DNA of 64,000 nt from contig JACEFZ010027934.1 in the NCBI GenBank assembly GCA_014155875.1, forward strand, positions 124,001 through 188,000. The letters are read 5' to 3'. A program made the translations under genes and the position numbers. Shown here in pieces: positions 1 through 64,000 of the stretch. A model generated the notes under the pieces. That model worked only from the letters and a program-made list of their open reading frames with translations, was not told where the DNA came from and made no database searches. This stretch comes from Cepaea nemoralis. Taxonomy: Eukaryota > Mollusca > Gastropoda > Stylommatophora > Helicidae. Each line of letters begins with the position of its first letter. Within the stretch, counting starts at the first letter, position 1.

Positions 1-31
1 AGTTCTATTTGAAGGATTTTAATCCTAACCC

Positions 32-222
32 TACTACCACCACCACCATCACTACCACCACCACCATCACCATCACCACTACCACCACCACCACTACCAC
101 CACTACCACCACTACATCACTACCACCACTACATCACTACCACCACCTACATAACTACCATCACTACATCACTACCACCACCACCATCACTACATCACTA
201 CCACCATCACCACCACCACTAC
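32..222. repeat. (ACC/ATC)n trinucleotide microsatellite
   Basis: About 190 bases of imperfect CAC/CAT/TAC triplets. The open frame through it (poly-Thr/His) is a by-product of the repeat. Confidence 0.95.
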
Positions 223-233
223 CTGCCCGGAGG

Positions 234-509
234 TCAGCATGGCCAAATGGATAAAAGTGCTCTCCTTCTTAAACATCAGGTGTGCTGATGCCGAGGTAGC
301 AAGGTTAACCCCTACACCGGTCATTTGGGCTAAAATGTTGACTTCTCACCTTTGACTGCGAGATGTAAATTATAAGTGCCTTAGAAGTTGGCGAGGGACA
401 CAAGTAATAGGGGAAGCTAACACACATACACAAATCAGTCCAGCGCACTAGAAGTAGCATATGAATGGACTACGCGTGAGTTTAAAGCTAACGAATGGGG
501 GAAAAAAAT
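234..509 (+). mobile_element. tRNA-derived SINE, family 1
   Basis: The head resembles a class II tRNA: A-box-like ATGGCCAAATGG followed about 55 bases later by a B-box-like GGTTAACCCC. The body (GTTGACTTCTC..., GGCGAGGGACA..., CAGTCCAGCGCACTAG) and the A-rich end recur at 14024-15982, 16905-17200, 31800-32100, 36928-37075, 40787-41277 and 52725-53908. Confidence 0.8.
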
Positions 510-638
510 TATGATGCCCAAAGTTTGATAAGGACACGCTTATTTTTTTTCTCAACCATGATTAGGCAGTATTACTTTCATCTGTGCTATTTGTGTTTTT
601 GAAGCTTGACCAGTATTATTGATGTTTAATGTTGCAGG

Positions 639-709
639 TGTGAACTGACAGAACCATTGTGAACACCTGAGACAGTACTGGGTTCTTTCCTTTGTGAAGA
701 TCAGACATC
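639..709 (+). other. VPS72: Possible end of a 5' UTR exon before the VPS72 start codon
   Basis: A TTGCAG acceptor-like site ends at 638, 71 bases before the ATG. If used, 639-709 is 5' untranslated sequence and an upstream noncoding exon lies elsewhere. The polypyrimidine tract is weak, so an unspliced 5' UTR is equally possible. Confidence 0.35.
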
Positions 710-823
710 ATGTTGGCAACGGAAAGAGAGAGGCGCTCCAATGCAGGAGGCAAGATGGCCAAACTTTTGGAAGCGGAAGATGAGGACGACTTTTATAAGA
801 CGACATATGGAGGATTTGAGGAG
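710..823 (+). CDS. VPS72: VPS72 exon 1 (codons 1-38)
   Basis: This exon encodes MLATERERRSNAGGKMAKLL and then the conserved acidic/aromatic H2A.Z-binding region ending YGGFEE. It ends GAG|GTAGTA in phase 0. A second in-frame ATG at codon 16 would still keep the conserved motif. Confidence 0.93.
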
Positions 824-3800
824 GTAGTATATTTTGTTCTATGTGGAGTTTCATTACTTGCAACATGCTTGGTGTGAGCTGGTATGTTAGTTCAAGCTCC
901 ACGCAAGCTCTGATCTGTTCTGGTCATGCTGGGCTATTTTGGATTATCTTGCTAGATTTGCTGATATTTATGCCTAGGGGCTGTGATAGTATGATGGATA
1001 GTCAACTTGCCTGCTGATTCACTGGTCCTGGGTTTAAACTCCCTTCAGTGTGAGTTTTTGTTTTCACGATCACATTTTTCCAGAACGATCAAACACTAAT
1101 AGCATAATCAGAAGCAGAATTACAAGTCCACATGAATAGTATAAACGAAGTGTGTAAGGAACATAACATAAAAATTAGCATCAGTAAAACAGAAGTAATG
1201 ACTATAAACAAAGAAGAAAAACAGCATAGATTCATCTAAAAGAACACCCCCTGAAACAAGTAAAGAGCTTCAAGTACTTAGGAAGTATAATATCATCAAA
1301 TGGCAAATCAGAAGACGAGATTGAAAGCCTGACAGCCCATAGGTCAGGTTTGAATTTGTATCCAGGCAGAATTTGAGTGGTCCTGGACTCCCATGTTGAC
1401 CTAGCCTAAACTGGGGGTACCAGGAAATGTCTGGGGAAGTCAAGGCGGCTGGTGCTAGCCTTGGGGAAATACTGTTGTTGTATTAGCTGTTTATCCCGTG
1501 CAGATCCTCATGTGACTGTTGTTGTATTAGCTGTTTATCCCGTGCAGATCCTCATGTGACTGTTGTTGTATTAGCTGTTTATCCCATGCAGATCCTCATG
1601 TGACTGTTGTTGTATTAGCTGTTTATCCCGTGCAGATCCTTATGTGACTGTTGTTGTATTAGCTGTTTATCCCGTGCAGATCCTCATGTTACTGTTGTAT
1701 TAACAAGAGCTGTTTATCCCGTGCAGATCCTCATGTGACTGTTGTATTAGCTGTTTATCTCGTAGAGATCCTCATGTTACTGTTGTTGTATTAGCTGTTT
1801 ATCCCATGCAGATCCTCATGTGACTGTTGTTGTATTAGCTGTTTATCTCATGCAGATCCTCATGTGACTGTTGTTGTATTAGCTGTTTATCTCGTGCAGA
1901 TCCTCATGTGACTGTTGTTGTATTAGCTGTTTATCCTGTGCAGATCCTTATGTGACTGTTGTTGTATTAGCTGTTTATCCCGTGCAGATCCTCATGTTAC
2001 TGTTGTATTAACAAGAGCTGTTTATCCCGTGCAGATCCTCATGTGACTGTTGTTGTATTAGCTGTTTATCTCGTAGAGATCCTCATGTTACTGTTGTTGT
2101 ATTAGCTGTTTATCCCATGCACATCCTCATGTTACTGTTGTTGTATTGGCTGTTTATCTCGTGCAGATCCTCATGTGACTGTTGTTGTATTAGCTGTTTA
2201 TCTCGTGCAGATCCTCATGTGACTGTTGTTGTATTAGCTGTTTATCCCATGCAGATCCTCATGTGACTGTTGTTGTATTAGCTGTTTATCTCGTGCAGAT
2301 CCTCATGTGACTGTTGTTGTATTAGCTGTTTATCTCATGCAGATCCTCATGTGACTGTTGTTGTATTAGCAAAAGCTGTATAGAACAGATCCTCATGTTA
2401 TTCTTGCTGCATTAACAAGAGCTGTCTCATGCAGATCCTCATGTTACGATTGTTGTATTAGCAAGAGCTGTTTATCTCATGCAGATCCTCATGTTGCGAT
2501 TGTTGTATTAGCAAGAGCTGTTTATCTCATGCAGATCCTCATGTTATTCTTCTTTTTTACTTTCAGGAGGAAGAGGACAAAGATTACAACTCATCCCAGT
2601 CAGATTCTGATGATATCATTGACTCTGATTTCAGCATAGATGAAAATGATGAGGTGAAGAGTGACAATGATGATGAAGGAAAACCAAAACGCAAGAAGAA
2701 AGGAGTTGTTACAAAAGCATACAAGGTATATAAGTATTATGTATGGTCTCATTATTAGTGCATTTAATTTTACAATGCTAAATATATTTAATGATAAACA
2801 TATCTATTCATAGCACTTATAAAACAGAACATGCACTGAAATTTGGAAGAAAAGGATATTAGATTCATTATTATTATGAGAGAATTCATCATGTGTGCGT
2901 ATTATGTTAGTTTTTTTAATCAACATGTGTGCGTATCATGTTAGTTTTTAGATTGTGGGATTTTGGTTGTAGAAAAGAAGTATAGACTAGAGAGAAACTT
3001 CATGTTCTAAATTAGTGAGTCTGTCATCAATGTGTCACCATCATAGTTTGCCATCTCACACAATTATGTCTTTGATCGAGTCTGTTCTTGTCATGATCAT
3101 GGTTTGCCACCTCACACAATTATGTCTTTGACTGAGTCTGTTCTTGTCATAGTTTGCCATCTCACACAATTATGTCTTTGATCGAGTCTGTTCTTGTCAT
3201 GATCATGGTTTGCCACCTCACACAATTATGTCTTTGACTGAGTCTGTTCTTGTCATAGTTTGCCATCTCACACAATTATGTCTTTGATTGAGTCTGTTCT
3301 TGTCATGGTTTGCCATATGTCTTTGACTGAGTCTGTTCTTGTCATGGTTTGCCATCTCACACAATTATGTCTTTGATTGAGTCTGTTCTTGTCATGGTTT
3401 GCCATCTCACACAGTTATGTCTTTGACTGAGTCTGTTCTTGTCATGGTTTGCCATCTCACACAGTTATGTCTTTGACTGAGTCTGTTCTTGTCATGGTTT
3501 GCCATCTCACACAATTATGTCTTTGATTGAGTCTGTTCTTGTCATGGTTTGCCATATGTCTTTGACTGAGTCTGTTCTTGTCATGGTTTGCCATCTCACA
3601 CAATTATGTCTTTGATTGAGTCTGTTCTTGTCATGGTTTGCCATCTCACACAATTATGTCTTTGATTGAGTCTGTTCTTGTCATGGTTTGCCATATGTCT
3701 TTGACTGAGTCTTTTCTTGTCATGGTTTGCCATCTCACACAATTATGTCTTTGATTGAGTCTGTTCTTGTCATGGTTTGCCATATGTCTTTGACTGAGTC

Positions 3801-6800
3801 TTTTCTTGTCATGGTTTGCCATCTCACACAATTATGTCTTTGATTGAGTCTGTTCTTGTTATGGTTTGCCATCTCACACAATTATGTCTTTGATTGAGTC
3901 TGTTCTTGTCATGGTTTGCCATCTCACACAATTATGTCTTTGATTGAGTCTGTTCTTGTTATGGTTTGCCATCTCACACAATTATGTCTTTGATTGAGTC
4001 TGTTCTTGTCATGGTTTGCCATCTCACACAATTATGTCTTTGATCAGTTCTTTTCTTATCCCGATATGCCATGTTTCTCCTCATCACACGGCCAGAAAGT
4101 CTTTACTGTCTGCTCATAATTTCTCTAATCAGTTTCTGGTTTTAATGTATTTCTTGAAGTAATATCTATTTGTTTCTCTGTCCACCCTTTCTGTTCTTTG
4201 CATATCCCTCAGAAACCACATGTCCACTGCCAGGAGATGATTCACAGTTTGCTGGATTATTGTCCATGTTTGACATGCCTACAACAGTATAGGTTCTATA
4301 TAGCTCTTGAACCACTCTTTTCAACACTGCAACTAACAGCTTTTTATGGGGAATATGTTGTGTGCCCACCATCTTGTTGGCTGACACCTGATTCTTCTGT
4401 CAGAGACCATGCCTTCTATTACTGTTCTGTCTAAATGACTGTGTGTGACATTTATGTGACCAAAGTATTTACGGGGAATATGTTGTGTGGGCACCATCTT
4501 TTTGGCTGACACTGATTCTTCTGTCAGAGACCATGCCTTCTATTACTGTCCTGTCTAAATTACTGTGTGACATTTATGTGACCAAAGTATTTACGAGGAA
4601 TATGTTGTGTGGGCACCATCTTTTTGGCTGACACCTGATTCTTCTGTCAGAGACCATGCCTTCTATTACTGTCCTGTCTAAATTACTGTGTGACATTTAT
4701 GTGACCAAAGTATTTCCATTTCTGAGACATGTTGCTGTTTGTGGACCAGTTCTCTTCGATGTTCAAACTCATATCCTCCAGTCTTAGGTGTTAATATGTT
4801 TACTGGTTAAGGTGTCTTTTTTAAAACACCAAAACAAGAGAAAGGATTTGACTGTAACTCAGAAAGTAGTTCTAGCTTGGATCATTCACTGCTTCGGAGA
4901 ATGTTAAATCAATGTTTCATTTTGTAGGATCCAAAAGGGGACAAGGAAAAGAGGCCTCCAACAAAGAAGTTAAAAATAGAAAAATCAACGGAGGTTCCGT
5001 CAGTTCAGATCTATGTATCTCCAGGTACACTGCATTATATTGTGAATGTTGAGTGGATCTCTGAGACACTTTGTCATGTTGTGAATGTTCAGTGGATCTC
5101 TGGGACACACTTCATCATGTTGTGAATGTTGAGTGGATCTCTAGGACACTTTGTCATGTGTGAGAAGTGTCAGAGTTAATGTATAATTGTGAAATGTACA
5201 AACTTCATCATAATGTGAATGTTGTGTGAAAAATGTCAGAGTTTGTGTGGGTGGTTGGGAGGGAGGGAGAGAAATGTAAAACTTCATCACTATTATGCAG
5301 TGTTACGTTGATTTCTGAGAGTTGGTGTGTTGTTTGTATGAAATGTACGAGCTGATTTGTAAGCTTGCTGACATGCTGGTGTGGTGGGAAACAAGTAGGC
5401 GGGCAGATTGGCTGGATCTGTATCATCAGAGTGGGGTATTGGTATGTGATAAGGCAGACATAGGTCGGGACTCTTTGGGATTGTGTGCATATTGTGGCGT
5501 GGAGAAAATAGTGCTGCAGGGAGTAACCAGAGGATCTGGTTGATGTTCAGGACTCGAAGACCGAGGTATACATAATCTGCTACTGGTACCATTAGTATTG
5601 GGACTCTTCACTGACAGTTGAAGATGAGGACAGGGCATGTATGATGAGAATGTCTGGAGTGCTATGATCTCTCTTCTTGACTTGACTCAACTCAGCTTGT
5701 ATGTTTGCTGTAAAACATGAGTGCTAGTGTTATGAATATTTCTTCTGACTCTTTTATCTTATGTTAGAGCATGGACATTTTATTGTTGTAGTTGCCCTCA
5801 TTGCTAGATTACCTACAGATAACATGTTTAGTGATGGTTTGTTGTTAGTTGTCTGGTCCGTTTGTATTTTGTTTGTTTATTTACACTATATGTGTCTGCA
5901 ACAAATATATTCATGAATATTTATCAATGAAAATGTTTCTTGAGTGCAGAAAGAAAGTCCGTGAGGCAATCAACAGCTCTAAAATCTGAAGCAGCATTAT
6001 CAAGGCAGAAGCTGGATCAACAGAGAGACAAGTTCCTTAAAGACATGGCGATCAAGAAAAATGTTTCTCACATTCGCAGGATGACCCAAGAAGAGCTTCT
6101 AGAGGAAGCCAAGATCACTGAAAAACAAAACATGAAAAGTTTAGGTAAGCATTTTCTGTCATGAATTATACTTACATGAAAAGTTTAGGTAAGCATTTTC
6201 TGTCATGAATTATACTTGCATGAAAAGTTTACGTAAGCATTTTATTTCACAAATTATACTTATTGTGTTAAGGCATTTGTGATTTGTGATTTTACTCTTT
6301 CTCTGTGTTTGACTATTCTTCATGTGTTCCAATCAATGTGTTTAAAGTGATTGTACTTCTTACCTCGACCAATATACAGTTGTTGGTTGGCAAGTGGTCT
6401 AGGGTTGAAGCTCTGATAAGCAGACAGTGAGAGCATTGCTTTGCTGATCCGACAGCTTCTGCAGCTTGTCTTATTCCAGATGTATGAGTGTTGTCTTTCC
6501 TCTGGAGTAAACTAGGCAAGCCTAGAGATGAATCATATGGCATGGGGAAAGCTTTGTGCTATAGAGAGGTATGACTCCATCCATGGTCTGGTTGTGTGCT
6601 ATGGAGAGGTATGACTCCATCCATGGTCTGGTTGTGTGCTATGGAGAGGTATGACTCCATCCATGGTCTGGTTGTGTGTGCTATAGAGAGGTATGACTCC
6701 ATCCATGGTCTTGTTGTGTGCTATAGAGAGGTATGACTCCATCCATGGTCTGGTTGTGTGCTATAGAGAGGTATGACTCCATCCATGGTCTGGTTGTGTG

Positions 6801-9800
6801 CTGTAGAGAGGTATGACTCCATCCATGGTCTGGTTGTGTGCTATAGAGAGGTATGACTCCATCCTTGGTCTGGTTGTGTGCTATAGAGAGGCATGACTCC
6901 ATCCATGGTCTGGTTGTGTGCTATAGAGAGGTATGACTCCATCCATGGTCTGGTTGTGTGCTATAGAGAGGTATGATGCCATCCATGGTCTGGTTGTGTG
7001 CTATAGAGAGGTATGACTCCATCCTTGGTCTGGTTGTGTGCTATGGAGAGGTATGACTCCATCCATGGTCTGGTTGTGTGCTATAGAGAGGTATATGACT
7101 CCATCCATGGTCTGGTTGTGTGCTATGGAGAGGTATGACTCCATCCATGGTCTGGTTGTGTGCTATAGAGAGGTATGACTCCATCCTTGGTCTGGTTGTG
7201 TGCTATAGAGAGGTATGACTCCATCCATGGTCTGGTTGTGTGCTAAGGAGAGGTATGACTCCATCCATGGTCTGGTTGTGTGCTATGGAGAGGTATGACC
7301 CCATCCATGGTCTGGTTGTGATTATGCCTTTTTTGAAACACAGCATAATAAACTATCATCTGCCAAGATGCTGGTGCAGTACTTCTTATGTTTAGACATA
7401 GAATGCTTGAGAAATCTGGCAATGTATTTGTTTATTTAACAAGGAGTGTATAGTTGGCCCATGTGGAAGTAAAGCACTATAAATGTTATCATTATTATCT
7501 CCATTGGGCAAATACAGGAATCTTCTGGGACTAGAGAGTGAAGTTTGTTTTGTTGATCCCTTTTGTCAATATATAAGTAACTTGTTTGTCATTATCATTT
7601 CATGCCAGATTGTGCTTTACCCCTGTGGCAAAATTGGTGGGGATGACTGCAAGGATGCTACCACACTGCTCCTATCTTATTGTCTATCTTTTCCTCAAGT
7701 TAAGTTCTGATGTCCCCTCGGGACTGCTACATATGCTTTCTTTCTTTAATTGCCCCGAATGCTGTGATGTCAGTTACTAAATCAATCAATCAATCAATCA
7801 ATCAATCTTTCTTTAATTAGCTCCCGTCAGTAACAAGATAGACACAATAAAGTCAAACCATTAACAATAATTTATTGAGGCACTGGTTCAATGAATGAAA
7901 AATAGCAAACACCCACAATTTACGAAGACAAATATATCAGACACTTAGTTGGAGGATGAGATGAGCTAGTCCAGTAAGAATGTTCATCATGGACACCATA
8001 AGAGTCTGCTGTCTTGTGTCTGTATTGTCTGGGAGGACAGACACTGTTCACCTTAGTTGTGTTTCGAATCCTCCTCCCTTGTAGATCCCTCAACCCCTAG
8101 GAAATTGCAGCCCAGTCCTCAGATATCTTCTGTTCAAAGATTTGGGTGATTCGAACTTCAAGCGAAATCTTGACGCGACAAACTTCTTCACTCAAAAGGT
8201 GCATTTAAAATGGTTGATTGTTTATCTTCAAACACCATCTTGAGGCAACAAACTTCTTCACTCAAAAGGTACATTCAAAAAGGGGTAACCTGAAACAAAC
8301 AACTCTAGGATAGTCTTCTGAACCAGCCCATTTTAAACATAACCTGAAACTCAACTGTTTTCTTCTTATGGTGAGTCTCGGAGATATGGGCATCTTTTAA
8401 TAAACATGTGTAATTATGGATGCCATGCTGCACTGAACATCACTCCTAAACATGGCAGAAGATAATGACAGTGGTGTCTATGCTTCTTCTTTACCTCTTC
8501 GGGGAATCAGTCACTGTCTAGTATAGTGTTGATACTGGAACATACTTTCCTAGTTGAATACCTTGTTTTCTGATCAAGTTCCCTTCTAAGAGCCAGATCT
8601 TGACATTATGAACCAGACCAGCTACAGAAGTAGTGAAGTTATAGTGAAGAATTCCTTAGACCACTTGGCTCTGTTAGAGTGGATAATCCTCCCTATGTGG
8701 TTATGTTTATCTGGGTTGACCTGCCCCAGGAAATGTTAGATTTATATAGATAGAAGTTGTTGTCTCCCAATGTGGAGTCTGTATATGTAGATATGGAAGA
8801 CACTAGTAAAGACTATTAGCTGGTACCCAATCCTTTCAGTATTACATTGATTAATGGTGAGAAAGATTGGTAGCTTTTATTGATAGTGCTTTCCAATCTA
8901 TTAAAGTACTATTAAACCTTCTATATTATATGTACATAGAATCATCTTTTATGAAGATATCCTGTCGGTCTTAATTGGATTCACACCTCAAGGTATGGTC
9001 GCAGGAGGTTATCATATCTCTGGATTGCTCAAGGAAGAGTCAGTGATCGTACAGAACTTCATAACGGCACAAGCTGATGATAATTCTTTCTTCCTTTCGA
9101 AATGTCCCGAGTATGGATTTAAATTACAACGTTCAGAATAAGAAAAGCCATGACATAGACTATTAGGTATATAGAAGAATGCCTGCAGAACGATTCCTGT
9201 ATTTAAAATGCTGAAATATTATTAATCTAATTCCAGCACCCTCGGTATTTGCTTGACAGAACCCACCGAGCCGACTTTTGTTTACATTTTCAATCCGCGC
9301 ATGCGTACTGCTGATCGGTTAGAATAAGTTATGTTTCGAGAATGTTTCTTCTCGAAAAATATAATTTAAATTCATTTAAACATAAGAGCATTTACATTCA
9401 TTATGAGAAATAAGACAGAATCTCCTTGAAGTCAGATGTACATCACTAGTAGTAGATACAACTCTATGCTTGCATATACTGCTTCAGGAAATTTGTGTTG
9501 CCCTCTTAGAAGTGATTTTCCCTGGGAAGGTTAACCCGGTCAACAAATGCCCGCAGAAGTTGGATGTGTCGGCCTAATGGCGCAAGAACGCAGCTCTGCT
9601 GTAAACATGCACAACACAATCACGTCAGGAAAAAAACTCTGGATGAACGCAGAAGAAGAAAAAAGAAGAAGTGATTTTCACAATGGCTGGACTGAGATCG
9701 GTACCAGCTGTTTTATGATTTCTCTAAAAAGTTGCTCCGGCTTGTCAGGAACAATTAAGTGGAGAAGTTGTGTTTGCACGCATAAAGATACTTTTTAGAA

Positions 9801-12800
9801 TAAAGACTATAGAATCCCAGAGAAAATGATGAATTCATCTTTATATAATTCATGCCTTCACTGGGGTTTAGAGAATTAACGCTTCGTGACCACGTATAAA
9901 GTACATAGAAAGTCGTGAAAATGGCACAAAATATGCATTGTTTGCCATATTATGGTTACTAAACAGTTTATTCTGTTTTGTAGAACTATTTAGTATGTCC
10001 ATTTGCACAAGTGGATTATATTTTGTTCCAAATGATAATTTGTTGTAAATGTTTACCAGAAAATTACCAGAAGTTGGAGCTGGAGAAAAAACGGGCGAGG
10101 GTAGTTAAACAAGGCGTATCATGGACCCATCATCCGCTACCACTCTCTCACGATGCCTTTAATTGAAGAGTTACCCTATGAACCAGACGTTGATGTTGAT
10201 TCTGAAGAGTGAGTACTCATATCTGTACCTGTTTATTTGTACTCACCAGTGTGTTACCCAGGCTTGCCAGGGCAGCCAAGAATAGTAACATTGTAACCTA
10301 CCTGGCATATTGTAAGAGATGACTGATGAGTTAAGCGATTGTAGTGGTGTGTGTCTTGAAAGGTCGCATGATGATTCCTGACAATAGGCTTTCCCAGCTA
10401 ATGAAAGTTAGTCAGGCAGAGTGACTGTCAAATGTACTACTAGATGACCAGTGGTGTGGAGTGGGTGATTTCTGCACGCCTCCCTGTGGTTTACGGTCTC
10501 CACTGTGGTGAAACTTGCTGAGAATCACACACCCTGCACACTTGGTGACTGAGAGTGAGTTCCAGCACATCCCTTCAATGATGGTAGACATTCAGCACCC
10601 AAGTCTTGCACTCACACTTGGTGACTGAGAGTGAGTCCCAGCACATCCCATCAATGATGGTAGACATTCAGCACCCACGTCTTGCACTCACACTTGGTGA
10701 CTGAGAGTGAGTCCCAGCACATCCCATCAATGATGGTAGACATTCAGCACCCACGTCTTGCACTCACACTTGGTGACTGAGAGTGAGTCCCAGCACATCC
10801 CTTCAATGATGGTAGACATTCAGCACCCAAATCTTGCACCCACACTTGGTGACTGAGAGTGAGTCCCAGCACATCCCTTCAATGATGGTAGACATTCAGC
10901 ACCCAAATCTTGCATCCACACTTGGTGACTGAGAGTGAGTCCCAGCACATCCCTTCAATGATGGTAGACATTCAGCATCCAAATCTTGCATCCACACTTG
11001 GTGACTGAGAGTGAGAACCAGCACATCCCATCAATAATGGTAGACATTCAGCACCCAAATCTTGCATCCACACTTGGTGACTGAGAGTGAGTCCCAGCAC
11101 ATGAATTCAATGATGGTAGACATTCAGCACCCAAATCTTGCATCCACACTTGGTGACTGAGAGTGAGTCCCAGCACATGAATTCAATGATGGTAGACATT
11201 CAGCACCCAAATCTTGCATCCACACTTGGTGACTGAGAGTGAGTCCCAGCACATGAATTCAATGATGGTAGACATTCAGCACCCAAATCTTGCATCCACA
11301 CTTGGTGACTGAGAGTGAGTCCCAGCACATGAATTCAATGATGGTAGACATTCAGCACCCAAATCTTGCATCCACACTTGGTGACTGAGAGTGAGTCCCA
11401 GCACATCCCTTCAATGATGGTAGACATTCAGCACCCAAGTCTTGCACTCACACATGGAGACCTCAGGGATATGATCGAAATGAGTGTGTTGTTTGCCTGA
11501 TGTCCTGACTTGTATTTAATAGACAGACATAATGTAGACAAAGTGTTGTTATCAGGATTAATAGTAAGAAAAGGCAAGTTTCAGTAGTAGCAACCAAACA
11601 CAGGTATGAAGGTGGTATCACAAATGTGGGTTTGTGAGTAGTAGTAGATGGGTTGCACTGAAAGTGTCACGAGAAGGAGAGATATGGCAGGAATAACTAG
11701 GATCACGAGAATATCGCTCCCACATTCACAGGGATACAAGTCAATGTGGCAAATTGTAGCGAGAATTATCAGCAAAATTTAATTAGATTTAATAAATTTA
11801 TTTGATTAATTGATTGAAACACATGCACTTTGTATAAAATATGCACTGAAGTGGCTATTGGGAAAGCCAGGTATCTTTGATGTTTTGACCAAACGTACAA
11901 AAGTGAGATGAGTTTGATGTGATGGTAGGAATTAATAGAGAAGAGAGTCCCATATTGTTTTGAGAAGCATAAATTAGCTTGAGGTTGCTAATATCACAGT
12001 AGACTTTGTCCTGTAATGGACTCGGTGGGTTATGAGTAATGGACTCGGTGGATTATAGCTTTGTCCTGTAATGGACTTGGCGGATTATGACTTTGTCCTG
12101 TAATGGACTTGGCGGATTATGACTTTGTCCTGTAATGGACTCTGTGGATTATGACTTTGTCCTGTAATTCTGATTACGATATGGAATATTGCTTGGCTAG
12201 CGAATAAATTACGTAGAAAGTCTGAATCAAAAGCTCACTGTCTAGATGTCATATGCAGACTGCATTCTTCTGGTTTCCGGAGGAACAGCCTGTGGTGAAC
12301 GGAAGGCCCAATATACAGAAGTGAGGCTAAGAGCAGCCATGTGCAGGATGTGATGATGTGCTATGTGCCAGCTCTGGAATTATGGAAGATTCATTGAATG
12401 GCGGGGAATCAATGGTCTGCCCCTGCCTTCCCTTGAGGGCCAACTGGGATGTGTTCAGCTGTTTTAAATGGGCCAGCTGGTATGGAAGGATGAAGATAAC
12501 ACCACAACATTGAGAGTGGAACGTCCTACGAAACACCCAGGAAGGTTAACCCGGTCAGCAAATGCCTGAAGAAGTCAGATGTTCCTGCTGCACAACGCAA
12601 TTATGCCCAAAGCAAACATTTGAGACGAGCGAAGAAGAAGAAGATGCTGTTCATATATTGTCTGAGGTGGCTCCTGGGGATGATCAGATTTAGAAACTAA
12701 GATCTACATTTACAATCAACAGTTAAGGCAAATCAGAGAGTTCTCCTACTTGAGAAGTACAAATAATTCATGCAAAAGCTGGGTGTTGAAGCAGTAAAAC

Positions 12801-15800
12801 ACAACAAGCATTGGTCGCATGTCAACAATACTGCAGAATAAACAGATACAATAAGTTCAACTCTGTTCCAGCCAAAATGAAGCTACCAGTGATCGTACTG
12901 GACAATGACAGAAAGAGATCAGTGCTGAACTATAGCGTCTGAGATGATTTGCCTCATAAGAGTACCAACTGTGACAGGAAGAGACAGAAATGGTGACATG
13001 AGGAAACAGTACAGTGCCAGCAATGGATTGTATATTTAGAGCCCGGGGTCTCATCTCATTTTGTCCCTCTTGTACCTGGCGGTGTCCAGGTGAAGCAGTA
13101 ACGGGGAGAGTGCCCATTTATGGGCTTCAAATTTCCCATGGAATCTGTTATTTCCTCTGCCTCTTCTTCTGGTTCTGGTATTTATTTCTCTGCCTTCCCC
13201 TTGTTCTTTTCCCATCAATCTTGCCAGTTGTCACCAAGTTCTCCAATTTATTTGTTCTCACAACGTGTCCCCAAAGAAAATATATTGATATTGGGTTGAT
13301 TCTATACATAATAGGAACATTGGATAGATGGAAGCATTAGTTGTGGTTTCAACTTCACAGCAATGGTTGTCCCCATTATGCTCCATTCCTGTGCCAGTGA
13401 ATATCACATATAATGCTCCTCACTGACCTATGTGAACAATGGAATAGACAGGAGTCTCAACAAGCCAACAGCCTGCAGAGGTGCACTGTGCATAATGCCG
13501 CCGTCAGAATGCCAACACAAAAGTCTTCCAAGGAAAATACAGTTCATTGTCGATGGAAGTGGCAGTCACTAGAAAACCAGCAGCCACACATTACTGCATT
13601 AAAAGTCGAGAGCATTGACTTCATTGCCCAGGGATTTATCCCATATGGCTCGGTCTCTTTCTACAGGGCGGCCCTCTGAAAGCATCACACAAAGATTCAT
13701 AGTGTTCAAAGCTAGGCTGCTGTCACAAGTTCCGTGTCAGTGTTGGTTTAGTCATATACATAAAGTTGGCATATGTGGCTTAGGGGTTAGTGAATGCAGG
13801 TTGACACTCTCCCCGACATACTGGGCTGGGTGTTTGAGTTGGGGCTAGTGAATGCAGTTTGACATTCTCCCCGACATACTGGGCCAAGGGTTTGAGATCA
13901 GCCGCAGACGATTTGGGAGCAGGTCACTTTGCGTTGATTTAGATTGTATGAGCGTCTGCTGTTCAGAAAGCAGACTGAACATAAAACTACCTAGTAAATC
14001 ACAAACGGCCAGTAAATGTGGGCATTTTTTTGTTTGCGCTCGCATGCTATGAACTCAAGCGTAGTCCATACACACAACTTCTATTAGTGCTGGACTGAAT
14101 GTTGCATGTGGATTAGCTTTACTAATTAATACTGTCCCTCCCCCGATGTGTCTCCACCTTGACGTGGTGGGGGAGCTTGCGTGTCCCATCGACCCCATTT
14201 GCTTGCTGATGGATGAAAAACTACATATCGGACAGCTTATGGGATAGGGACCAGACTAAGAGAGACACAACCTGCTGCTCTGCAGGTGAGACTGAGGATA
14301 GCAGTCTAAAATTTAAATCAGGCGCACGAAGGCAGAAGTTTTTGGTCCGGACAAAACACTAAAGGCTCCCTGTCGAGGGCTGTGGCTGAACGCCTCTAAG
14401 CCACAAACCCTCGGACCTGAGAGCCGGGCCGATAACCACCTTTCGAAAAATAAAGGCGTGATACTGAGCAAGCTACATGCTCAGGTCTGATAGAAGTTCG
14501 AAGGCTCTCAGCTGGTGGATATGAGAGATTCCCGGATGAGAGGGCCGGGCCGTTTCTCGTTCACGTTGCACGAAGGTAAGGTGCTGAGCCGGCAGCACAA
14601 GTAGCCTACCTCCGTGTAGCGAGTACAAAAAGTCAAAAAAGTGCCCCAGTCGAAGAAAACGGCTGCGAAAACTGTATCTAACTCATAGAGAGTGTAGACA
14701 AAAGTGGAAGAACGTCCCAATGACGCAAAATGGAACGCATGACGAGCGAACCTATTGCGTGGTCCGAAGTCAAAAGCAAAAGCTTACCGAGTTGGTGTCG
14801 CTTGCAGTCTGACCGTCCCTGGTGTGTGCTAGAGCGATCAGTGGCAAACGAGTTGCCCAACACATGGAAGTGAGGAACAAAAGCAGCCATGAGCAGGACG
14901 TGGCAACTCCTCGGGTGAGCCCAGTCACAGAGCAATATGTGCCGGCTCTGCAATTATGGAAGCCTCCTTGGATAGCGAGGGAATGCTCATGGTCTGCCCC
15001 TGCCTTCCCTTGAGGGTCGACCACGATGTCGTTCATCGTTCTATCTTGACCAGCTGAGATGTTAGCGACATCACAACAGTCCAACGTGCCTCGAAACCAG
15101 AGGAAGGCTAACCTCATTAAAAAATGCCCGCTGAAGTCGGAAGTGTCGTCCTACGGGTGGCAAACTAAAAATTGACACTACGCAATTACGTCCGAGTGAA
15201 ATGTCTCGTCCGAATGTCTCCCGTGCTAGGAACAGCTCTGACTACCTAGTTTCCGAATGCCGCTCTTGTTCGGAACAGCTCTGACTGGGTAGTTTTCCGA
15301 ATGTCTGTTGTGCCTGGAAAAGCTCTGATGGGCGCAACGACAAGCACATGTCCGAAAACTCGCTGAGTGGATGCCGTCTGCAAACCTGTCTGGTTTGTGC
15401 GGGAATGACCCGGGGAAACGAAATGACCAATATATTGAAGTGAGGATTTAAAGCAGCCATGAGCAGGACGTGACGATCTCCCTCGGTGAGCCCAGATCCA
15501 GGGCGTTATGTGTCGGCCCTGCAACTATGGAAGCAACCTTGGATGGCGGAAAATGCTATGGACTGTCCCTGCCTTCATTTGAGCGATGACCGTTGTCTTC
15601 GACCGTTCAACCTTGGCCAGCATGGTTGCAGATGGCACTACAAAAGTGAGAGTCTCCCAGGAATGCTACCTGGTCAAAAAAGCACGCTAAAGTCGATGTG
15701 TTGGCCTACGGGTTTCGGCCCAAGGGCGCATAACAGACACACCGCAATCACATCTGAAAAAACACTCCGGATGAACGAAAAGAAGAAGAAGAATACTGTC

Positions 15801-18800
15801 CCTTGCCATCAGGTGAACCCACTCCGACTTCAGAGGCACTTGTAATTAATGCCCCAAAATCAAAGACAATAGGTCAACATTTTAGTCCAACTGTCTGGTG
15901 TAGAGGTTGAACCCTATACATCGGCATCAGTTCACTGGATATTTAAGAACACGCGTTTCTTATCCATTCGGCCATGCAATGTTCTATATAGGACACACAA
16001 CTAGCTCAACATAAGCAGATCAGGTAATCAAGTGATAGAGCATGTCAGTCAGCTGTGAATTGATGAAGGTTTCACATATGCTAGATCATAGTTTTATCAT
16101 GTGCTTTGTTTCCCACCAGTTTGTCTTTTCTCAACTTGAATCAAAGTTTGAATCCCCCTGGGATTGGTAGATCTTCTGATGTCATTCACAGTCTGCTACC
16201 TAGTTCAGTTTTATAATGTCATATTGTATTTGCACAATAATTATTTCATTTTGAACTTTAATAATTGTAGTAATGTTAAAACCTTGTTCTATTGACTGAT
16301 TAAAACAAAGAAGCAGGAAAAAGGCAAATAAAACTGAAACGAAAGTAGCAGAAGGACCCTGAATGACTCTGAAGAAGATGTTTGACGCTCGCATGTTTGA
16401 TTGAATAGATACACATCTCGTGTTTCCAACAGAGTTACTGAGACCAAGAAGCCAGAGTTATCTGTCGATGAGAAATGTGAAAGAACATTCATTACTTTCA
16501 CAGATGAAGCAACGTTTAAAGAAATATTCCCTCAAATGTAAGTATTGCTAATAGGAAACTATTAGTCCATTGCTAATTTAACATTATTAGTTAAGCACAG
16601 AATGTGTGTAGTTCTGTAATCAACATATATAATTCCCCCTACTCTGTCTATGGCTTAAAGTGGTAGAGGGGTTTGAGTGTTCCAATGACCCCAAGAGCTA
16701 TACCAATGGTAGCACAGTTACTGCTATAATCTCCCATGTCAGACAGGTCAAGGGATAGGAACCAGACTAAGAGAGACACAAACCTTCTGCCTTGTAGATA
16801 GACTGAGGACAGTCAAAGGCTGGGAAATCAAACCTGAAGGAATGTTTGTGGAAGTTGCATGTACTCATCCACGGGCGTAATACGGTGCAATTCACTTTAT
16901 TGTCTTTTATTTTTTGTGTTTGCTCGCTTTGAACTCAAGCGTAGTCCATACACATGCTACTACTTCTAATGCACTGGACTGATTTTTGTGTGTGGATTAG
17001 CTTTCCCTATTACCAGTGTCCCTCGCCATCAGGCCAACCCATTCCAACTTCAGAGGTACTTGAATTTACGTCCCCCAAGTCAAGGACGAGACGTCAACAT
17101 TTTAGTCCAACTGATCGGTGTAGGGATTGAACCCACTACCTCGGCATCAGCACAACAGATGTTTAAGAACAAGCACGCTGATCCATTCTCCATGGTGACC
17201 TCCAATTATTCACTGTATGATGTCAGTATATATGATTACATCATGATGTCTTCTGTGTTCTGCAGTCTGTTTTACAGTTTGCCTGTTTCCTTGATTTAAA
17301 TAATGTTTCAGGCCAGGTCTCTTGGATTGAAGCATTTCATGTTTACATCTGCATTTACTTTCCTTTCAGAAAAGGCAAACCACCAAACAGATCCTTATGT
17401 CCAGTAACCAAGTTAGCAGCCAAATACTTTGACCCAATCACACAGGTATGTCCAGCTTTATCTCAATCACACAGGTATGTCCAGTTGTGACCCAACCACA
17501 CAGGTATGTCCAGCTGTGACCCGATCACACAGGTATGTCCAGCTTTGACCTGACCACACAGGTATGTCTAGCTTTGACCCGATCACATAGGTATGTCTAG
17601 CTGTCACCCAATCACACAGGCATGTCCAGCTGTGACCCAACCACACAGGTATGTCCAGCTGTGACCCATCCACACAGGTATGTCCAGCTGTGACCCAACT
17701 ACACAGGTATGTCCAGTTGTGACCCAACCAGACAGGTATGTCCAGCTGTGACCCAACCAGACAGGTATGTCCAGCTGTGACCCAACCAGACAGGTATGTC
17801 CAGTTGTGACCCAACCACACAGGTATGTCCAGTTGTGACCCATCCACACAGGTATGTCCAGCTGTGACCCAACCAGACAGGTATGTCCAGTTGTGACCCA
17901 ACCACACAGGTATGTCCAGTTGTGACCCATCCACACAGGTATGTCCAGCTGTGACCCATCCACACAGGTATGTCCAGCTGTGACCCAACCAGACAGGTAT
18001 GTCCAGTTGTGACCCAACCAGACAGGTATGTCCAGCTGTGACCCAACCAGACAGGTATGTCCAGCTGTGACCCAACCAGACAGGTATGTCCAGCTGTGAC
18101 CCAACCAGACAGGTATGTCCAGCTGTGACCCAACTACACAGGTATGTCCAGTTGTGACCCAACCAGACAGGTATGTCCAGCTGTGACCCAACCAGACAGG
18201 TATGTCCAGCTGTGACCCAACTACACAGGTATGTCCAGTTGTGACCCAACCAGACAGGTATGTCCAGCTGTGACCCGATCACACAGGTATGTCCAGTTGT
18301 GACCCAACCAGACAAGTATGTCCAGCTGTGACCCAACTACACAGGTATGTCCAGTTGTGACCCAACCAGACAGGTATGTCCAGCTGTGACCCGATCACAC
18401 AGGTATGTCCAGCTGTGACCCAACCACACAGGTATGTCCAGCTGTGACCCAACCAGACAGGTATGTCCAGCTGTGACCCAACTACACAGGTATGTCCAGC
18501 TGTGACCCAACCAGACAGGTATGTCCAGCTGTGACCCAACTACACAGGTATGTCCAGTTGTGACCCAACCAGACAGGTATGTCCAGCTGTGACCCAACCA
18601 CACAGGTATGTCCAGCTGTGACCCAACCAGACAGGTATGTCCAGCTGTGAGGTGTGAAGTCAATAACAAGATATTCTGACCTTTACTTCCAAGACATGTC
18701 CTGGTACCCATGTTAAGGCTGAGTGGACCCGGGATCTATTCTAGACCTGGGATCTATTCTAGACCCGGGATCTATTCTAGACCTGGGATCTATTCTAGAC

Positions 18801-19270
18801 CTGGGATCTATTCTAGACCCGGGATCTATTCTAGACCGCAGAGATATTAGGTGGGGTAAGCATGTCCCTGTCTGACTGTCTTTCCTTCCCAGACAGTTCT
18901 GACAAATGTCTGGCAGCCATTTCTATGAGCTGTGTTGAGCAATGCTAGCAAGAAAGAACAACCCTGTCTTGTGTGGACATGCATTGTATGTTAAAGAGGT
19001 CATAGAATGATCCGTTTGTCCATCCACAGACACCATATGCCACTGCTCAAGCATTGTATGTTAAAGCGGTCATAGAATGATCCGTTTATCTATCCACAGA
19101 CACCATATGCCACTGCTCAAGCATTCCACCTGATTCGAGAAGCATACACTCGCCAGCTGGCCAACGAAAGCAAACATCGGTCAGCCAGTCCTGTGAACAC
19201 AAATAGCCAGAGAAAGAAAGAGAAAGAGAAATCGTCAGGCTCTCCTCAAATGTTGGTGACGTCTGCGTGA
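710..19270 (+). CDS. VPS72: VPS72/YL1, H2A.Z chaperone subunit (whole gene, 8 coding exons)
   Basis: Joining eight exons gives a protein of about 354 residues, close to the 364 of human VPS72. In this family the protein is a nuclear subunit of SRCAP- and TIP60/EP400-type complexes and chaperones H2A.Z-H2B through its acidic N terminus. Seen here: the N-terminal motif DDFYKTTYGGF (about residues 26-36), an acidic stretch (39-75), a basic KKKGVVTKAYK segment (about 81-91), RKSVRQST and TQEELLEEAKITEK in exon 4, GPIIRYHS plus MPLIEELPYEPD in exon 5, and the C-terminal YL1-C domain (CPVTKLAAKYFDP then TPYATAQAFHLIREAY) split between exons 7 and 8. Every junction is GT-AG and phases agree, except for one surplus base inside exon 5. 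The start chosen is the first ATG in frame; it precedes the conserved N terminus by 25 codons. Family assignment is secure; gene activity is inferred. Confidence 0.95.
1076..1330 (+). mobile_element. LINE-C fragment, part of reverse transcriptase
   Basis: Broken frames encode NDQTLIA*SEAELQ, NEVCKEHNIKISISKTEVMT and SFKYLGSIISSNGKSEDEIE, the palm-to-thumb region after the catalytic FADD box of a LINE. The FADD position itself reads QND and there are in-frame stops, so it is dead. A sister copy lies at 52590-54545. Confidence 0.75.
1471..2546. repeat. 44-bp minisatellite, about 24 copies (VPS72 intron 1)
   Basis: The unit is ACTGTTGTTGTATTAGCTGT followed by TTATCCCGTGCAGATCCTCATGTG. It runs to about 20 bases before the exon 2 acceptor. 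Each unit contains a pyrimidine-rich GTGCAG, an acceptor-like site. Confidence 0.95.
2567..2725 (+). CDS. VPS72: VPS72 exon 2 (codons 39-91)
   Basis: The acceptor is TTTACTTTCAG and the donor is AAG|GTATAT. The exon encodes a strongly acidic segment with DSDDIIDSDFSIDENDE, followed by basic KPKRKKKGVVTKAYK, the same order as in human YL1. Both ends are phase 0. The intron 1 minisatellite stops about 20 bases before the acceptor. Confidence 0.93.
3043..4060. repeat. 51-bp minisatellite with deletion variants (intron 2)
   Basis: The unit contains TGCCATCTCACACAATTATG and TCTTTGATTGAGTCTGTTC. Shorter variants lacking the CTCACACAATT segment alternate with full units, giving a simple higher-order pattern. 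About 20 copies. Confidence 0.95.
4348..4713. repeat. Triplicated 122-125-bp unit (intron 2)
   Basis: Three near-identical copies starting with GGGGAATATGTTGTGTG at about 4348, 4473 and 4595. No coding content is seen. Confidence 0.9.
4928..5024 (+). CDS. VPS72: VPS72 exon 3
   Basis: The acceptor is TTTTGTAG and the donor is CCAG|GTACAC. It encodes a lysine-rich linker (DPKGDKEKRPPTKKLKIEK) and ends in phase 1, matching the exon 4 start. This linker is poorly conserved in the family, so the call rests on splice sites and phase. Confidence 0.85.
5035..5160. repeat. About three copies of a 44-bp unit (start of intron 3)
   Basis: GTGAATGTTGAGTGGATCTC followed by a GACACTTTGTCATGTT variant is repeated three times, beginning about 10 bases after the exon 3 donor. 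Confidence 0.85.
5440..5640. repeat. Degenerate interspersed repeat fragment, related to 55600-55780
   Basis: The stretch CTGCTACTGGTACCATT...GGGACTCTTCACTGACAGTTGAAG near 5577-5625 matches GATTGCTACTGGTACCCCTT...GGGCTCTTCGCTGGCAGCTG near 55642-55690. It probably derives from a LINE 3' region. The family is not identified. Confidence 0.5.
5950..6144 (+). CDS. VPS72: VPS72 exon 4
   Basis: The acceptor is TGAGTGCAG and the donor TTAG|GTAAGC. The exon encodes ERKSVRQSTALKSEAA and MTQEELLEEAKITEKQN, close to the RKSMRQST and TQEELLREAKITEE blocks of human YL1. It ends in phase 1. The last 14 bases and the donor are repeated twice more immediately downstream. Confidence 0.94.
6131..6262. repeat. 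Three 44-bp copies spanning the exon 4/intron 4 junction
   Basis: The unit CATGAAAAGTTTAGGTAAGC plus 24 bases starts at 6131, 6175 and 6219. Copy 1 contains the true donor (TTAG|GTAAGC at 6145), copy 2 an identical one (6189) and copy 3 TTAC|GTAAGC (6233). Use of the copy 2 donor would add 44 bases and a stop (TGA at about 6163). Confidence 0.95.
6556..7320. repeat. 40-bp minisatellite, 19 copies (intron 4)
   Basis: The unit is GCTATAGAGAGGTATGACTC followed by CATCCATGGTCTGGTTGTGT. Each unit carries AGAG|GTATGA, a fair 5' splice-site match on the gene's strand. Confidence 0.95.
7321..9507. other. Intron 4 stretch, mostly unassigned
   Basis: 7779-7807 is a (AATC)n run that looks like the 3' tail of an element covering roughly 7600-7778, family unknown. 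8157-8290 holds an imperfect direct repeat of about 66 bases around AACTTCTTCACTCAAAAGGT. Nothing else is recognised. Confidence 0.5.
9521..9666 (+). mobile_element. 5'-truncated (GAA)n-tailed retroelement copy
   Basis: This 146-bp copy (GGGAAGGTTAACCCGGTCAA to GAACGCAGAAGAAG) is flanked by a perfect 13-bp duplication, AGAAGTGATTTTC, at 9508-9520 and 9667-9679. The same 3' end occurs at 12265-12643, 15640-15791, 57202-57342 and, inverted, 62049-62190. The duplication shows retrotransposition into intron 4. Confidence 0.85.
10060..10208 (+). CDS. VPS72: VPS72 exon 5, with one surplus base
   Basis: The upstream frame reads ENYQKLELEKKRARVVKQ, matching the ETYERLEADKKK region of human YL1. The downstream frame reads GPIIRYHSLTMPLIEELPYE, also conserved, but is shifted by one base. 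The switch lies between about 10103 and 10118, most simply one extra G at 10113-10114. Read straight through, the frame stops at a TGA soon after (10160s). The donor is AAGA|GTGAGT and its phase fits exon 6 once the extra base is discounted. A sequencing/assembly indel is the likeliest cause; a real loss-of-function allele is possible. Confidence 0.85.
10537..11455. repeat. 76-bp minisatellite, 12 copies (intron 5)
   Basis: The unit starts CACACTTGGTGACTGAGAGT and contains GAGA|GTGAGTCC, closely resembling the true exon 5 donor AAGA|GTGAGTAC 330 bases upstream. An ATGAATTC versus ATCCCTTC variant is confined to consecutive central units, showing local homogenisation. Confidence 0.95.
12002..12168. 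repeat. About 33-bp tandem repeat, 5-6 copies (intron 5)
   Basis: TGTCCTGTAATGGACTTGGC plus GGATTATGACTT is repeated with point differences. Confidence 0.85.
12265..12643 (+). mobile_element. (GAA)n-tailed retroelement, longer partial copy
   Basis: It matches the last 380 bases of the 14140-15791 element (AAGAGCAGCCATGTGCAGGA, GGTTAACCCGGTCAGCAAATG) and ends GCGAAGAAGAAGAAG. It has diverged markedly. No clear target duplication is seen. Confidence 0.7.
13048..13290 (-). mobile_element. Fused LINE-C and LINE-B C-terminal fragments
   Basis: On the minus strand, 13170-13290 encodes WGHVVRTNKLENLVTTGKID plus GKRTRGRQRNKY, the C terminus of LINE-B. It then runs directly into the LINE-C 3' end (13048-13169), which ends in the family's GAGATGAGA tail. 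The fusion point lies in a GAAGAAGAGGCAGAGG-like stretch shared by both. Confidence 0.7.
13775..14015 (+). mobile_element. Degenerate SINE, family 2
   Basis: A head of about 70 bases (GGCTTAGGGGTTAGTGAATG...) is present twice in tandem. It is followed by GTTCAGAAAGCAGACTGAAC and CTACCTAGTAAATCA, which match the body of the family 2 SINEs at 26215, 56545 and 56790. Confidence 0.6.
14024..15982 (-). mobile_element. SINE family 1, interrupted by a 1.65-kb insertion
   Basis: The 3' half is at 14024-14139 and the 5' half, ending in the tRNA-like head (GGCCATGC), at 15792-15982. Removing 14140-15791 and one target duplication restores SINE continuity, so the SINE is the older element. Confidence 0.85.
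14140..15791 (+). mobile_element. Non-autonomous (GAA)n-tailed retroelement, apparently full length
   Basis: The element begins CCCCCGATGTGTCTCCACC and ends (GAA)n. It is bounded by a perfect 12-bp duplication, AATACTGTCCCT (14128-14139 and 15792-15803). No reverse transcriptase or endonuclease frame is visible, so it presumably uses a partner LINE's machinery. Internal direct similarity between about 14870-15130 and 15430-15700 suggests a partial internal duplication. A related 5' region lies at 16634-16870. Confidence 0.8.
16433..16537 (+). CDS. VPS72: VPS72 exon 6
   Basis: The acceptor is TTTCCAACAG and the donor AAAT|GTAAGT. It encodes ERTFITFTDEATFKEIFPQ, equivalent to RTFITFSDDATFEEWFPQ in human YL1. 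It ends in phase 2, completed by the first base of exon 7. Confidence 0.94.
16634..16870 (+). mobile_element. 5' part of a relative of the 14140-15791 element
   Basis: GGGATAGGAACCAGACTAAG followed by AGAGACACAAACC and GACTGAGGACAG matches 14240-14300 of the long element. It lacks the 3' (GAA)n end. Confidence 0.6.
16905..17200 (-). mobile_element. SINE family 1, near complete (intron 6)
   Basis: The T-rich start (reverse of the A-rich tail), the conserved body and the tRNA-like head (reverse complement of B box and CCATGGAGAATGG) are all present within 300 bases. Confidence 0.8.
17370..17445 (+). CDS. VPS72: VPS72 exon 7 (first half of the YL1-C domain)
   Basis: The acceptor is TTTCCTTTCAG. 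The exon encodes KGKPPNRSLCPVTKLAAKYF plus DPITQ and ends CAG|GTATGT in phase 0. Its last 15 bases plus this donor are the seed of the 29-bp array that fills most of intron 7. Confidence 0.94.
17431..18650. repeat. 29-bp minisatellite of the exon 7/intron 7 junction, 42 copies
   Basis: The unit reads GACCCAACCACACAG|GTATG followed by TCCAGCTGT. The first unit is the end of exon 7 plus the true donor (17446); the second donor follows at 17475 and about forty more after it. The period is not a multiple of three, so downstream donors mostly shift frame. TGA in GTTGTGACC or CTGTGACC supplies early stops. Units vary at CCACAC/CCAGAC/CTACAC and AGCT/AGTT, in short runs of like copies. Confidence 0.97.
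18725..18836. repeat. 18-bp minisatellite, about 6 copies (intron 7)
   Basis: GACCCGGGATCTATTCTA and GACCTGGGATCTATTCTA alternate. Confidence 0.95.
18981..19126. repeat. 70-bp tandem duplication covering the exon 8 acceptor
   Basis: Units start GCATTGTATGTTAAAG at 18981 and 19051. The upstream copy holds CATCCACAG|ACACCATATG and the first 26 bases of exon 8 (19030-19055), directly followed by GTATGT, a donor-like site. This creates a possible 26-base mini-exon ahead of the true exon. Confidence 0.92.
19100..19270 (+). CDS. VPS72: VPS72 exon 8 (end of YL1-C domain, tail and stop)
   Basis: The acceptor is CTATCCACAG. The exon begins TPYATAQAFHLIREAY, completing the YL1-C domain, then a low-complexity Ser/Lys-rich tail (QRKKEKEKSSGS) and a TGA at 19268-19270. 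The acceptor and the first 26 bases of the exon are duplicated 70 bases upstream. Confidence 0.94.
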   Translation, partial: TPYATAQAFHLIREAYTRQLANESKHRSASPVNTNSQRKKEKEKSSGSPQMLVTSA

Positions 19271-19440
19271 TCCCAGACACATCTTGTTGTTATGTTCATA
19301 TGTGAATACTTATTTGCCATTGCCGTCTGCTGTCACTTGGTTAGTTCCATTAAGAGATGTATAAAGAACATGTTTACCAGATTATATTGTCAGTTATTGG
19401 CTCAAGTGCTTCATGTAACATGTTTGTTTGTTTGTTGTAA

Positions 19441-19446
19441 AATAAA
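19441..19446 (+). terminator. VPS72: AATAAA poly(A) signal of VPS72
   Basis: A canonical AATAAA hexamer lies 171 bases after the stop codon, in AT-rich DNA, on the coding strand. A short 3' UTR is inferred. Confidence 0.7.
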
Positions 19447-19709
19447 CAGAATAGTAGTTAATAATCACTTGTCCTAAAGACACTTTCCTGCTAAGGGTGC
19501 TGTGATGTGATAGCACCTTCACAGTTTGTAGGACGAGGGCAAGAGGAACAGGTGGCCGGTCTTGACCTCATTCTGGCTGGCGGCAAGCCCAGACCTCAGA
19601 CCCGTGTCTGACTGTGCTCATGACTCTCCAGCGCAATTTGAGTTCATCTTTGCTGGTGCACCTGCCAGAATAGAAAAATGAGTAATATAACATAGTGTAA
19701 GTATATGAG

Positions 19710-19969
19710 TTGATTAGAGAAATTAGACGTAGACAGTTACAATTTTCTGGTCACTTTATAAGAAGAAGTAAATTGGAGAACTTGATGACAGCTGGCAAGA
19801 TCGAGGGGGAGAGAACGAGAGGAGGGCAGAGAAGTAAATACCTGGATGGCTTGGGCATGTTGTATGGTCAAGACAAGAACACTGTGCTGATCCATGACTC
19901 TGCTGATCGCTTGAGATGGCAAAACATGACCGCCCATGCTTACTGGCATAGCATATGATGATGATGATG
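19710..19969 (+). mobile_element. LINE-B 3' fragment
   Basis: It encodes IRRRQLQFSGHFIRRSKLEN, TAGKIEGERTRGG and MTAHAYWHSI, the C terminus of the LINE-B polyprotein, with a (GATG)n tail. ATATGAG on both sides (19703-19709 and 19970-19976) may be a 7-bp target duplication. Confidence 0.8.
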
Positions 19970-20296
19970 ATATGAGGTGAGGGGTTCTTTGTGGGGGAAG
20001 GCTGGCAGACATGTTTGGGGTGGGAACAGGAGTGAGGCAGGGATGGCATTTGTCGTTGTCATTATTCTTATTGACTATTCTTAAAGAATGGATTATGAAG
20101 AGAACAATAACTACAGCCAGAAATGGAATTCAGTGGAATTGACATAACAGCTTCATGATCTGGACTTCGATGATATTACATTACATTCCTATTCCAAGCA
20201 CAAATCCAATGCAAGATAAACTAAGCACACTTGATGGGAGGTTGCAACAATTAGCTTAAAAATTAACTGTGGAAAAACAAAGATAATAAGATTAAA

Positions 20297-21100
20297 CGAA
20301 GCAATTATCCCAATTGTACAGACCAGATGGAAACAGAGGAAGAGGCTGACCACGTAAACGTTGGACGGAGGGAATAGCAGAGTCCATGGGAATATCAATA
20401 TATGAAGCCCATAATCGGGCACTCTCACGAAGTTTATACTTCACCTCGATACCTTAAGGTATCGAGTGTGTTGCCGTGTGTTGCCGGGGCCCATAAGGGA
20501 AGCAAAGAATAGCAACACTGCAGCCTACCACGCATGTCGTAAGAGGCGACTAAGGAGGCTTGATGGTTCCGTCGCCCTGCTGCTGAGTGAGTGCGTGGCG
20601 CGACACTGTGAGCTGTGAGTTTCGTGTGAAATGCTTTTGAATCTGCCCGAGGTTTTTTGGAATGTGACTGCATGTTCGGAGCGATGGCGGAAGGCTATGT
20701 CCCAGAGTTGACCGGTTTTTGCCTTATGCAGAAATGCGTGGCTGCTGGGCTTCTGGTTGACTGCCACTACCGTCGACGATGAACTGTATTTCGTGGACTG
20801 TGTGGGTGAACATCTAGGAAACATCCAGATGTGAAAATGACTGCCGATTCCATCAGAAATGAACTGGATGTTTTGTGGGGGACTATTGTGTTGACATTCT
20901 GGCGGCGGCATTATGCACAGAGATTGTGCGGGCTGTTGTTTGTCGAGACTCCTGTCTTTTCCACATTGGGCAGTGGGGAGCATTTTGTGTGATATTCACT
21001 GGCACAGGAACGGAGCATAATGGGGACGACCCGTTGCTGTGAAGTTGGAACTGCGACTAACTAACTAACTAACCTTAAGGTACAAAAGGAACATGAGATG
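20297..21100 (+). mobile_element. LINE-C 3' fragment inside LINE-A, itself interrupted
   Basis: 20330-20460 matches the LINE-C C terminus at 54410-54530 (CGTAAACG, GGAGGGAATAGCAGA, CATGGGAATATC). Its end, ACAAAAGGAACATGAGATGA, is displaced to 21082-21100 by a later insertion. AGATTAA at both outer ends may be the target duplication. Confidence 0.7.
20461..21071 (+). mobile_element. 611-bp (CTAA)n-tailed retroelement copy
   Basis: The insertion is bounded by a perfect 10-bp duplication, ACCTTAAGGT (20451-20460 and 21072-21081), and ends ACTAACTAACTAA. The RNase H LINE at 54708-55440 has the same tail, which suggests it is either a 5'-truncated relative or a dependent element. A diverged match to its first 120 bases lies at 10255-10330. 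Confidence 0.8.
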
Positions 21101-21298
21101 AGATTAACCCAATCTCCCTTGGTGAAACCTCACTTCAAGAGGAAGAATTATAAATCTATCTGGGTAGTAATGTGGGCAAGGATCGTGAAATAAATAGATA
21201 CTAAAATAAGAATACAAAGGCAAGGACAGCTAACACTAGGAGATTTATGGAAGTGAAAGGGAGTTAACTGAGCAGCAAATTTATAATTGTTAACGCCA

Positions 21299-22215
21299 GA
21301 GCTCTTCTTCTTTCGTTCGCTTGAAATATGTCTATAACTGCAATGTTGTCTCTTGCATGAATTTAACTGCCTTTTTTAGCTCACTCAGCGGTCCATAGAG
21401 TTTATCTTTCACTGTCGTCTCTCTAGGCCAGAAGGTTTGCCTAGATAGGAGCTACAAGTGATAGCTTCTTCTTCTTCTTTCGTTCGCTTGAAATATGTCT
21501 ATAACTGCAATGTTGTCTCTTGCATGAATTTAACTGTCTTTTTTTATTCACTCAGCGGTCTATAGAGTTTATCTTCCACTGTCGTCTCTCTAGGCCAGAA
21601 GGTTTGCCTAGATATGTTGTATTTTGGGCAGTCTTGGAGTATGTGCTCTGCTGTCTGTGATGCCAATCCACATGTTCACATGGCTGATTCATCAATCTTG
21701 TTCTGGTCTGTCCATAACGTAGTCATCTTGAGCAGGTTTTGGTGGCTTTCTGACTGATTTGATCATTCTTTTCTTTTGGTGGTATGTAACGAGCACATCA
21801 GGCTGTTCTTCTTTTGCTCCTTCCTTAGCCAATCAATCAGCTCTGTCGTTTCCGGGTACTCCACAGTGGGATGGTATCCACTGTATGGTGACCTTATGCT
21901 GTCTGCTAAGTTCAGAAAGTAGTGTCCTTAGTACTGGCAATTTCCCAGACAGGAGCGCCTCGAGTACTGATTTTGCATCTGTCAATAGCACCACAGGTTT
22001 TGTACCATTGCTGGTATTTTGTAATTTCTCTGTTGCTATCTTGATTGCCTCAATTTCAACATCATAGTTATGGCAGTACTTTCCTGTTGGTACTCTGGCC
22101 ATGTCCCTAGTATTATTTGGGTATTCTAACTCCAAAGTTAAATCGGTACAGCTGTATGGGTCAGAAAAATGGAGAATAACTAAAAGAATTACTAATAAAT
22201 TACAACCATTCACTA
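21299..22215 (-). mobile_element. RNase H LINE fragment (LINE-E)
   Basis: The minus strand encodes RNase H motifs: VEIEAIKIATEKL, VVLLTDAKSVLEALLSG and VTIQWIPSHCGVPGNDRAD (21833-22100). Downstream, the 3' UTR (21299-21465 and 21466-21615) is present twice, each ending in a (GAA)n tail. No reverse transcriptase part is kept. Confidence 0.75.
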
Positions 22216-22224
22216 ATTGGTGGC

Positions 22225-22375
22225 TGCCAGAATAGTGGGACTGAGATGGTTTGACACAATCACAAATGTGGAGTTCATTGAGAGAACTGAACAGATGCTG
22301 CTGAATCAGGAGGTGAAGAAATGATGCCGTCGCTGGGTAGGCCCAGAAGGTGACAAAAGGCTAACATCTGCTGCA
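22225..22375 (+). mobile_element. Degenerate LINE C-terminal remnant
   Basis: The frame reads TNVEFIERTEQMLLNQEVKK, a stop, then CRRWVGPEGDKR. This resembles the post-RT tail (RRWRWIGH type) of LINEs. It is short and diverged. Confidence 0.4.
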
Positions 22376-22565
22376 TGAGTGTCCAACACATACAGAACAA
22401 GGAAAGTTACTTTGGACTACACCCTCTCCATTTGAGGACAAACTCTGTGGAAATGTCAACAGAACAGCCACTAGCTGTGTTCTCACTGTTTTACAAGCCA
22501 ATCTTGCCATTGCTTAATGAGGCTTTCCTCTGCCCACCACCCTCTACTGGGGTATAGACTCTAAA

Positions 22566-23570
22566 CCAGCTCATTCCAAGCCACGGTGATCCTTAGCTAC
22601 CTCATGCTGCTCATTCCAAGCCATCGTGATCCTTGGCTACCCCATGCTGCTCATCTCAAGCCACCATGATCCTTGGCTTCCCCATGCTGCTCATCTCAAG
22701 CCACCGTGATCCTTGGCTTCCCCATGCCGCTCATCTCAAGCCACTGATCCGTGGCTACCCCATGCTGCTCATCTCAAGCCACCGTGATCCTTGGCTACCC
22801 CATGCTGCTCATCTCAAGCCACCATGATCATTGGCTTCCCCATGATGCTCATCTCAAGCCACCGTGATCCTTGGCTACCCCATGCTACTCATCTCAAGCC
22901 ACCGTGATCCTTGGCTTCCCCATGCTGCTCATCTCAAGCCACTGTGATCCTTGGCTACCCCATGCTGTTCATCTCAAGCCTCCGTGATCCTTGGCTACCC
23001 CATGCTGCTCATCTCAAGCCGCCGTGATCCTTGGCTACCCCATGCTGCTCATCTCAAGCCACCACGATCCGTGGCTACCCCGTGCTGCTCATCTCAAGCC
23101 GCCGTGATCCTTGGCTACCCCATGCTGCTCATCTCAAGCCGCCGTGATCCTTGGCTACCCCATGCTGCTCATCTCAAGCTGCCGTGATCCTTGGCTACCC
23201 CATACAGCTCATTCAAGCCACCGTGATCCTTGGCTACCCCATGCTGCTCATCTCAAGCCGCCGTGATCCTTGGCTACCCCATACAGCTCATCTCAAGCCG
23301 CTGTGATCCATGGCTACCCCATACAGCTCATCTCAAGCCGCTGTGATCCATGGCTACCCCATACAGCTCATCTCAAGCCGCTGTGATCCATGGCTACCCC
23401 ATACAGCTCATCTCAAGCCGCTGTGATCCATGGCTACCCCATGCTGCTCATTCCAAGCCACTGTGATCCGTGGCTACCCCATACAGCTCATCTCAAGCCA
23501 CTGTAATCTGTGGCTACCCCATGCTGCTCATCTCAAGCCACCGTGATCCGTGGCTACCCCATGCCGCTCT
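22566..23570. repeat. 40-bp minisatellite, 25 copies
   Basis: The unit is GTGATCCTTGGCTACCCCAT followed by GCTGCTCATCTCAAGCCACC. A block of ATACAGCTC variants is clustered at 23205-23490. Confidence 0.95.
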
Positions 23571-23690
23571 GTCTGCACCCCTGCCATCATGTTATTCATG
23601 TTTGTCTCTAATGATCTCCGTGTTTTCTTTGAGGTCTCCTTCTGTTTCATGTGTTCCATGAGTTCCAGACAAAGGCCTGGCCAGCTATAC

Positions 23691-24291
23691 TATGCACAAG
23701 TGTTCTCAGTGTGTCTCACATCTTGTCCTCATCATGTGATTCACATATACACAAGTGTTCTCAGTGTGTCTCACATCTTGTCCTCATCACGTGATTCACA
23801 TATACACAAGTGTTCTCAGTGTGTCTCACATCTTGTCCTCATCACGTGATTCACATATACACAAGTGTTCTCAGTGTGTCTCACATCTTGTCCTCATCAT
23901 GTGATTCACATATACACAAGTGTTCTCAGTGTGTCTCACATCTTGTCCTCATCATGTGATTCACATATACACAAGTGTTCTCAGTGTGTCTCACATCTTG
24001 TCCTCATCATGTGATTCACATATACACAAGTGTTCTCAGTGTGTCTCACATCTTGTCCTCATCACGTGATTCACATATACACAAGTGTTCTCAGTGTGTC
24101 TCACATCTTGTCCTCATCACGTGATTCACATATACACAAGTGTTCTCAGTGTGTCTCACATCTTGTCCTCATCACGTGATTCACATATACACAAGTGTTC
24201 TCAGTGTGTCTCACATCTTGTCCTCATCACGTGATTCACATATACACAAGTGTTCTCAGTGTGTCTCACATCTTGTCCTCATCACATGATT
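23691..24291. repeat. 55-bp minisatellite, 11 copies
   Basis: The unit is CACAAGTGTTCTCAGTGTGT then CTCACATCTTGTCCTCATCACGTGATTCACATATA. Copies are almost identical apart from CACGTG/CATGTG. Confidence 0.95.
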
Positions 24292-24536
24292 CGCCGATGT
24301 TTGTTTGTTTCTTTCCTTTACTTCACAAAGGTGATTACCTGTAATATCTAGGAAATTCACGGGTGTGGTGAAAGGTGAATTTGGTAGCAGGATTGAAACT
24401 CAACTGTCAGAGTTCCACCACCTTCATGGCTGCCCTAGACAGTAAACATACTATCAGTGCTCTCATCCTGACAACCACTATCTGCTACAGACACACACAT
24501 TCTCACAGCTGTCTTCTTCATATGTCTTATAACACC
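24292..24536. other. Unassigned spacer
   Basis: No coding or repeat signal is recognised beyond a short GTTTGTTTGTTT run. Confidence 0.4.
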
Positions 24537-26015
24537 CTAGTATAACAGCCAGTCCCTTTTTGGTAGATCAGTATATTCCACATGGCTAATAACAATTGCC
24601 ACACCATTCATTACGATTACTGAGTCATGTAGTATTGATTTTTGCATTTTCCCCATGCCTTTATAATTAGTCTTTCCTCTTGAGCCTAAGGCGGCGCATA
24701 GGGCAGAAGTCATGTCTCTCCATGCTTGGCGGTTCGCTGCTACCTGTTGTAGATCTTGGATATTTACTTGGCCATTGAATGAGCCTTCTCTAATGATGGT
24801 TCTACGCAGGGTCTCTCTTGGTCTTCCCCGTTTTCTTTTCCCTACTGTTGACCATATGAGGGCTTGGTATCTTGACTTGTCCATTCTGAGTACATGGCCG
24901 ATGTAGTTCCAACGGCGTCTTCTTATGAAATTGGATACTGTATCTTGCTTAGTCTCTTGTCTTATTTGTGAATTGGTTCTGAAGTCTGTCCAGTGGATGT
25001 TTAGAAGTCTTCTAAGACATTTGTTCTCAAAATTGTCTAATTTTTTTTATCTAAAGCTACCGTTGATGTCCAACTTTCACATCCATACGTTAACACTGGA
25101 ATCACACAAGAGTTGAAGATTTTAAGTTTTGTGTGTTTGCTGAATGTCTTTGACTTCCAGATGTTTGACAGTTTATTGAAGGCACTAGATGCCAGTGCGA
25201 TTCTAGATGATATTTCTGGTGTTGAGTCCCCTGTAGATGTCATTTTGCTTCCTAGGTATGTAAAGCTGTTGACTTTTTCAAGAACGTAGCTGTTCAATTT
25301 GGTGTCATCTGAACTGTTGGTAAGATCAATAGTCTTTGTTTTTGTGGTGTTAATTTGGAGACCAATTTGCCCTGAAACATTTTGGAGGTGTATTTTCTCT
25401 TGGGCATCCGGGTGTGTTGAACTCAAAAGCACTATGTCGTCGGCAAAGTCCAGGTCTTCTAGAATTTTGTCAACCCAATGGATACCCATATTTGTGTTGT
25501 TTGTGCATTTGCGCATGACCCAATCGATAGCTATTCCAAAAAGCATCGGTGATAAGACACAACCCTGTTTCACTCCTGTTTCGACTGAGAACCAGTCAGA
25601 ATTGCCTGTTTCTGTTCTTACGCAGCAACGTGTTTCTTTGTAGAAAGATTTTATGACGTTGGTATATTTGGTAGGACAACCATAGATGTTAAGTAGATTC
25701 CAAAGTGAAGGACGGTGGATGTTGTCGAAGGCTTTTTGAAAGTCGACAAAGTTGGTGTTTAATTTCGACTGGAATTCTACGGAGTCTTCAATGATTATTC
25801 TGAGGGTGAAAATGTGGTCTATGCATGACCGTTTTGGTCTGAAGCCTGCTTGTTCTTCTCTGAGCCTTTCATCTATCGCCTTTTTCAATCTCTCAAGTAA
25901 CATGCTACAAAAAAGTTTTCCTGGTACTGATAATAGAGTGATACCACGCCAATTATTGCAATCAGACATATCGCCCTTTTTGGGCGCCCTTTTTATAATG
26001 CATATCTTTTATATT
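24537..26015 (-). mobile_element. LINE-A: 5'-truncated reverse transcriptase with one frameshift
   Basis: The frame 25037-25969 (310 codons) carries the RT blocks: DCNNWRGITLLSV, EEQAGFRPKRSCID, FVDFQKAFDNIHR, GVKQGCVLSPMLF, the catalytic DFADDIVLLSS, and SFTYLGSKM. The reading frame breaks in an 8-T run at 25036-25043, then resumes to the tail ending GKRKRGRPRETLRRT (24537-24884). The 5' end is cut at about 26015, within the GDMSDCNNW motif's upstream segment. Only the frameshift and truncation separate this from a functional C-terminal half. The clade (RTE- or CR1-like) is not settled. Confidence 0.9.
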
Positions 26016-26035
26016 GTTGCTGTTTTCAGTTAGCC

Positions 26036-26152
26036 TTGAATGATGTGTGAATGAAATAATGTATGACAGAGAGTCATAGAAGGGCAGAATGTTAGACGGG
26101 CCTGCGTGCCCAATTCTTACCCCTTTGAAAATAAAGTTTGTTTGTTAGTTTG
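26036..26152 (+). mobile_element. LINE-F 3' UTR fragment
   Basis: AAGGGCAGAATGTTAGACGG...CCTTTGAAAATAAAG matches the reverse complement of 42350-42440, the 3' end of LINE-F. The tail here is (TTTG)n instead of (TTCG)n. Confidence 0.75.
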
Positions 26153-26214
26153 TTCCCACCCACTGTGGTGCACCCATTCAATACCCTGCCCTCAACGTCT
26201 TCATCTGTGCATGT

Positions 26215-26460
26215 TATGTCAGCTCTATAGCCAAGGGGTCACGAATGCAATTCATAATCTGCATACCGTGTTCAAAACAGTTGCGGGCGATTTGGAAGCA
26301 GATCACCTTGCGGTAGTTTTCATACAATGATATGAGTGCCGGTTCAGAAAGCAGTGGCAAACTACTGAACGTAAACTTGCCCAGGAATTACAAATAACAA
26401 CAAATGTTGGTGTTGAGTGCTACATCATGTAAAGGATATGCAGCTAACTTTTTTAATGCT
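26215..26460 (+). mobile_element. SINE family 2, diverged copy
   Basis: It shares GTTCAGAAAGCAGTGGCAAA, CTACTGAACGTAAACTTGCC and CATGTAAAGGATATGC with the better copies at 56545-57045. Confidence 0.65.
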
Positions 26461-26789
26461 CCAAACCTCTGACTTTGTGGACAAGACCATTGTAGTCCTG
26501 TACTACTTCCATGTCCATTGCTACCCTGAACCCATTTTCTAAGAAGCTCACATAGCAAAACTATCTGCCACTGGGACAGAGGCCTTGCCATCTATCTCCC
26601 ACTCCACCGCAAATAAAACTAATCTCATTCTTACCGTTCATCTCCATAAATAAGCTGTTTCCAGAATCCCGTACCGCCACCTATATATCTTCTGCTTGGA
26701 TCCTGACACCCAGCAGGTGTTTAAGGAGAGCCCTATGGTCATATACAGGCGTGAGTAAAACATGAAGGACACACTCGTCACAAGCAGGC

Positions 26790-26905
26790 TTCCGTGAAGA
26801 TTGACCTGGTCAGCAAACGTCTAGAGAAGTCGGATGTGTCCGCCAAAAGGCATAAATATCGCAGCTCTGCTGTAAACAGACGCAAAACACATATTTTTAA
26901 AACAA
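26790..26905 (+). mobile_element. Decayed (GAA)n-family fragment
   Basis: GACCTGGTCAGCAAACGTCT and GCAGCTCTGCTGTAAACAGA match the 3' end of the 14140-15791 element. The GAA tail is missing. Confidence 0.55.
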
Positions 26906-26929
26906 ATACCGGACAAATGAAGACGGTGG

Positions 26930-27350
26930 CTGCGATCTATGCAGTACTTCCTGTCAGTACTACTACTACTACCCGACGCCACCTCACAAGATGTCAAACA
27001 TGCCTATTTGTCATACAGACCCCTACAGTGAGCTCTCCGAAAGCTTTGTCATGTTTCAAATTAGGGAACCACTTACAGGTGAATCTGGCTGCTGCCATCA
27101 TTTGCACAAGATGCAAGATGGCATACATCGGCGAAACAGCAGAAGCTGGCGGATCTTCTCCATGGACATTCCTGAGGAGACTGCCAAACCTGCCCCTCTC
27201 CACGTTGATAGCAAGTACCGAAGTGAAGGAGATATTTCTGTCACTGCCTGGCTACTACACCATATGTCTTTCCTTGGAAAACAGACTCATCCCCAGATGG
27301 GGCATCTTCCATCCAACAAGAATCAGTACCCAACATTCTTATGTCTGAAG
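26930..27350 (+). mobile_element. Penelope-like element, decayed GIY-YIG endonuclease end
   Basis: The frame contains RCQTCLFV, AAIICTRCKMAYIGETAEAG and ENRLIPRWG, matching in order RCKTCPYV, YAIICTRCDMRYLGETG and ENRLIFQLG of the better copy at 30632-31663. The middle of the endonuclease is garbled by indels. Confidence 0.7.
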
Positions 27351-27584
27351 TCTGTCCCTCTTCCACAATTTCTACTTTATATTTATGAATGTGTGAAAAT
27401 TATTGTATGTATCTTTTAATGCCCTTAAATTATCCATATTAGCCTATTCCTTGATTGTTTGTTTGGAACCGTTTTCATGTCGTTTCTTGGTTCTTCTAGT
27501 TTAGTTTTAGTCGTTGGATCAACATCACGGCACACGGTTTAACCCATAAGTGCTCCGTTTTCCTCCTAACTCAAACCTGAGTTT

Positions 27585-27900
27585 GGAGAAACTCAGCTCA
27601 ATGCACGAACTCCGTTGCATAGGCGAGGATCCTGAAATGCTTTGGGTAGATTTTTATCTCGAAAATTTTCCCAGGCAGCGCCGTTAGGCTACTCTTTTTC
27701 GATTTCCAACTGCCAAGGGATTTTTTACGCGCCCAACAATACACACGGGCGTCCGATCTCACTACCCAGAGACCAGGGGAAATTACTGGAAGTCCAGGTG
27801 GATTTTTTAAATAAATCCTGGTCCTCACCGGGGCCTGAACCCGGGACCTCCAGCACTCGAGGCGGACACCATACCTCGAGACCACTCAGCCCCTTCTGTT
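27585..27900 (-). mobile_element. tRNA-derived SINE, family 3
   Basis: On the minus strand the head reads GGGGCTGAGTGGTCTCGAGG with a B-box-like CCCGGGTTCAGGCCCCGG about 45 bases on, followed by an unrelated body. No second copy is seen in this window. Confidence 0.6.
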
Positions 27901-28446
27901 GTCCATTTCCTAGGCTGCAGTGTTTTGGTTGATTTGATTTCATTGAGGGGCTTGGATGGCTCTCGGTGTCACCTAAATTAACACTCCTTTGTCATGTTGT
28001 GACAGATGATTGAGTCCCAAGACTGGCATGCAGTTTCTGAACACGTCACTCCTCTATTCAAGATTGATGGCCTGCTCATATATTTATTCTTGGAGAGATA
28101 ATGTGGTGGTTTCCCCTTGTTTCCATGTTCCCATGAGTCGGTTGTGATCTCCGTCTTTGACAGTAGTTTCCACCTGCCAGGACAAGTAACTGCCCAACGG
28201 GACAAAGTATGTCCACTGATTCCATTGGATTCTGGGTTCTTTGAACCATCCTATGGAGGTGGGGATGGACAGGACATGCAACTAACTTAACCAGACGAGG
28301 GGCGTTGAATTCCCTGGTTGTCTAGCTTGTGTCACTCTCTTTAATTCTGTGTATGTCTGCACTGGTAGATCTGTTCATGTCTGTTTGTCTGTGCATGTCT
28401 GACAGACAGATAAGCACAGCTATATCAGTACAGACATACATAGAAT

Positions 28447-29895
28447 ACCCCCGGTCCAGACAGCGTCACAACAGAAATGATTAATGCTTTAGAAGAATAT
28501 GGAATAGATAAAGTTACCAGCCTGCTTAATACAATATATGATACTGGAAATATACCTCATGAATTATGTAATTCTGTATTTATTGCAATCCCAAAGAAAT
28601 CAGGAGCCTTGGAATGTGATCAACATCGAACAATTAGTATAATGAGTCACATCACGAAGATTTTGCTAAGAATTATCATGCAAAGAGTTAGGAGGAAAAT
28701 ACAACCTGAAATAGGAGAAGAACAATGTGGGTTTGTAGTAGGCAAGGGTACAGTAAATGCTGAGAACCGTAATCGAACGTTCTATAGAAGTAAACAAAGA
28801 TCTACACCTTTGCTTTATTGACTACACAAAGGCTTTTGATAAAGTGAGACATGTCAACATGATAAGGATGCTTGAAGATCTACAAATTGATGGGAAAGAC
28901 CTTAGACTTGTAAAAAACATATATTGGAAACAACAAGCTGCCATAAGAGTTGATAATGAAGTAAGCCAATATCAGCCTATTAAGAGAGGTGTGAGACAGG
29001 GATGTGTAATGTCTCCAGATCTGTTTTCCCTGTACAGTGAAAATATTTTCAGAAATATTGAAAATATGGAAGGAATCAACATTGGGGGACGATGCATCAA
29101 TAACATTAGATATGCAGATGATACAGTCTTGATTGCAGACAATGAACAGGATCTGCAAAATTTAGTAGATGCGGTTGTTACACACAGTGAACAACAAGGG
29201 TTAGAATTAAATTGTAAAAAGACACAGATTATGGTCGTCACTAGGAAGAACGAAATACCACAGTGTAATATACAAGTAAATGGGAATATTCTTCAACAAG
29301 AGAATATGTACAATTATCTCGGAACAGTAATAACATCTGATGGGAGATGCCTTGAAGAGATTAGAACAAGGATCGCCATGGCAAAAGTAGCCTTTAGCAA
29401 GATGAAAAACATACTGACCAATAAAAAGATGTCAATTGAAACGAGAAAAAGAGTGTTGAGATGCTACATAGAACCTGTACTTTTATATGGATGTGAAGCT
29501 TGGACAATGAGCAGCCAGGCTGAAAAACATCTGATGGCTGTAGAAATGTGGTTTCTGAGGAAAATGCAAAGAATACCATGGACAGCCAGAAAGACCAATG
29601 AACAAGTCCTTCAAGAAACAAATGAAGATCGTAAACTGATCGGAGACATTAGACGTAGACAGTCACAATTTTTTGGGCATGTTATGAGAAGAAATGATTT
29701 GGAGAACTTGGTGACAACTGGTAAGATCGAGGGGAACAGACCAAGGGGAAGACCTAGAAACAAGTATCTGGATGGCTTGGCCTTGTGGCATGGTCGAGAC
29801 AGAAACACGGAACTGATCCACGACTCTGTTGATCTAGTGAGATGGCAGAACATGACCGCCCACGCTTACCGGCATGGCACATGATGGATGGATGG
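28447..29895 (+). mobile_element. LINE-B, 5'-truncated insertion with target duplication
   Basis: A perfect 11-bp duplication, ATACATAGAAT, flanks it (28436-28446 and 29896-29906). It starts in the RT domain (PGPDSVTTEMINALEEYG), loses frame near 28757, then continues for 375 codons: LCFIDYTKAFDKV, GVRQGCVMSPDLFS, catalytic RYADDTVLIAD (about 29107-29139), NYLGTVITSDGR, LYGCEAWTMS, and a C terminus ending MTAHAYRHGT. The 3' tail is (GATG)n. The EN domain and RT N terminus are missing, so this is a dead-on-arrival copy. Confidence 0.92.
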
Positions 29896-30100
29896 ATACA
29901 TAGAATTAAAGAGAGGGACACAAGACGGACAACCAGGCAATACAACGCCCCTCACTTGGTTGATTTACTTACATGTCCGTTTATTGGACATTGCAATCAA
30001 CCCCATCATTTATATACTGTTTCTTGTTTACTAGGAATGAATGAATCACTGAAAAACGAGAAGTAGGTTGAGAGTTTTACCAAAGCACAACTACAAAAAA

Positions 30101-30136
30101 CAATGGACGTTGCGGCCAAAGCCTTCGTCAGCACAG
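30101..30136 (-). ncRNA. Hammerhead-ribozyme-like motif in the Penelope 3' region
   Basis: The minus strand reads CTGACGA, then a GGC/GCC hairpin with a TTTG loop, GCAA, then CGTC. Outer CTGTG and CATTG pair at four of five positions. Hammerhead cores need CUGANGA and GAAA; the second is GCAA here and one A is unpaired in stem II, so it is probably inactive. Hammerheads are known in Penelope-like elements. Confidence 0.45.
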
Positions 30137-30589
30137 AACAAACAAACAAAAATAGATTAACTAATACACGATCGACACTACATGAATGTCTAAATATCAA
30201 CTCATCTGCGTCAAAGCTTGAGACGGCTATCCAAGGCTGGAATGGAACGGATGTTGTGTAAAGGGGTCAACTGCCTAAAGGTCAGTACAGCCAGAAACTC
30301 GGTGATTGGTTAATTCAACCGGTGAGGGAAACCGCGCTAGGGGGATCAGGGTGCGCCCAGGAGAGCGAATAGAAAAATATGGATGTGTAACTCTGTTGCG
30401 ATGTAACGGATGCAGTACGCAATTCCGCCAAGTTCACAAGTGACGGTAGTTAAGAACGCAATGAGAAACGACCCCATGCAAACCAAACAAGAAGTCACAG
30501 AAAGCAGAGATAATGCTAGTGGTGACTACCACGTCCTGCGAAGGACATGCACATGGCTATGAAGTGGACTATAAGATGGCGGAGATGGA

Positions 30590-30606
30590 GGGGGGGGGGG
30601 GGGGGG
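30590..30606. repeat. Poly(G) run of about 17
   Basis: A homopolymer just beyond the Penelope stop codon; its length in the assembly is unreliable. Confidence 0.9.
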
Positions 30607-31681
30607 TTTGTGGATAAGGGGCGTGGGGGACTTAAATAAAACTGTGTTGGACATTGAGGCCGTGAGGGGAAAGTGAACCCAACTGGAAGATAAGACGGTT
30701 TTCCAATATCTTGCGATCGCGTTCGTGAGATGTGCACGATTTTATCGCCGTAACACGTATGTCGGCAACCCCACAGTGGTCGGAACTGTTGAAGTGTAGG
30801 GGTACCGGTTTCTTGGCACCACTGTCGATATCGGATAAATGTTGTCTAAATCTGTCCGCAAGAAGAAGGCCCGTCTCTCCAAGATACCTCATGTCGCAAC
30901 GTGTGCAGATGATCGCATAGATGACGTTGCGACTCGTACATGAGAAACCCTCTCGGATGTGGAAAGTAGTCTTAGGGAAAGTGAGACTTGTGGTTTGAAG
31001 GACATATGGACAAGTCTTACAACGAGATCGAAGACATGCAGTCGTGCCAGGAAGAGAATGATGGGATTGTGATAGAGTGCTATGAACCAGAACATCCCTC
31101 AGGTTACGATCCCGCCTGTATGCCACAAGTGGGGCTTCTGAGAAGACACCGTGAGTGGCCGGGTCTGCCTGGAGGATGGGTAGATGCCTCATGAGAATAT
31201 TCTTGGCAGCAATATTATGAGGATGGTAGGTAAGTGAGAGAATAGTTCTACTATTGCGTGGTTTCGGCCTGGAAGAGAGAGCCTCGGCACGACTAATAGA
31301 TTGGCAGCGGTGAAGAGCTGTAGACAGAACATTCTCCGGGTAGCCGCGAAGGCGGAAGAAATCCAACATTTCGTGGGCTTTTTGACGGAAGTCATTATTA
31401 TCATGACAAAGCCGTCGGAGACGTAGCAGTTGTGAGAAAGGAATGGAATCCTTGCAAGAGGGAGGATGGGAGGAGGTATAGAGCAGGAATGCATGTGAGT
31501 CAGTCGGTTTATAGTAAACCGTCGTGCATAGGCCAGCAGAACCTAAGGAAACTGTTATGTCTAGGAAATTAACAGCCGACGAGGAAATAGTGGAGGTGAG
31601 TCTGATGCTAGGATGAAAGTTAGAGAAAAAGGCAATGAAGTCCTGAAGATCAGACAATGACATGTCTGAAACACCAAAACA

Positions 31682-31795
31682 GTCATTACGTTTTTTAGTT
31701 TGCTATTGCTTTCTGATTTGCCGACGCCTCATACCATCAAAATCAACGCAAAGCAATCTGCTTCCAAATCTGATGCGGCTGATTTCAATCCCTGG
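31682..31795 (-). mobile_element. SINE family 2 fragment
   Basis: TTTGCTATTGCTTTCTGA and GCAATCTGCTTCCAAATC are the reverse complement of body sequences at 26290-26370. Confidence 0.6.
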
Positions 31796-31799
31796 ACTG

Positions 31800-32100
31800 G
31801 AACTCAGCATGACTGAATGGATAAGATCGCTCGTTCTTAAACTTCCAGTGTGCTGATGCCGAGGTAGCGGGTTCAACCCCTACACCGGTCAGTTGGACTA
31901 ACATGTTGACTTCTAGTCCTTGTCTTGGGGGCGTAAATTACAAGTACCTCTGAAGTCGGAGTGGGTTTGCCTGATGGCGAGGGACACTGGTAATAGGGAA
32001 ATCTAATCCACACGCAACAATAAGCCGTGTGCACTAGGAGTAGTAGCGGGTGTATAAACTACGCTTGAGTTCAAAGCGAGCGAAGGAAAACAACAACAAC
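31800..32100 (+). mobile_element. SINE family 1, complete copy
   Basis: A-box-like GCATGACTGAATGG and B-box GCGGGTTCAACCCC are intact. The body and A-rich AAAACAACAACAA tail follow. This is the best-preserved promoter of the family in the window. Confidence 0.85.
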
Positions 32101-32639
32101 CCTGGACTTTGTGTGACGGGGAAATTGTGAAACGGTGTCACAGCCTTGAACCCTCACTAGGTACATATGGGTAATTGTGCTATCTACCCGTCTATCACAT
32201 TCATTATGTGCATATCTGAGGCCGCCGACGCGAGGATGGAAGTCTGTCATGTGTGACTGCACGCCTCAGACTTCTCATGTCACCAGCCAGAGATAGGTGT
32301 CAGAGTTCGCACACAGCCGGCCCGTAAGACGATCCTTCACTGGTAATTACGCGTTACATAATGACAAGTGTGAGCAAGATAGTTTAGACCATGTCTGCGC
32401 TCAACACTCATCGCATATGGAGACGAATGAATAGGCGAGTGCCAGACAGTTATATCTGGGGTTGGTATCGGAATGTATTAATGTTACACAATATACTGCA
32501 GTAGGAGAACACAAAAAACTGTCTTTATGATGCTCTGTTTGTGAGCACGACCACCGTTGAGAACATCGGTGTTCTTTGTGCGTGGATATTTCCTGGGATT
32601 ACTACGTTACATGTGATCGTGAACTTTCTTTTGGCGGAG
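32101..32639. other. Unassigned spacer
   Basis: No convincing gene or repeat was found here. Confidence 0.4.
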
Positions 32640-32895
32640 TTGGGTAGCATGTCTATTGTACATTTACATTCTGAAGCAACTAAGTTGGATAGCAGTGTGT
32701 TGAGCAGATATGCATTCGCAAACTAGTAAGTTAGATGGCATGTCTATCGTAGGTATACATTCGAAAACAACTAAGGTGGGTAGTATCACTATAGTAGATA
32801 TACATTCGTAAACAAGTAATTTAGATAGCATGGCTATAGCAGATGTACATTCGTAAACAAGTAATTTAGATAGCATGGCTATAGCAGATGTACAT
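32640..32895. repeat. About 50-bp tandem repeat, 5 copies
   Basis: AGTAATTTAGATAGCATGGC followed by TATAGCAGATGTACATTCGTAAACA. The last two copies are identical; the first ones diverge. Confidence 0.85.
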
Positions 32896-32924
32896 TGGTA
32901 AGTTGAATAGAAGCACCAACAATT

Positions 32925-34156
32925 TTTGAAAAGCACCAACTGTTTTTATTACAAATATAACAAGGTAGCACATTATAAATTATTATTATCACTTCATATT
33001 ACAATGAAGTTTATTCCAGATCCGCCAAATCCCAATCAGAACTACTCTCGAGCCAAAAAAGCACTCATTGCATCTCATCTCATCATGTTCCTCTTGTACC
33101 TTGCGATGTCGAGGTGAAGTATAAACATCGTGAGAGTGCCCGATTATGGGCTTCATGTATCGATATTCCCATGGACTCTGCTATTCCCTCCGTCCAACGT
33201 TTACGTGGTCGGCAAAAAAGCACTAAATTGCAATAATATTTTTTGGGAAAGCACTAAAACAAGCACTGGCGGTATTCATTCAAAATGTTATAAAGTAGCA
33301 CATTATAATTTATTATTATCACTGAATATTAGAATGAAGTTTATTCCAGATCTGCCAAATCCCAGTCAAACAACTCCTCTTCAGTTTCTGTAGCTATTTC
33401 CTGCTGTGTTTGCTCCTGCGATGATGATGATGATGATTGGACAGCGCTCGTTGAGTCTTGCTATATCAAAATGAGTTCTGAGCTCGACACACTGCTGCAA
33501 TATTCTGACAATGGCAAATTGAATGGACATCCATCGTGTCTGCCTTAATTGAACAACCTTCAGCGGATGTTGTCCATCATTTATTGAAGCAAAAAGCTCC
33601 CTGTACTTTGCTTGACGAAGACTTGAGTGAGAAAACCAGTTATATGTTTCTTTAATCATGAACTCTATGTTCCTAGGCAGACAAGCAGCTGCAGCCTGTG
33701 ACACTGCCAGCTGAAGGGAATGAAGTACCAGATGAGGAATTTCGGATTTTAATTTTGTATATACTCCATTGTTTACACCTGTCATGACAGATGTATTGTC
33801 AGTGCCGAGTGCAACTAGTCTTTGCAACTCAAGTCCATTCTTGTTTAAACAATCTTTTAACGCATTGCACATTGCCTGCGCGTTGCAGTCACTCACTTCA
33901 ACTAAATCATATTAAAGGGAGTTAAATTACTTGAATATTGCGCGGTAATACTCCCTCGCTTCAGTTCAAATTCGGCTTTTTAGTGTTCCCAAAATGATTT
34001 TTAAAGTAATTTTTACCCACTCAAAAAATGAAAAAAAGCACCAAAAAACAAATTGAGCACCAAATTCGTGCGGCCGCGCTAAATGCAATATTTTGGCACT
34101 AATTGACTTGAAAAAGCACTAAATTTGGTGCGAAAAGCGTCAAAATGGCAACACTG
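32925..34156 (-). mobile_element. hAT transposon fragment
   Basis: The frame 33381-33896 encodes a partial hAT transposase: GTDNTSVMTGVNNGVYTKLK, PHLVLHSLQLAVSQAAA and RQTRWMSIQFAIVRIL. The right end (…GGCAACACTG at 34156) read inverted begins CAGTGTTGCCATTTTGACGC, a hAT-like terminus. The 3' region occurs twice (32925-33060 and 33222-33395), separated by a LINE-C insertion. The left terminus and N- and C-terminal transposase parts are missing. Confidence 0.75.
33066..33212 (-). mobile_element. LINE-C 3' fragment in the hAT remnant
   Basis: A 147-bp copy of the LINE-C end is bounded by a perfect 12-bp duplication, CAAAAAAGCACT (33054-33065 and 33213-33224). Confidence 0.85.
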
Positions 34157-34240
34157 AGTGGGATAGTATATGAATACCAGCATTAAAGGTAGCCCATGCC
34201 AGGTTCTCGCCTTGTACTCAATTTTATCCCTCTTTCTCGT

Positions 34241-35608
34241 GGACATCGGACACTGCAGACACCGGACATTACAGACACCGGACATTACAGACACCGGACA
34301 TTGCAGACACCTGACATTGCAGACTCCGGACATTGCAGACACCTGACATTACATACACCGGGCATTGCAGACACCGGACATTACAGACACCGGACATTGC
34401 AGACACCAGACATTGCAGACACCTGACATTGCAGACTCCGGACATTGCAGACACCTGACATTACATACACCGGGCATTGCAGACACCGGACATTACAGAC
34501 ACCGGACATTGCAGACACCAGACATTGCAGACTCCGGACATTACAGACACCGGACATTGCAGACACCGGACATTGCAGACACCGGACATTACAGACACCG
34601 GACATTGCAGACACCGGACATTGCAGACACCGGACATTACAGACACCGGACATTGCAGACACCGGACATTACAGACACCGGACATTGCAGACACCGGACA
34701 TTGCAGACACCAGACATTGCAGACACCGGACATTACAGACAACGGGCATTACAGACACCGGACATTGCAGACACCGGACATTACAGACACCGGACATTAC
34801 AGACACCGGACATTACAGACACCGGACATTACAGACACCGGACATTACAGACACCGGACATTGCAGACACCGGACATTACAGACAACGGACATTACAGAC
34901 ACCGGACATTACAGACAACGGACATTACAGACACCGGACATTACAGACACCGGACATTACAGACACCGGATATTGCATACACCGGACATTGCAGACACCG
35001 GATATTGCATACATCGGACATTACAGACACCGGACATTGCAGACACCGGACATTGCAGACACCGGACATTGCAGACACCGGACATTACAGACACCGGACA
35101 TTACAGACAACGGGCATTACAGACACCGGACATTGCAGACACCGGACATTGCAGACAACGGGCATTACAGACATCGGACATTGCAGACAAAGGGCATTGC
35201 AGACACCGGGCATTACAGACAACGGACATTGCAGACAACGGGCATTACAGACAACGGGCATTACAGACACCGGACATTGCAGACACCGGACATTGCAGAC
35301 AACGGGCATTGCAGACACCGGACATTACAGACACCGGGCATTGCAGACACCGGACATTGCAGACACCGGACATTGCAGACAACGGGCATTACATACACCG
35401 GACATTGCAGACAACGGGCATTGCAGACAACGGGCATTGCAGACACCGGACATTACAGACACCAGGACATTGCAGACAACGGGCATTACAGACACCGGAC
35501 ATTGCAGACACCGGACATTACAGACACCGGACATTACAGACACCGGACATTGCAGACACCGGACATTACAGACAACGGGCATTGCAGACACCGGGCATTG
35601 CAGACACC
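34241..35608. repeat. 16-bp minisatellite, about 85 copies
   Basis: The unit is ACACCGGACATTGCAG with CATTACAG and AACGGGCATT variants. None of the variants creates a stop on the plus strand, so all three plus frames stay open for more than 400 codons; this is a repeat property, not coding evidence. Confidence 0.97.
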
Positions 35609-36927
35609 ATGGATATGAACATGCAAGCGACAGGCGAACTGGCACAGGATCAAGATCCTTTCCGGCGGGATACGATGTGTGCTACGTCCTGCCACGGACA
35701 GGATACTGAATGATGACAATCTGACACTGAGTCAGTTCTGTATTCTGTCGCTGGTCTGCGAGTACAACGTGACGTCACTGTTTGTGCGAATGACAAGGAA
35801 CAACGTATTTACAAACTCTACAGCCTGACGAAGTTATCCTTTGTTCTGCCAAAGATATCAGCATCTTTTGTTGTTGTTGACAGTTGCAACCCCAAAGTAT
35901 AAAGAGAAGCCTTAAAATGATGAAACCATCTGCCTTGCTGTCTCTATAAAATCCATCGTTGACATCACCCATTTGTTTAGTGATGCCTTCATTGCCGATC
36001 CTGTCTTCTTTTGTCACTAGGTAAAAGGCCCAAATTCTGACCTCAGAAGGGACTGTTTGAGGAGTTTATGTCGACGTCCTTACCCAGTGTGCACAGTAGA
36101 CAGTGCTCTAATTGACAGCATTAACATGTTATTTATTCTGACCGCATTAACGTGTTATCTATTCTGACCGCATTAACGTATTATTTATACAGCGGGTCTT
36201 CATTCGCCAGGCCTAGCGGAGCAGTTTTGTGTTCACGTGTTGTCCCCTCCGAACCCCATGTACGCCTATTCGTGAATGGTCGCCCAACGCTTGCAAAATT
36301 CCATATTTAATGTCGAAGTCTATCGGCATTGGCTTTTTGTGACGTTTCGATGACCATCTTAATCAGTATTACTAAGGCCTTCTACAATAATTTTACTGAA
36401 GGATTCATATTTCGCCCATACGCGGTGATATGACAAGATTGTACATTCTGACAAGACAACCAACGATTCTCAGTGACACAATAGGAGTAATATAATTGAT
36501 GTCGTCAGATAAATGCAATTCGGTAAGTATTTCTTTGTTTGTTTTTCTTTCCTGATTTTCATTTTAAATATACAAATATTCTGAACATTACCAAGAACAA
36601 ATGGCAATGGAAACGTTACAACGGTCCGACAGTGTGAGTAATGAAGATGGAATAACAGAATTAAAAAAAATAGTGTTGAAAATAAAGGTGGGTGCTGTCG
36701 AGCGGGTACTGAAAACCAGTTTCCCAGGCGTGTTCATGTGTTTTTGTTTCTGGGTAAGGACTCTGGTCGAACGGTGCGCTTGTTTCTGTGTATTTATGTC
36801 ATTTTCTAGTTGTATCCTGTTTTTATTCTCTGTTCTAAAACATCGTTCGCTACGGGTGGGGAGGGGGGGGGGGGGGTTACTGGCTACAGGGCCCTCCATG
36901 CACTAAAGCTTATAACAATGTGATTGT
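35609..36927. other. Unassigned stretch
   Basis: 36115-36185 has three copies of a 28-base TTCTGACCGCATTAACGTGT unit, and 36863-36876 is poly(G). No gene is supported. Confidence 0.4.
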
Positions 36928-37075
36928 GTTTGTTTGCTTATTCGCTCCCTTTGAACTAGTCCATACACTCGCAACTACTTCTAGTGCACTAGACTGATTT
37001 CTGCGTGTGGATGAGCTTTTCCTATTACCAGTGTCCCTCGCCATCAGGCGAACCCAGAACGCCTTCAGAGGTAGC
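36928..37075 (-). mobile_element. SINE family 1, 3' half only
   Basis: The A-rich end, the body and GTGTCCCTCGCCATCAGGCG are present; the tRNA-like head is absent. Confidence 0.75.
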
Positions 37076-37838
37076 AACAATGTGATGAATCTAACACTTC
37101 TCATACCTACAGCACGTTCATGCCAGGCAACTATTTCCGAAAGAAGCTGAGTGGAATTCAGTTACTCAACACACGCTTGTACACTGTAGCGGCAGTCAAC
37201 TGTCTGATTCCGGGACAACCCCCCCCCCCCACCTTCCAAGAGTAATGTCGATGGTAAAGTAGCCTTTGACAGGGCTTTCCACATGGAAAAAGCAAGGCAT
37301 AAAGACCAGATCCTGCTGATTACATGTGGACGAGTCATAAGTGACCTAGCAGTGTAGCCTCCCTTAAATAAGGACACAATAGACAGGTATCATTTGTTCA
37401 ACCAAGGTAGTACCAACAAAAATATGTATTCATCTTTCGATGTAGTTTGGTCATTACTTTCTAAATTAACGCAAAGCAATAGCACCGCGCTTATTTCGAA
37501 TCCTCACTCTCCATGTCAGGCAATTGTGACATTGCATTTCACTACCGCCTTAACCACAACTGTACAGAACACACATTCCTTCACCACAATATCTCACTCG
37601 GCGCCGTGTGTCCTCATCGCCATCTCCAGTGTCAGATCTGACTGCAAGCCCTGACCTGACATGTATAACTTGCTGGCGTCTATGATGTCTCAACAACCGC
37701 CCCCCCCCCCCCCCACCATCACCACACAATGGTCTCTGTCTCCGTCACGTTGTCATACTGTGTTTACTGCAGGTGCCACCGTGTGCCGGCGCCATTGTTA
37801 TGACAGTTCAGGGGGATAACAATTAGTGTAACTGTGAC

Positions 37839-38115
37839 TAAATGAAGATCGTGAACTAATCAGAGTCATTAGACGTAGACAGTCAACATTTGTTGGGCAT
37901 GTTATGAGAAGAAATGAATTGGAGAACTTAGTGACAACTGGCAAGATCGAAGCGAAGAGACCAAGGGGAAGACCGAGAAGTAAATACCTGGATGGCTTGG
38001 CCAAGTGGCATGGTCGAGACAGGAACACGGAGCTGATCCACGACTCTGGTGATCGAGTGAGATGGCAGAACATGACCTCCCACTCTTATCGACATGGCAC
38101 ATGATAGATGGATGG
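37839..38115 (+). mobile_element. LINE-B 3' fragment with target duplication
   Basis: It encodes IRRRQSTFVGHVMRRNELEN to MTSHSYRHGT and ends (GATG)n-like. AACTGTGAC flanks it (37830-37838 and 38116-38124). It is 277 bp long. Confidence 0.88.
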
Positions 38116-38124
38116 AACTGTGAC

Positions 38125-40223
<2,099 letters not shown>

Positions 40224-40488
40224 CTCCCAAACCGGCTGCATAGAACTGCGTGCTCTGTTTTCTAAATCACGTTTTCACTTCATATTCAACTTCGGCGTCA
40301 TTCGCGAAATGTCAACCGTCAAGGTGGGTTTTCAGTGTTTATGCTGAGAAATGTTTATCTCGTAAAGCGGTGCAGCTCGGTAGAAAAAGTTACGAGGGCG
40401 AGTCAATAAGTAAGTCACACAGTTCTGTGGGATTGCAGGTAAATGAAAACAAAGCACTCAGTTCTCTGCAGCCGGTTTGGGAGGGCTG
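40224..40488. repeat. Imperfect inverted repeat with arms of about 40 bases
   Basis: CTCCCAAACCGGCTGCATAG (40226 onward) pairs with CTCTGCAGCCGGTTTGGGAG near 40463-40485, and the homology continues to GAAAAC at 40446. The arms differ at about 3 positions. The right arm lies inside the MITE below, so one arm may be a rearranged copy. Confidence 0.7.
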
Positions 40489-40641
40489 ATAAAACGATGG
40501 GATAAGTGCATTAATATTGGTGGAAATTATGTTGAGTAATAAAGGGACAATGTATGAATAAAAATAAACTGGTTTCAAGTTGTTATCATATTTAGTTATT
40601 TTTCTACAGCCATTTGTGACTTACTTATTAACCTGCGCTGG
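40393..40641. mobile_element. Mariner-like MITE, 249 bp
   Basis: It is flanked by TA at 40391-40392 and 40642-40643. The ends CGAGGGCGAGTCAATAAGTA and (inverted) CCAGCGCAGGTTAATAAGTA share AATAAGTAAGTCACA. CGAGGG...CAATAAGT is typical of mariner-type termini. No transposase is present. Partial copies occur at 61120-61190 and 62972-63042. Confidence 0.65.
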
Positions 40642-40786
40642 TACTAATAATTTAATACACTTGTTTCAAGCTGTAAACACACTGAGGCAGGAGTAACGGT
40701 AGATACCGCAATATGATGATCACACTAGTTTGAAAGTCATGAGTACATGATCTACACAATACGAAACAACAACCATATACGTAGAT

Positions 40787-41277
40787 CCGCATGGCCGAGT
40801 GGATAAGAACGCATGTTCTTAAACATCTGGTGTGCTGATACCGAAGTAGCGGGTTCACCTAAAACACCGGACAGTTGGACTACAATGTTGACCTATCGTC
40901 CTTGACTTAGGGACGTAAATTACAAGTACCTCTGAAGTCGGAGTGGGTTCGTCTGATGGCGAGGGACACTGGTAATAGGGAAAGCTAGTCAATATTCAAA
41001 ATTCAGTCCAGCTACTACTAGAAAAACTTGGTGACAGCTGGCAAGATTGAGGGGAAGAGAACAAGGGGAAGACAGAAGTAAATACCTGGATGGCATGATC
41101 ACGTGGCATGGTCCTGACAAGAACACTGACCTGATCCACGACTCTGGTGATCGAGTGAAATGTTGAGTCATGACCGCCCAAGTTTACCGGCATGGCACAT
41201 GATGGATGGACTACTAGAAGTAGTGTATGGACTACACTTGAGTTCAAATCGAGCGAGCGCAATACGTTAGCGAAATA
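40787..41277 (+). mobile_element. SINE family 1, interrupted by a LINE-B fragment
   Basis: The tRNA-like head (GCATGGCCGAGTGG and GCGGGTTCA) is well kept. The body continues after 41218. Confidence 0.85.
41023..41209 (+). mobile_element. LINE-B 3' fragment, 187 bp, inside the SINE
   Basis: ACTACTAGA flanks it (41014-41022 and 41210-41218). It contains only the last 60 or so codons of LINE-B with a (GATG) tail. Confidence 0.88.
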
Positions 41278-41729
41278 CGAACATCTGTTATGCCGAAAAC
41301 AACAGGCATTGTACATCCTAATTGTGACCCAGGATGAGTGAGCAGGATGTTGTTGGTACAAAAACAAAACACGCCATTCTCTAACTTGCCTTGTCAGTTA
41401 GCGAGGCTGACTTTTTGTGTGTCCTGGGAGTAGTGGTCATAAACAGAGCCTGTTGCTGCACTGATTACACGCGGCGGACCGCTATTTATTGGTGATATAT
41501 GGCTGTTGATGTTGTTTTCTTTATATTGTTTCCCCGTGTTTGCGGTTCAAATCGTTGTCTGGCTTTGTTAGGTTAGACCATTTTATGATAGTTGTACAGC
41601 CATATTGACATCTGATGCTAGGTCAAAATTTTCTTGACCACACGCCATTCGGTGGCTGAGTGATCAGTATTATGTCGACTTCATTATCTCGCATACTATT
41701 GTTCGGGTATCAGCTCACACTGACTGAAT

Positions 41730-42330
41730 GCGTTCTGGAGAGATGACTGATTGACTGGAGTTGAGAGAGTCGACTGACTGAATAGAGTTGAGAGAGATGA
41801 CTGATTGACTGGTGTCTAGAGAGTTGACTGATTGAATGGAGTTTAGAGAGGTAACTGATTGATTGGAGTTCAGAGAGTTGACTGATTGAATGGAGTTTAG
41901 AGAGTTGATTGTTGAATGGTGTTTAGAGAGTTGACTGATTGAATGGTGTTTAGAGAGCTGACTGATTGAATGGTATTTAGAGCGTTGATTGGTTGAATGG
42001 AGTTGAAAGAGTAGACTGACTGAATGGAGTTTAGAGAGTTGACTGATTGAATGGGGGTTAGTGAGTTAACTGGTTGAATTGAGTTTAGAGAGTTGCCTGA
42101 TTGATTGGAGTTCAGAGAGTTGACTGATTGAATGGTGTTTAGAGAGTTGACTGATTGAATGAAGTTTGGAAAGGTGACTGATTGAATGCAGTTTAGAGAG
42201 TTGACTGATTGTATGGTGTGTAGCGAGGTAACTGATTGAATGGAGTTTAGAGAGGTAACTGACTGAATGGAGTTTATAGAGTTGACTGATTGGATGGAGT
42301 TTAGAGAGGTGACACATTCAATAGGGTCTA
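41730..42330. repeat. 27-bp minisatellite, about 21 copies
   Basis: The unit is GACTGATTGAATGGAGTTTA followed by GAGAGTT, with many point variants. Confidence 0.93.
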
Positions 42331-42598
42331 GAGAGACGAACGAACGAACGAACGAAAATCTTTATTTTCAAAGGGTTAAGAACTGGGCACGCAGGTCCGT
42401 CTGACATTCTGCCCTTCTTCTCTATTTCCTCTCATACATTCTTTCATTCAAGATCTCTTATGAAGCAAGTCTTTGACAGCAAAAGAACAATAAGTATTAA
42501 AACGCATGAAAAATAATCAATAATACATGACTCGTTGAGGCAATGTTTAACATAGGCATCATAAATACCCAAGGCGGGTGTAACGTGCCACACATATG
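42331..42598 (-). mobile_element. LINE-F 3' UTR, separated from its ORF by hAT
   Basis: The minus strand ends AAAATAAAGATTTT then (TTCG)n at 42334-42355. It is the continuation of the LINE at 46666-48385. Confidence 0.75.
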
Positions 42599-45500
42599 CA
42601 GTGGCGTCACTGGGGTTGGTGTCACCCAGTGCGGTAAACTCTTGGTGTCACCCCTCTAGACTTTCACCATGGTCTTCTTCCGAGTGTTCCTGTACCATAT
42701 ATAATCGCATATAGTAATGTTTGTAAAATAAGTCAAAAAGTTAATAAGGACATAAGAAAGAAAACAAATTGAACAATATAACTTCAATACTTCAGGTAAA
42801 ACATAAATAAAGAACTTCGACAAACTCGGACAAAGTTAAATTTTTGTTATTTAACATTAAAATTTCTGTTATTTAAAATTAAAAGTTTCCCATCCTGTTC
42901 TTCAAAGCTGCAAACCTGTCAATCACATCATCAAAATCAATATCTTTCACCATATCACTTTCAATTGATAATATAGCCAGATCAGAAAGTCTTGACTGTC
43001 CCATGGTTGATCGCAAATAGTTCTTTATAAGTTTCAGTTTCTCACATGAAGCCACAGACACACAGATCGTAAGAAATAGTTGTAGGCTTAGTGAGAGTAT
43101 TGGGAGAGATTCAAGGAAATCCCAGTCAATTATGAATTTTAAAATATCAAATATTGACCAGTCTTTGGCTTTGTGGATATCAATATCTGCTGCCTTCAGG
43201 TGTCTTCTCAGCCTTGGTATTTCTTTTAAAAGCTCTACTTCGGATAGCTCATCATAGAAAGTGGTCAATTTTGGAACTGACACCAGCAACTCTTCTTCAG
43301 TTGCTGATAGAAGACTCTTGGCTTGAACAGCCTCAAACATATTTGCTACTTCCTTGATCGCTGTTGATCTGGTCTGGAGTTCAGAATGAAAACGATCAAT
43401 ACACTCCAGCATCGCCCTATTGTTTTCTTCTTGCATAGTGAGTCCAGCATCTGAAGCATCTCTGAGTTGTTCCCCTGCCATTCTCTTCTTGAACCTTAAT
43501 CTTCTCTCTACTGTTATTCCAAATTGGTCTGCTTTTAAAAGTGCCTGTTCAATTGCATGCTCCACTAAGTGACTGCGCTTCTCCTGCAGAAAAAGTCTTA
43601 ATGAATCTAACTTGGTCACTACTTTGTCAAGAGTTAAGCCTTTAGTCTGCAGATACTGCTGTGTCAAATTAACTTCCTCAAGTACAGCAGCCCAAAAGTA
43701 AAGGTAGCACAGAAACGTGAAATCACAGACAGCAGGTAAAAGACCTTGTGCTGCACCTCTTGTTTCCACATTTTCACGAGGATCACATAGAGCTTCAATC
43801 GCCGCCACACATTCATCAAACTTATCTTTCACCGGTTTAACAGCAGCATGATGTGCACTCCAGCGTGTTGTTGATAGCCTTTTAATCGACATTGCAGTGT
43901 GTTCAATTAAAACATCCCATCGATGGGTGGAAGCAGGAAAGAAGGAATACATTTCAAGAGTTCCAAAAAATGTTACACATAAAGCATTTTCAGCAAAAGA
44001 GTGTTGACCACACAAGTTAAGCGAATGGTCCACGCATCCGTTAAAAATAGCTTTCTTATTCTTTCTTTTCAGAATGGCTTGAACACCTCCATGAATTCCA
44101 GACATTGTGGCAGCATTATCATAACCTTGAACTCTGCACATCATTATGACAAGTCCATCACTTTCTAGATTTTTTAAAATGTCTGAACTGATGTCATCAG
44201 CTTTTTTCCCCTTTAAAGGGAAAAATCCTAGAAACACTTCTCTCACTTCAACTTCCCCATTGTGGATTTTCACATATCTGATCACCTCAGACATCTGGTC
44301 AGTGTGTGATATGTCAGGTGTGCTGTCGAACATAATTCCAAAATACCTTGCAGCCTTTATATCATTTACAAGAATTTCCTTCACATGATTTGTCAGAACA
44401 GTTATAAATTCATTCTGAGTTTCTGGTGAAAGATAAGATACGGATGCTTTTACTGTTACAGATGTAGTTCGCTTTAATCTCATTAGGTGCTCTTTCAACA
44501 CAGGGTCATATTTAGAAAGCATCTCAACCATCTCAAGAAAGTTTCCTTTATTCAACGAAGATGCATCTTCCTTATGGCCACGAAATGACAGATTTTGCTT
44601 AGCAAGAAACAATGTGATATCAAGCAACCTGTGCAAGATATCCCTCCATTTATTTTATCCCTATCCATTACAGCAACACTGTCGGCATCAATTGTTTTGT
44701 GCAGCTTAAGGCCTGCTGCCAATGTTTTCCATTTTTCAAGGCAACCTAGATGGTCATCCGATATCTCATGATTATGTAATTTTGGGCTCAGCTTCCACCA
44801 CTGCTGAAACCCAGTGACAAATTTGATGTTTGTTCTGTTACATTAACAGCAAAGAGTCTGCAGCAAAAGCAGTATAATTTCTCACTGACGAGCGAGTAAA
44901 CCATCCATGACCGCAGTATTTTCTCACCATTTGGCATCGTCTTGTAGAACCATTCTTTTGACAGCTGGCGCACATCTCCTTTAGTCTTTGCACCTTGCCT
45001 TGTCACAGTACTGAAAGGCCCATCCTTGTTCTGAAAAGAACAACTTCCTCTTTTGATAATTTCAACTCGAAAATGATCTGGAACTTTCTGTTTCAACTTC
45101 ATCCACTGCTATTTCATTATGTATTTCTGCATCAATCTCGTGATTCTCTTCCATTTCTGGCTCTAGTTGCTCTTTTGAAGAATGCATGCTGTCAGCATGG
45201 GAGGAATCCTTATCAATTGTAGATTGAGGAAGAACGTCTTTTGATGAACCTTGTCCATCACTTGGTCTCTTGACATATTGAAGCATGAACCCATGTAGTG
45301 ATTTTAGTGATTCACATCTTTTCTTTTTTGCTTTTCGCTGCTCGCATCCACTAGGCCTCTTTGATTTGTGCACTCCATGTGGCATGATGGAATATTCTAA
45401 AATAATAAATCTATAATAAATTAGGGACTTAAAAATATACAACTAAACAAAAAGATATAATATAAATATATAAAATCTGTATAAATAATTATAATCCAAA

Positions 45501-46657
45501 CATTTATGATTTATTCATAATTTAATAAATATAGTTATTTAGGTTAAATTGCGTTGTTTACCGTAGAATTAAAATGTAATTAAAAAATGATTATGTACAC
45601 TAAAAAGAACCGTCTAAAAAGAAAACTTGTCATACAAAATATTAAATTTTTTAAAATATTGTCCATGGAAGTTACAACGTTTTTATTTCATTGTAACAAG
45701 TTTGAGTGGATTGTAACTTTTTTACTGGCTAATGGAGTATTGAACATACCAACCTGCATACGATGCGGATGGCAAATGCTGCAAGGCACAATTAATGGCT
45801 TCATATACAAATGTAACCGGCGGTCAACAATATTCGTTGCAACACTTCTTCTTAACATTTATCAGGAAGTTTTGTCGCCAATGCACGACTGTCATTTCAT
45901 GACATATATTTTATTATTTTATATTGCGAATTGCTGGCGAATGTCAGTAACCGCATCAATTATTGGGGGGGGGGGGATCTGCGTGTGGCAGTCTCAACAG
46001 TGACTCGTTGGTTCGAAAAATTACACAACCGTTGTTTATTTTTCTATTTCCATCTTTTTAATTAAAAAATTAAATTAAAAAATTAAAATATATATTTTTC
46101 AGACAGATAGAAAAACGTGTGTATGCCGTAATTATTAATTTATTGTAGTAGTAAACTACTAGTATACTATAGTATAGTAATACTAACTTTTTTTTAAAGT
46201 GGAAGCCTGCCGCTGTTTTTCTCCTTTAAAATTTATGCCCTGTCCTAATTAATTTACTTAAAAATATTTATATTTTAGTGATATTGATAAAATTATAAAA
46301 TTTCGAAAAAATAATTATTTATATAAAAAACGAACCTGTAAACAACGTCTGTCATTTTCTACAACCACGTGACTCCACACGTCATTAATTGGCGCGTTTG
46401 CAAATGATCCACGATTCTACTCCGACTCCGAGGCTCCGAGCAGCTCTGAGCTCTGAGTCTTATTCATTTAAGCACCAGACGCTCTGCATGGTGGCACCCT
46501 GTGCCTGCTCATGTATTTAACAATGAACGGTTATGAAACCCGACTAGACAGAGCTATGTCTGCTTTGTCAAATTTGCAATTTTTTTTATTTTGGTGTCAC
46601 CCCTTGGTGTCACCCGGTGCGGCCCGCACCCCCCGCACTCCCCTAGTGACGCCCCTG
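42599..46657 (-). mobile_element. Complete hAT DNA transposon, 4,059 bp
   Basis: A perfect 8-bp duplication, CACATATG, flanks it (42591-42598 and 46658-46665), the hAT hallmark. The ends are CAGTGGCGTCACTGGGG and, inverted, CAGGGGCGTCACTAGGGG. It contains a transposase gene on the minus strand and sits in LINE-F. Confidence 0.95.
42879..45385 (-). pseudogene. hAT transposase (ZMYM1-like), at least two frameshifts
   Basis: The N-terminal frame starts at 45385 (MPHGVHKSKRPSG). It shifts near 45080 to a frame with a TTF-type zinc-finger region (RSWMVYSLVSEKLYCFCCRL, 44788-45102), and shifts again near 44650 into a 585-codon frame (42879-44636). That frame holds DDE/hAT landmarks: MFDSTPDISHTDQ, QGYDNAATMSG, LSTTRWSAHH, and a dimerisation C terminus (SCEKLKLIKNYLRSTMGQSR). 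The catalytic aspartates look present. The breaks mean this copy cannot make a full protein as assembled; indel errors in A/T runs could account for both. Confidence 0.9.
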
Positions 46658-46665
46658 CACATATG

Positions 46666-48385
46666 GGAATGTTTTTTATGTTTTGTTTGGCTAGTTGTCG
46701 TTCGAGATAATTTACCATTATTATTGCCCTTGTTTTTTTTTTTAAAGGGGGCATGTAGTCTGTCCTGAGATAGTGTTCAAACAGGTTGCGACTGTATGTA
46801 TAATGATTGGTGGTGTCTTTGATTTCTTGTGGAAGATTGTTCCACAACTGAGTGGCAGAGTATGCTAAGCTTATTTTATATAACTCTATCCTAGGTTTAG
46901 GGACATAAAGTATATTTAGTCGTTCGCTATGTCTTGCGTTATATTTAAACAATGGCCAAAGGTAGCTTGAGGCATTCTGAAATAAGATTTTGTGAATTAG
47001 TTTAGCCTTATTAAAAAGTAGGCGTTTGTGGAGTGGCAGTAACTGAAAACGTTCATGTAGGTTAGAATTGTCTGTAAGCTTATCATCATTGATTAGACGC
47101 ACTGCCCTTTTCTGGAGTGAATAAAGGCGTTTTGTTATTGATTTGGAGCATCCATCCCAGATTGTGGAGCAATAATCAATATTTGTTTGTATGTGGGAAG
47201 TATAGAATATCTTTTTTTGTGGTTTCGTCGAGGAAATTTTTAATTTTGGCAAGTTGGTATACTTTTTTGGCTATTTGTTTAACTAGAGCATGAACATGGG
47301 AATTAAAGGATAGATTTTGATATATGATAAGACCCAGTGCCTTGTGCTCGGCTACACTATCTATAGGCGTGCTACCAATGTGCAGTTGAAGAGTTCTCTT
47401 CAAGTTTAGAGTGTGAAGTCTTTGCCTGGTTCCTATTAACATAGATTTTATTTTAGAAATGTTAATTTGCATGCTGTTTGCATGACTCCAGTTAACTACA
47501 CTATTTATTTCCTGTTGCAAGGATAATTCTAAAACATTACGATCAATAGCGTTTGTATATACTGTGCAGTTGTCTGCAAATAGATCGCAGGACGATGACA
47601 GATATAAGGGAAGATCATTTATATAAATGGCAAATAACAGAGGGCCAAGTATAGACCCCTGAGGTACTCCAGTATTAATAGTAATGGCTTGGGATAGAGA
47701 TTTATTGTGTGATACTACTTGATTTCTGTCTAATAAAATGAGTTTATTAATGTCACTATATTAAAGCTTACTTTCATTGTTTCTAGTTTTTTAATTAGGA
47801 TAGAATGATCTATCATATCGAATTCTTTTCTAAAGTCTATAAACATCGTTCTACATAGAGTATTGTTGTTAATATATTGATGCAAGGTTTCTATCATGTT
47901 TGTTAGGGCCGTATGACAGGAATATTTTGGCCGAAATCCTGACTGACTGTCAGCTATTAGTTTGTTGCGAACTAAGTGCTCTAGTGTTGTTTTGTGGATG
48001 TGCATTTATAGCGGTTTGGATAGTGAGGATAATATGGAAATTAGCCTATAATTACTCATGAGACGATCGTCTAGAGAACCAGCTTTTAAATGATTATACA
48101 CTTTAGCGATTTTAAAGGCTGATGGGAAGTGACCTATGGTGAGACATTGATTGTATATAAAAGTTAGTGACTCGTAGATCGCCGGTGCAGCATAGCGAAG
48201 GATCCGATTACTGATTCCATCTAGTCCTGATGAGTTATTGTTTTTTTTAGGTTACTGAGATGAGTAAATACTTCAGTGGTTGTCATTAGCGGTATGTTTG
48301 TGGAAATGTCTCCATAGCATTTGCTCTCACAGAGCTTCAGAGACTGAAGGTTATGGCAACTGTCTGCAACTGGAGAGGTATTTAG
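46666..48385 (-). mobile_element. LINE-F reverse transcriptase, inactive
   Basis: Minus-strand frames in order: GLDGISNRILRYAAPAIYES (about 48200), NYRLISILSSLSKPL then a stop (48010), DSQSGFRPKYSCHTALTNM, FIDFRKEFDMIDH (47820), GSILGPLLFAIYINDLPLYL, FADNCTVY at about 47566-47590, ISKIKSMLIGTRQRL and a C terminus with HIQTNIDYCSTIWDGCSKSI and LPLHKRLLFNKAKL. The catalytic FADD reads FADN, and stops and frameshifts occur. It resembles jockey/CR1/L2-type LINEs. Confidence 0.85.
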
Positions 48386-50450
48386 CTAAAATCCAAACAT
48401 TTATCACTCTCCCGATTCCCCCTCCCCCCTCTCTATTTCTCTCTCCCCTCCTCTAATGTCTGGGCAGAGAATGGAAGGTCTAGCTTGTTGGACAACGGAG
48501 AACAATAGGAAGCACTGTGACATATTCTTCGGCCATTAGGAATCGTAAAATGTAGGCGGTAAGATCATTGTCCTGACAAACTGTTAAATTAAGAATATGC
48601 CAAGTATGATACTTATACTGGTACAGCAAAACAATAAACACAGCGGTTACGATGGGAGACTGAAATGCGAGGAAGACAATCGCAGAATGTGAGGTACATA
48701 GACTGATTAATTACACAACAGCACAACAACTGACATAAACTTTGCTTCACCCACAGCGAAAGGGGATTCACTATAATTAAATACACCACACTAAGTAAAT
48801 TTTAGATGTACAAATTCACTGGAATATAACTTGCACCAACACCGTATACTCTGAAGATGTCGTTTCAGGTTTCTTTGCATTTATGTGTCGATTTGTTTCT
48901 TCAAATATTTACAGAGTTCGTTCGAATGTCCCTTTCGTATTGCAATGTCCTATGTAGGATACCCGGTAGAATAGCTCAACGGGTAATTGCCACTTTCATT
49001 TGCATATTATTTTTGGCATTGTGTGAAATTATATAATACTCTAACTTGAGTGAATAGCCGCTGTTATGTCCATACATGCAGAGAAATCTCAGTTGCACCT
49101 CCCTGGGGTAGATGACCCGAAACAGCAAATGTGGCAAACGCAGATCTGAGGACTGGGTATCTGGCAGGTTAAGTTGACACCCCTGAAGTGCAGTTTGCTG
49201 TCAGCGAGTGTACCACAGAGCAGGGTTCTCCATGATCCTGGCAACTTAACTGAGTTCCAGCAAAACCTAGGTTTAGACCAAGCACAGGTTTAGATCAAAC
49301 ACGGAGCGCAATGTAAATTTCCGTTCACTGAGCATTAAAATTGCGGAATATATCGCGAAACGAAGCAAATAACACGATGACACTAGTATGGCGATATATT
49401 ATCCTTCTGTCCAAATGGGAGGTCACATGTGGCGGTATATTATCCTTCTGCACTGAATCAGTGAACAGGTTGCTAAAGTCTGATGACGCAATCTTCAGTC
49501 ATGTGGACGTGGAGGTCAGGGGAAAACAACCATATTATGCATTCTAAGAAACTTAGATATAAAGCTGATTGGGTATGGGACTGCAGGGGTCAGGAACATG
49601 CAAGAGATGGACATACTTTTCAGCCGGACATGATGAGAGCGAAGTATTGCACAGGATGTGCTAAGCTGGGACATACAGGAAAACACATACAGAGATATGT
49701 TACACATGGTCAGTGAGATAGACGATAAGTTTAATTACAGAAGCCACAAACAATACGTTGCAAGATTTATTGCCTGGTATATTTCGATGCATTTCGTTAG
49801 TCGCACACTACATAATTACATATCATATGAATTGAATAGATGAATAATACTCTACCTGAAACACTTTCAACACACATTCACAGGTATTGTTCGATTGAGG
49901 AGCGTCTGGTATCGCCACGGTCATTTCACATTTACAACAAAGTCTTTTCGTTTGCATAACACCGTCTGGAACCGTTTAATTGCAAACACAATGTTGATTC
50001 CATCTGTCTTTAAATTCACTAAGTGAATACACTCTTTTGAAAGACGATAACAACATACGTTTCTAGGGAAGGTTTTCTTCAGTGTCAAACTGGAAAAATC
50101 ACAATCACTTTGAAAATCAAACAATAGCATTGAACATTGGAAATATAAAATAACTAGCAAAATTATAGACGCTTCTCCCAACGTAAAGTAAAGAAGGAAT
50201 ATACAATACATGTGTTCAACTGATATTGTCAACAAACGTGGAATCGTAAAAACGAGATACCCCTCACGTGTTTTGATAAATGGCATGGGAGATCATGACC
50301 CTTCGTAACACTCGCTCTCTACTGCAGTGTGCCAACTGATGTCTGTCAATGCCACAGTCACAGATTGCATATTTTCCATTATTATCTCAGCTGTTCTAGA
50401 TCTCAGAAAGTTTCCAGGTGGCACAATACGTGGCAATCCGAGACATCCTG
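48386..50450. other. Unassigned stretch
   Basis: A pyrimidine-rich run lies at 48405-48460. Short frames at 49341-49716 have no recognisable domain. No repeat family was matched. Confidence 0.4.
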
Positions 50451-50454
50451 GGGA

Positions 50455-50567
50455 GACATTAGTTTCTGGGACAGTCTGGGCAGACACTAGTCTCTGGGAC
50501 AGTCTGGGTAGACACTAGTCTGTGGGACATCCTGGGCAGACAATAGTCTGTGGGACATACTGGAAGA
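50455..50567. repeat. 28-bp tandem repeat, 4 copies
   Basis: GGACAGTCTGGGTAGACACT plus AGTCTCTG, with GGACATCCTGGG variants. Confidence 0.85.
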
Positions 50568-51299
50568 ATAATAACAGTAACAATTTATACACTAACCAGT
50601 CTTAGTACATCTATCCACAAAATGTCAAGGTTATATTTGTTTTGCAGTCACGCTGTATGCAGATGCACATATCAATAAATCCGCATCAACACTTTAACAG
50701 CCAGTGAAAGTGCAATCACAAGATTACCAGGCATATGTCAGCCGGCCTACTCTAGTCTGAAACAATGCTGGGACATCCGGTCTCTGACGAGCACCGAAAC
50801 TATACTCTTGAAATAAATTAGTGAAACTTGATAGATTCCTTGTGCCATAAACGATTACTGCGTCTCGCCCTAAATCATACATTGTGGCATGGGATTTCTA
50901 TAACAAACCAGCGACCACTTGATTGTAAACTTGCACGTAGTACACCAATGTTCAACTAAGAATAGTGTTTGCCAACATTGGCATTGTAACATTGCACGTT
51001 ATACACCATTGACGGATTAAGTCGGTACATTATTTGTCCAGATAGGGATTGTAACATTGCACGGAGTTCACCAATGAGGAACTAACTCTTTGAACTGTTT
51101 ATCCAAATGGATGTTCGTCCATCACGAGTGATGAGGACCATTCATTCATTGCATCTTTGATTTGATGAAGAACGAATGACTTGCTCTTTAGTTTGGATTA
51201 TAGCGAGGTAGTGGTCGCGCAACTCCGTCGACCTCGCTCCCTCGTCTGCGTCCATCTGGTTCCAGTGGCGAGCATGGCAAGCAGTGGACGTTAGGCTGC

Positions 51300-51447
51300 C
51301 ACGGCCAGTTATCCCTGTATATATTGTCTCTCGAGAGCCTCGTGCAAACGGCCCTTCCGTCAATTCCTTTAATTTTCAGTTTTAAGACAAGCGTAGCGAC
51401 AGCGAATGAGCGTATGACTACTGATAGGATCAACCAGATATCCATCG
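51300..51447 (-). pseudogene. Chimeric rRNA-like patch (18S and 28S pieces)
   Basis: The minus strand reads CTGGTTGATCCTATCAGTAG and TCATACGCT (18S 5' end, at 51409-51437), then GCTTGTCTTAAAA, then ACTGAAAATTAAAGGAATTG and ACGGAAGGGC (central 18S, about 51351-51381), then ACAGGGATAACTGGC and GTGGCAGCC (28S domain V, about 51294-51321). In true rRNAs these are more than 1 kb apart or on another molecule. Differences (e.g. CCTATC for CCTGCC) show it is not a functional rRNA gene. Confidence 0.65.
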
Positions 51448-51874
51448 GATAGATGGGCTGTCCGCCAGAACAGACCAAACACACATGCGGCTAGCGAGAT
51501 TCTACCACAGAAGATATTGCTTGTCTAAGTTGCGAACAAATCTGCCGATTTACGGCCGAGCCTCAGCAGATCGCAATGCATATGACTGATGGCAGGACAG
51601 ACTATGCACGCACACGCAAGCCAAGAGACAAGGTGATACATGCAAAACCACTGGACGCCTACCGACGAGCTTTCAAGCTACGCCGGCAGGACTGACCGAA
51701 AAGCTATACCAGTTTACTGACTGCAGGCCCACTACTCATCGAGAGGGAGAGTGGGCGCTTATCGAGACTTTGTCGAACGGTCGTACAAATTTGCTCTTTT
51801 GCCCGCTCAAACCACGACCCTGGCTGCACGATGCGGTTACATTCTCGAAACGCCTGCCTCGCTAACTTGCGTTG

Positions 51875-52443
51875 GCTGGGAAGATCCCATTTTGGTGCAC
51901 CTCACACAGCCATCCTAGACAACGAACGCTACACGCGGCTAGGAAGATCCCATTTTAGTGCACCTCACACAGCCATCCGAGACAACGAACGCTGGACGCG
52001 GCTGGGAAGATTCAATTTTGGTGCACCTCACACAGCCATCCGAGACAACGAACGCTACACGCGGCTAGGAAGATCCCATTTTAGTGCACCTCACACAGCC
52101 ATCCTAGACAACGAACGCTGGACGCGGCTGGGAAGATCCCATTTTGGTGCACCTCACACAGCCATCCGAGACAACGAACGCTGGACGCGGCTGGGAAGAT
52201 TCCATTTTGGTGCACCTCACACAGCCATCCGAGACAACGAACGCTGGACGCGGCTGGGAAGATTCCATTTTGGTGCACCTCACACAGCCATCCGAGACAA
52301 CGAACGCTGGACGCGGCTGGGAAGATTCCATTTTGGTGCACCTCACACAGCCATCCGAGACAACGAACGCTGGACGCGGCTGGGAAGATTCCATTTTGGT
52401 GCACCTCACACAGCCATCCGAGACAACGAACGCTGGACGCGGA
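51875..52443. repeat. 63-bp minisatellite, 9 copies
   Basis: The unit is CTGGGAAGATTCCATTTTGG, TGCACCTCACACAGCCATCC, GAGACAACGAACGCTGGACG, CGG. The period is 21 codons and lacks stops in several frames, giving long open frames on both strands. Confidence 0.95.
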
Positions 52444-52474
52444 ACTGATCTTGCGAACCAGACCAGCCTTCACG

Positions 52475-52545
52475 TGATTGCAACATTGCACGTAGTAGTG
52501 ATTGCAACATTGCACGTAGTAGTGATTGCAACATTGTACATGGTA
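52475..52545. repeat. 22-bp tandem repeat, 3 copies
   Basis: GTGATTGCAACATTGCACGTAGTA repeated, leading into the fourth copy of the 65-bp repeat. Confidence 0.85.
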
Positions 52546-52874
52546 CACCAATGAGGAACTAACTCAATGAACTGTTTGTCCAGATAGCCATATTTCTTCT
52601 GTATAGTACTTTTTGCGGACGATAAAGCAAGCACTAATAGCAAAATCAGATGCGGAATTACAAGATTAAATAAATAGTCTAAACGAAGTGTGTAAGGAAC
52701 ATAACATGACACTTAGCATCAGTAGCAGGCCAGCATGGCTGAATGGCTGAGAACGCGTGTTCTTAAACATCCGGTGTACTGATACCGAGGTAAGGAGTTT
52801 AACCCCTATACATCGGACAGTTGGACTAAAATGTTGACCTCTCATCCTTAACTTAGAATCGCAACTTACAAGTA

Positions 52875-53736
52875 CAGTTACACTTCCATTAGTCGTCACT
52901 CGTGCAACCGTCAGTTTCTGTTATTCGTCATCGTAAAAGAAAATCGTGAGAATCAACAAAAGGATGCTATTTTCAATGTCGCTGGCTAACCTTAACCTGG
53001 TTAACCTTGTCACTGACTGGGCTAACCTTACAGTGTCTCATCTGAAGTATGTGCGGAATAAACTCCTGCCTAAACCTATTGCCGAAACTGAAGGAGCTGA
53101 GACTGTTAGTGTTGACGAAACTGTGCAACTGTGTAGCAATGTAGGACTAAACAGTGAAAACAATACGTCAGAAGAAGTATTAGATTGGTTGGAATGTGAC
53201 AAAACGGATGGAGGGTTTGATATTTTGAACGATGATGAAATTATTTCTAGTGTGACAACCATTGAAGAAGAAGAAATTGATGACGATGAAGGATCAGTTC
53301 TTAACAAAAAACCTACAACTAGCAAATCAGAAGCAGAAACAATGTTATCAAAGTGCATCGACTGGTTTGAAATGCAAGAGGAGGAAAATGCAACACAGAT
53401 CCTACTTCTGCGTAAGATAGAAACATCGCCTCGCCCGAGCCTCAAAGTCACAAAAGGAGATGACAGATTATTTTAAAGTAACGTAGGTTTATAGTATTAT
53501 AATACATTTCTGTATATTACTACTTTTATATTGAATTTTATATTGATAGTTTTGTAAAATTAAATACAATATGTTTACATTATTCCCCTTTAAAGCATTT
53601 TATTTTCATTTTCGTCCCAAGCCCGCTGTAAAATCACGTAACTGTACATATGTATTAAGGGATTTCTTTTATCAGTCTATTATGTTTTCCGTCACAACCC
53701 TGGTCCCGACGGTGACGGTTAATCGAAGTTGTAATG
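52875..53736 (+). mobile_element. Pogo/Tigger-type DNA element, 862 bp
   Basis: TA flanks both ends (52873-52874, 53737-53738), and removing element plus one TA restores SINE sequence AAG-TA-CCTCTGAAG exactly. The ends CAGTTACACTTCCATTAGTC and (inverted) CATTACAACTTCGATTAACC are similar inverted repeats. Confidence 0.82.
52946..53476 (+). CDS. Tigger-like transposase C-terminal remnant
   Basis: The 176-codon frame has VLDWLECDKTDGGFDILNDD followed by EIISSV, then SKSEAETMLSKCIDWFEMQE and LLRKIETSPRP. Acidic WL...D...LTDEEI-type and LLxLRK-type segments are typical of the C terminus of pogo/Tigger (CENP-B-like) transposases. The HTH DNA-binding and DDE domains are missing, so it cannot transpose DNA. 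Its first 20 codons may be non-native sequence. Domestication is possible but nothing here shows it. Confidence 0.6.
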   Translation: MRINKRMLFSMSLANLNLVNLVTDWANLTVSHLKYVRNKLLPKPIAETEGAETVSVDETVQLCSNVGLNSENNTSEEVLDWLECDKTDGGFDILNDDEIISSVTTIEEEEIDDDEGSVLNKKPTTSKSEAETMLSKCIDWFEMQEEENATQILLLRKIETSPRPSLKVTKGDDRLF

Positions 53737-54707
53737 TACCTCTGAAGTCGGAGTGGGTTCGCCAGATGGCGAGGGACACTTTTAATGGGGAAAGCTAATC
53801 AACACGCAAAATTCAGTCCAGCACTACCGGAAGTATATGGACTACACTTAAGTTCATAGCGGGCGAGCGCAAAACAAAGACAAATTTGAAAAAACAAAGA
53901 AAAAAAAAAGCTTCAGTAAAATAAAGGTAATGATTATAACCAAAGAAAAACAAAATAACAAAGATTTATCTAAAAGACCACCCCCTGAAACAAGTAAAGC
54001 GCTTTAAGTATGATATCATAAAATGGAAAATCAGAAGACGAGATCGCAAATAGATACAATAAGGCAAACAACTCATTGGACATTTGGCACCAATACTAAA
54101 GAACAAACATGTATCAATAGTTACTCAGAAAGCACTTTACAACACAATCTTCCTACCAACTCTGTGCTACTAATGTCAAACCTGGACAATGACAGAAAAA
54201 GAGGGGAAGAAAACAGAAATGAGATTTCCGAGAAGAATACTCAATGTATCTAAAAGAAAGAAGATCAGAAATGAAGAAACCTGGAGTAAAGTGGGGGTTA
54301 CAGTAGAGTTAGATTTCATCAGAAAACATCAAGTTAAATGGTTTTGTCATATAACCAGATTACTAACTAACAGTATACCAAAACAAGCAATGATGCACAG
54401 ACTAAATGAAAGCAGAAGAAGAGGCCGGCCACGTAAACGATGGTCGGAGGGAATAGCAGAGACCATGGGAATCTCGATACACAAAGCCTATAAACGGACA
54501 TTCTCCCTCTGTTTATGACTCCCCTGGATGCGGTGACGATACCGCAATGTACAAGAGGAACAATATGAGATAAGATGAGATAAATTCTATTGCTTGAAGT
54601 CTAACGACAACCGGTACAGGCGTGGATGTCTCGTCACAGTCATATTTCAATATAAACTTCTGTACACATGTTTGATTTAGGAACACAAAGTTCTAAGAAA
54701 ATCCGGC

Positions 54708-55440
54708 TGCTGTTGAGGCTGAAGTACAAGCGTTGATTTTCGAGAATTCGCTAGACGGTGACGCGGTCATCTACACAGATGGGTCGGTCGTCCGACATGT
54801 GAGAAGCTCATGGGCCTTTACAGCTTGGGCCGGAGGGAGAATTGTGAAGGAGGACTCTGGGGCTTTCACTGAAACCACAAGTAGCCTGACCATGGAAGTC
54901 ATGGCAGTAAGTAAAGCAATAACATGGCTCGAGACACAGACATTCACTAGGGCTTGTTTCCTTAGCGACTCAACATGATCAAGAGGATAGAGGAGGGGTC
55001 GATCCGAAGAGAATGGTTGCTGCCTCTGGAGCGGTCTCGACTGGCAAAGATTAGTTTCATCTTCGTGCCAGGGCATGCGGGAGTACAAGGAAATGAGCAG
55101 GCTGACAAGCTCGCAGGTGAGGCTACTGTGGAGGGCGGACGCGCCATGGACCAGGCCGACATTCTGAATGCTCTACGAGAAGTAAGACTTTTGCGAGAAC
55201 CAAGTGATGACTGTGAATCTACAACAATGGCCAGACTGCGAGAGCAGCAAATTAAAAGAGGGGTGGCCAAACAAGAACACTACGCAGGAAGCCAAAGAAG
55301 ATTGATAAACCAACACAGAACTGGCGTCGTTAGACGCTACACGTTGCGGGATTTGCTGAGGAGGGGATCCGAGCACTTATGGACTGAATGGTTCGATGTG
55401 CAATGAGGATGATCTGTCGACTAACTAACTAACTAACTAG
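54708..55440 (+). mobile_element. RNase H LINE 3' fragment with (CTAA)n tail
   Basis: RNase H motifs occur in order: DGDAVIYTDGSV, SSLTMEVMAVSKAITWLE, CFLSDS, then after a frameshift near 54970 ISFIFVPGHAGVQGNEQADK. The active-site D, E, D and the late HxGxxGNEQAD block are visible. The C terminus ends HLWTEWFDVQ and the tail GACTAACTAACTAACTAAC. The reverse transcriptase is missing. Confidence 0.85.
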
Positions 55441-56544
55441 CACTGTTCTGTCAGTGTGAATATGAATAATTACACTCCGGATATGTCCTTAGCTGCTCTG
55501 ATACACCCACCGACTGGTGCCGGGGAAGAAAACAAAGATTAAAATGATATGAGAAAATCCATGTTGCGGAGCTTAAGGAGCGAACTAGACACATTATAAA
55601 GAATCATAGACCGAGGGAAGGCCAGACGGACACACAATCAGATTGCTACTGGTACCCCTTGGTTTGGGGCTCTTCGCTGGCAGCTGCAGATTAAGACGGA
55701 ACCGAGTGCTGTGATGTCCGTTTTTGAATCAACGTATCTCAACTCTGGCGAATCAAGGAGTGGGGGTTAAACGCTATCGCTGGATAGAGCTCACAATGAG
55801 AACACCATTATTTAATTACTAGTAAGAACATTTGGTATAAACTATAACGCACAACAACACCTTTTTCTAATTACTATTAAGAACATTTATTATAAACTAT
55901 AACACACAGAGAACATCTTCTAATTGCGAATAAGAACATTTAAGACTTTAATGTAACTTTAATTTTATCTATTCACTTTAAATTAACCATCTTAATAACA
56001 ACATGATATGACACTACTGTGATTAGAACATTTCAGTATATTAAACCACAATAAGTATCAAAATTATACTATGATTCAATCAACATCTTATCACAAATAC
56101 ACACATTCCAACGAGCAACATGGTAGGGATTGTGGCGACTGATAATATTTTGTGGAACAGCTATTCCAAAGTCAATGACCAACTTGACTGTTAGATCGAT
56201 ATCTCAGTAATATTGAAATATTTGATCAGCTTCATACAAGTTATACCCAGCTGCCCCTTATACCGAAAGCCAACTTTATATCCAGCCCACTGTATCCAGA
56301 CCCCCAGCAGCAGACAACTGCTGTCTGTGCCGTAGATGTTATGTCACTTCACAATTAAGACATCAAGTCTCCGTAGTGACTATCGTCCTCCCTACTCCGT
56401 CCCAATATCTCCGACTATTCTGCCTGTATGTTAGTTTCGGTGATTCCTGGATCATCTGTGGTTGTTTCATTGCAGTTGTCACTGAAATTAGATGCACAAT
56501 AACCATGAATTATAAATGTTATTCAGTTATATGCTTGTAAGCTG
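55441..56544. other. AT-rich stretch with a LINE 3' remnant
   Basis: 55600-55780 matches the repeat at 5440-5640. 55820-55950 holds two to three loose copies of ATTACTA.TAAGAACATTTAT. Nothing else is recognised. Confidence 0.45.
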
Positions 56545-57045
56545 GTCTCCCTGGTCGAGGAGTTAGCAGCTTTCTCCGTAACCCCGAATACTCTCGTAGT
56601 TGACGTGAGTGCACGAGAATTGGAAGCGGTTCGAGTCGCGCCAGTGACTTATGAGAGTATGTAACCGGTTACTCAGAAAGCAATGGCAAACTACTGAGCG
56701 TAATCTTGCCAAGAAATCAACAATCAGCTGAAAGATGCTGATGTTGACAGCAATGTCCTATAAAGGATATGCAAAACATTTTTTTTATTTGCTTGTATGC
56801 CGGTCTCCCTGGCCTAGGGGTTAAACGACTTTCTCCGTAATCCCGTTTACCCACGTAGGGTAACGCAGCGCGCGAGAATTGGTAGCGGTTCTCGCCGCGT
56901 TGGTGACTTACGGGATAAGAGAGCCGGCCGCTCAGAAAGCAATGGCAAAAACTACTGAGCGTAATCTTGCCAAGTAATCAATGACAGCGGTAAAATGCTC
57001 GTGTTGACAGCGATGTCATGTAAAAGGATATGCGAAAAACAAAAC
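56545..57045 (+). mobile_element. Two tandem SINEs, family 2
   Basis: Copies at 56545-56788 and 56790-57045 each have CCGGTCTCCCTGG with a gene-like GGTTCGAGTCGCG / GGTTCTCGCCGCG B-box, then GCTCAGAAAGCAATGGCAAA, ACTACTGAGCGTAATCTTGC and AAGGATATGC. They are about 80% alike, so the pair probably arose by two insertions rather than recent duplication. Confidence 0.8.
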
Positions 57046-57201
57046 TGCTTGTAAGGATGTACATGTATTTGTAAGCGTGTCTCCACAAGACCGGACATAC
57101 TGTTTTGTTTCCTGTTATATGACATCCTTCAGTTGCCAGGCTCTGTCTTATTCATTCAAACATGTGAGTTGTTCAGACGTTTCACAGTAAATGAACAAGA
57201 C

Positions 57202-57342
57202 CCCCGGGAAGGTTAACCCGGTCAACAAATGCCCGCAGAAGTCGGATGTGTCGGCCTAACGGCGCAAGAACGCAGCTCTGCTGTAAACAGGCACAACGCA
57301 GTCACATCCGGGAAAAAAATCCGGATGAACGCAGAAGAAGAA
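57202..57342 (+). mobile_element. (GAA)n-tailed retroelement, 141-bp copy
   Basis: GAACAAGAC flanks it (57193-57201 and 57343-57351). The sequence is close to the copy at 9521-9666. Confidence 0.88.
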
Positions 57343-57351
57343 GAACAAGAC

Positions 57352-58189
57352 AAACAGTTTATTACGAAAGCATTTTTCGAATTCCATTTTTGTTTTAATT
57401 TGCTCAAATATAATGTCGCGTTAGTAATTAGGCAGTTTCAGCCGGTTTTAAGCAAGCAGACAGAGTTCGTGTTAAAATTAAAATTACCACGAAGTTAACA
57501 GATGCTTCCCATTCAAACAGTGTATATGACTATGTGTTTTAATTATTTTCGGTAGAGTATTATGAATTATTCATTTCATGTAATATATACCTCTGCAGCA
57601 TGCACCCGAAGAAATGCACGGAATATGTCTGGCAATAAATCGTGCAAACGTATTGTTTCTGGCTTATGTGTTTACATTTCACTTGAGTGTTTACAGACAA
57701 CTACAAGTCTATTGAGTTGTAATAAATGTTAATTCACTTCACTTCATTGTGCCACAATTCTTCTATACATGGAAACTAATATAGTTTGAAGACGAGCCCC
57801 AGAACTAAACATGCAAGAATCTGAAAGAACTATATGTCTCGAATAGTGTCAAAGCCTCCCCTCCCCACCCAGCCCCCTTTCCATGTTGAATTGTACTGAT
57901 CTCTTGTGCATTCCAATCTCGTCAGGACCAGCCATTACCTTTCCGCTAACATATATTTATTTATTGCGACGATTTTTTAAGAAATCCCAGACGTTCCTGG
58001 TACAACCAATGACATGGTTTATTATAGTTGTATAAGGTCGCGACAACAAGACCTGGAGCCAAAACTAAACAATGTGAATCTAGGTCCCGTCGTAAATTTC
58101 TCTAAATGTCTCTAAATCTCTCTAAATGTCGTGTGAGGTGAGATCACGCCCTCCGGCCACCACTTCATTTTTTTTAAACACCTTTTAAC
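57352..58189. other. Unassigned stretch
   Basis: No gene or repeat family is recognised; base composition is AT-rich. Confidence 0.4.
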
Positions 58190-58255
58190 GGTGTGTGTGT
58201 GTGTGTGTGTGCGTGCTGTGCGTGCGTGCGTGTGTGTATGTGTGTGTGTGTGTGG
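58190..58255. repeat. (GT)n microsatellite
   Basis: Imperfect GT/GC dinucleotide run. Confidence 0.95.
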
Positions 58256-58599
58256 TGTTAAAAAGTGATTTCAATCTCATAGTATAACCCGCAGTAACAG
58301 TGTGAAGAATTCACACATATTAGGTTACGTTGGTTTGAAATGAATTGACAAGTTCCATTTATCGTCTGCCACTTTGGTTTTCTTGCCAGTCACAGAACAA
58401 TGCCACACTGTCACAATGTCACGCTGTCACAGTATCCCACTCGAAGCCCAGGTCAGTTTGACAGATCTGTCTCGACACGAATACGAACTCAAACCTTGAA
58501 TCGGTGTTGAATGAAAAGAGTCGATGAAAGAAATAAAACAAAAAACAAAAGAAAAAAGAGGCAAGTGTAATATTCCAACCATGTTAAAAGACATACAAG

Positions 58600-58760
58600 T
58601 CTTATAACAACCACACTGGAGGGTAAGGTTGAAGACAAGAGAGCAAGAGGTAGACAATGATACAAGTGGGAAGATAACATCAAGAGATTTACGAATAGCA
58701 GTTTGACAGAATGTACAGTCAAGGCGAGAGACAGTGGCGGAGGTCCATTCAGCCATTCTT
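58600..58760 (+). mobile_element. LINE C-terminal remnant
   Basis: The plus strand reads EGKVEDKRARGRQ, a stop, then YKWEDNIKRFTNSSLTEC and VKARDSGG, resembling the GKIEGKRxRGRQ...KW tail of LINEs. Confidence 0.5.
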
Positions 58761-58799
58761 CATTGTGGAGACGGCACCTGGTTGATTGAAATATTTTTT

Positions 58800-59104
58800 T
58801 TAGGTGTTCCATTCTTCCAGGGCATGTGCATTTCTTTTGACATTGGATATCCCGTGTTCCTTGAAGATATTCAGCCTGCACCTTACTGTTTTCTATGCAA
58901 GTTTCTGTTCCACGCAACCTTGATATTGTCTCTAATCTTGTAAACGCCATTCCTCTGCCAGATGAAGTCAACGCCTTGGAAGTCAGAAATTCTCTTATTC
59001 TTGATTTCTCCACTCATGCTTTTATGTAGTCGCCAGAACAATTTCAGTGACTTGTCTGTGCTTACTCTTTGACATACCTCTGCCCATTTTTCACTTTTAA
59101 CCAC
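58800..59104 (-). mobile_element. LINE remnant, endonuclease-RT linker region
   Basis: The minus strand has EKWAEVCQRVSTDKSLKLFW followed by RLHKSMSG, and KKCTCPGRMEHLKKIF in another frame. This W...C..V..D..L..FW.LH pattern is typical of the linker before the RT. It has opposite orientation to the fragment at 58600. Confidence 0.5.
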
Positions 59105-59449
59105 CTTAACCAGTGTTTTTTTAAATTGCTTACTTTTGTTAAAGAATTCTCGGAGTTGTAATGTATTCCAGCAATAACACTAATGCCATTAAGAAATTGC
59201 AGATTGCACAAAAGTCGTATCTATATATACGCATATCAGAATCCACACAAAGAGATCAAGACCAGATTCGAGGTTTCCTCATCTGTCATGACACAATAGA
59301 ATCCTATATGGGAAACCAACATCAGATTTACAATTAAAACCAAATAATATACACGTTTCGTGTGGTACCCACTCTTGTATCTGAGTGTTAACGCTGGACT
59401 CTCAGTGCAGACACAGAACCAGCGATCCAGAGGGTTAAATACAAATTGG

Positions 59450-60695
59450 GCATATTAAATAGTAATGTATCTAGGTCCTATTACATAGTAGTGTATCTAG
59501 GTCCGATTACATAGTAGTGTATCTAGGTCCTATTACATAGTAGCGTGTCTAGGTCCTATTACATAGTAGTGTGTCTAGGTCATATTACATAGTAGTGTAT
59601 CTAGGTCCTATTACATAGTAGTGTATCTAGGTCCTATTACATAGTAATGTCTAGGTCCTATTACATAGTAGTGTGTCTAGGTCCTATTACATAGTAGTGT
59701 GTCTAGATCCTATTACATAGTAGTGTGTCTAGGTCCTATTACATAGTAGTGTATCTAGACCCTATTACATATTAGTGTATCTAGGTCCTATTACATAGTA
59801 GTGTATCTAGGTCCTATTACATAGTAGTGTGTCTAGGTCCTATTACATAGTAGTGTGTCTAGGTCCTATTACATAGTAGTGTGTCTAGGTCCTATTACAT
59901 AGTAGTGTGTCTAGACCCTATTACATATTAGTGTATCTAGGTCCTATTACATAGTAATGTATCTAGGTCCTATTACATAGTAGTGTATCTAGGTCCTATT
60001 ACATAGTAGTGTGTCTAGGTCCTATTACATAGTAGTGTGTCTAGGTCCTATTACATAGTAGTGTGTCTAGGTCCCATTACATAGTAGTGTGCTAGGTCCT
60101 ATTACATAGTAGTGTGTCTAGGTCCTATTACATAGTAGTGTGTCTAGACCCTATTACATATTAGTGTATCTAGGTCCCATTACATAGTAGTGTATCTAGG
60201 TCCTATTACATATTAGTATATCTAGGTCCTATTACATAGTAGTGTGTCTAGGTCCTATTACATAGTAGTGTGTCTAAGGTCCTATTACATAGTAGTGTGT
60301 CTAGGTCCCTATTACATAGTAGTGTGTCTAGGTCCTATTACATAGTAGTGTGTCTAGGTCCAATTACATAGTAGTGTGTCTAGACCCTATTACATATTAG
60401 TGTATCTAGGTCCAATTACATAGTAGTGTGTCTAGACCCTAATACATATTAGTGTATCTAGGTCCTATTACATAGTAGTGTGTCTAGGTCCTATTACATA
60501 GTAGTGTGTCTAGGTCCTATTACATAGTAGTGTGTCTAGGTCCCTATTACATAGTAGTGTAGTCTAGGTCCAATTACATAGTAGTGTGTCTAGACCCTAT
60601 TACATATTAGTGTATCTAGGTCCTATTACATAGTAGTGTGTCTAGGTCCTATTACATAGTAGTGTGTCTAGGTCCTATTACATAGTAGTGTGTAT
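59450..60695. repeat. 26-bp minisatellite, about 47 copies
   Basis: The unit is CTAGGTCCTATTACATAGTA plus GTGTGT, with CTAGACCCTATTACATATTA variants recurring at intervals, i.e. a higher-order pattern. Confidence 0.96.
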
Positions 60696-61195
60696 AAATT
60701 AAAAAACAATCACACAACAGCACGTTGCTCTTTGGTTGTACACTCTGTAAGTACAGGTGCCACTTTGGTTATGCGCTGCGCATGCGCATGAGACACCTAA
60801 CGCCACCTGACGAACGGGAATAAAAAGTTCGATGTTGCTGTCATCTAATGTTTTTTATTTCGCATATCATTTACAGGACATCGCTGTCAACATCAGCATC
60901 TTTCAGCTGATTGTTGATTTCTTGGCAAGATTACGCTCAGTAGTTTGCCATTGCTTTCTGAGCGGCCGGCTCACATACCCCGTAAGTCACGGCCGCCGCC
61001 AGAACCCCTACAGATTCTCGCCGTACGTCACGCCACTCACGGGAGTACACGGGATCACGGAGAAAGACGTTACACCAATAGGCCAGGTGAGTCGTCGTCA
61101 TCTAATGACACTTGTAGAAAAACACCAGCGACATTTACATGCCATCCCACAGAACTGTGCGCTTACTTATTGACTCGCCCTCGTACATTGTAGTG
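60696..61195. mobile_element. SINE family 2 (-) plus MITE end, embedded in the array (copy 1)
   Basis: 60850-61090 is a family 2 SINE in reverse (GCATATCATTTACAGGACAT to TTACACCAATAGGCCAG). 61120-61190 carries a reversed mariner-like MITE end (TTACTTATTGACTCGCCCTC). TGCGCTGCGCATGCGCATGA at 60772 is a near-palindrome. Confidence 0.8.
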
Positions 61196-62048
61196 TGTCT
61201 AGGTTATAATACATAATAGCGTCTAGGTCATATTATATAGTAGTGTCTTTGTCATATTACATAGTAGTGTCTTGGTTATATTACATAGTAATGTCTAGGT
61301 CATATTACATAGTAATGTCTGTGTCATATTACATAGTAATGTCTAGGTCATATTACATGGTAGTGTCTAGGTCATATTACATGGTAGTGTCTAGGTCATA
61401 TTACATGGTAGTGTCTAGGTCATATTACATGGTAGTGTCTAGGTAATATTAAATGGTAGTGTCTAGGTCATATTACATGGTAGTGTCTAGGTCATATTAC
61501 ATGGTAGTGTCTAGGTCATATTACATGGTAGTGTCTAGGTCATATTACATGGTAGTGTCTAGGTCATATTACATGGTAGTGTCTAGGTCATATTACATGG
61601 TAGTGTCTAGGTTATATTATATGGTAGTGTCTAGGTTATATTACAAAGTGGTGTCTAGGTCATATTACATGGTAGTGTCTAGGTCATATTACATGCTAGT
61701 GTCTAGGTCATATTACATGGTAGTGTCTAGGTCATATTACATGGTAGTGTTTAGGTCATATTACATGGTAGTGTCTAGGTCATATTACATGGTAGTGTCT
61801 AGGTCATATTACATGGTAGTGTTTAGGTCATATTACATGGTAGTGTCTAGGTCATATTACATGGTAGTGTCTAGGTCATATTACATGGTAGTGCCTAGGT
61901 CATATTACATGGTAGTGTCTAGGTCATATTACATGGTAGTGTCTAGGTCATATTACATGGTAGTGCCTAGGTCATATTACATGGTAGTGCCTAGGTCATA
62001 TTACATGGTAGTGTCTAGGTCATATTACATTGTGTTGTCTAGGTCATA
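61196..62048. repeat. 24-bp minisatellite, about 35 copies
   Basis: The unit TCTAGGTCATATTACATGGT plus AGTG is a shortened version of the neighbouring 26-bp unit. Being eight codons long, it keeps an open frame that repeats MVVSRSYY. Confidence 0.96.
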
Positions 62049-62190
62049 TCTTCTTCTTCTGCGTTCATCCAGAGTTTTTTTTTTCGGACGTGATTGCGTT
62101 GTGCCTGTTTACAGCAGAGCTGTGTTCTTGCGCCGTTAGGCCGACACATCCGACTTCTGCGGGAATTTGTTGACCGGGTTAACCTTCCCA
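62049..62190 (-). mobile_element. (GAA)n-tailed retroelement, inserted in the array
   Basis: The reverse complement runs from GGGAAGGTTAACCCGGTCAA to GAACGCAGAAGAAGAAG, and 24-bp units flank it on both sides. Confidence 0.85.
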
Positions 62191-62545
62191 TGGTCTAGGT
62201 CATATTACATGGTAGTGTCTAGTTCATATTACATGGTAGTGTCTAGGTCATATTACATGGTAGTGTCTAGCTCATATTACATATTGGTGTCTAGGTTATA
62301 TTACATGGTAGTGTCTAGGTCATATTACATAGTGGTGTCTAGGTCATATTATATGGTAGTGTCTAGGTCCTATTACATAGTAGTGTGTCTAGGTCCTATT
62401 ACATAGTAGTGTGTCTAGGTCCTATTACATAGTAGTGTGTCTAGGTCCTATTACATAGTAGTGTGTCTAGGTCCTATTACATAGTAGTGTGTCTAGGTCC
62501 TATTACATAGTAGTGTGTCTAGGTCCTATTACATAGTAGTGTGTA
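62191..62545. repeat. 24-bp then 26-bp array units
   Basis: 24-bp units change back to 26-bp units at about 62370. Confidence 0.93.
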
Positions 62546-63045
62546 TAAAATAAAAAACAAATCACACAACAGCACGTTGCTCTTTGGTTGTACACTCTGT
62601 AAGTACAGGTGCCACTTTGGTTATGCGCTGCGCATGCGCATGAGACACCTAACGCCACCTGACGAACGGGAATAAAAAGTTCGATGTTGCTGTCATCTAA
62701 TGTTTTTTATTTCGCATATCATTTACAGGACATCGCTGTCAACATCAGCATCTTTCAGCTGATTGTTGATTTCTTGGCAAGATTACGCTCAGTAGTTTGC
62801 CATTGCTTTCTGAGCGGCCGGCTCACATACCCCGTAAGTCACGGCCGCCGCCAGAACCCCTACAGATTCTCGCCGTACGTCACGCCACTCACGGGAGTAC
62901 ACGGGATCACGGAGAAAGACGTTACACCAATAGGCCAGGTGAGTCGTCGTCATCTAATGACACTTGTAGAAAACACCAGCGACATTTACATGCCATCCCA
63001 CAGAACTGTGCGCTTACTTATTGACTCGCCCTCGTACATTGTAGT
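62546..63045. mobile_element. SINE family 2 plus MITE end, second copy
   Basis: Almost identical to 60696-61195, differing by a few single-base indels (for example in A runs). Confidence 0.85.
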
Positions 63046-64000
63046 GTGTCTAGGTTATAATACATAATAGCGTCTAGGTCATATTATATAGTAGTGTCTT
63101 TGTCATATTACATAGTAGTGTCTTGGTTATATTACATAGTAATGTCTAGGTCATATTACATAGTAATGTCTGTGTCATATACATAGTAATGTCTGTGTCA
63201 TATTACATGGTAGTGTCTAGGTCATATTACATGGTAGTGTCTAGGTCATATTACATGGTAGTGTCTAGGTCATATTACATGGTAGTGTCTAGGTAATATT
63301 AAATGGTAGTGTCTAGGTCATATTACATGGTAGTGTCTAGGTCATATTACATGGTAGTGTCTAGGTCATATTACATGGTAGTGTATAGGTCATATTACAT
63401 GGTAGTGTCTAGGTCATATTATATGGTAGTGTCTAGGTCATATTACATAGTGGTGTCTTTGTCATATTACATAGTAGTGTCTTGGTTATATTACATAGTA
63501 ATGTCTAGGTCATATTACATAGTAATGTCTGTGTCATATACATAGTAATGTCTGTGTCATATTACATGGTAGTGTCTAGGTCATATTACATGGTAGTGTC
63601 TAGGTCATATTACATGGTAGTGTCTAGGTCATATTACATGGTAGTGTCTAGGTAATATTAAATGGTAGTGTCTAGGTCATATTACATGGTAGTGTCTAGG
63701 TCATATTACATGGTAGTGTCTAGGTCATATTACATGGTAGTGTATAGGTCATATTACATGGTAGTGTCTAGGTCATATTATATGGTAGTGTCTAGGTCAT
63801 ATTACATAGTGGTGTCTAGGTCATATTACATGGTAGTGTGTAGGTCATATTACATGGTAGTATCTAGGTCATATTACATGGTAGTGTATAGGTCATATTA
63901 CGTGGTAGTGTCTAGGTCCTATTACATGGTAGTGTCTAAGTCATATTACACGGTAGTGTCTAGGTTATATTACATTGTAGTGTCTAGGTCATATTACATG
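63046..64000. repeat. 24-bp minisatellite, running off the window
   Basis: It repeats the order of variants seen after the first SINE copy, and itself contains a roughly 357-base duplication (63095-63450 and 63455-63810). Confidence 0.95.

What the first reader, a model, noticed from the sequence alone, without database searches (positions are those of the whole stretch)
17431..18650. A minisatellite amplified from an exon/intron junction of VPS72
The 29-bp unit consists of the last 15 bases of exon 7 plus the first 14 of intron 7, so a CAG|GTATGT donor is present about 42 times in a row. The exon encodes half of the YL1-C domain. Only the first donor gives a normal protein; later ones add 29n bases and meet TGA within one or two units. 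Either the spliceosome reliably picks the most upstream donor, or array length and donor choice tune VPS72 output through nonsense-mediated decay.
Basis: partly seen in the sequence, partly recalled or inferred. Interest (0 to 1): 0.82.

Follow-up and report, generated by a model that had tools for sequence, protein, structure and literature searches.

The report
Splice-donor minisatellite in a VPS72 gene
In an animal gene for the chromatin protein VPS72, a 29-base piece straddling the end of one exon and the start of its intron is repeated 42 times, so the splicing machinery faces about 40 equal cutting sites in a row; only the first gives normal protein, shorter cases of the same kind are known in people, and the likeliest outcome is that the first site is simply used and the rest are discarded.

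Summary
In detail: 42 units of 29 bp (17431-18648), each the last 15 bases of VPS72 exon 7 plus the first 14 of intron 7; 39 of 42 carry an identical CAG|GTATGT. The gene is VPS72, and the exonic part encodes DPITQ, with D and P kept in 59 of 59 aligned homologues, so the exon is the source. Only donor 1 gives normal protein, but a 50-nt NMD rule covers only donors 5-42. Two more junctions of this gene are repeated: the exon 4 donor (44 bp x3) and the exon 8 acceptor (70 bp x2). Junctions are not favoured: 3 of 14 lie in arrays, 4.4 expected. Published tests of two equal donors show the first is used (PMC9225289, PMC6783452), so I expect donor 1 to win and the array to leave with the intron. 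Human CBS has the same kind of thing (31-bp VNTR across a donor; acceptor duplication). A new, long member of a known kind, and a good natural test of donor choice. No RNA evidence was available.

The parts
17431..18648 (+). 42-unit, 29-bp minisatellite; each unit = 15 nt exon-7-derived + 14 nt intron-7-derived, carrying a donor; 39 of 42 donors CAG|GTATGT
17370..17445 (+). VPS72 exon 7 (76 nt); its last 15 nt are the start of the array; encodes ...FDPITQ of YL1_C
17446..17451 (+). donor 1 (gtatgt), the only one giving the normal protein; highest of the gene's 7 donors by a recalled consensus matrix (9.65 against 4.18-9.57)
17488..17490 (+). in-frame TGA met by every modelled transcript that uses donor 3 or later
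18981..19120 (+). 70-bp tandem duplication (2 copies, 3 mismatches) across the intron 7/exon 8 acceptor; the word GCATT starts each copy and follows the second; only the second acceptor gives the normal protein
19100..19273 (+). VPS72 exon 8, last coding exon (as listed: coding part, stop at 19268-19270, plus 3 nt); AATAAA at 19441
6130..6261 (+). 44-bp x3 tandem triplication across the exon 4/intron 4 donor; donors TAG|GTAAGC, TAG|GTAAGC, TAC|GTAAGC; donors 2 and 3 read into a TGA
5950..6144 (+). VPS72 exon 4
710..823 (+). VPS72 exon 1 (coding part)
2567..2725 (+). VPS72 exon 2
4928..5024 (+). VPS72 exon 3
10060..10208 (+). VPS72 exon 5, with one base too many for the reading frame between about 10116 and 10123
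16433..16537 (+). VPS72 exon 6

Best explanation
A tandem duplication, perhaps between a short similar word in exon 7 (CTTTGA) and one in intron 7 (CTGTGA), copied the exon/intron junction; the copy then grew to 42 units by ordinary minisatellite slippage or unequal exchange, in a gene about a third of which is such arrays. Because every copy lies downstream of the original donor, the exon stayed whole. On transcription, exon 7 (76 nt, between introns of 832 and 1654 nt) is recognised across the exon: U1 at the donor nearest the exon's own acceptor, donor 1, pairs with it, and the array leaves with intron 7. Shown: array, junction origin, coding consequences, gene identity. Inferred: breakpoint mechanism, exon definition in this animal, use of donor 1, little or no use of the others.
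For: Array anatomy. The exonic part encodes DPITQ: D 59/59, P 59/59, T 58/59 aligned homologues (on the alignment; the homologues are not independent of one another), so the exon came first. The first 7 units are 7 different types, 6 of them found nowhere else, while later units share variants, as for an array that turns over away from the exon; distance to consensus falls along the array only weakly (Spearman -0.30, P 0.056). Breakpoint similarity CTTTGA/CTGTGA, 5 of 6, and perfect GCATT at the acceptor duplication. Arrays cover 32% of the gene but only 56 of 1069 exonic bases, which is the sum of the overlaps at the three junctions (16+15+25). Donor core not more often hit than the rest: 3 of 9 core columns vary against 12 of 20 others, Fisher P 0.25, so no sign that downstream donors are costly and being weeded out. 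Literature: upstream of two identical donors used exclusively in five exon-definition minigenes (PMC9225289); 'first come-first served' for equal tandem donors (PMC6783452).
Against: No RNA data: which donor is used was not observed. The rule was tested in human cells with two donors, not 42, and not in this animal; when both donors were weakened, the larger-exon minigenes skipped the exon. The classical intron-centric rule (Reed and Maniatis, as told in PMC9225289) predicts the opposite, and about 60% of all human alternative-donor events there prefer the downstream site before strength is matched (after matching, 60% upstream). For acceptors of comparable strength the preference for the upstream site is only reduced under exon definition, and tandem-acceptor libraries show no first-site rule, yet this gene needs the downstream one. 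Predicted accessibility of donor 1 is not robustly better than the rest (rank 17, 10, 4 and 2 of 42 under four settings). The breakpoint similarity is short and could be chance.
Confidence: 0.8

Rival explanations
1. The array is a tunable dial: a steady fraction of transcripts uses later donors, giving nonsense transcripts that are degraded (donors 5-42) or truncated YL1-C proteins (donors 2-4), so array length sets VPS72 output.
For: 39 of 42 donors are identical to donor 1 or are donor 1, so equally strong. 38 of 42 would give a stop 50 nt or more before the last junction. A published association (title only: Lievers 2001, in the reference list of PMC2630376) links the 31-bp CBS VNTR to reduced CBS activity.
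Against: No conservation of the donor core beyond neighbouring columns (its 9-column window ranks 5 of 29). Equal tandem donors favour the first. From donor 9 on the exon would exceed 300 nt (sizes), and smaller exons are preferred (PMC9225289 section 7). No length-polymorphism data.
Confidence: 0.1
2. This VPS72 copy is broken or dying (exon 5 frameshift) and the repeats are tolerated for that reason.
For: One base too many in exon 5 between KQ and GP, which 7 of 7 relatives read that hold this region space by three codons.
Against: All other exons are open in the exon model, the seven introns begin GT and end AG, and both Pfam domains score above cut-off (135.9 against 29.2 and 40.2 against 22.6 bits). 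A single-base error in the assembly explains the base as well; how the assembly was made is unknown.
Confidence: 0.06
3. Recursive or dual-site splicing: the AG|GT in the units also acts as an acceptor, so the array is removed stepwise, as dual-specific sites act in UBC.
For: Most units hold AG|GT, the motif of dual-specific sites (UBC precedent, PMC10809524). By pyrimidine count the array (mean 10.8 of 20) overlaps the gene's weaker acceptors (9 and 11), and its longest pyrimidine run (4) is no shorter than those of the exon 5 and exon 8 acceptors (3).
Against: The sequence before each AG|GT is T-poor: mean 2.9 T of 20 in units 2-42 against 7-15 in the gene's acceptors. Even if it happened, fully stepwise removal would leave the same mRNA.
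Confidence: 0.03
4. Assembly artefact: the array is not in the genome at anything like this length.
For: Nothing direct; the excess base in exon 5 may be an assembly error.
Against: 16 different unit types in interleaved order and a fixed 29-base register are not what a simple collapse or inflation usually gives. The exact copy number may still be off.
Confidence: 0.02

Closest known systems
Human CBS 31-bp VNTR, c.1444_1467+7(16_21), at exon 13/intron 13
   Same: Minisatellite of similar unit size; by its published name (passages of PMC2630376) the unit is 24 coding bases plus the first 7 of the intron, 16-21 copies; location also in a table of PMC1395315. That each unit repeats the donor is my reading of that name.
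   Different: Here 15 + 14 bases, 42 copies, another gene and very likely another phylum; polymorphism unknown.
Human CBS 844ins68 (duplicated intron 7/exon 8 junction)
   Same: 68-bp tandem duplication of an intron/exon junction; the more distal site is strongly favoured and normal mRNA results (passages of PMC2630376; that text says 'donor', the cited Romano title says 3' splice site).
   Different: Here 70 bp, VPS72; use of the second acceptor is inferred, not measured.
Internal tandem repeats at exon-intron boundaries in human segmental duplications (PMC2812944)
   Same: Minisatellites of about 30 bp at exon-intron boundaries that alter splicing or form introns; 27 intron modifications (abstract and passages).
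   Different: Those repeats average 4 units, and 66% of the intron cases also have a transcript that keeps the repeat; here 42 units and every modelled retained form is nonsense.
UBC dual-specific splice-site array (PMC10809524)
   Same: Tandem array of AGGT sites in one gene (abstract and one section).
   Different: UBC units are coding, 228 nt, in frame, and the sites act as both donor and acceptor; here units are 29 nt and out of frame, with no evidence of acceptor use.
Introns from tandem arrays (Zhuo et al. 2007, PNAS)
   Same: Splice sites multiplied in tandem arrays; only the title was seen, in a reference list; content recalled.
   Different: There new introns arise; here an existing intron grows.

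Membership tests
VPS72/YL1 gene | YL1 N-terminal and YL1_C domains in one gene | tested here: met
   PF05764 E 3.3e-39 and PF08265 E 2.7e-10; human VPS72 chain 8qr1_S E 1.1e-23 and 1.9e-36
VPS72/YL1 gene | one open reading frame across the exons | tested here: not met
   one base too many in exon 5; the pieces before and after it are open. Error or real, unknown
Junction-spanning VNTR (CBS 31-bp type) | unit contains exon end plus intron start with the donor | tested here: met
Junction-spanning VNTR (CBS 31-bp type) | many tandem units of minisatellite size | tested here: met
   42 units of 29 bp
Junction-spanning VNTR (CBS 31-bp type) | copy number varies among individuals | not testable with these tools
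   one assembly only; the genome search on the own assembly did not answer in 12 tries
Junction-spanning VNTR (CBS 31-bp type) | alternative use of the repeated donors in RNA | not testable with these tools
   no RNA reads
Dual-specific splice-site array (UBC type) | AG|GT usable as an acceptor (polypyrimidine tract) | tested here: inconclusive
   T-poor (mean 2.9 of 20 against 7-15), but pyrimidine count and longest run overlap the gene's weaker acceptors; a sequence criterion only
Dual-specific splice-site array (UBC type) | unit length keeps the reading frame | tested here: not met
   29 nt is not a multiple of 3; stops in all three frames of the array

The most novel reading that the evidence does not exclude
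The array is a working U1-binding platform: about 40 strong, equal donors packed every 29 nt recruit many U1 particles to one intron, and array length sets how often a later donor is taken, giving a heritable, quickly mutating dial on VPS72 (and so, from recalled knowledge of VPS72, on H2A.Z loading) through nonsense transcripts and YL1-C truncations. Nothing here excludes it; nothing here shows it.
Probability: 0.06. Interest if true: 0.75.

Novelty: new member of a known kind. Interest (0 to 1): 0.42.

Why it matters
In the two studies I saw, the rules of donor choice were tested with pairs of sites. Here nature offers 39 identical donors in a row in a conserved gene, with only the first giving normal protein, plus an acceptor duplication in the same intron where the last must be chosen. 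Counting junction reads would test whether cross-exon proximity alone decides, how use decays in 29-nt steps, and whether minisatellite growth at junctions is neutral. It also shows arrays that reach exon edges in a repeat-rich gene while the exons themselves stay almost free of them.

Tried and rejected
Junctions as preferred sites of repeat birth: not supported. 3 of 14 coding-exon junctions lie in arrays; circular shifts of the array map give a mean of 4.4 (P of 3 or more 0.83), and 845 of 2532 non-junction gene positions, against 3 of 14 junctions, have a copy of 19 or more of 24 bases within 300 bases. The array map was hand-picked from the TRF rows (22 arrays in the window; in the gene I left out the extension 2371-2551 and a 28-bp AATC run), so 32% coverage is slightly low.

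Selection keeping the donors: tested by column variability; not supported. The raw cell counts (3 of 378 core against 62 of 840 other) look striking, but variants are shared between units and the quiet block extends beyond the core.

RNA structure hiding later donors: not robust to window settings. Donor-like motifs as a theme of this gene's arrays: sense-strand sites recur at 6555-7320 (17) and 10537-11461 (11, plus 3 antisense), but 23691-24292 has 11 antisense, and 14 of the 22 arrays have none on either strand. The matrix was recalled, not fetched.

Relatives' DNA: the unit was not found in viral contigs, as expected for animal DNA. Rfam (gathering thresholds) and ARAGORN scans of the window: 0 hits. 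Homologues: 59 of 66 hits were aligned; the seven weakest, P0060-P0066 (no YL1_C domain listed), were left out; six of these were read and lack the junction, P0061 was not read. The Zhuo 2007 and Lievers 2001 papers are not held. Four paper searches for junction-spanning minisatellites found 0, 1, 0 and 1 papers, none opened; I make no claim that such cases are unpublished.

Full report
What is there. The window's first 19.4 kb hold a VPS72 (YL1) gene on the + strand with eight coding exons: 710-823, 2567-2725, 4928-5024, 5950-6144, 10060-10208, 16433-16537, 17370-17445, 19100-19273. The two translated pieces match PF05764 YL1 and PF08265 YL1_C and human VPS72. The best hit with an organism name in the protein search is from the sea slug Plakobranchus ocellatus (66% identity over 62% of the query), so a gastropod is likely; the species was not identified.

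The array. 17431-18648 is 42 units in a fixed 29-base register. Each unit is the last 15 bases of exon 7 and the first 14 of intron 7. The donor 9-mer is CAG|GTATGT in 39 of 42; units 6, 7 and 31 differ by one base each. There are 16 unit types; units 1-7 are seven different types, six of them found nowhere else, and later types recur in interleaved order. Of the gene's seven donors this one scores highest by a recalled matrix (9.65; exon 4's is 9.57).

Direction of origin. The exonic 15 bases encode DPITQ. In 59 aligned homologues D and P are kept in 59, T in 58, and I or V in 55 (alignment). The exon is therefore old and the array derived from it. At the two ends of the array the exon reads CTTTGA and the intron CTGTGA, a possible slippage site; weak evidence on its own.

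Coding consequences. Donor 1 with the second exon-8 acceptor gives the normal C-terminus. Donor 2 shifts the frame and stops in exon 8. Donors 3-42 stop at TGA 17488-17490. If exon 8 is last, as the AATAAA at 19441 suggests, the stop lies 13 and 42 nt before the junction for donors 3 and 4 and 71 nt or more for donors 5-42, so a 50-nt rule marks 38 of 42 for decay and leaves donors 2-4 as truncations of YL1-C. Whether this animal's NMD follows that rule is not known.

More of the same in this gene. The intron 7/exon 8 acceptor is duplicated as a 70-bp tandem (18981-19120, 3 mismatches), with GCATT at both boundaries; only the second acceptor gives normal protein. The exon 4/intron 4 donor is triplicated as a 44-bp unit (6130-6261); donors 2 and 3 read into a TGA. 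In all three cases the site that keeps the protein is the one bordering the unique exon: first donor, first donor, last acceptor. That is what selection would leave (inference).

Is it special? By number of junctions, no. The listed arrays cover 32% of the gene; 3 of 14 junctions fall inside arrays against 4.4 expected under circular shifts. Exons are nearly free of repeats (56 of 1069 bases, the sum of the overlaps at these three junctions). The junction repeats look like spill-over from a repeat-rich gene, filtered by selection on the protein.

How it most likely works. The seven introns are 832-6224 nt and exon 7 is 76 nt, the setting in which exons are recognised as units. With two identical CAG|guaagu donors, all five human minigenes used the upstream donor exclusively (PMC9225289: abstract, passages and sections 7-9 seen), and a large designed library reports that the first of two equal donors is favoured (PMC6783452, passages). 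The older intron-centric rule predicts the reverse (told in PMC9225289), so this gene is a sharp test. The lack of any excess of broken donors agrees with later donors being harmless, though homogenisation could hide it. For the acceptor pair the literature gives less comfort: among human events of comparable strength the upstream preference is reduced, not reversed, under exon definition, and no first-site rule holds for tandem acceptors in the library; but human CBS 844ins68 is a junction duplication in which the distal site is strongly favoured (PMC2630376). RNA folding did not single out donor 1 robustly. Use of the AG|GT units as acceptors is not excluded: they are T-poor, yet their pyrimidine count overlaps the gene's weaker acceptors.

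Comparison. The human CBS gene carries both kinds of change: a 31-bp VNTR of 16-21 units across an exon/intron junction and a 68-bp acceptor-junction duplication (PMC2630376 passages; PMC1395315 table). Human minisatellites at exon-intron boundaries are a described class (PMC2812944 abstract and passages). The VPS72 array is a new and long member of a known kind. I cannot say it is the longest.

Limits. No RNA, no second individual, no relative's DNA; the own-assembly search did not complete (12 calls). One excess base in exon 5 (about 10116-10123; the 7 relatives read that hold this region space KQ and GP by three codons) is either an assembly error or a real frameshift, and warns that the exact copy number may be uncertain. 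In checking this report I lowered the claim against dual-site splicing from 'not met' to 'inconclusive' and its rival's odds rose from 0.02 to 0.03.

Noticed in passing
window 10116-10123: VPS72 exon 5 holds one base too many for its frame, between KQ and GP that relatives space by exactly three codons; assembly error or true frameshift.
   Followed up: partly
window 6130-6261: Second junction-spanning array in the same gene: 44 bp x3 across the exon 4 donor, third copy with an altered donor (TAC|GTAAGC).
   Followed up: yes
window 18981-19120: 70-bp duplication of the exon 8 acceptor junction with GCATT at both boundaries; resembles human CBS 844ins68.
   Followed up: yes
window 6555-7320 and 10537-11461: Intronic arrays of 40 and 76 bp whose units carry sense-strand donor-like sites (17 and 11 sites above the cut; best GAG|GTATGA and AGA|GTGAGT); no junction origin was seen.
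   Followed up: partly
window 1471-2551: 44-bp array in intron 1 ending close to the exon 2 acceptor; its units hold an acceptor-like stretch such as TTTATCCCGTGCAG.
   Followed up: no
window 59453-64000: Very long 24-26 bp arrays, with a non-repeat segment present twice (ORFs at 60811-61173 and 62663-63067 largely identical), running to the window end.
   Followed up: no
window 25037-26008, 28757-29884, 47176-47760, 42879-44654: Three ORFs with reverse transcriptase (RVT_1) and one hAT-like transposase ORF (DUF4371 plus Dimer_Tnp_hAT); mobile-element remains beside the gene.
   Followed up: partly
window 30632-31702: 356-aa ORF with a sub-threshold GIY-YIG match (21 bits, cut-off 22.6), perhaps a Penelope-like element (recalled).
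   Followed up: no
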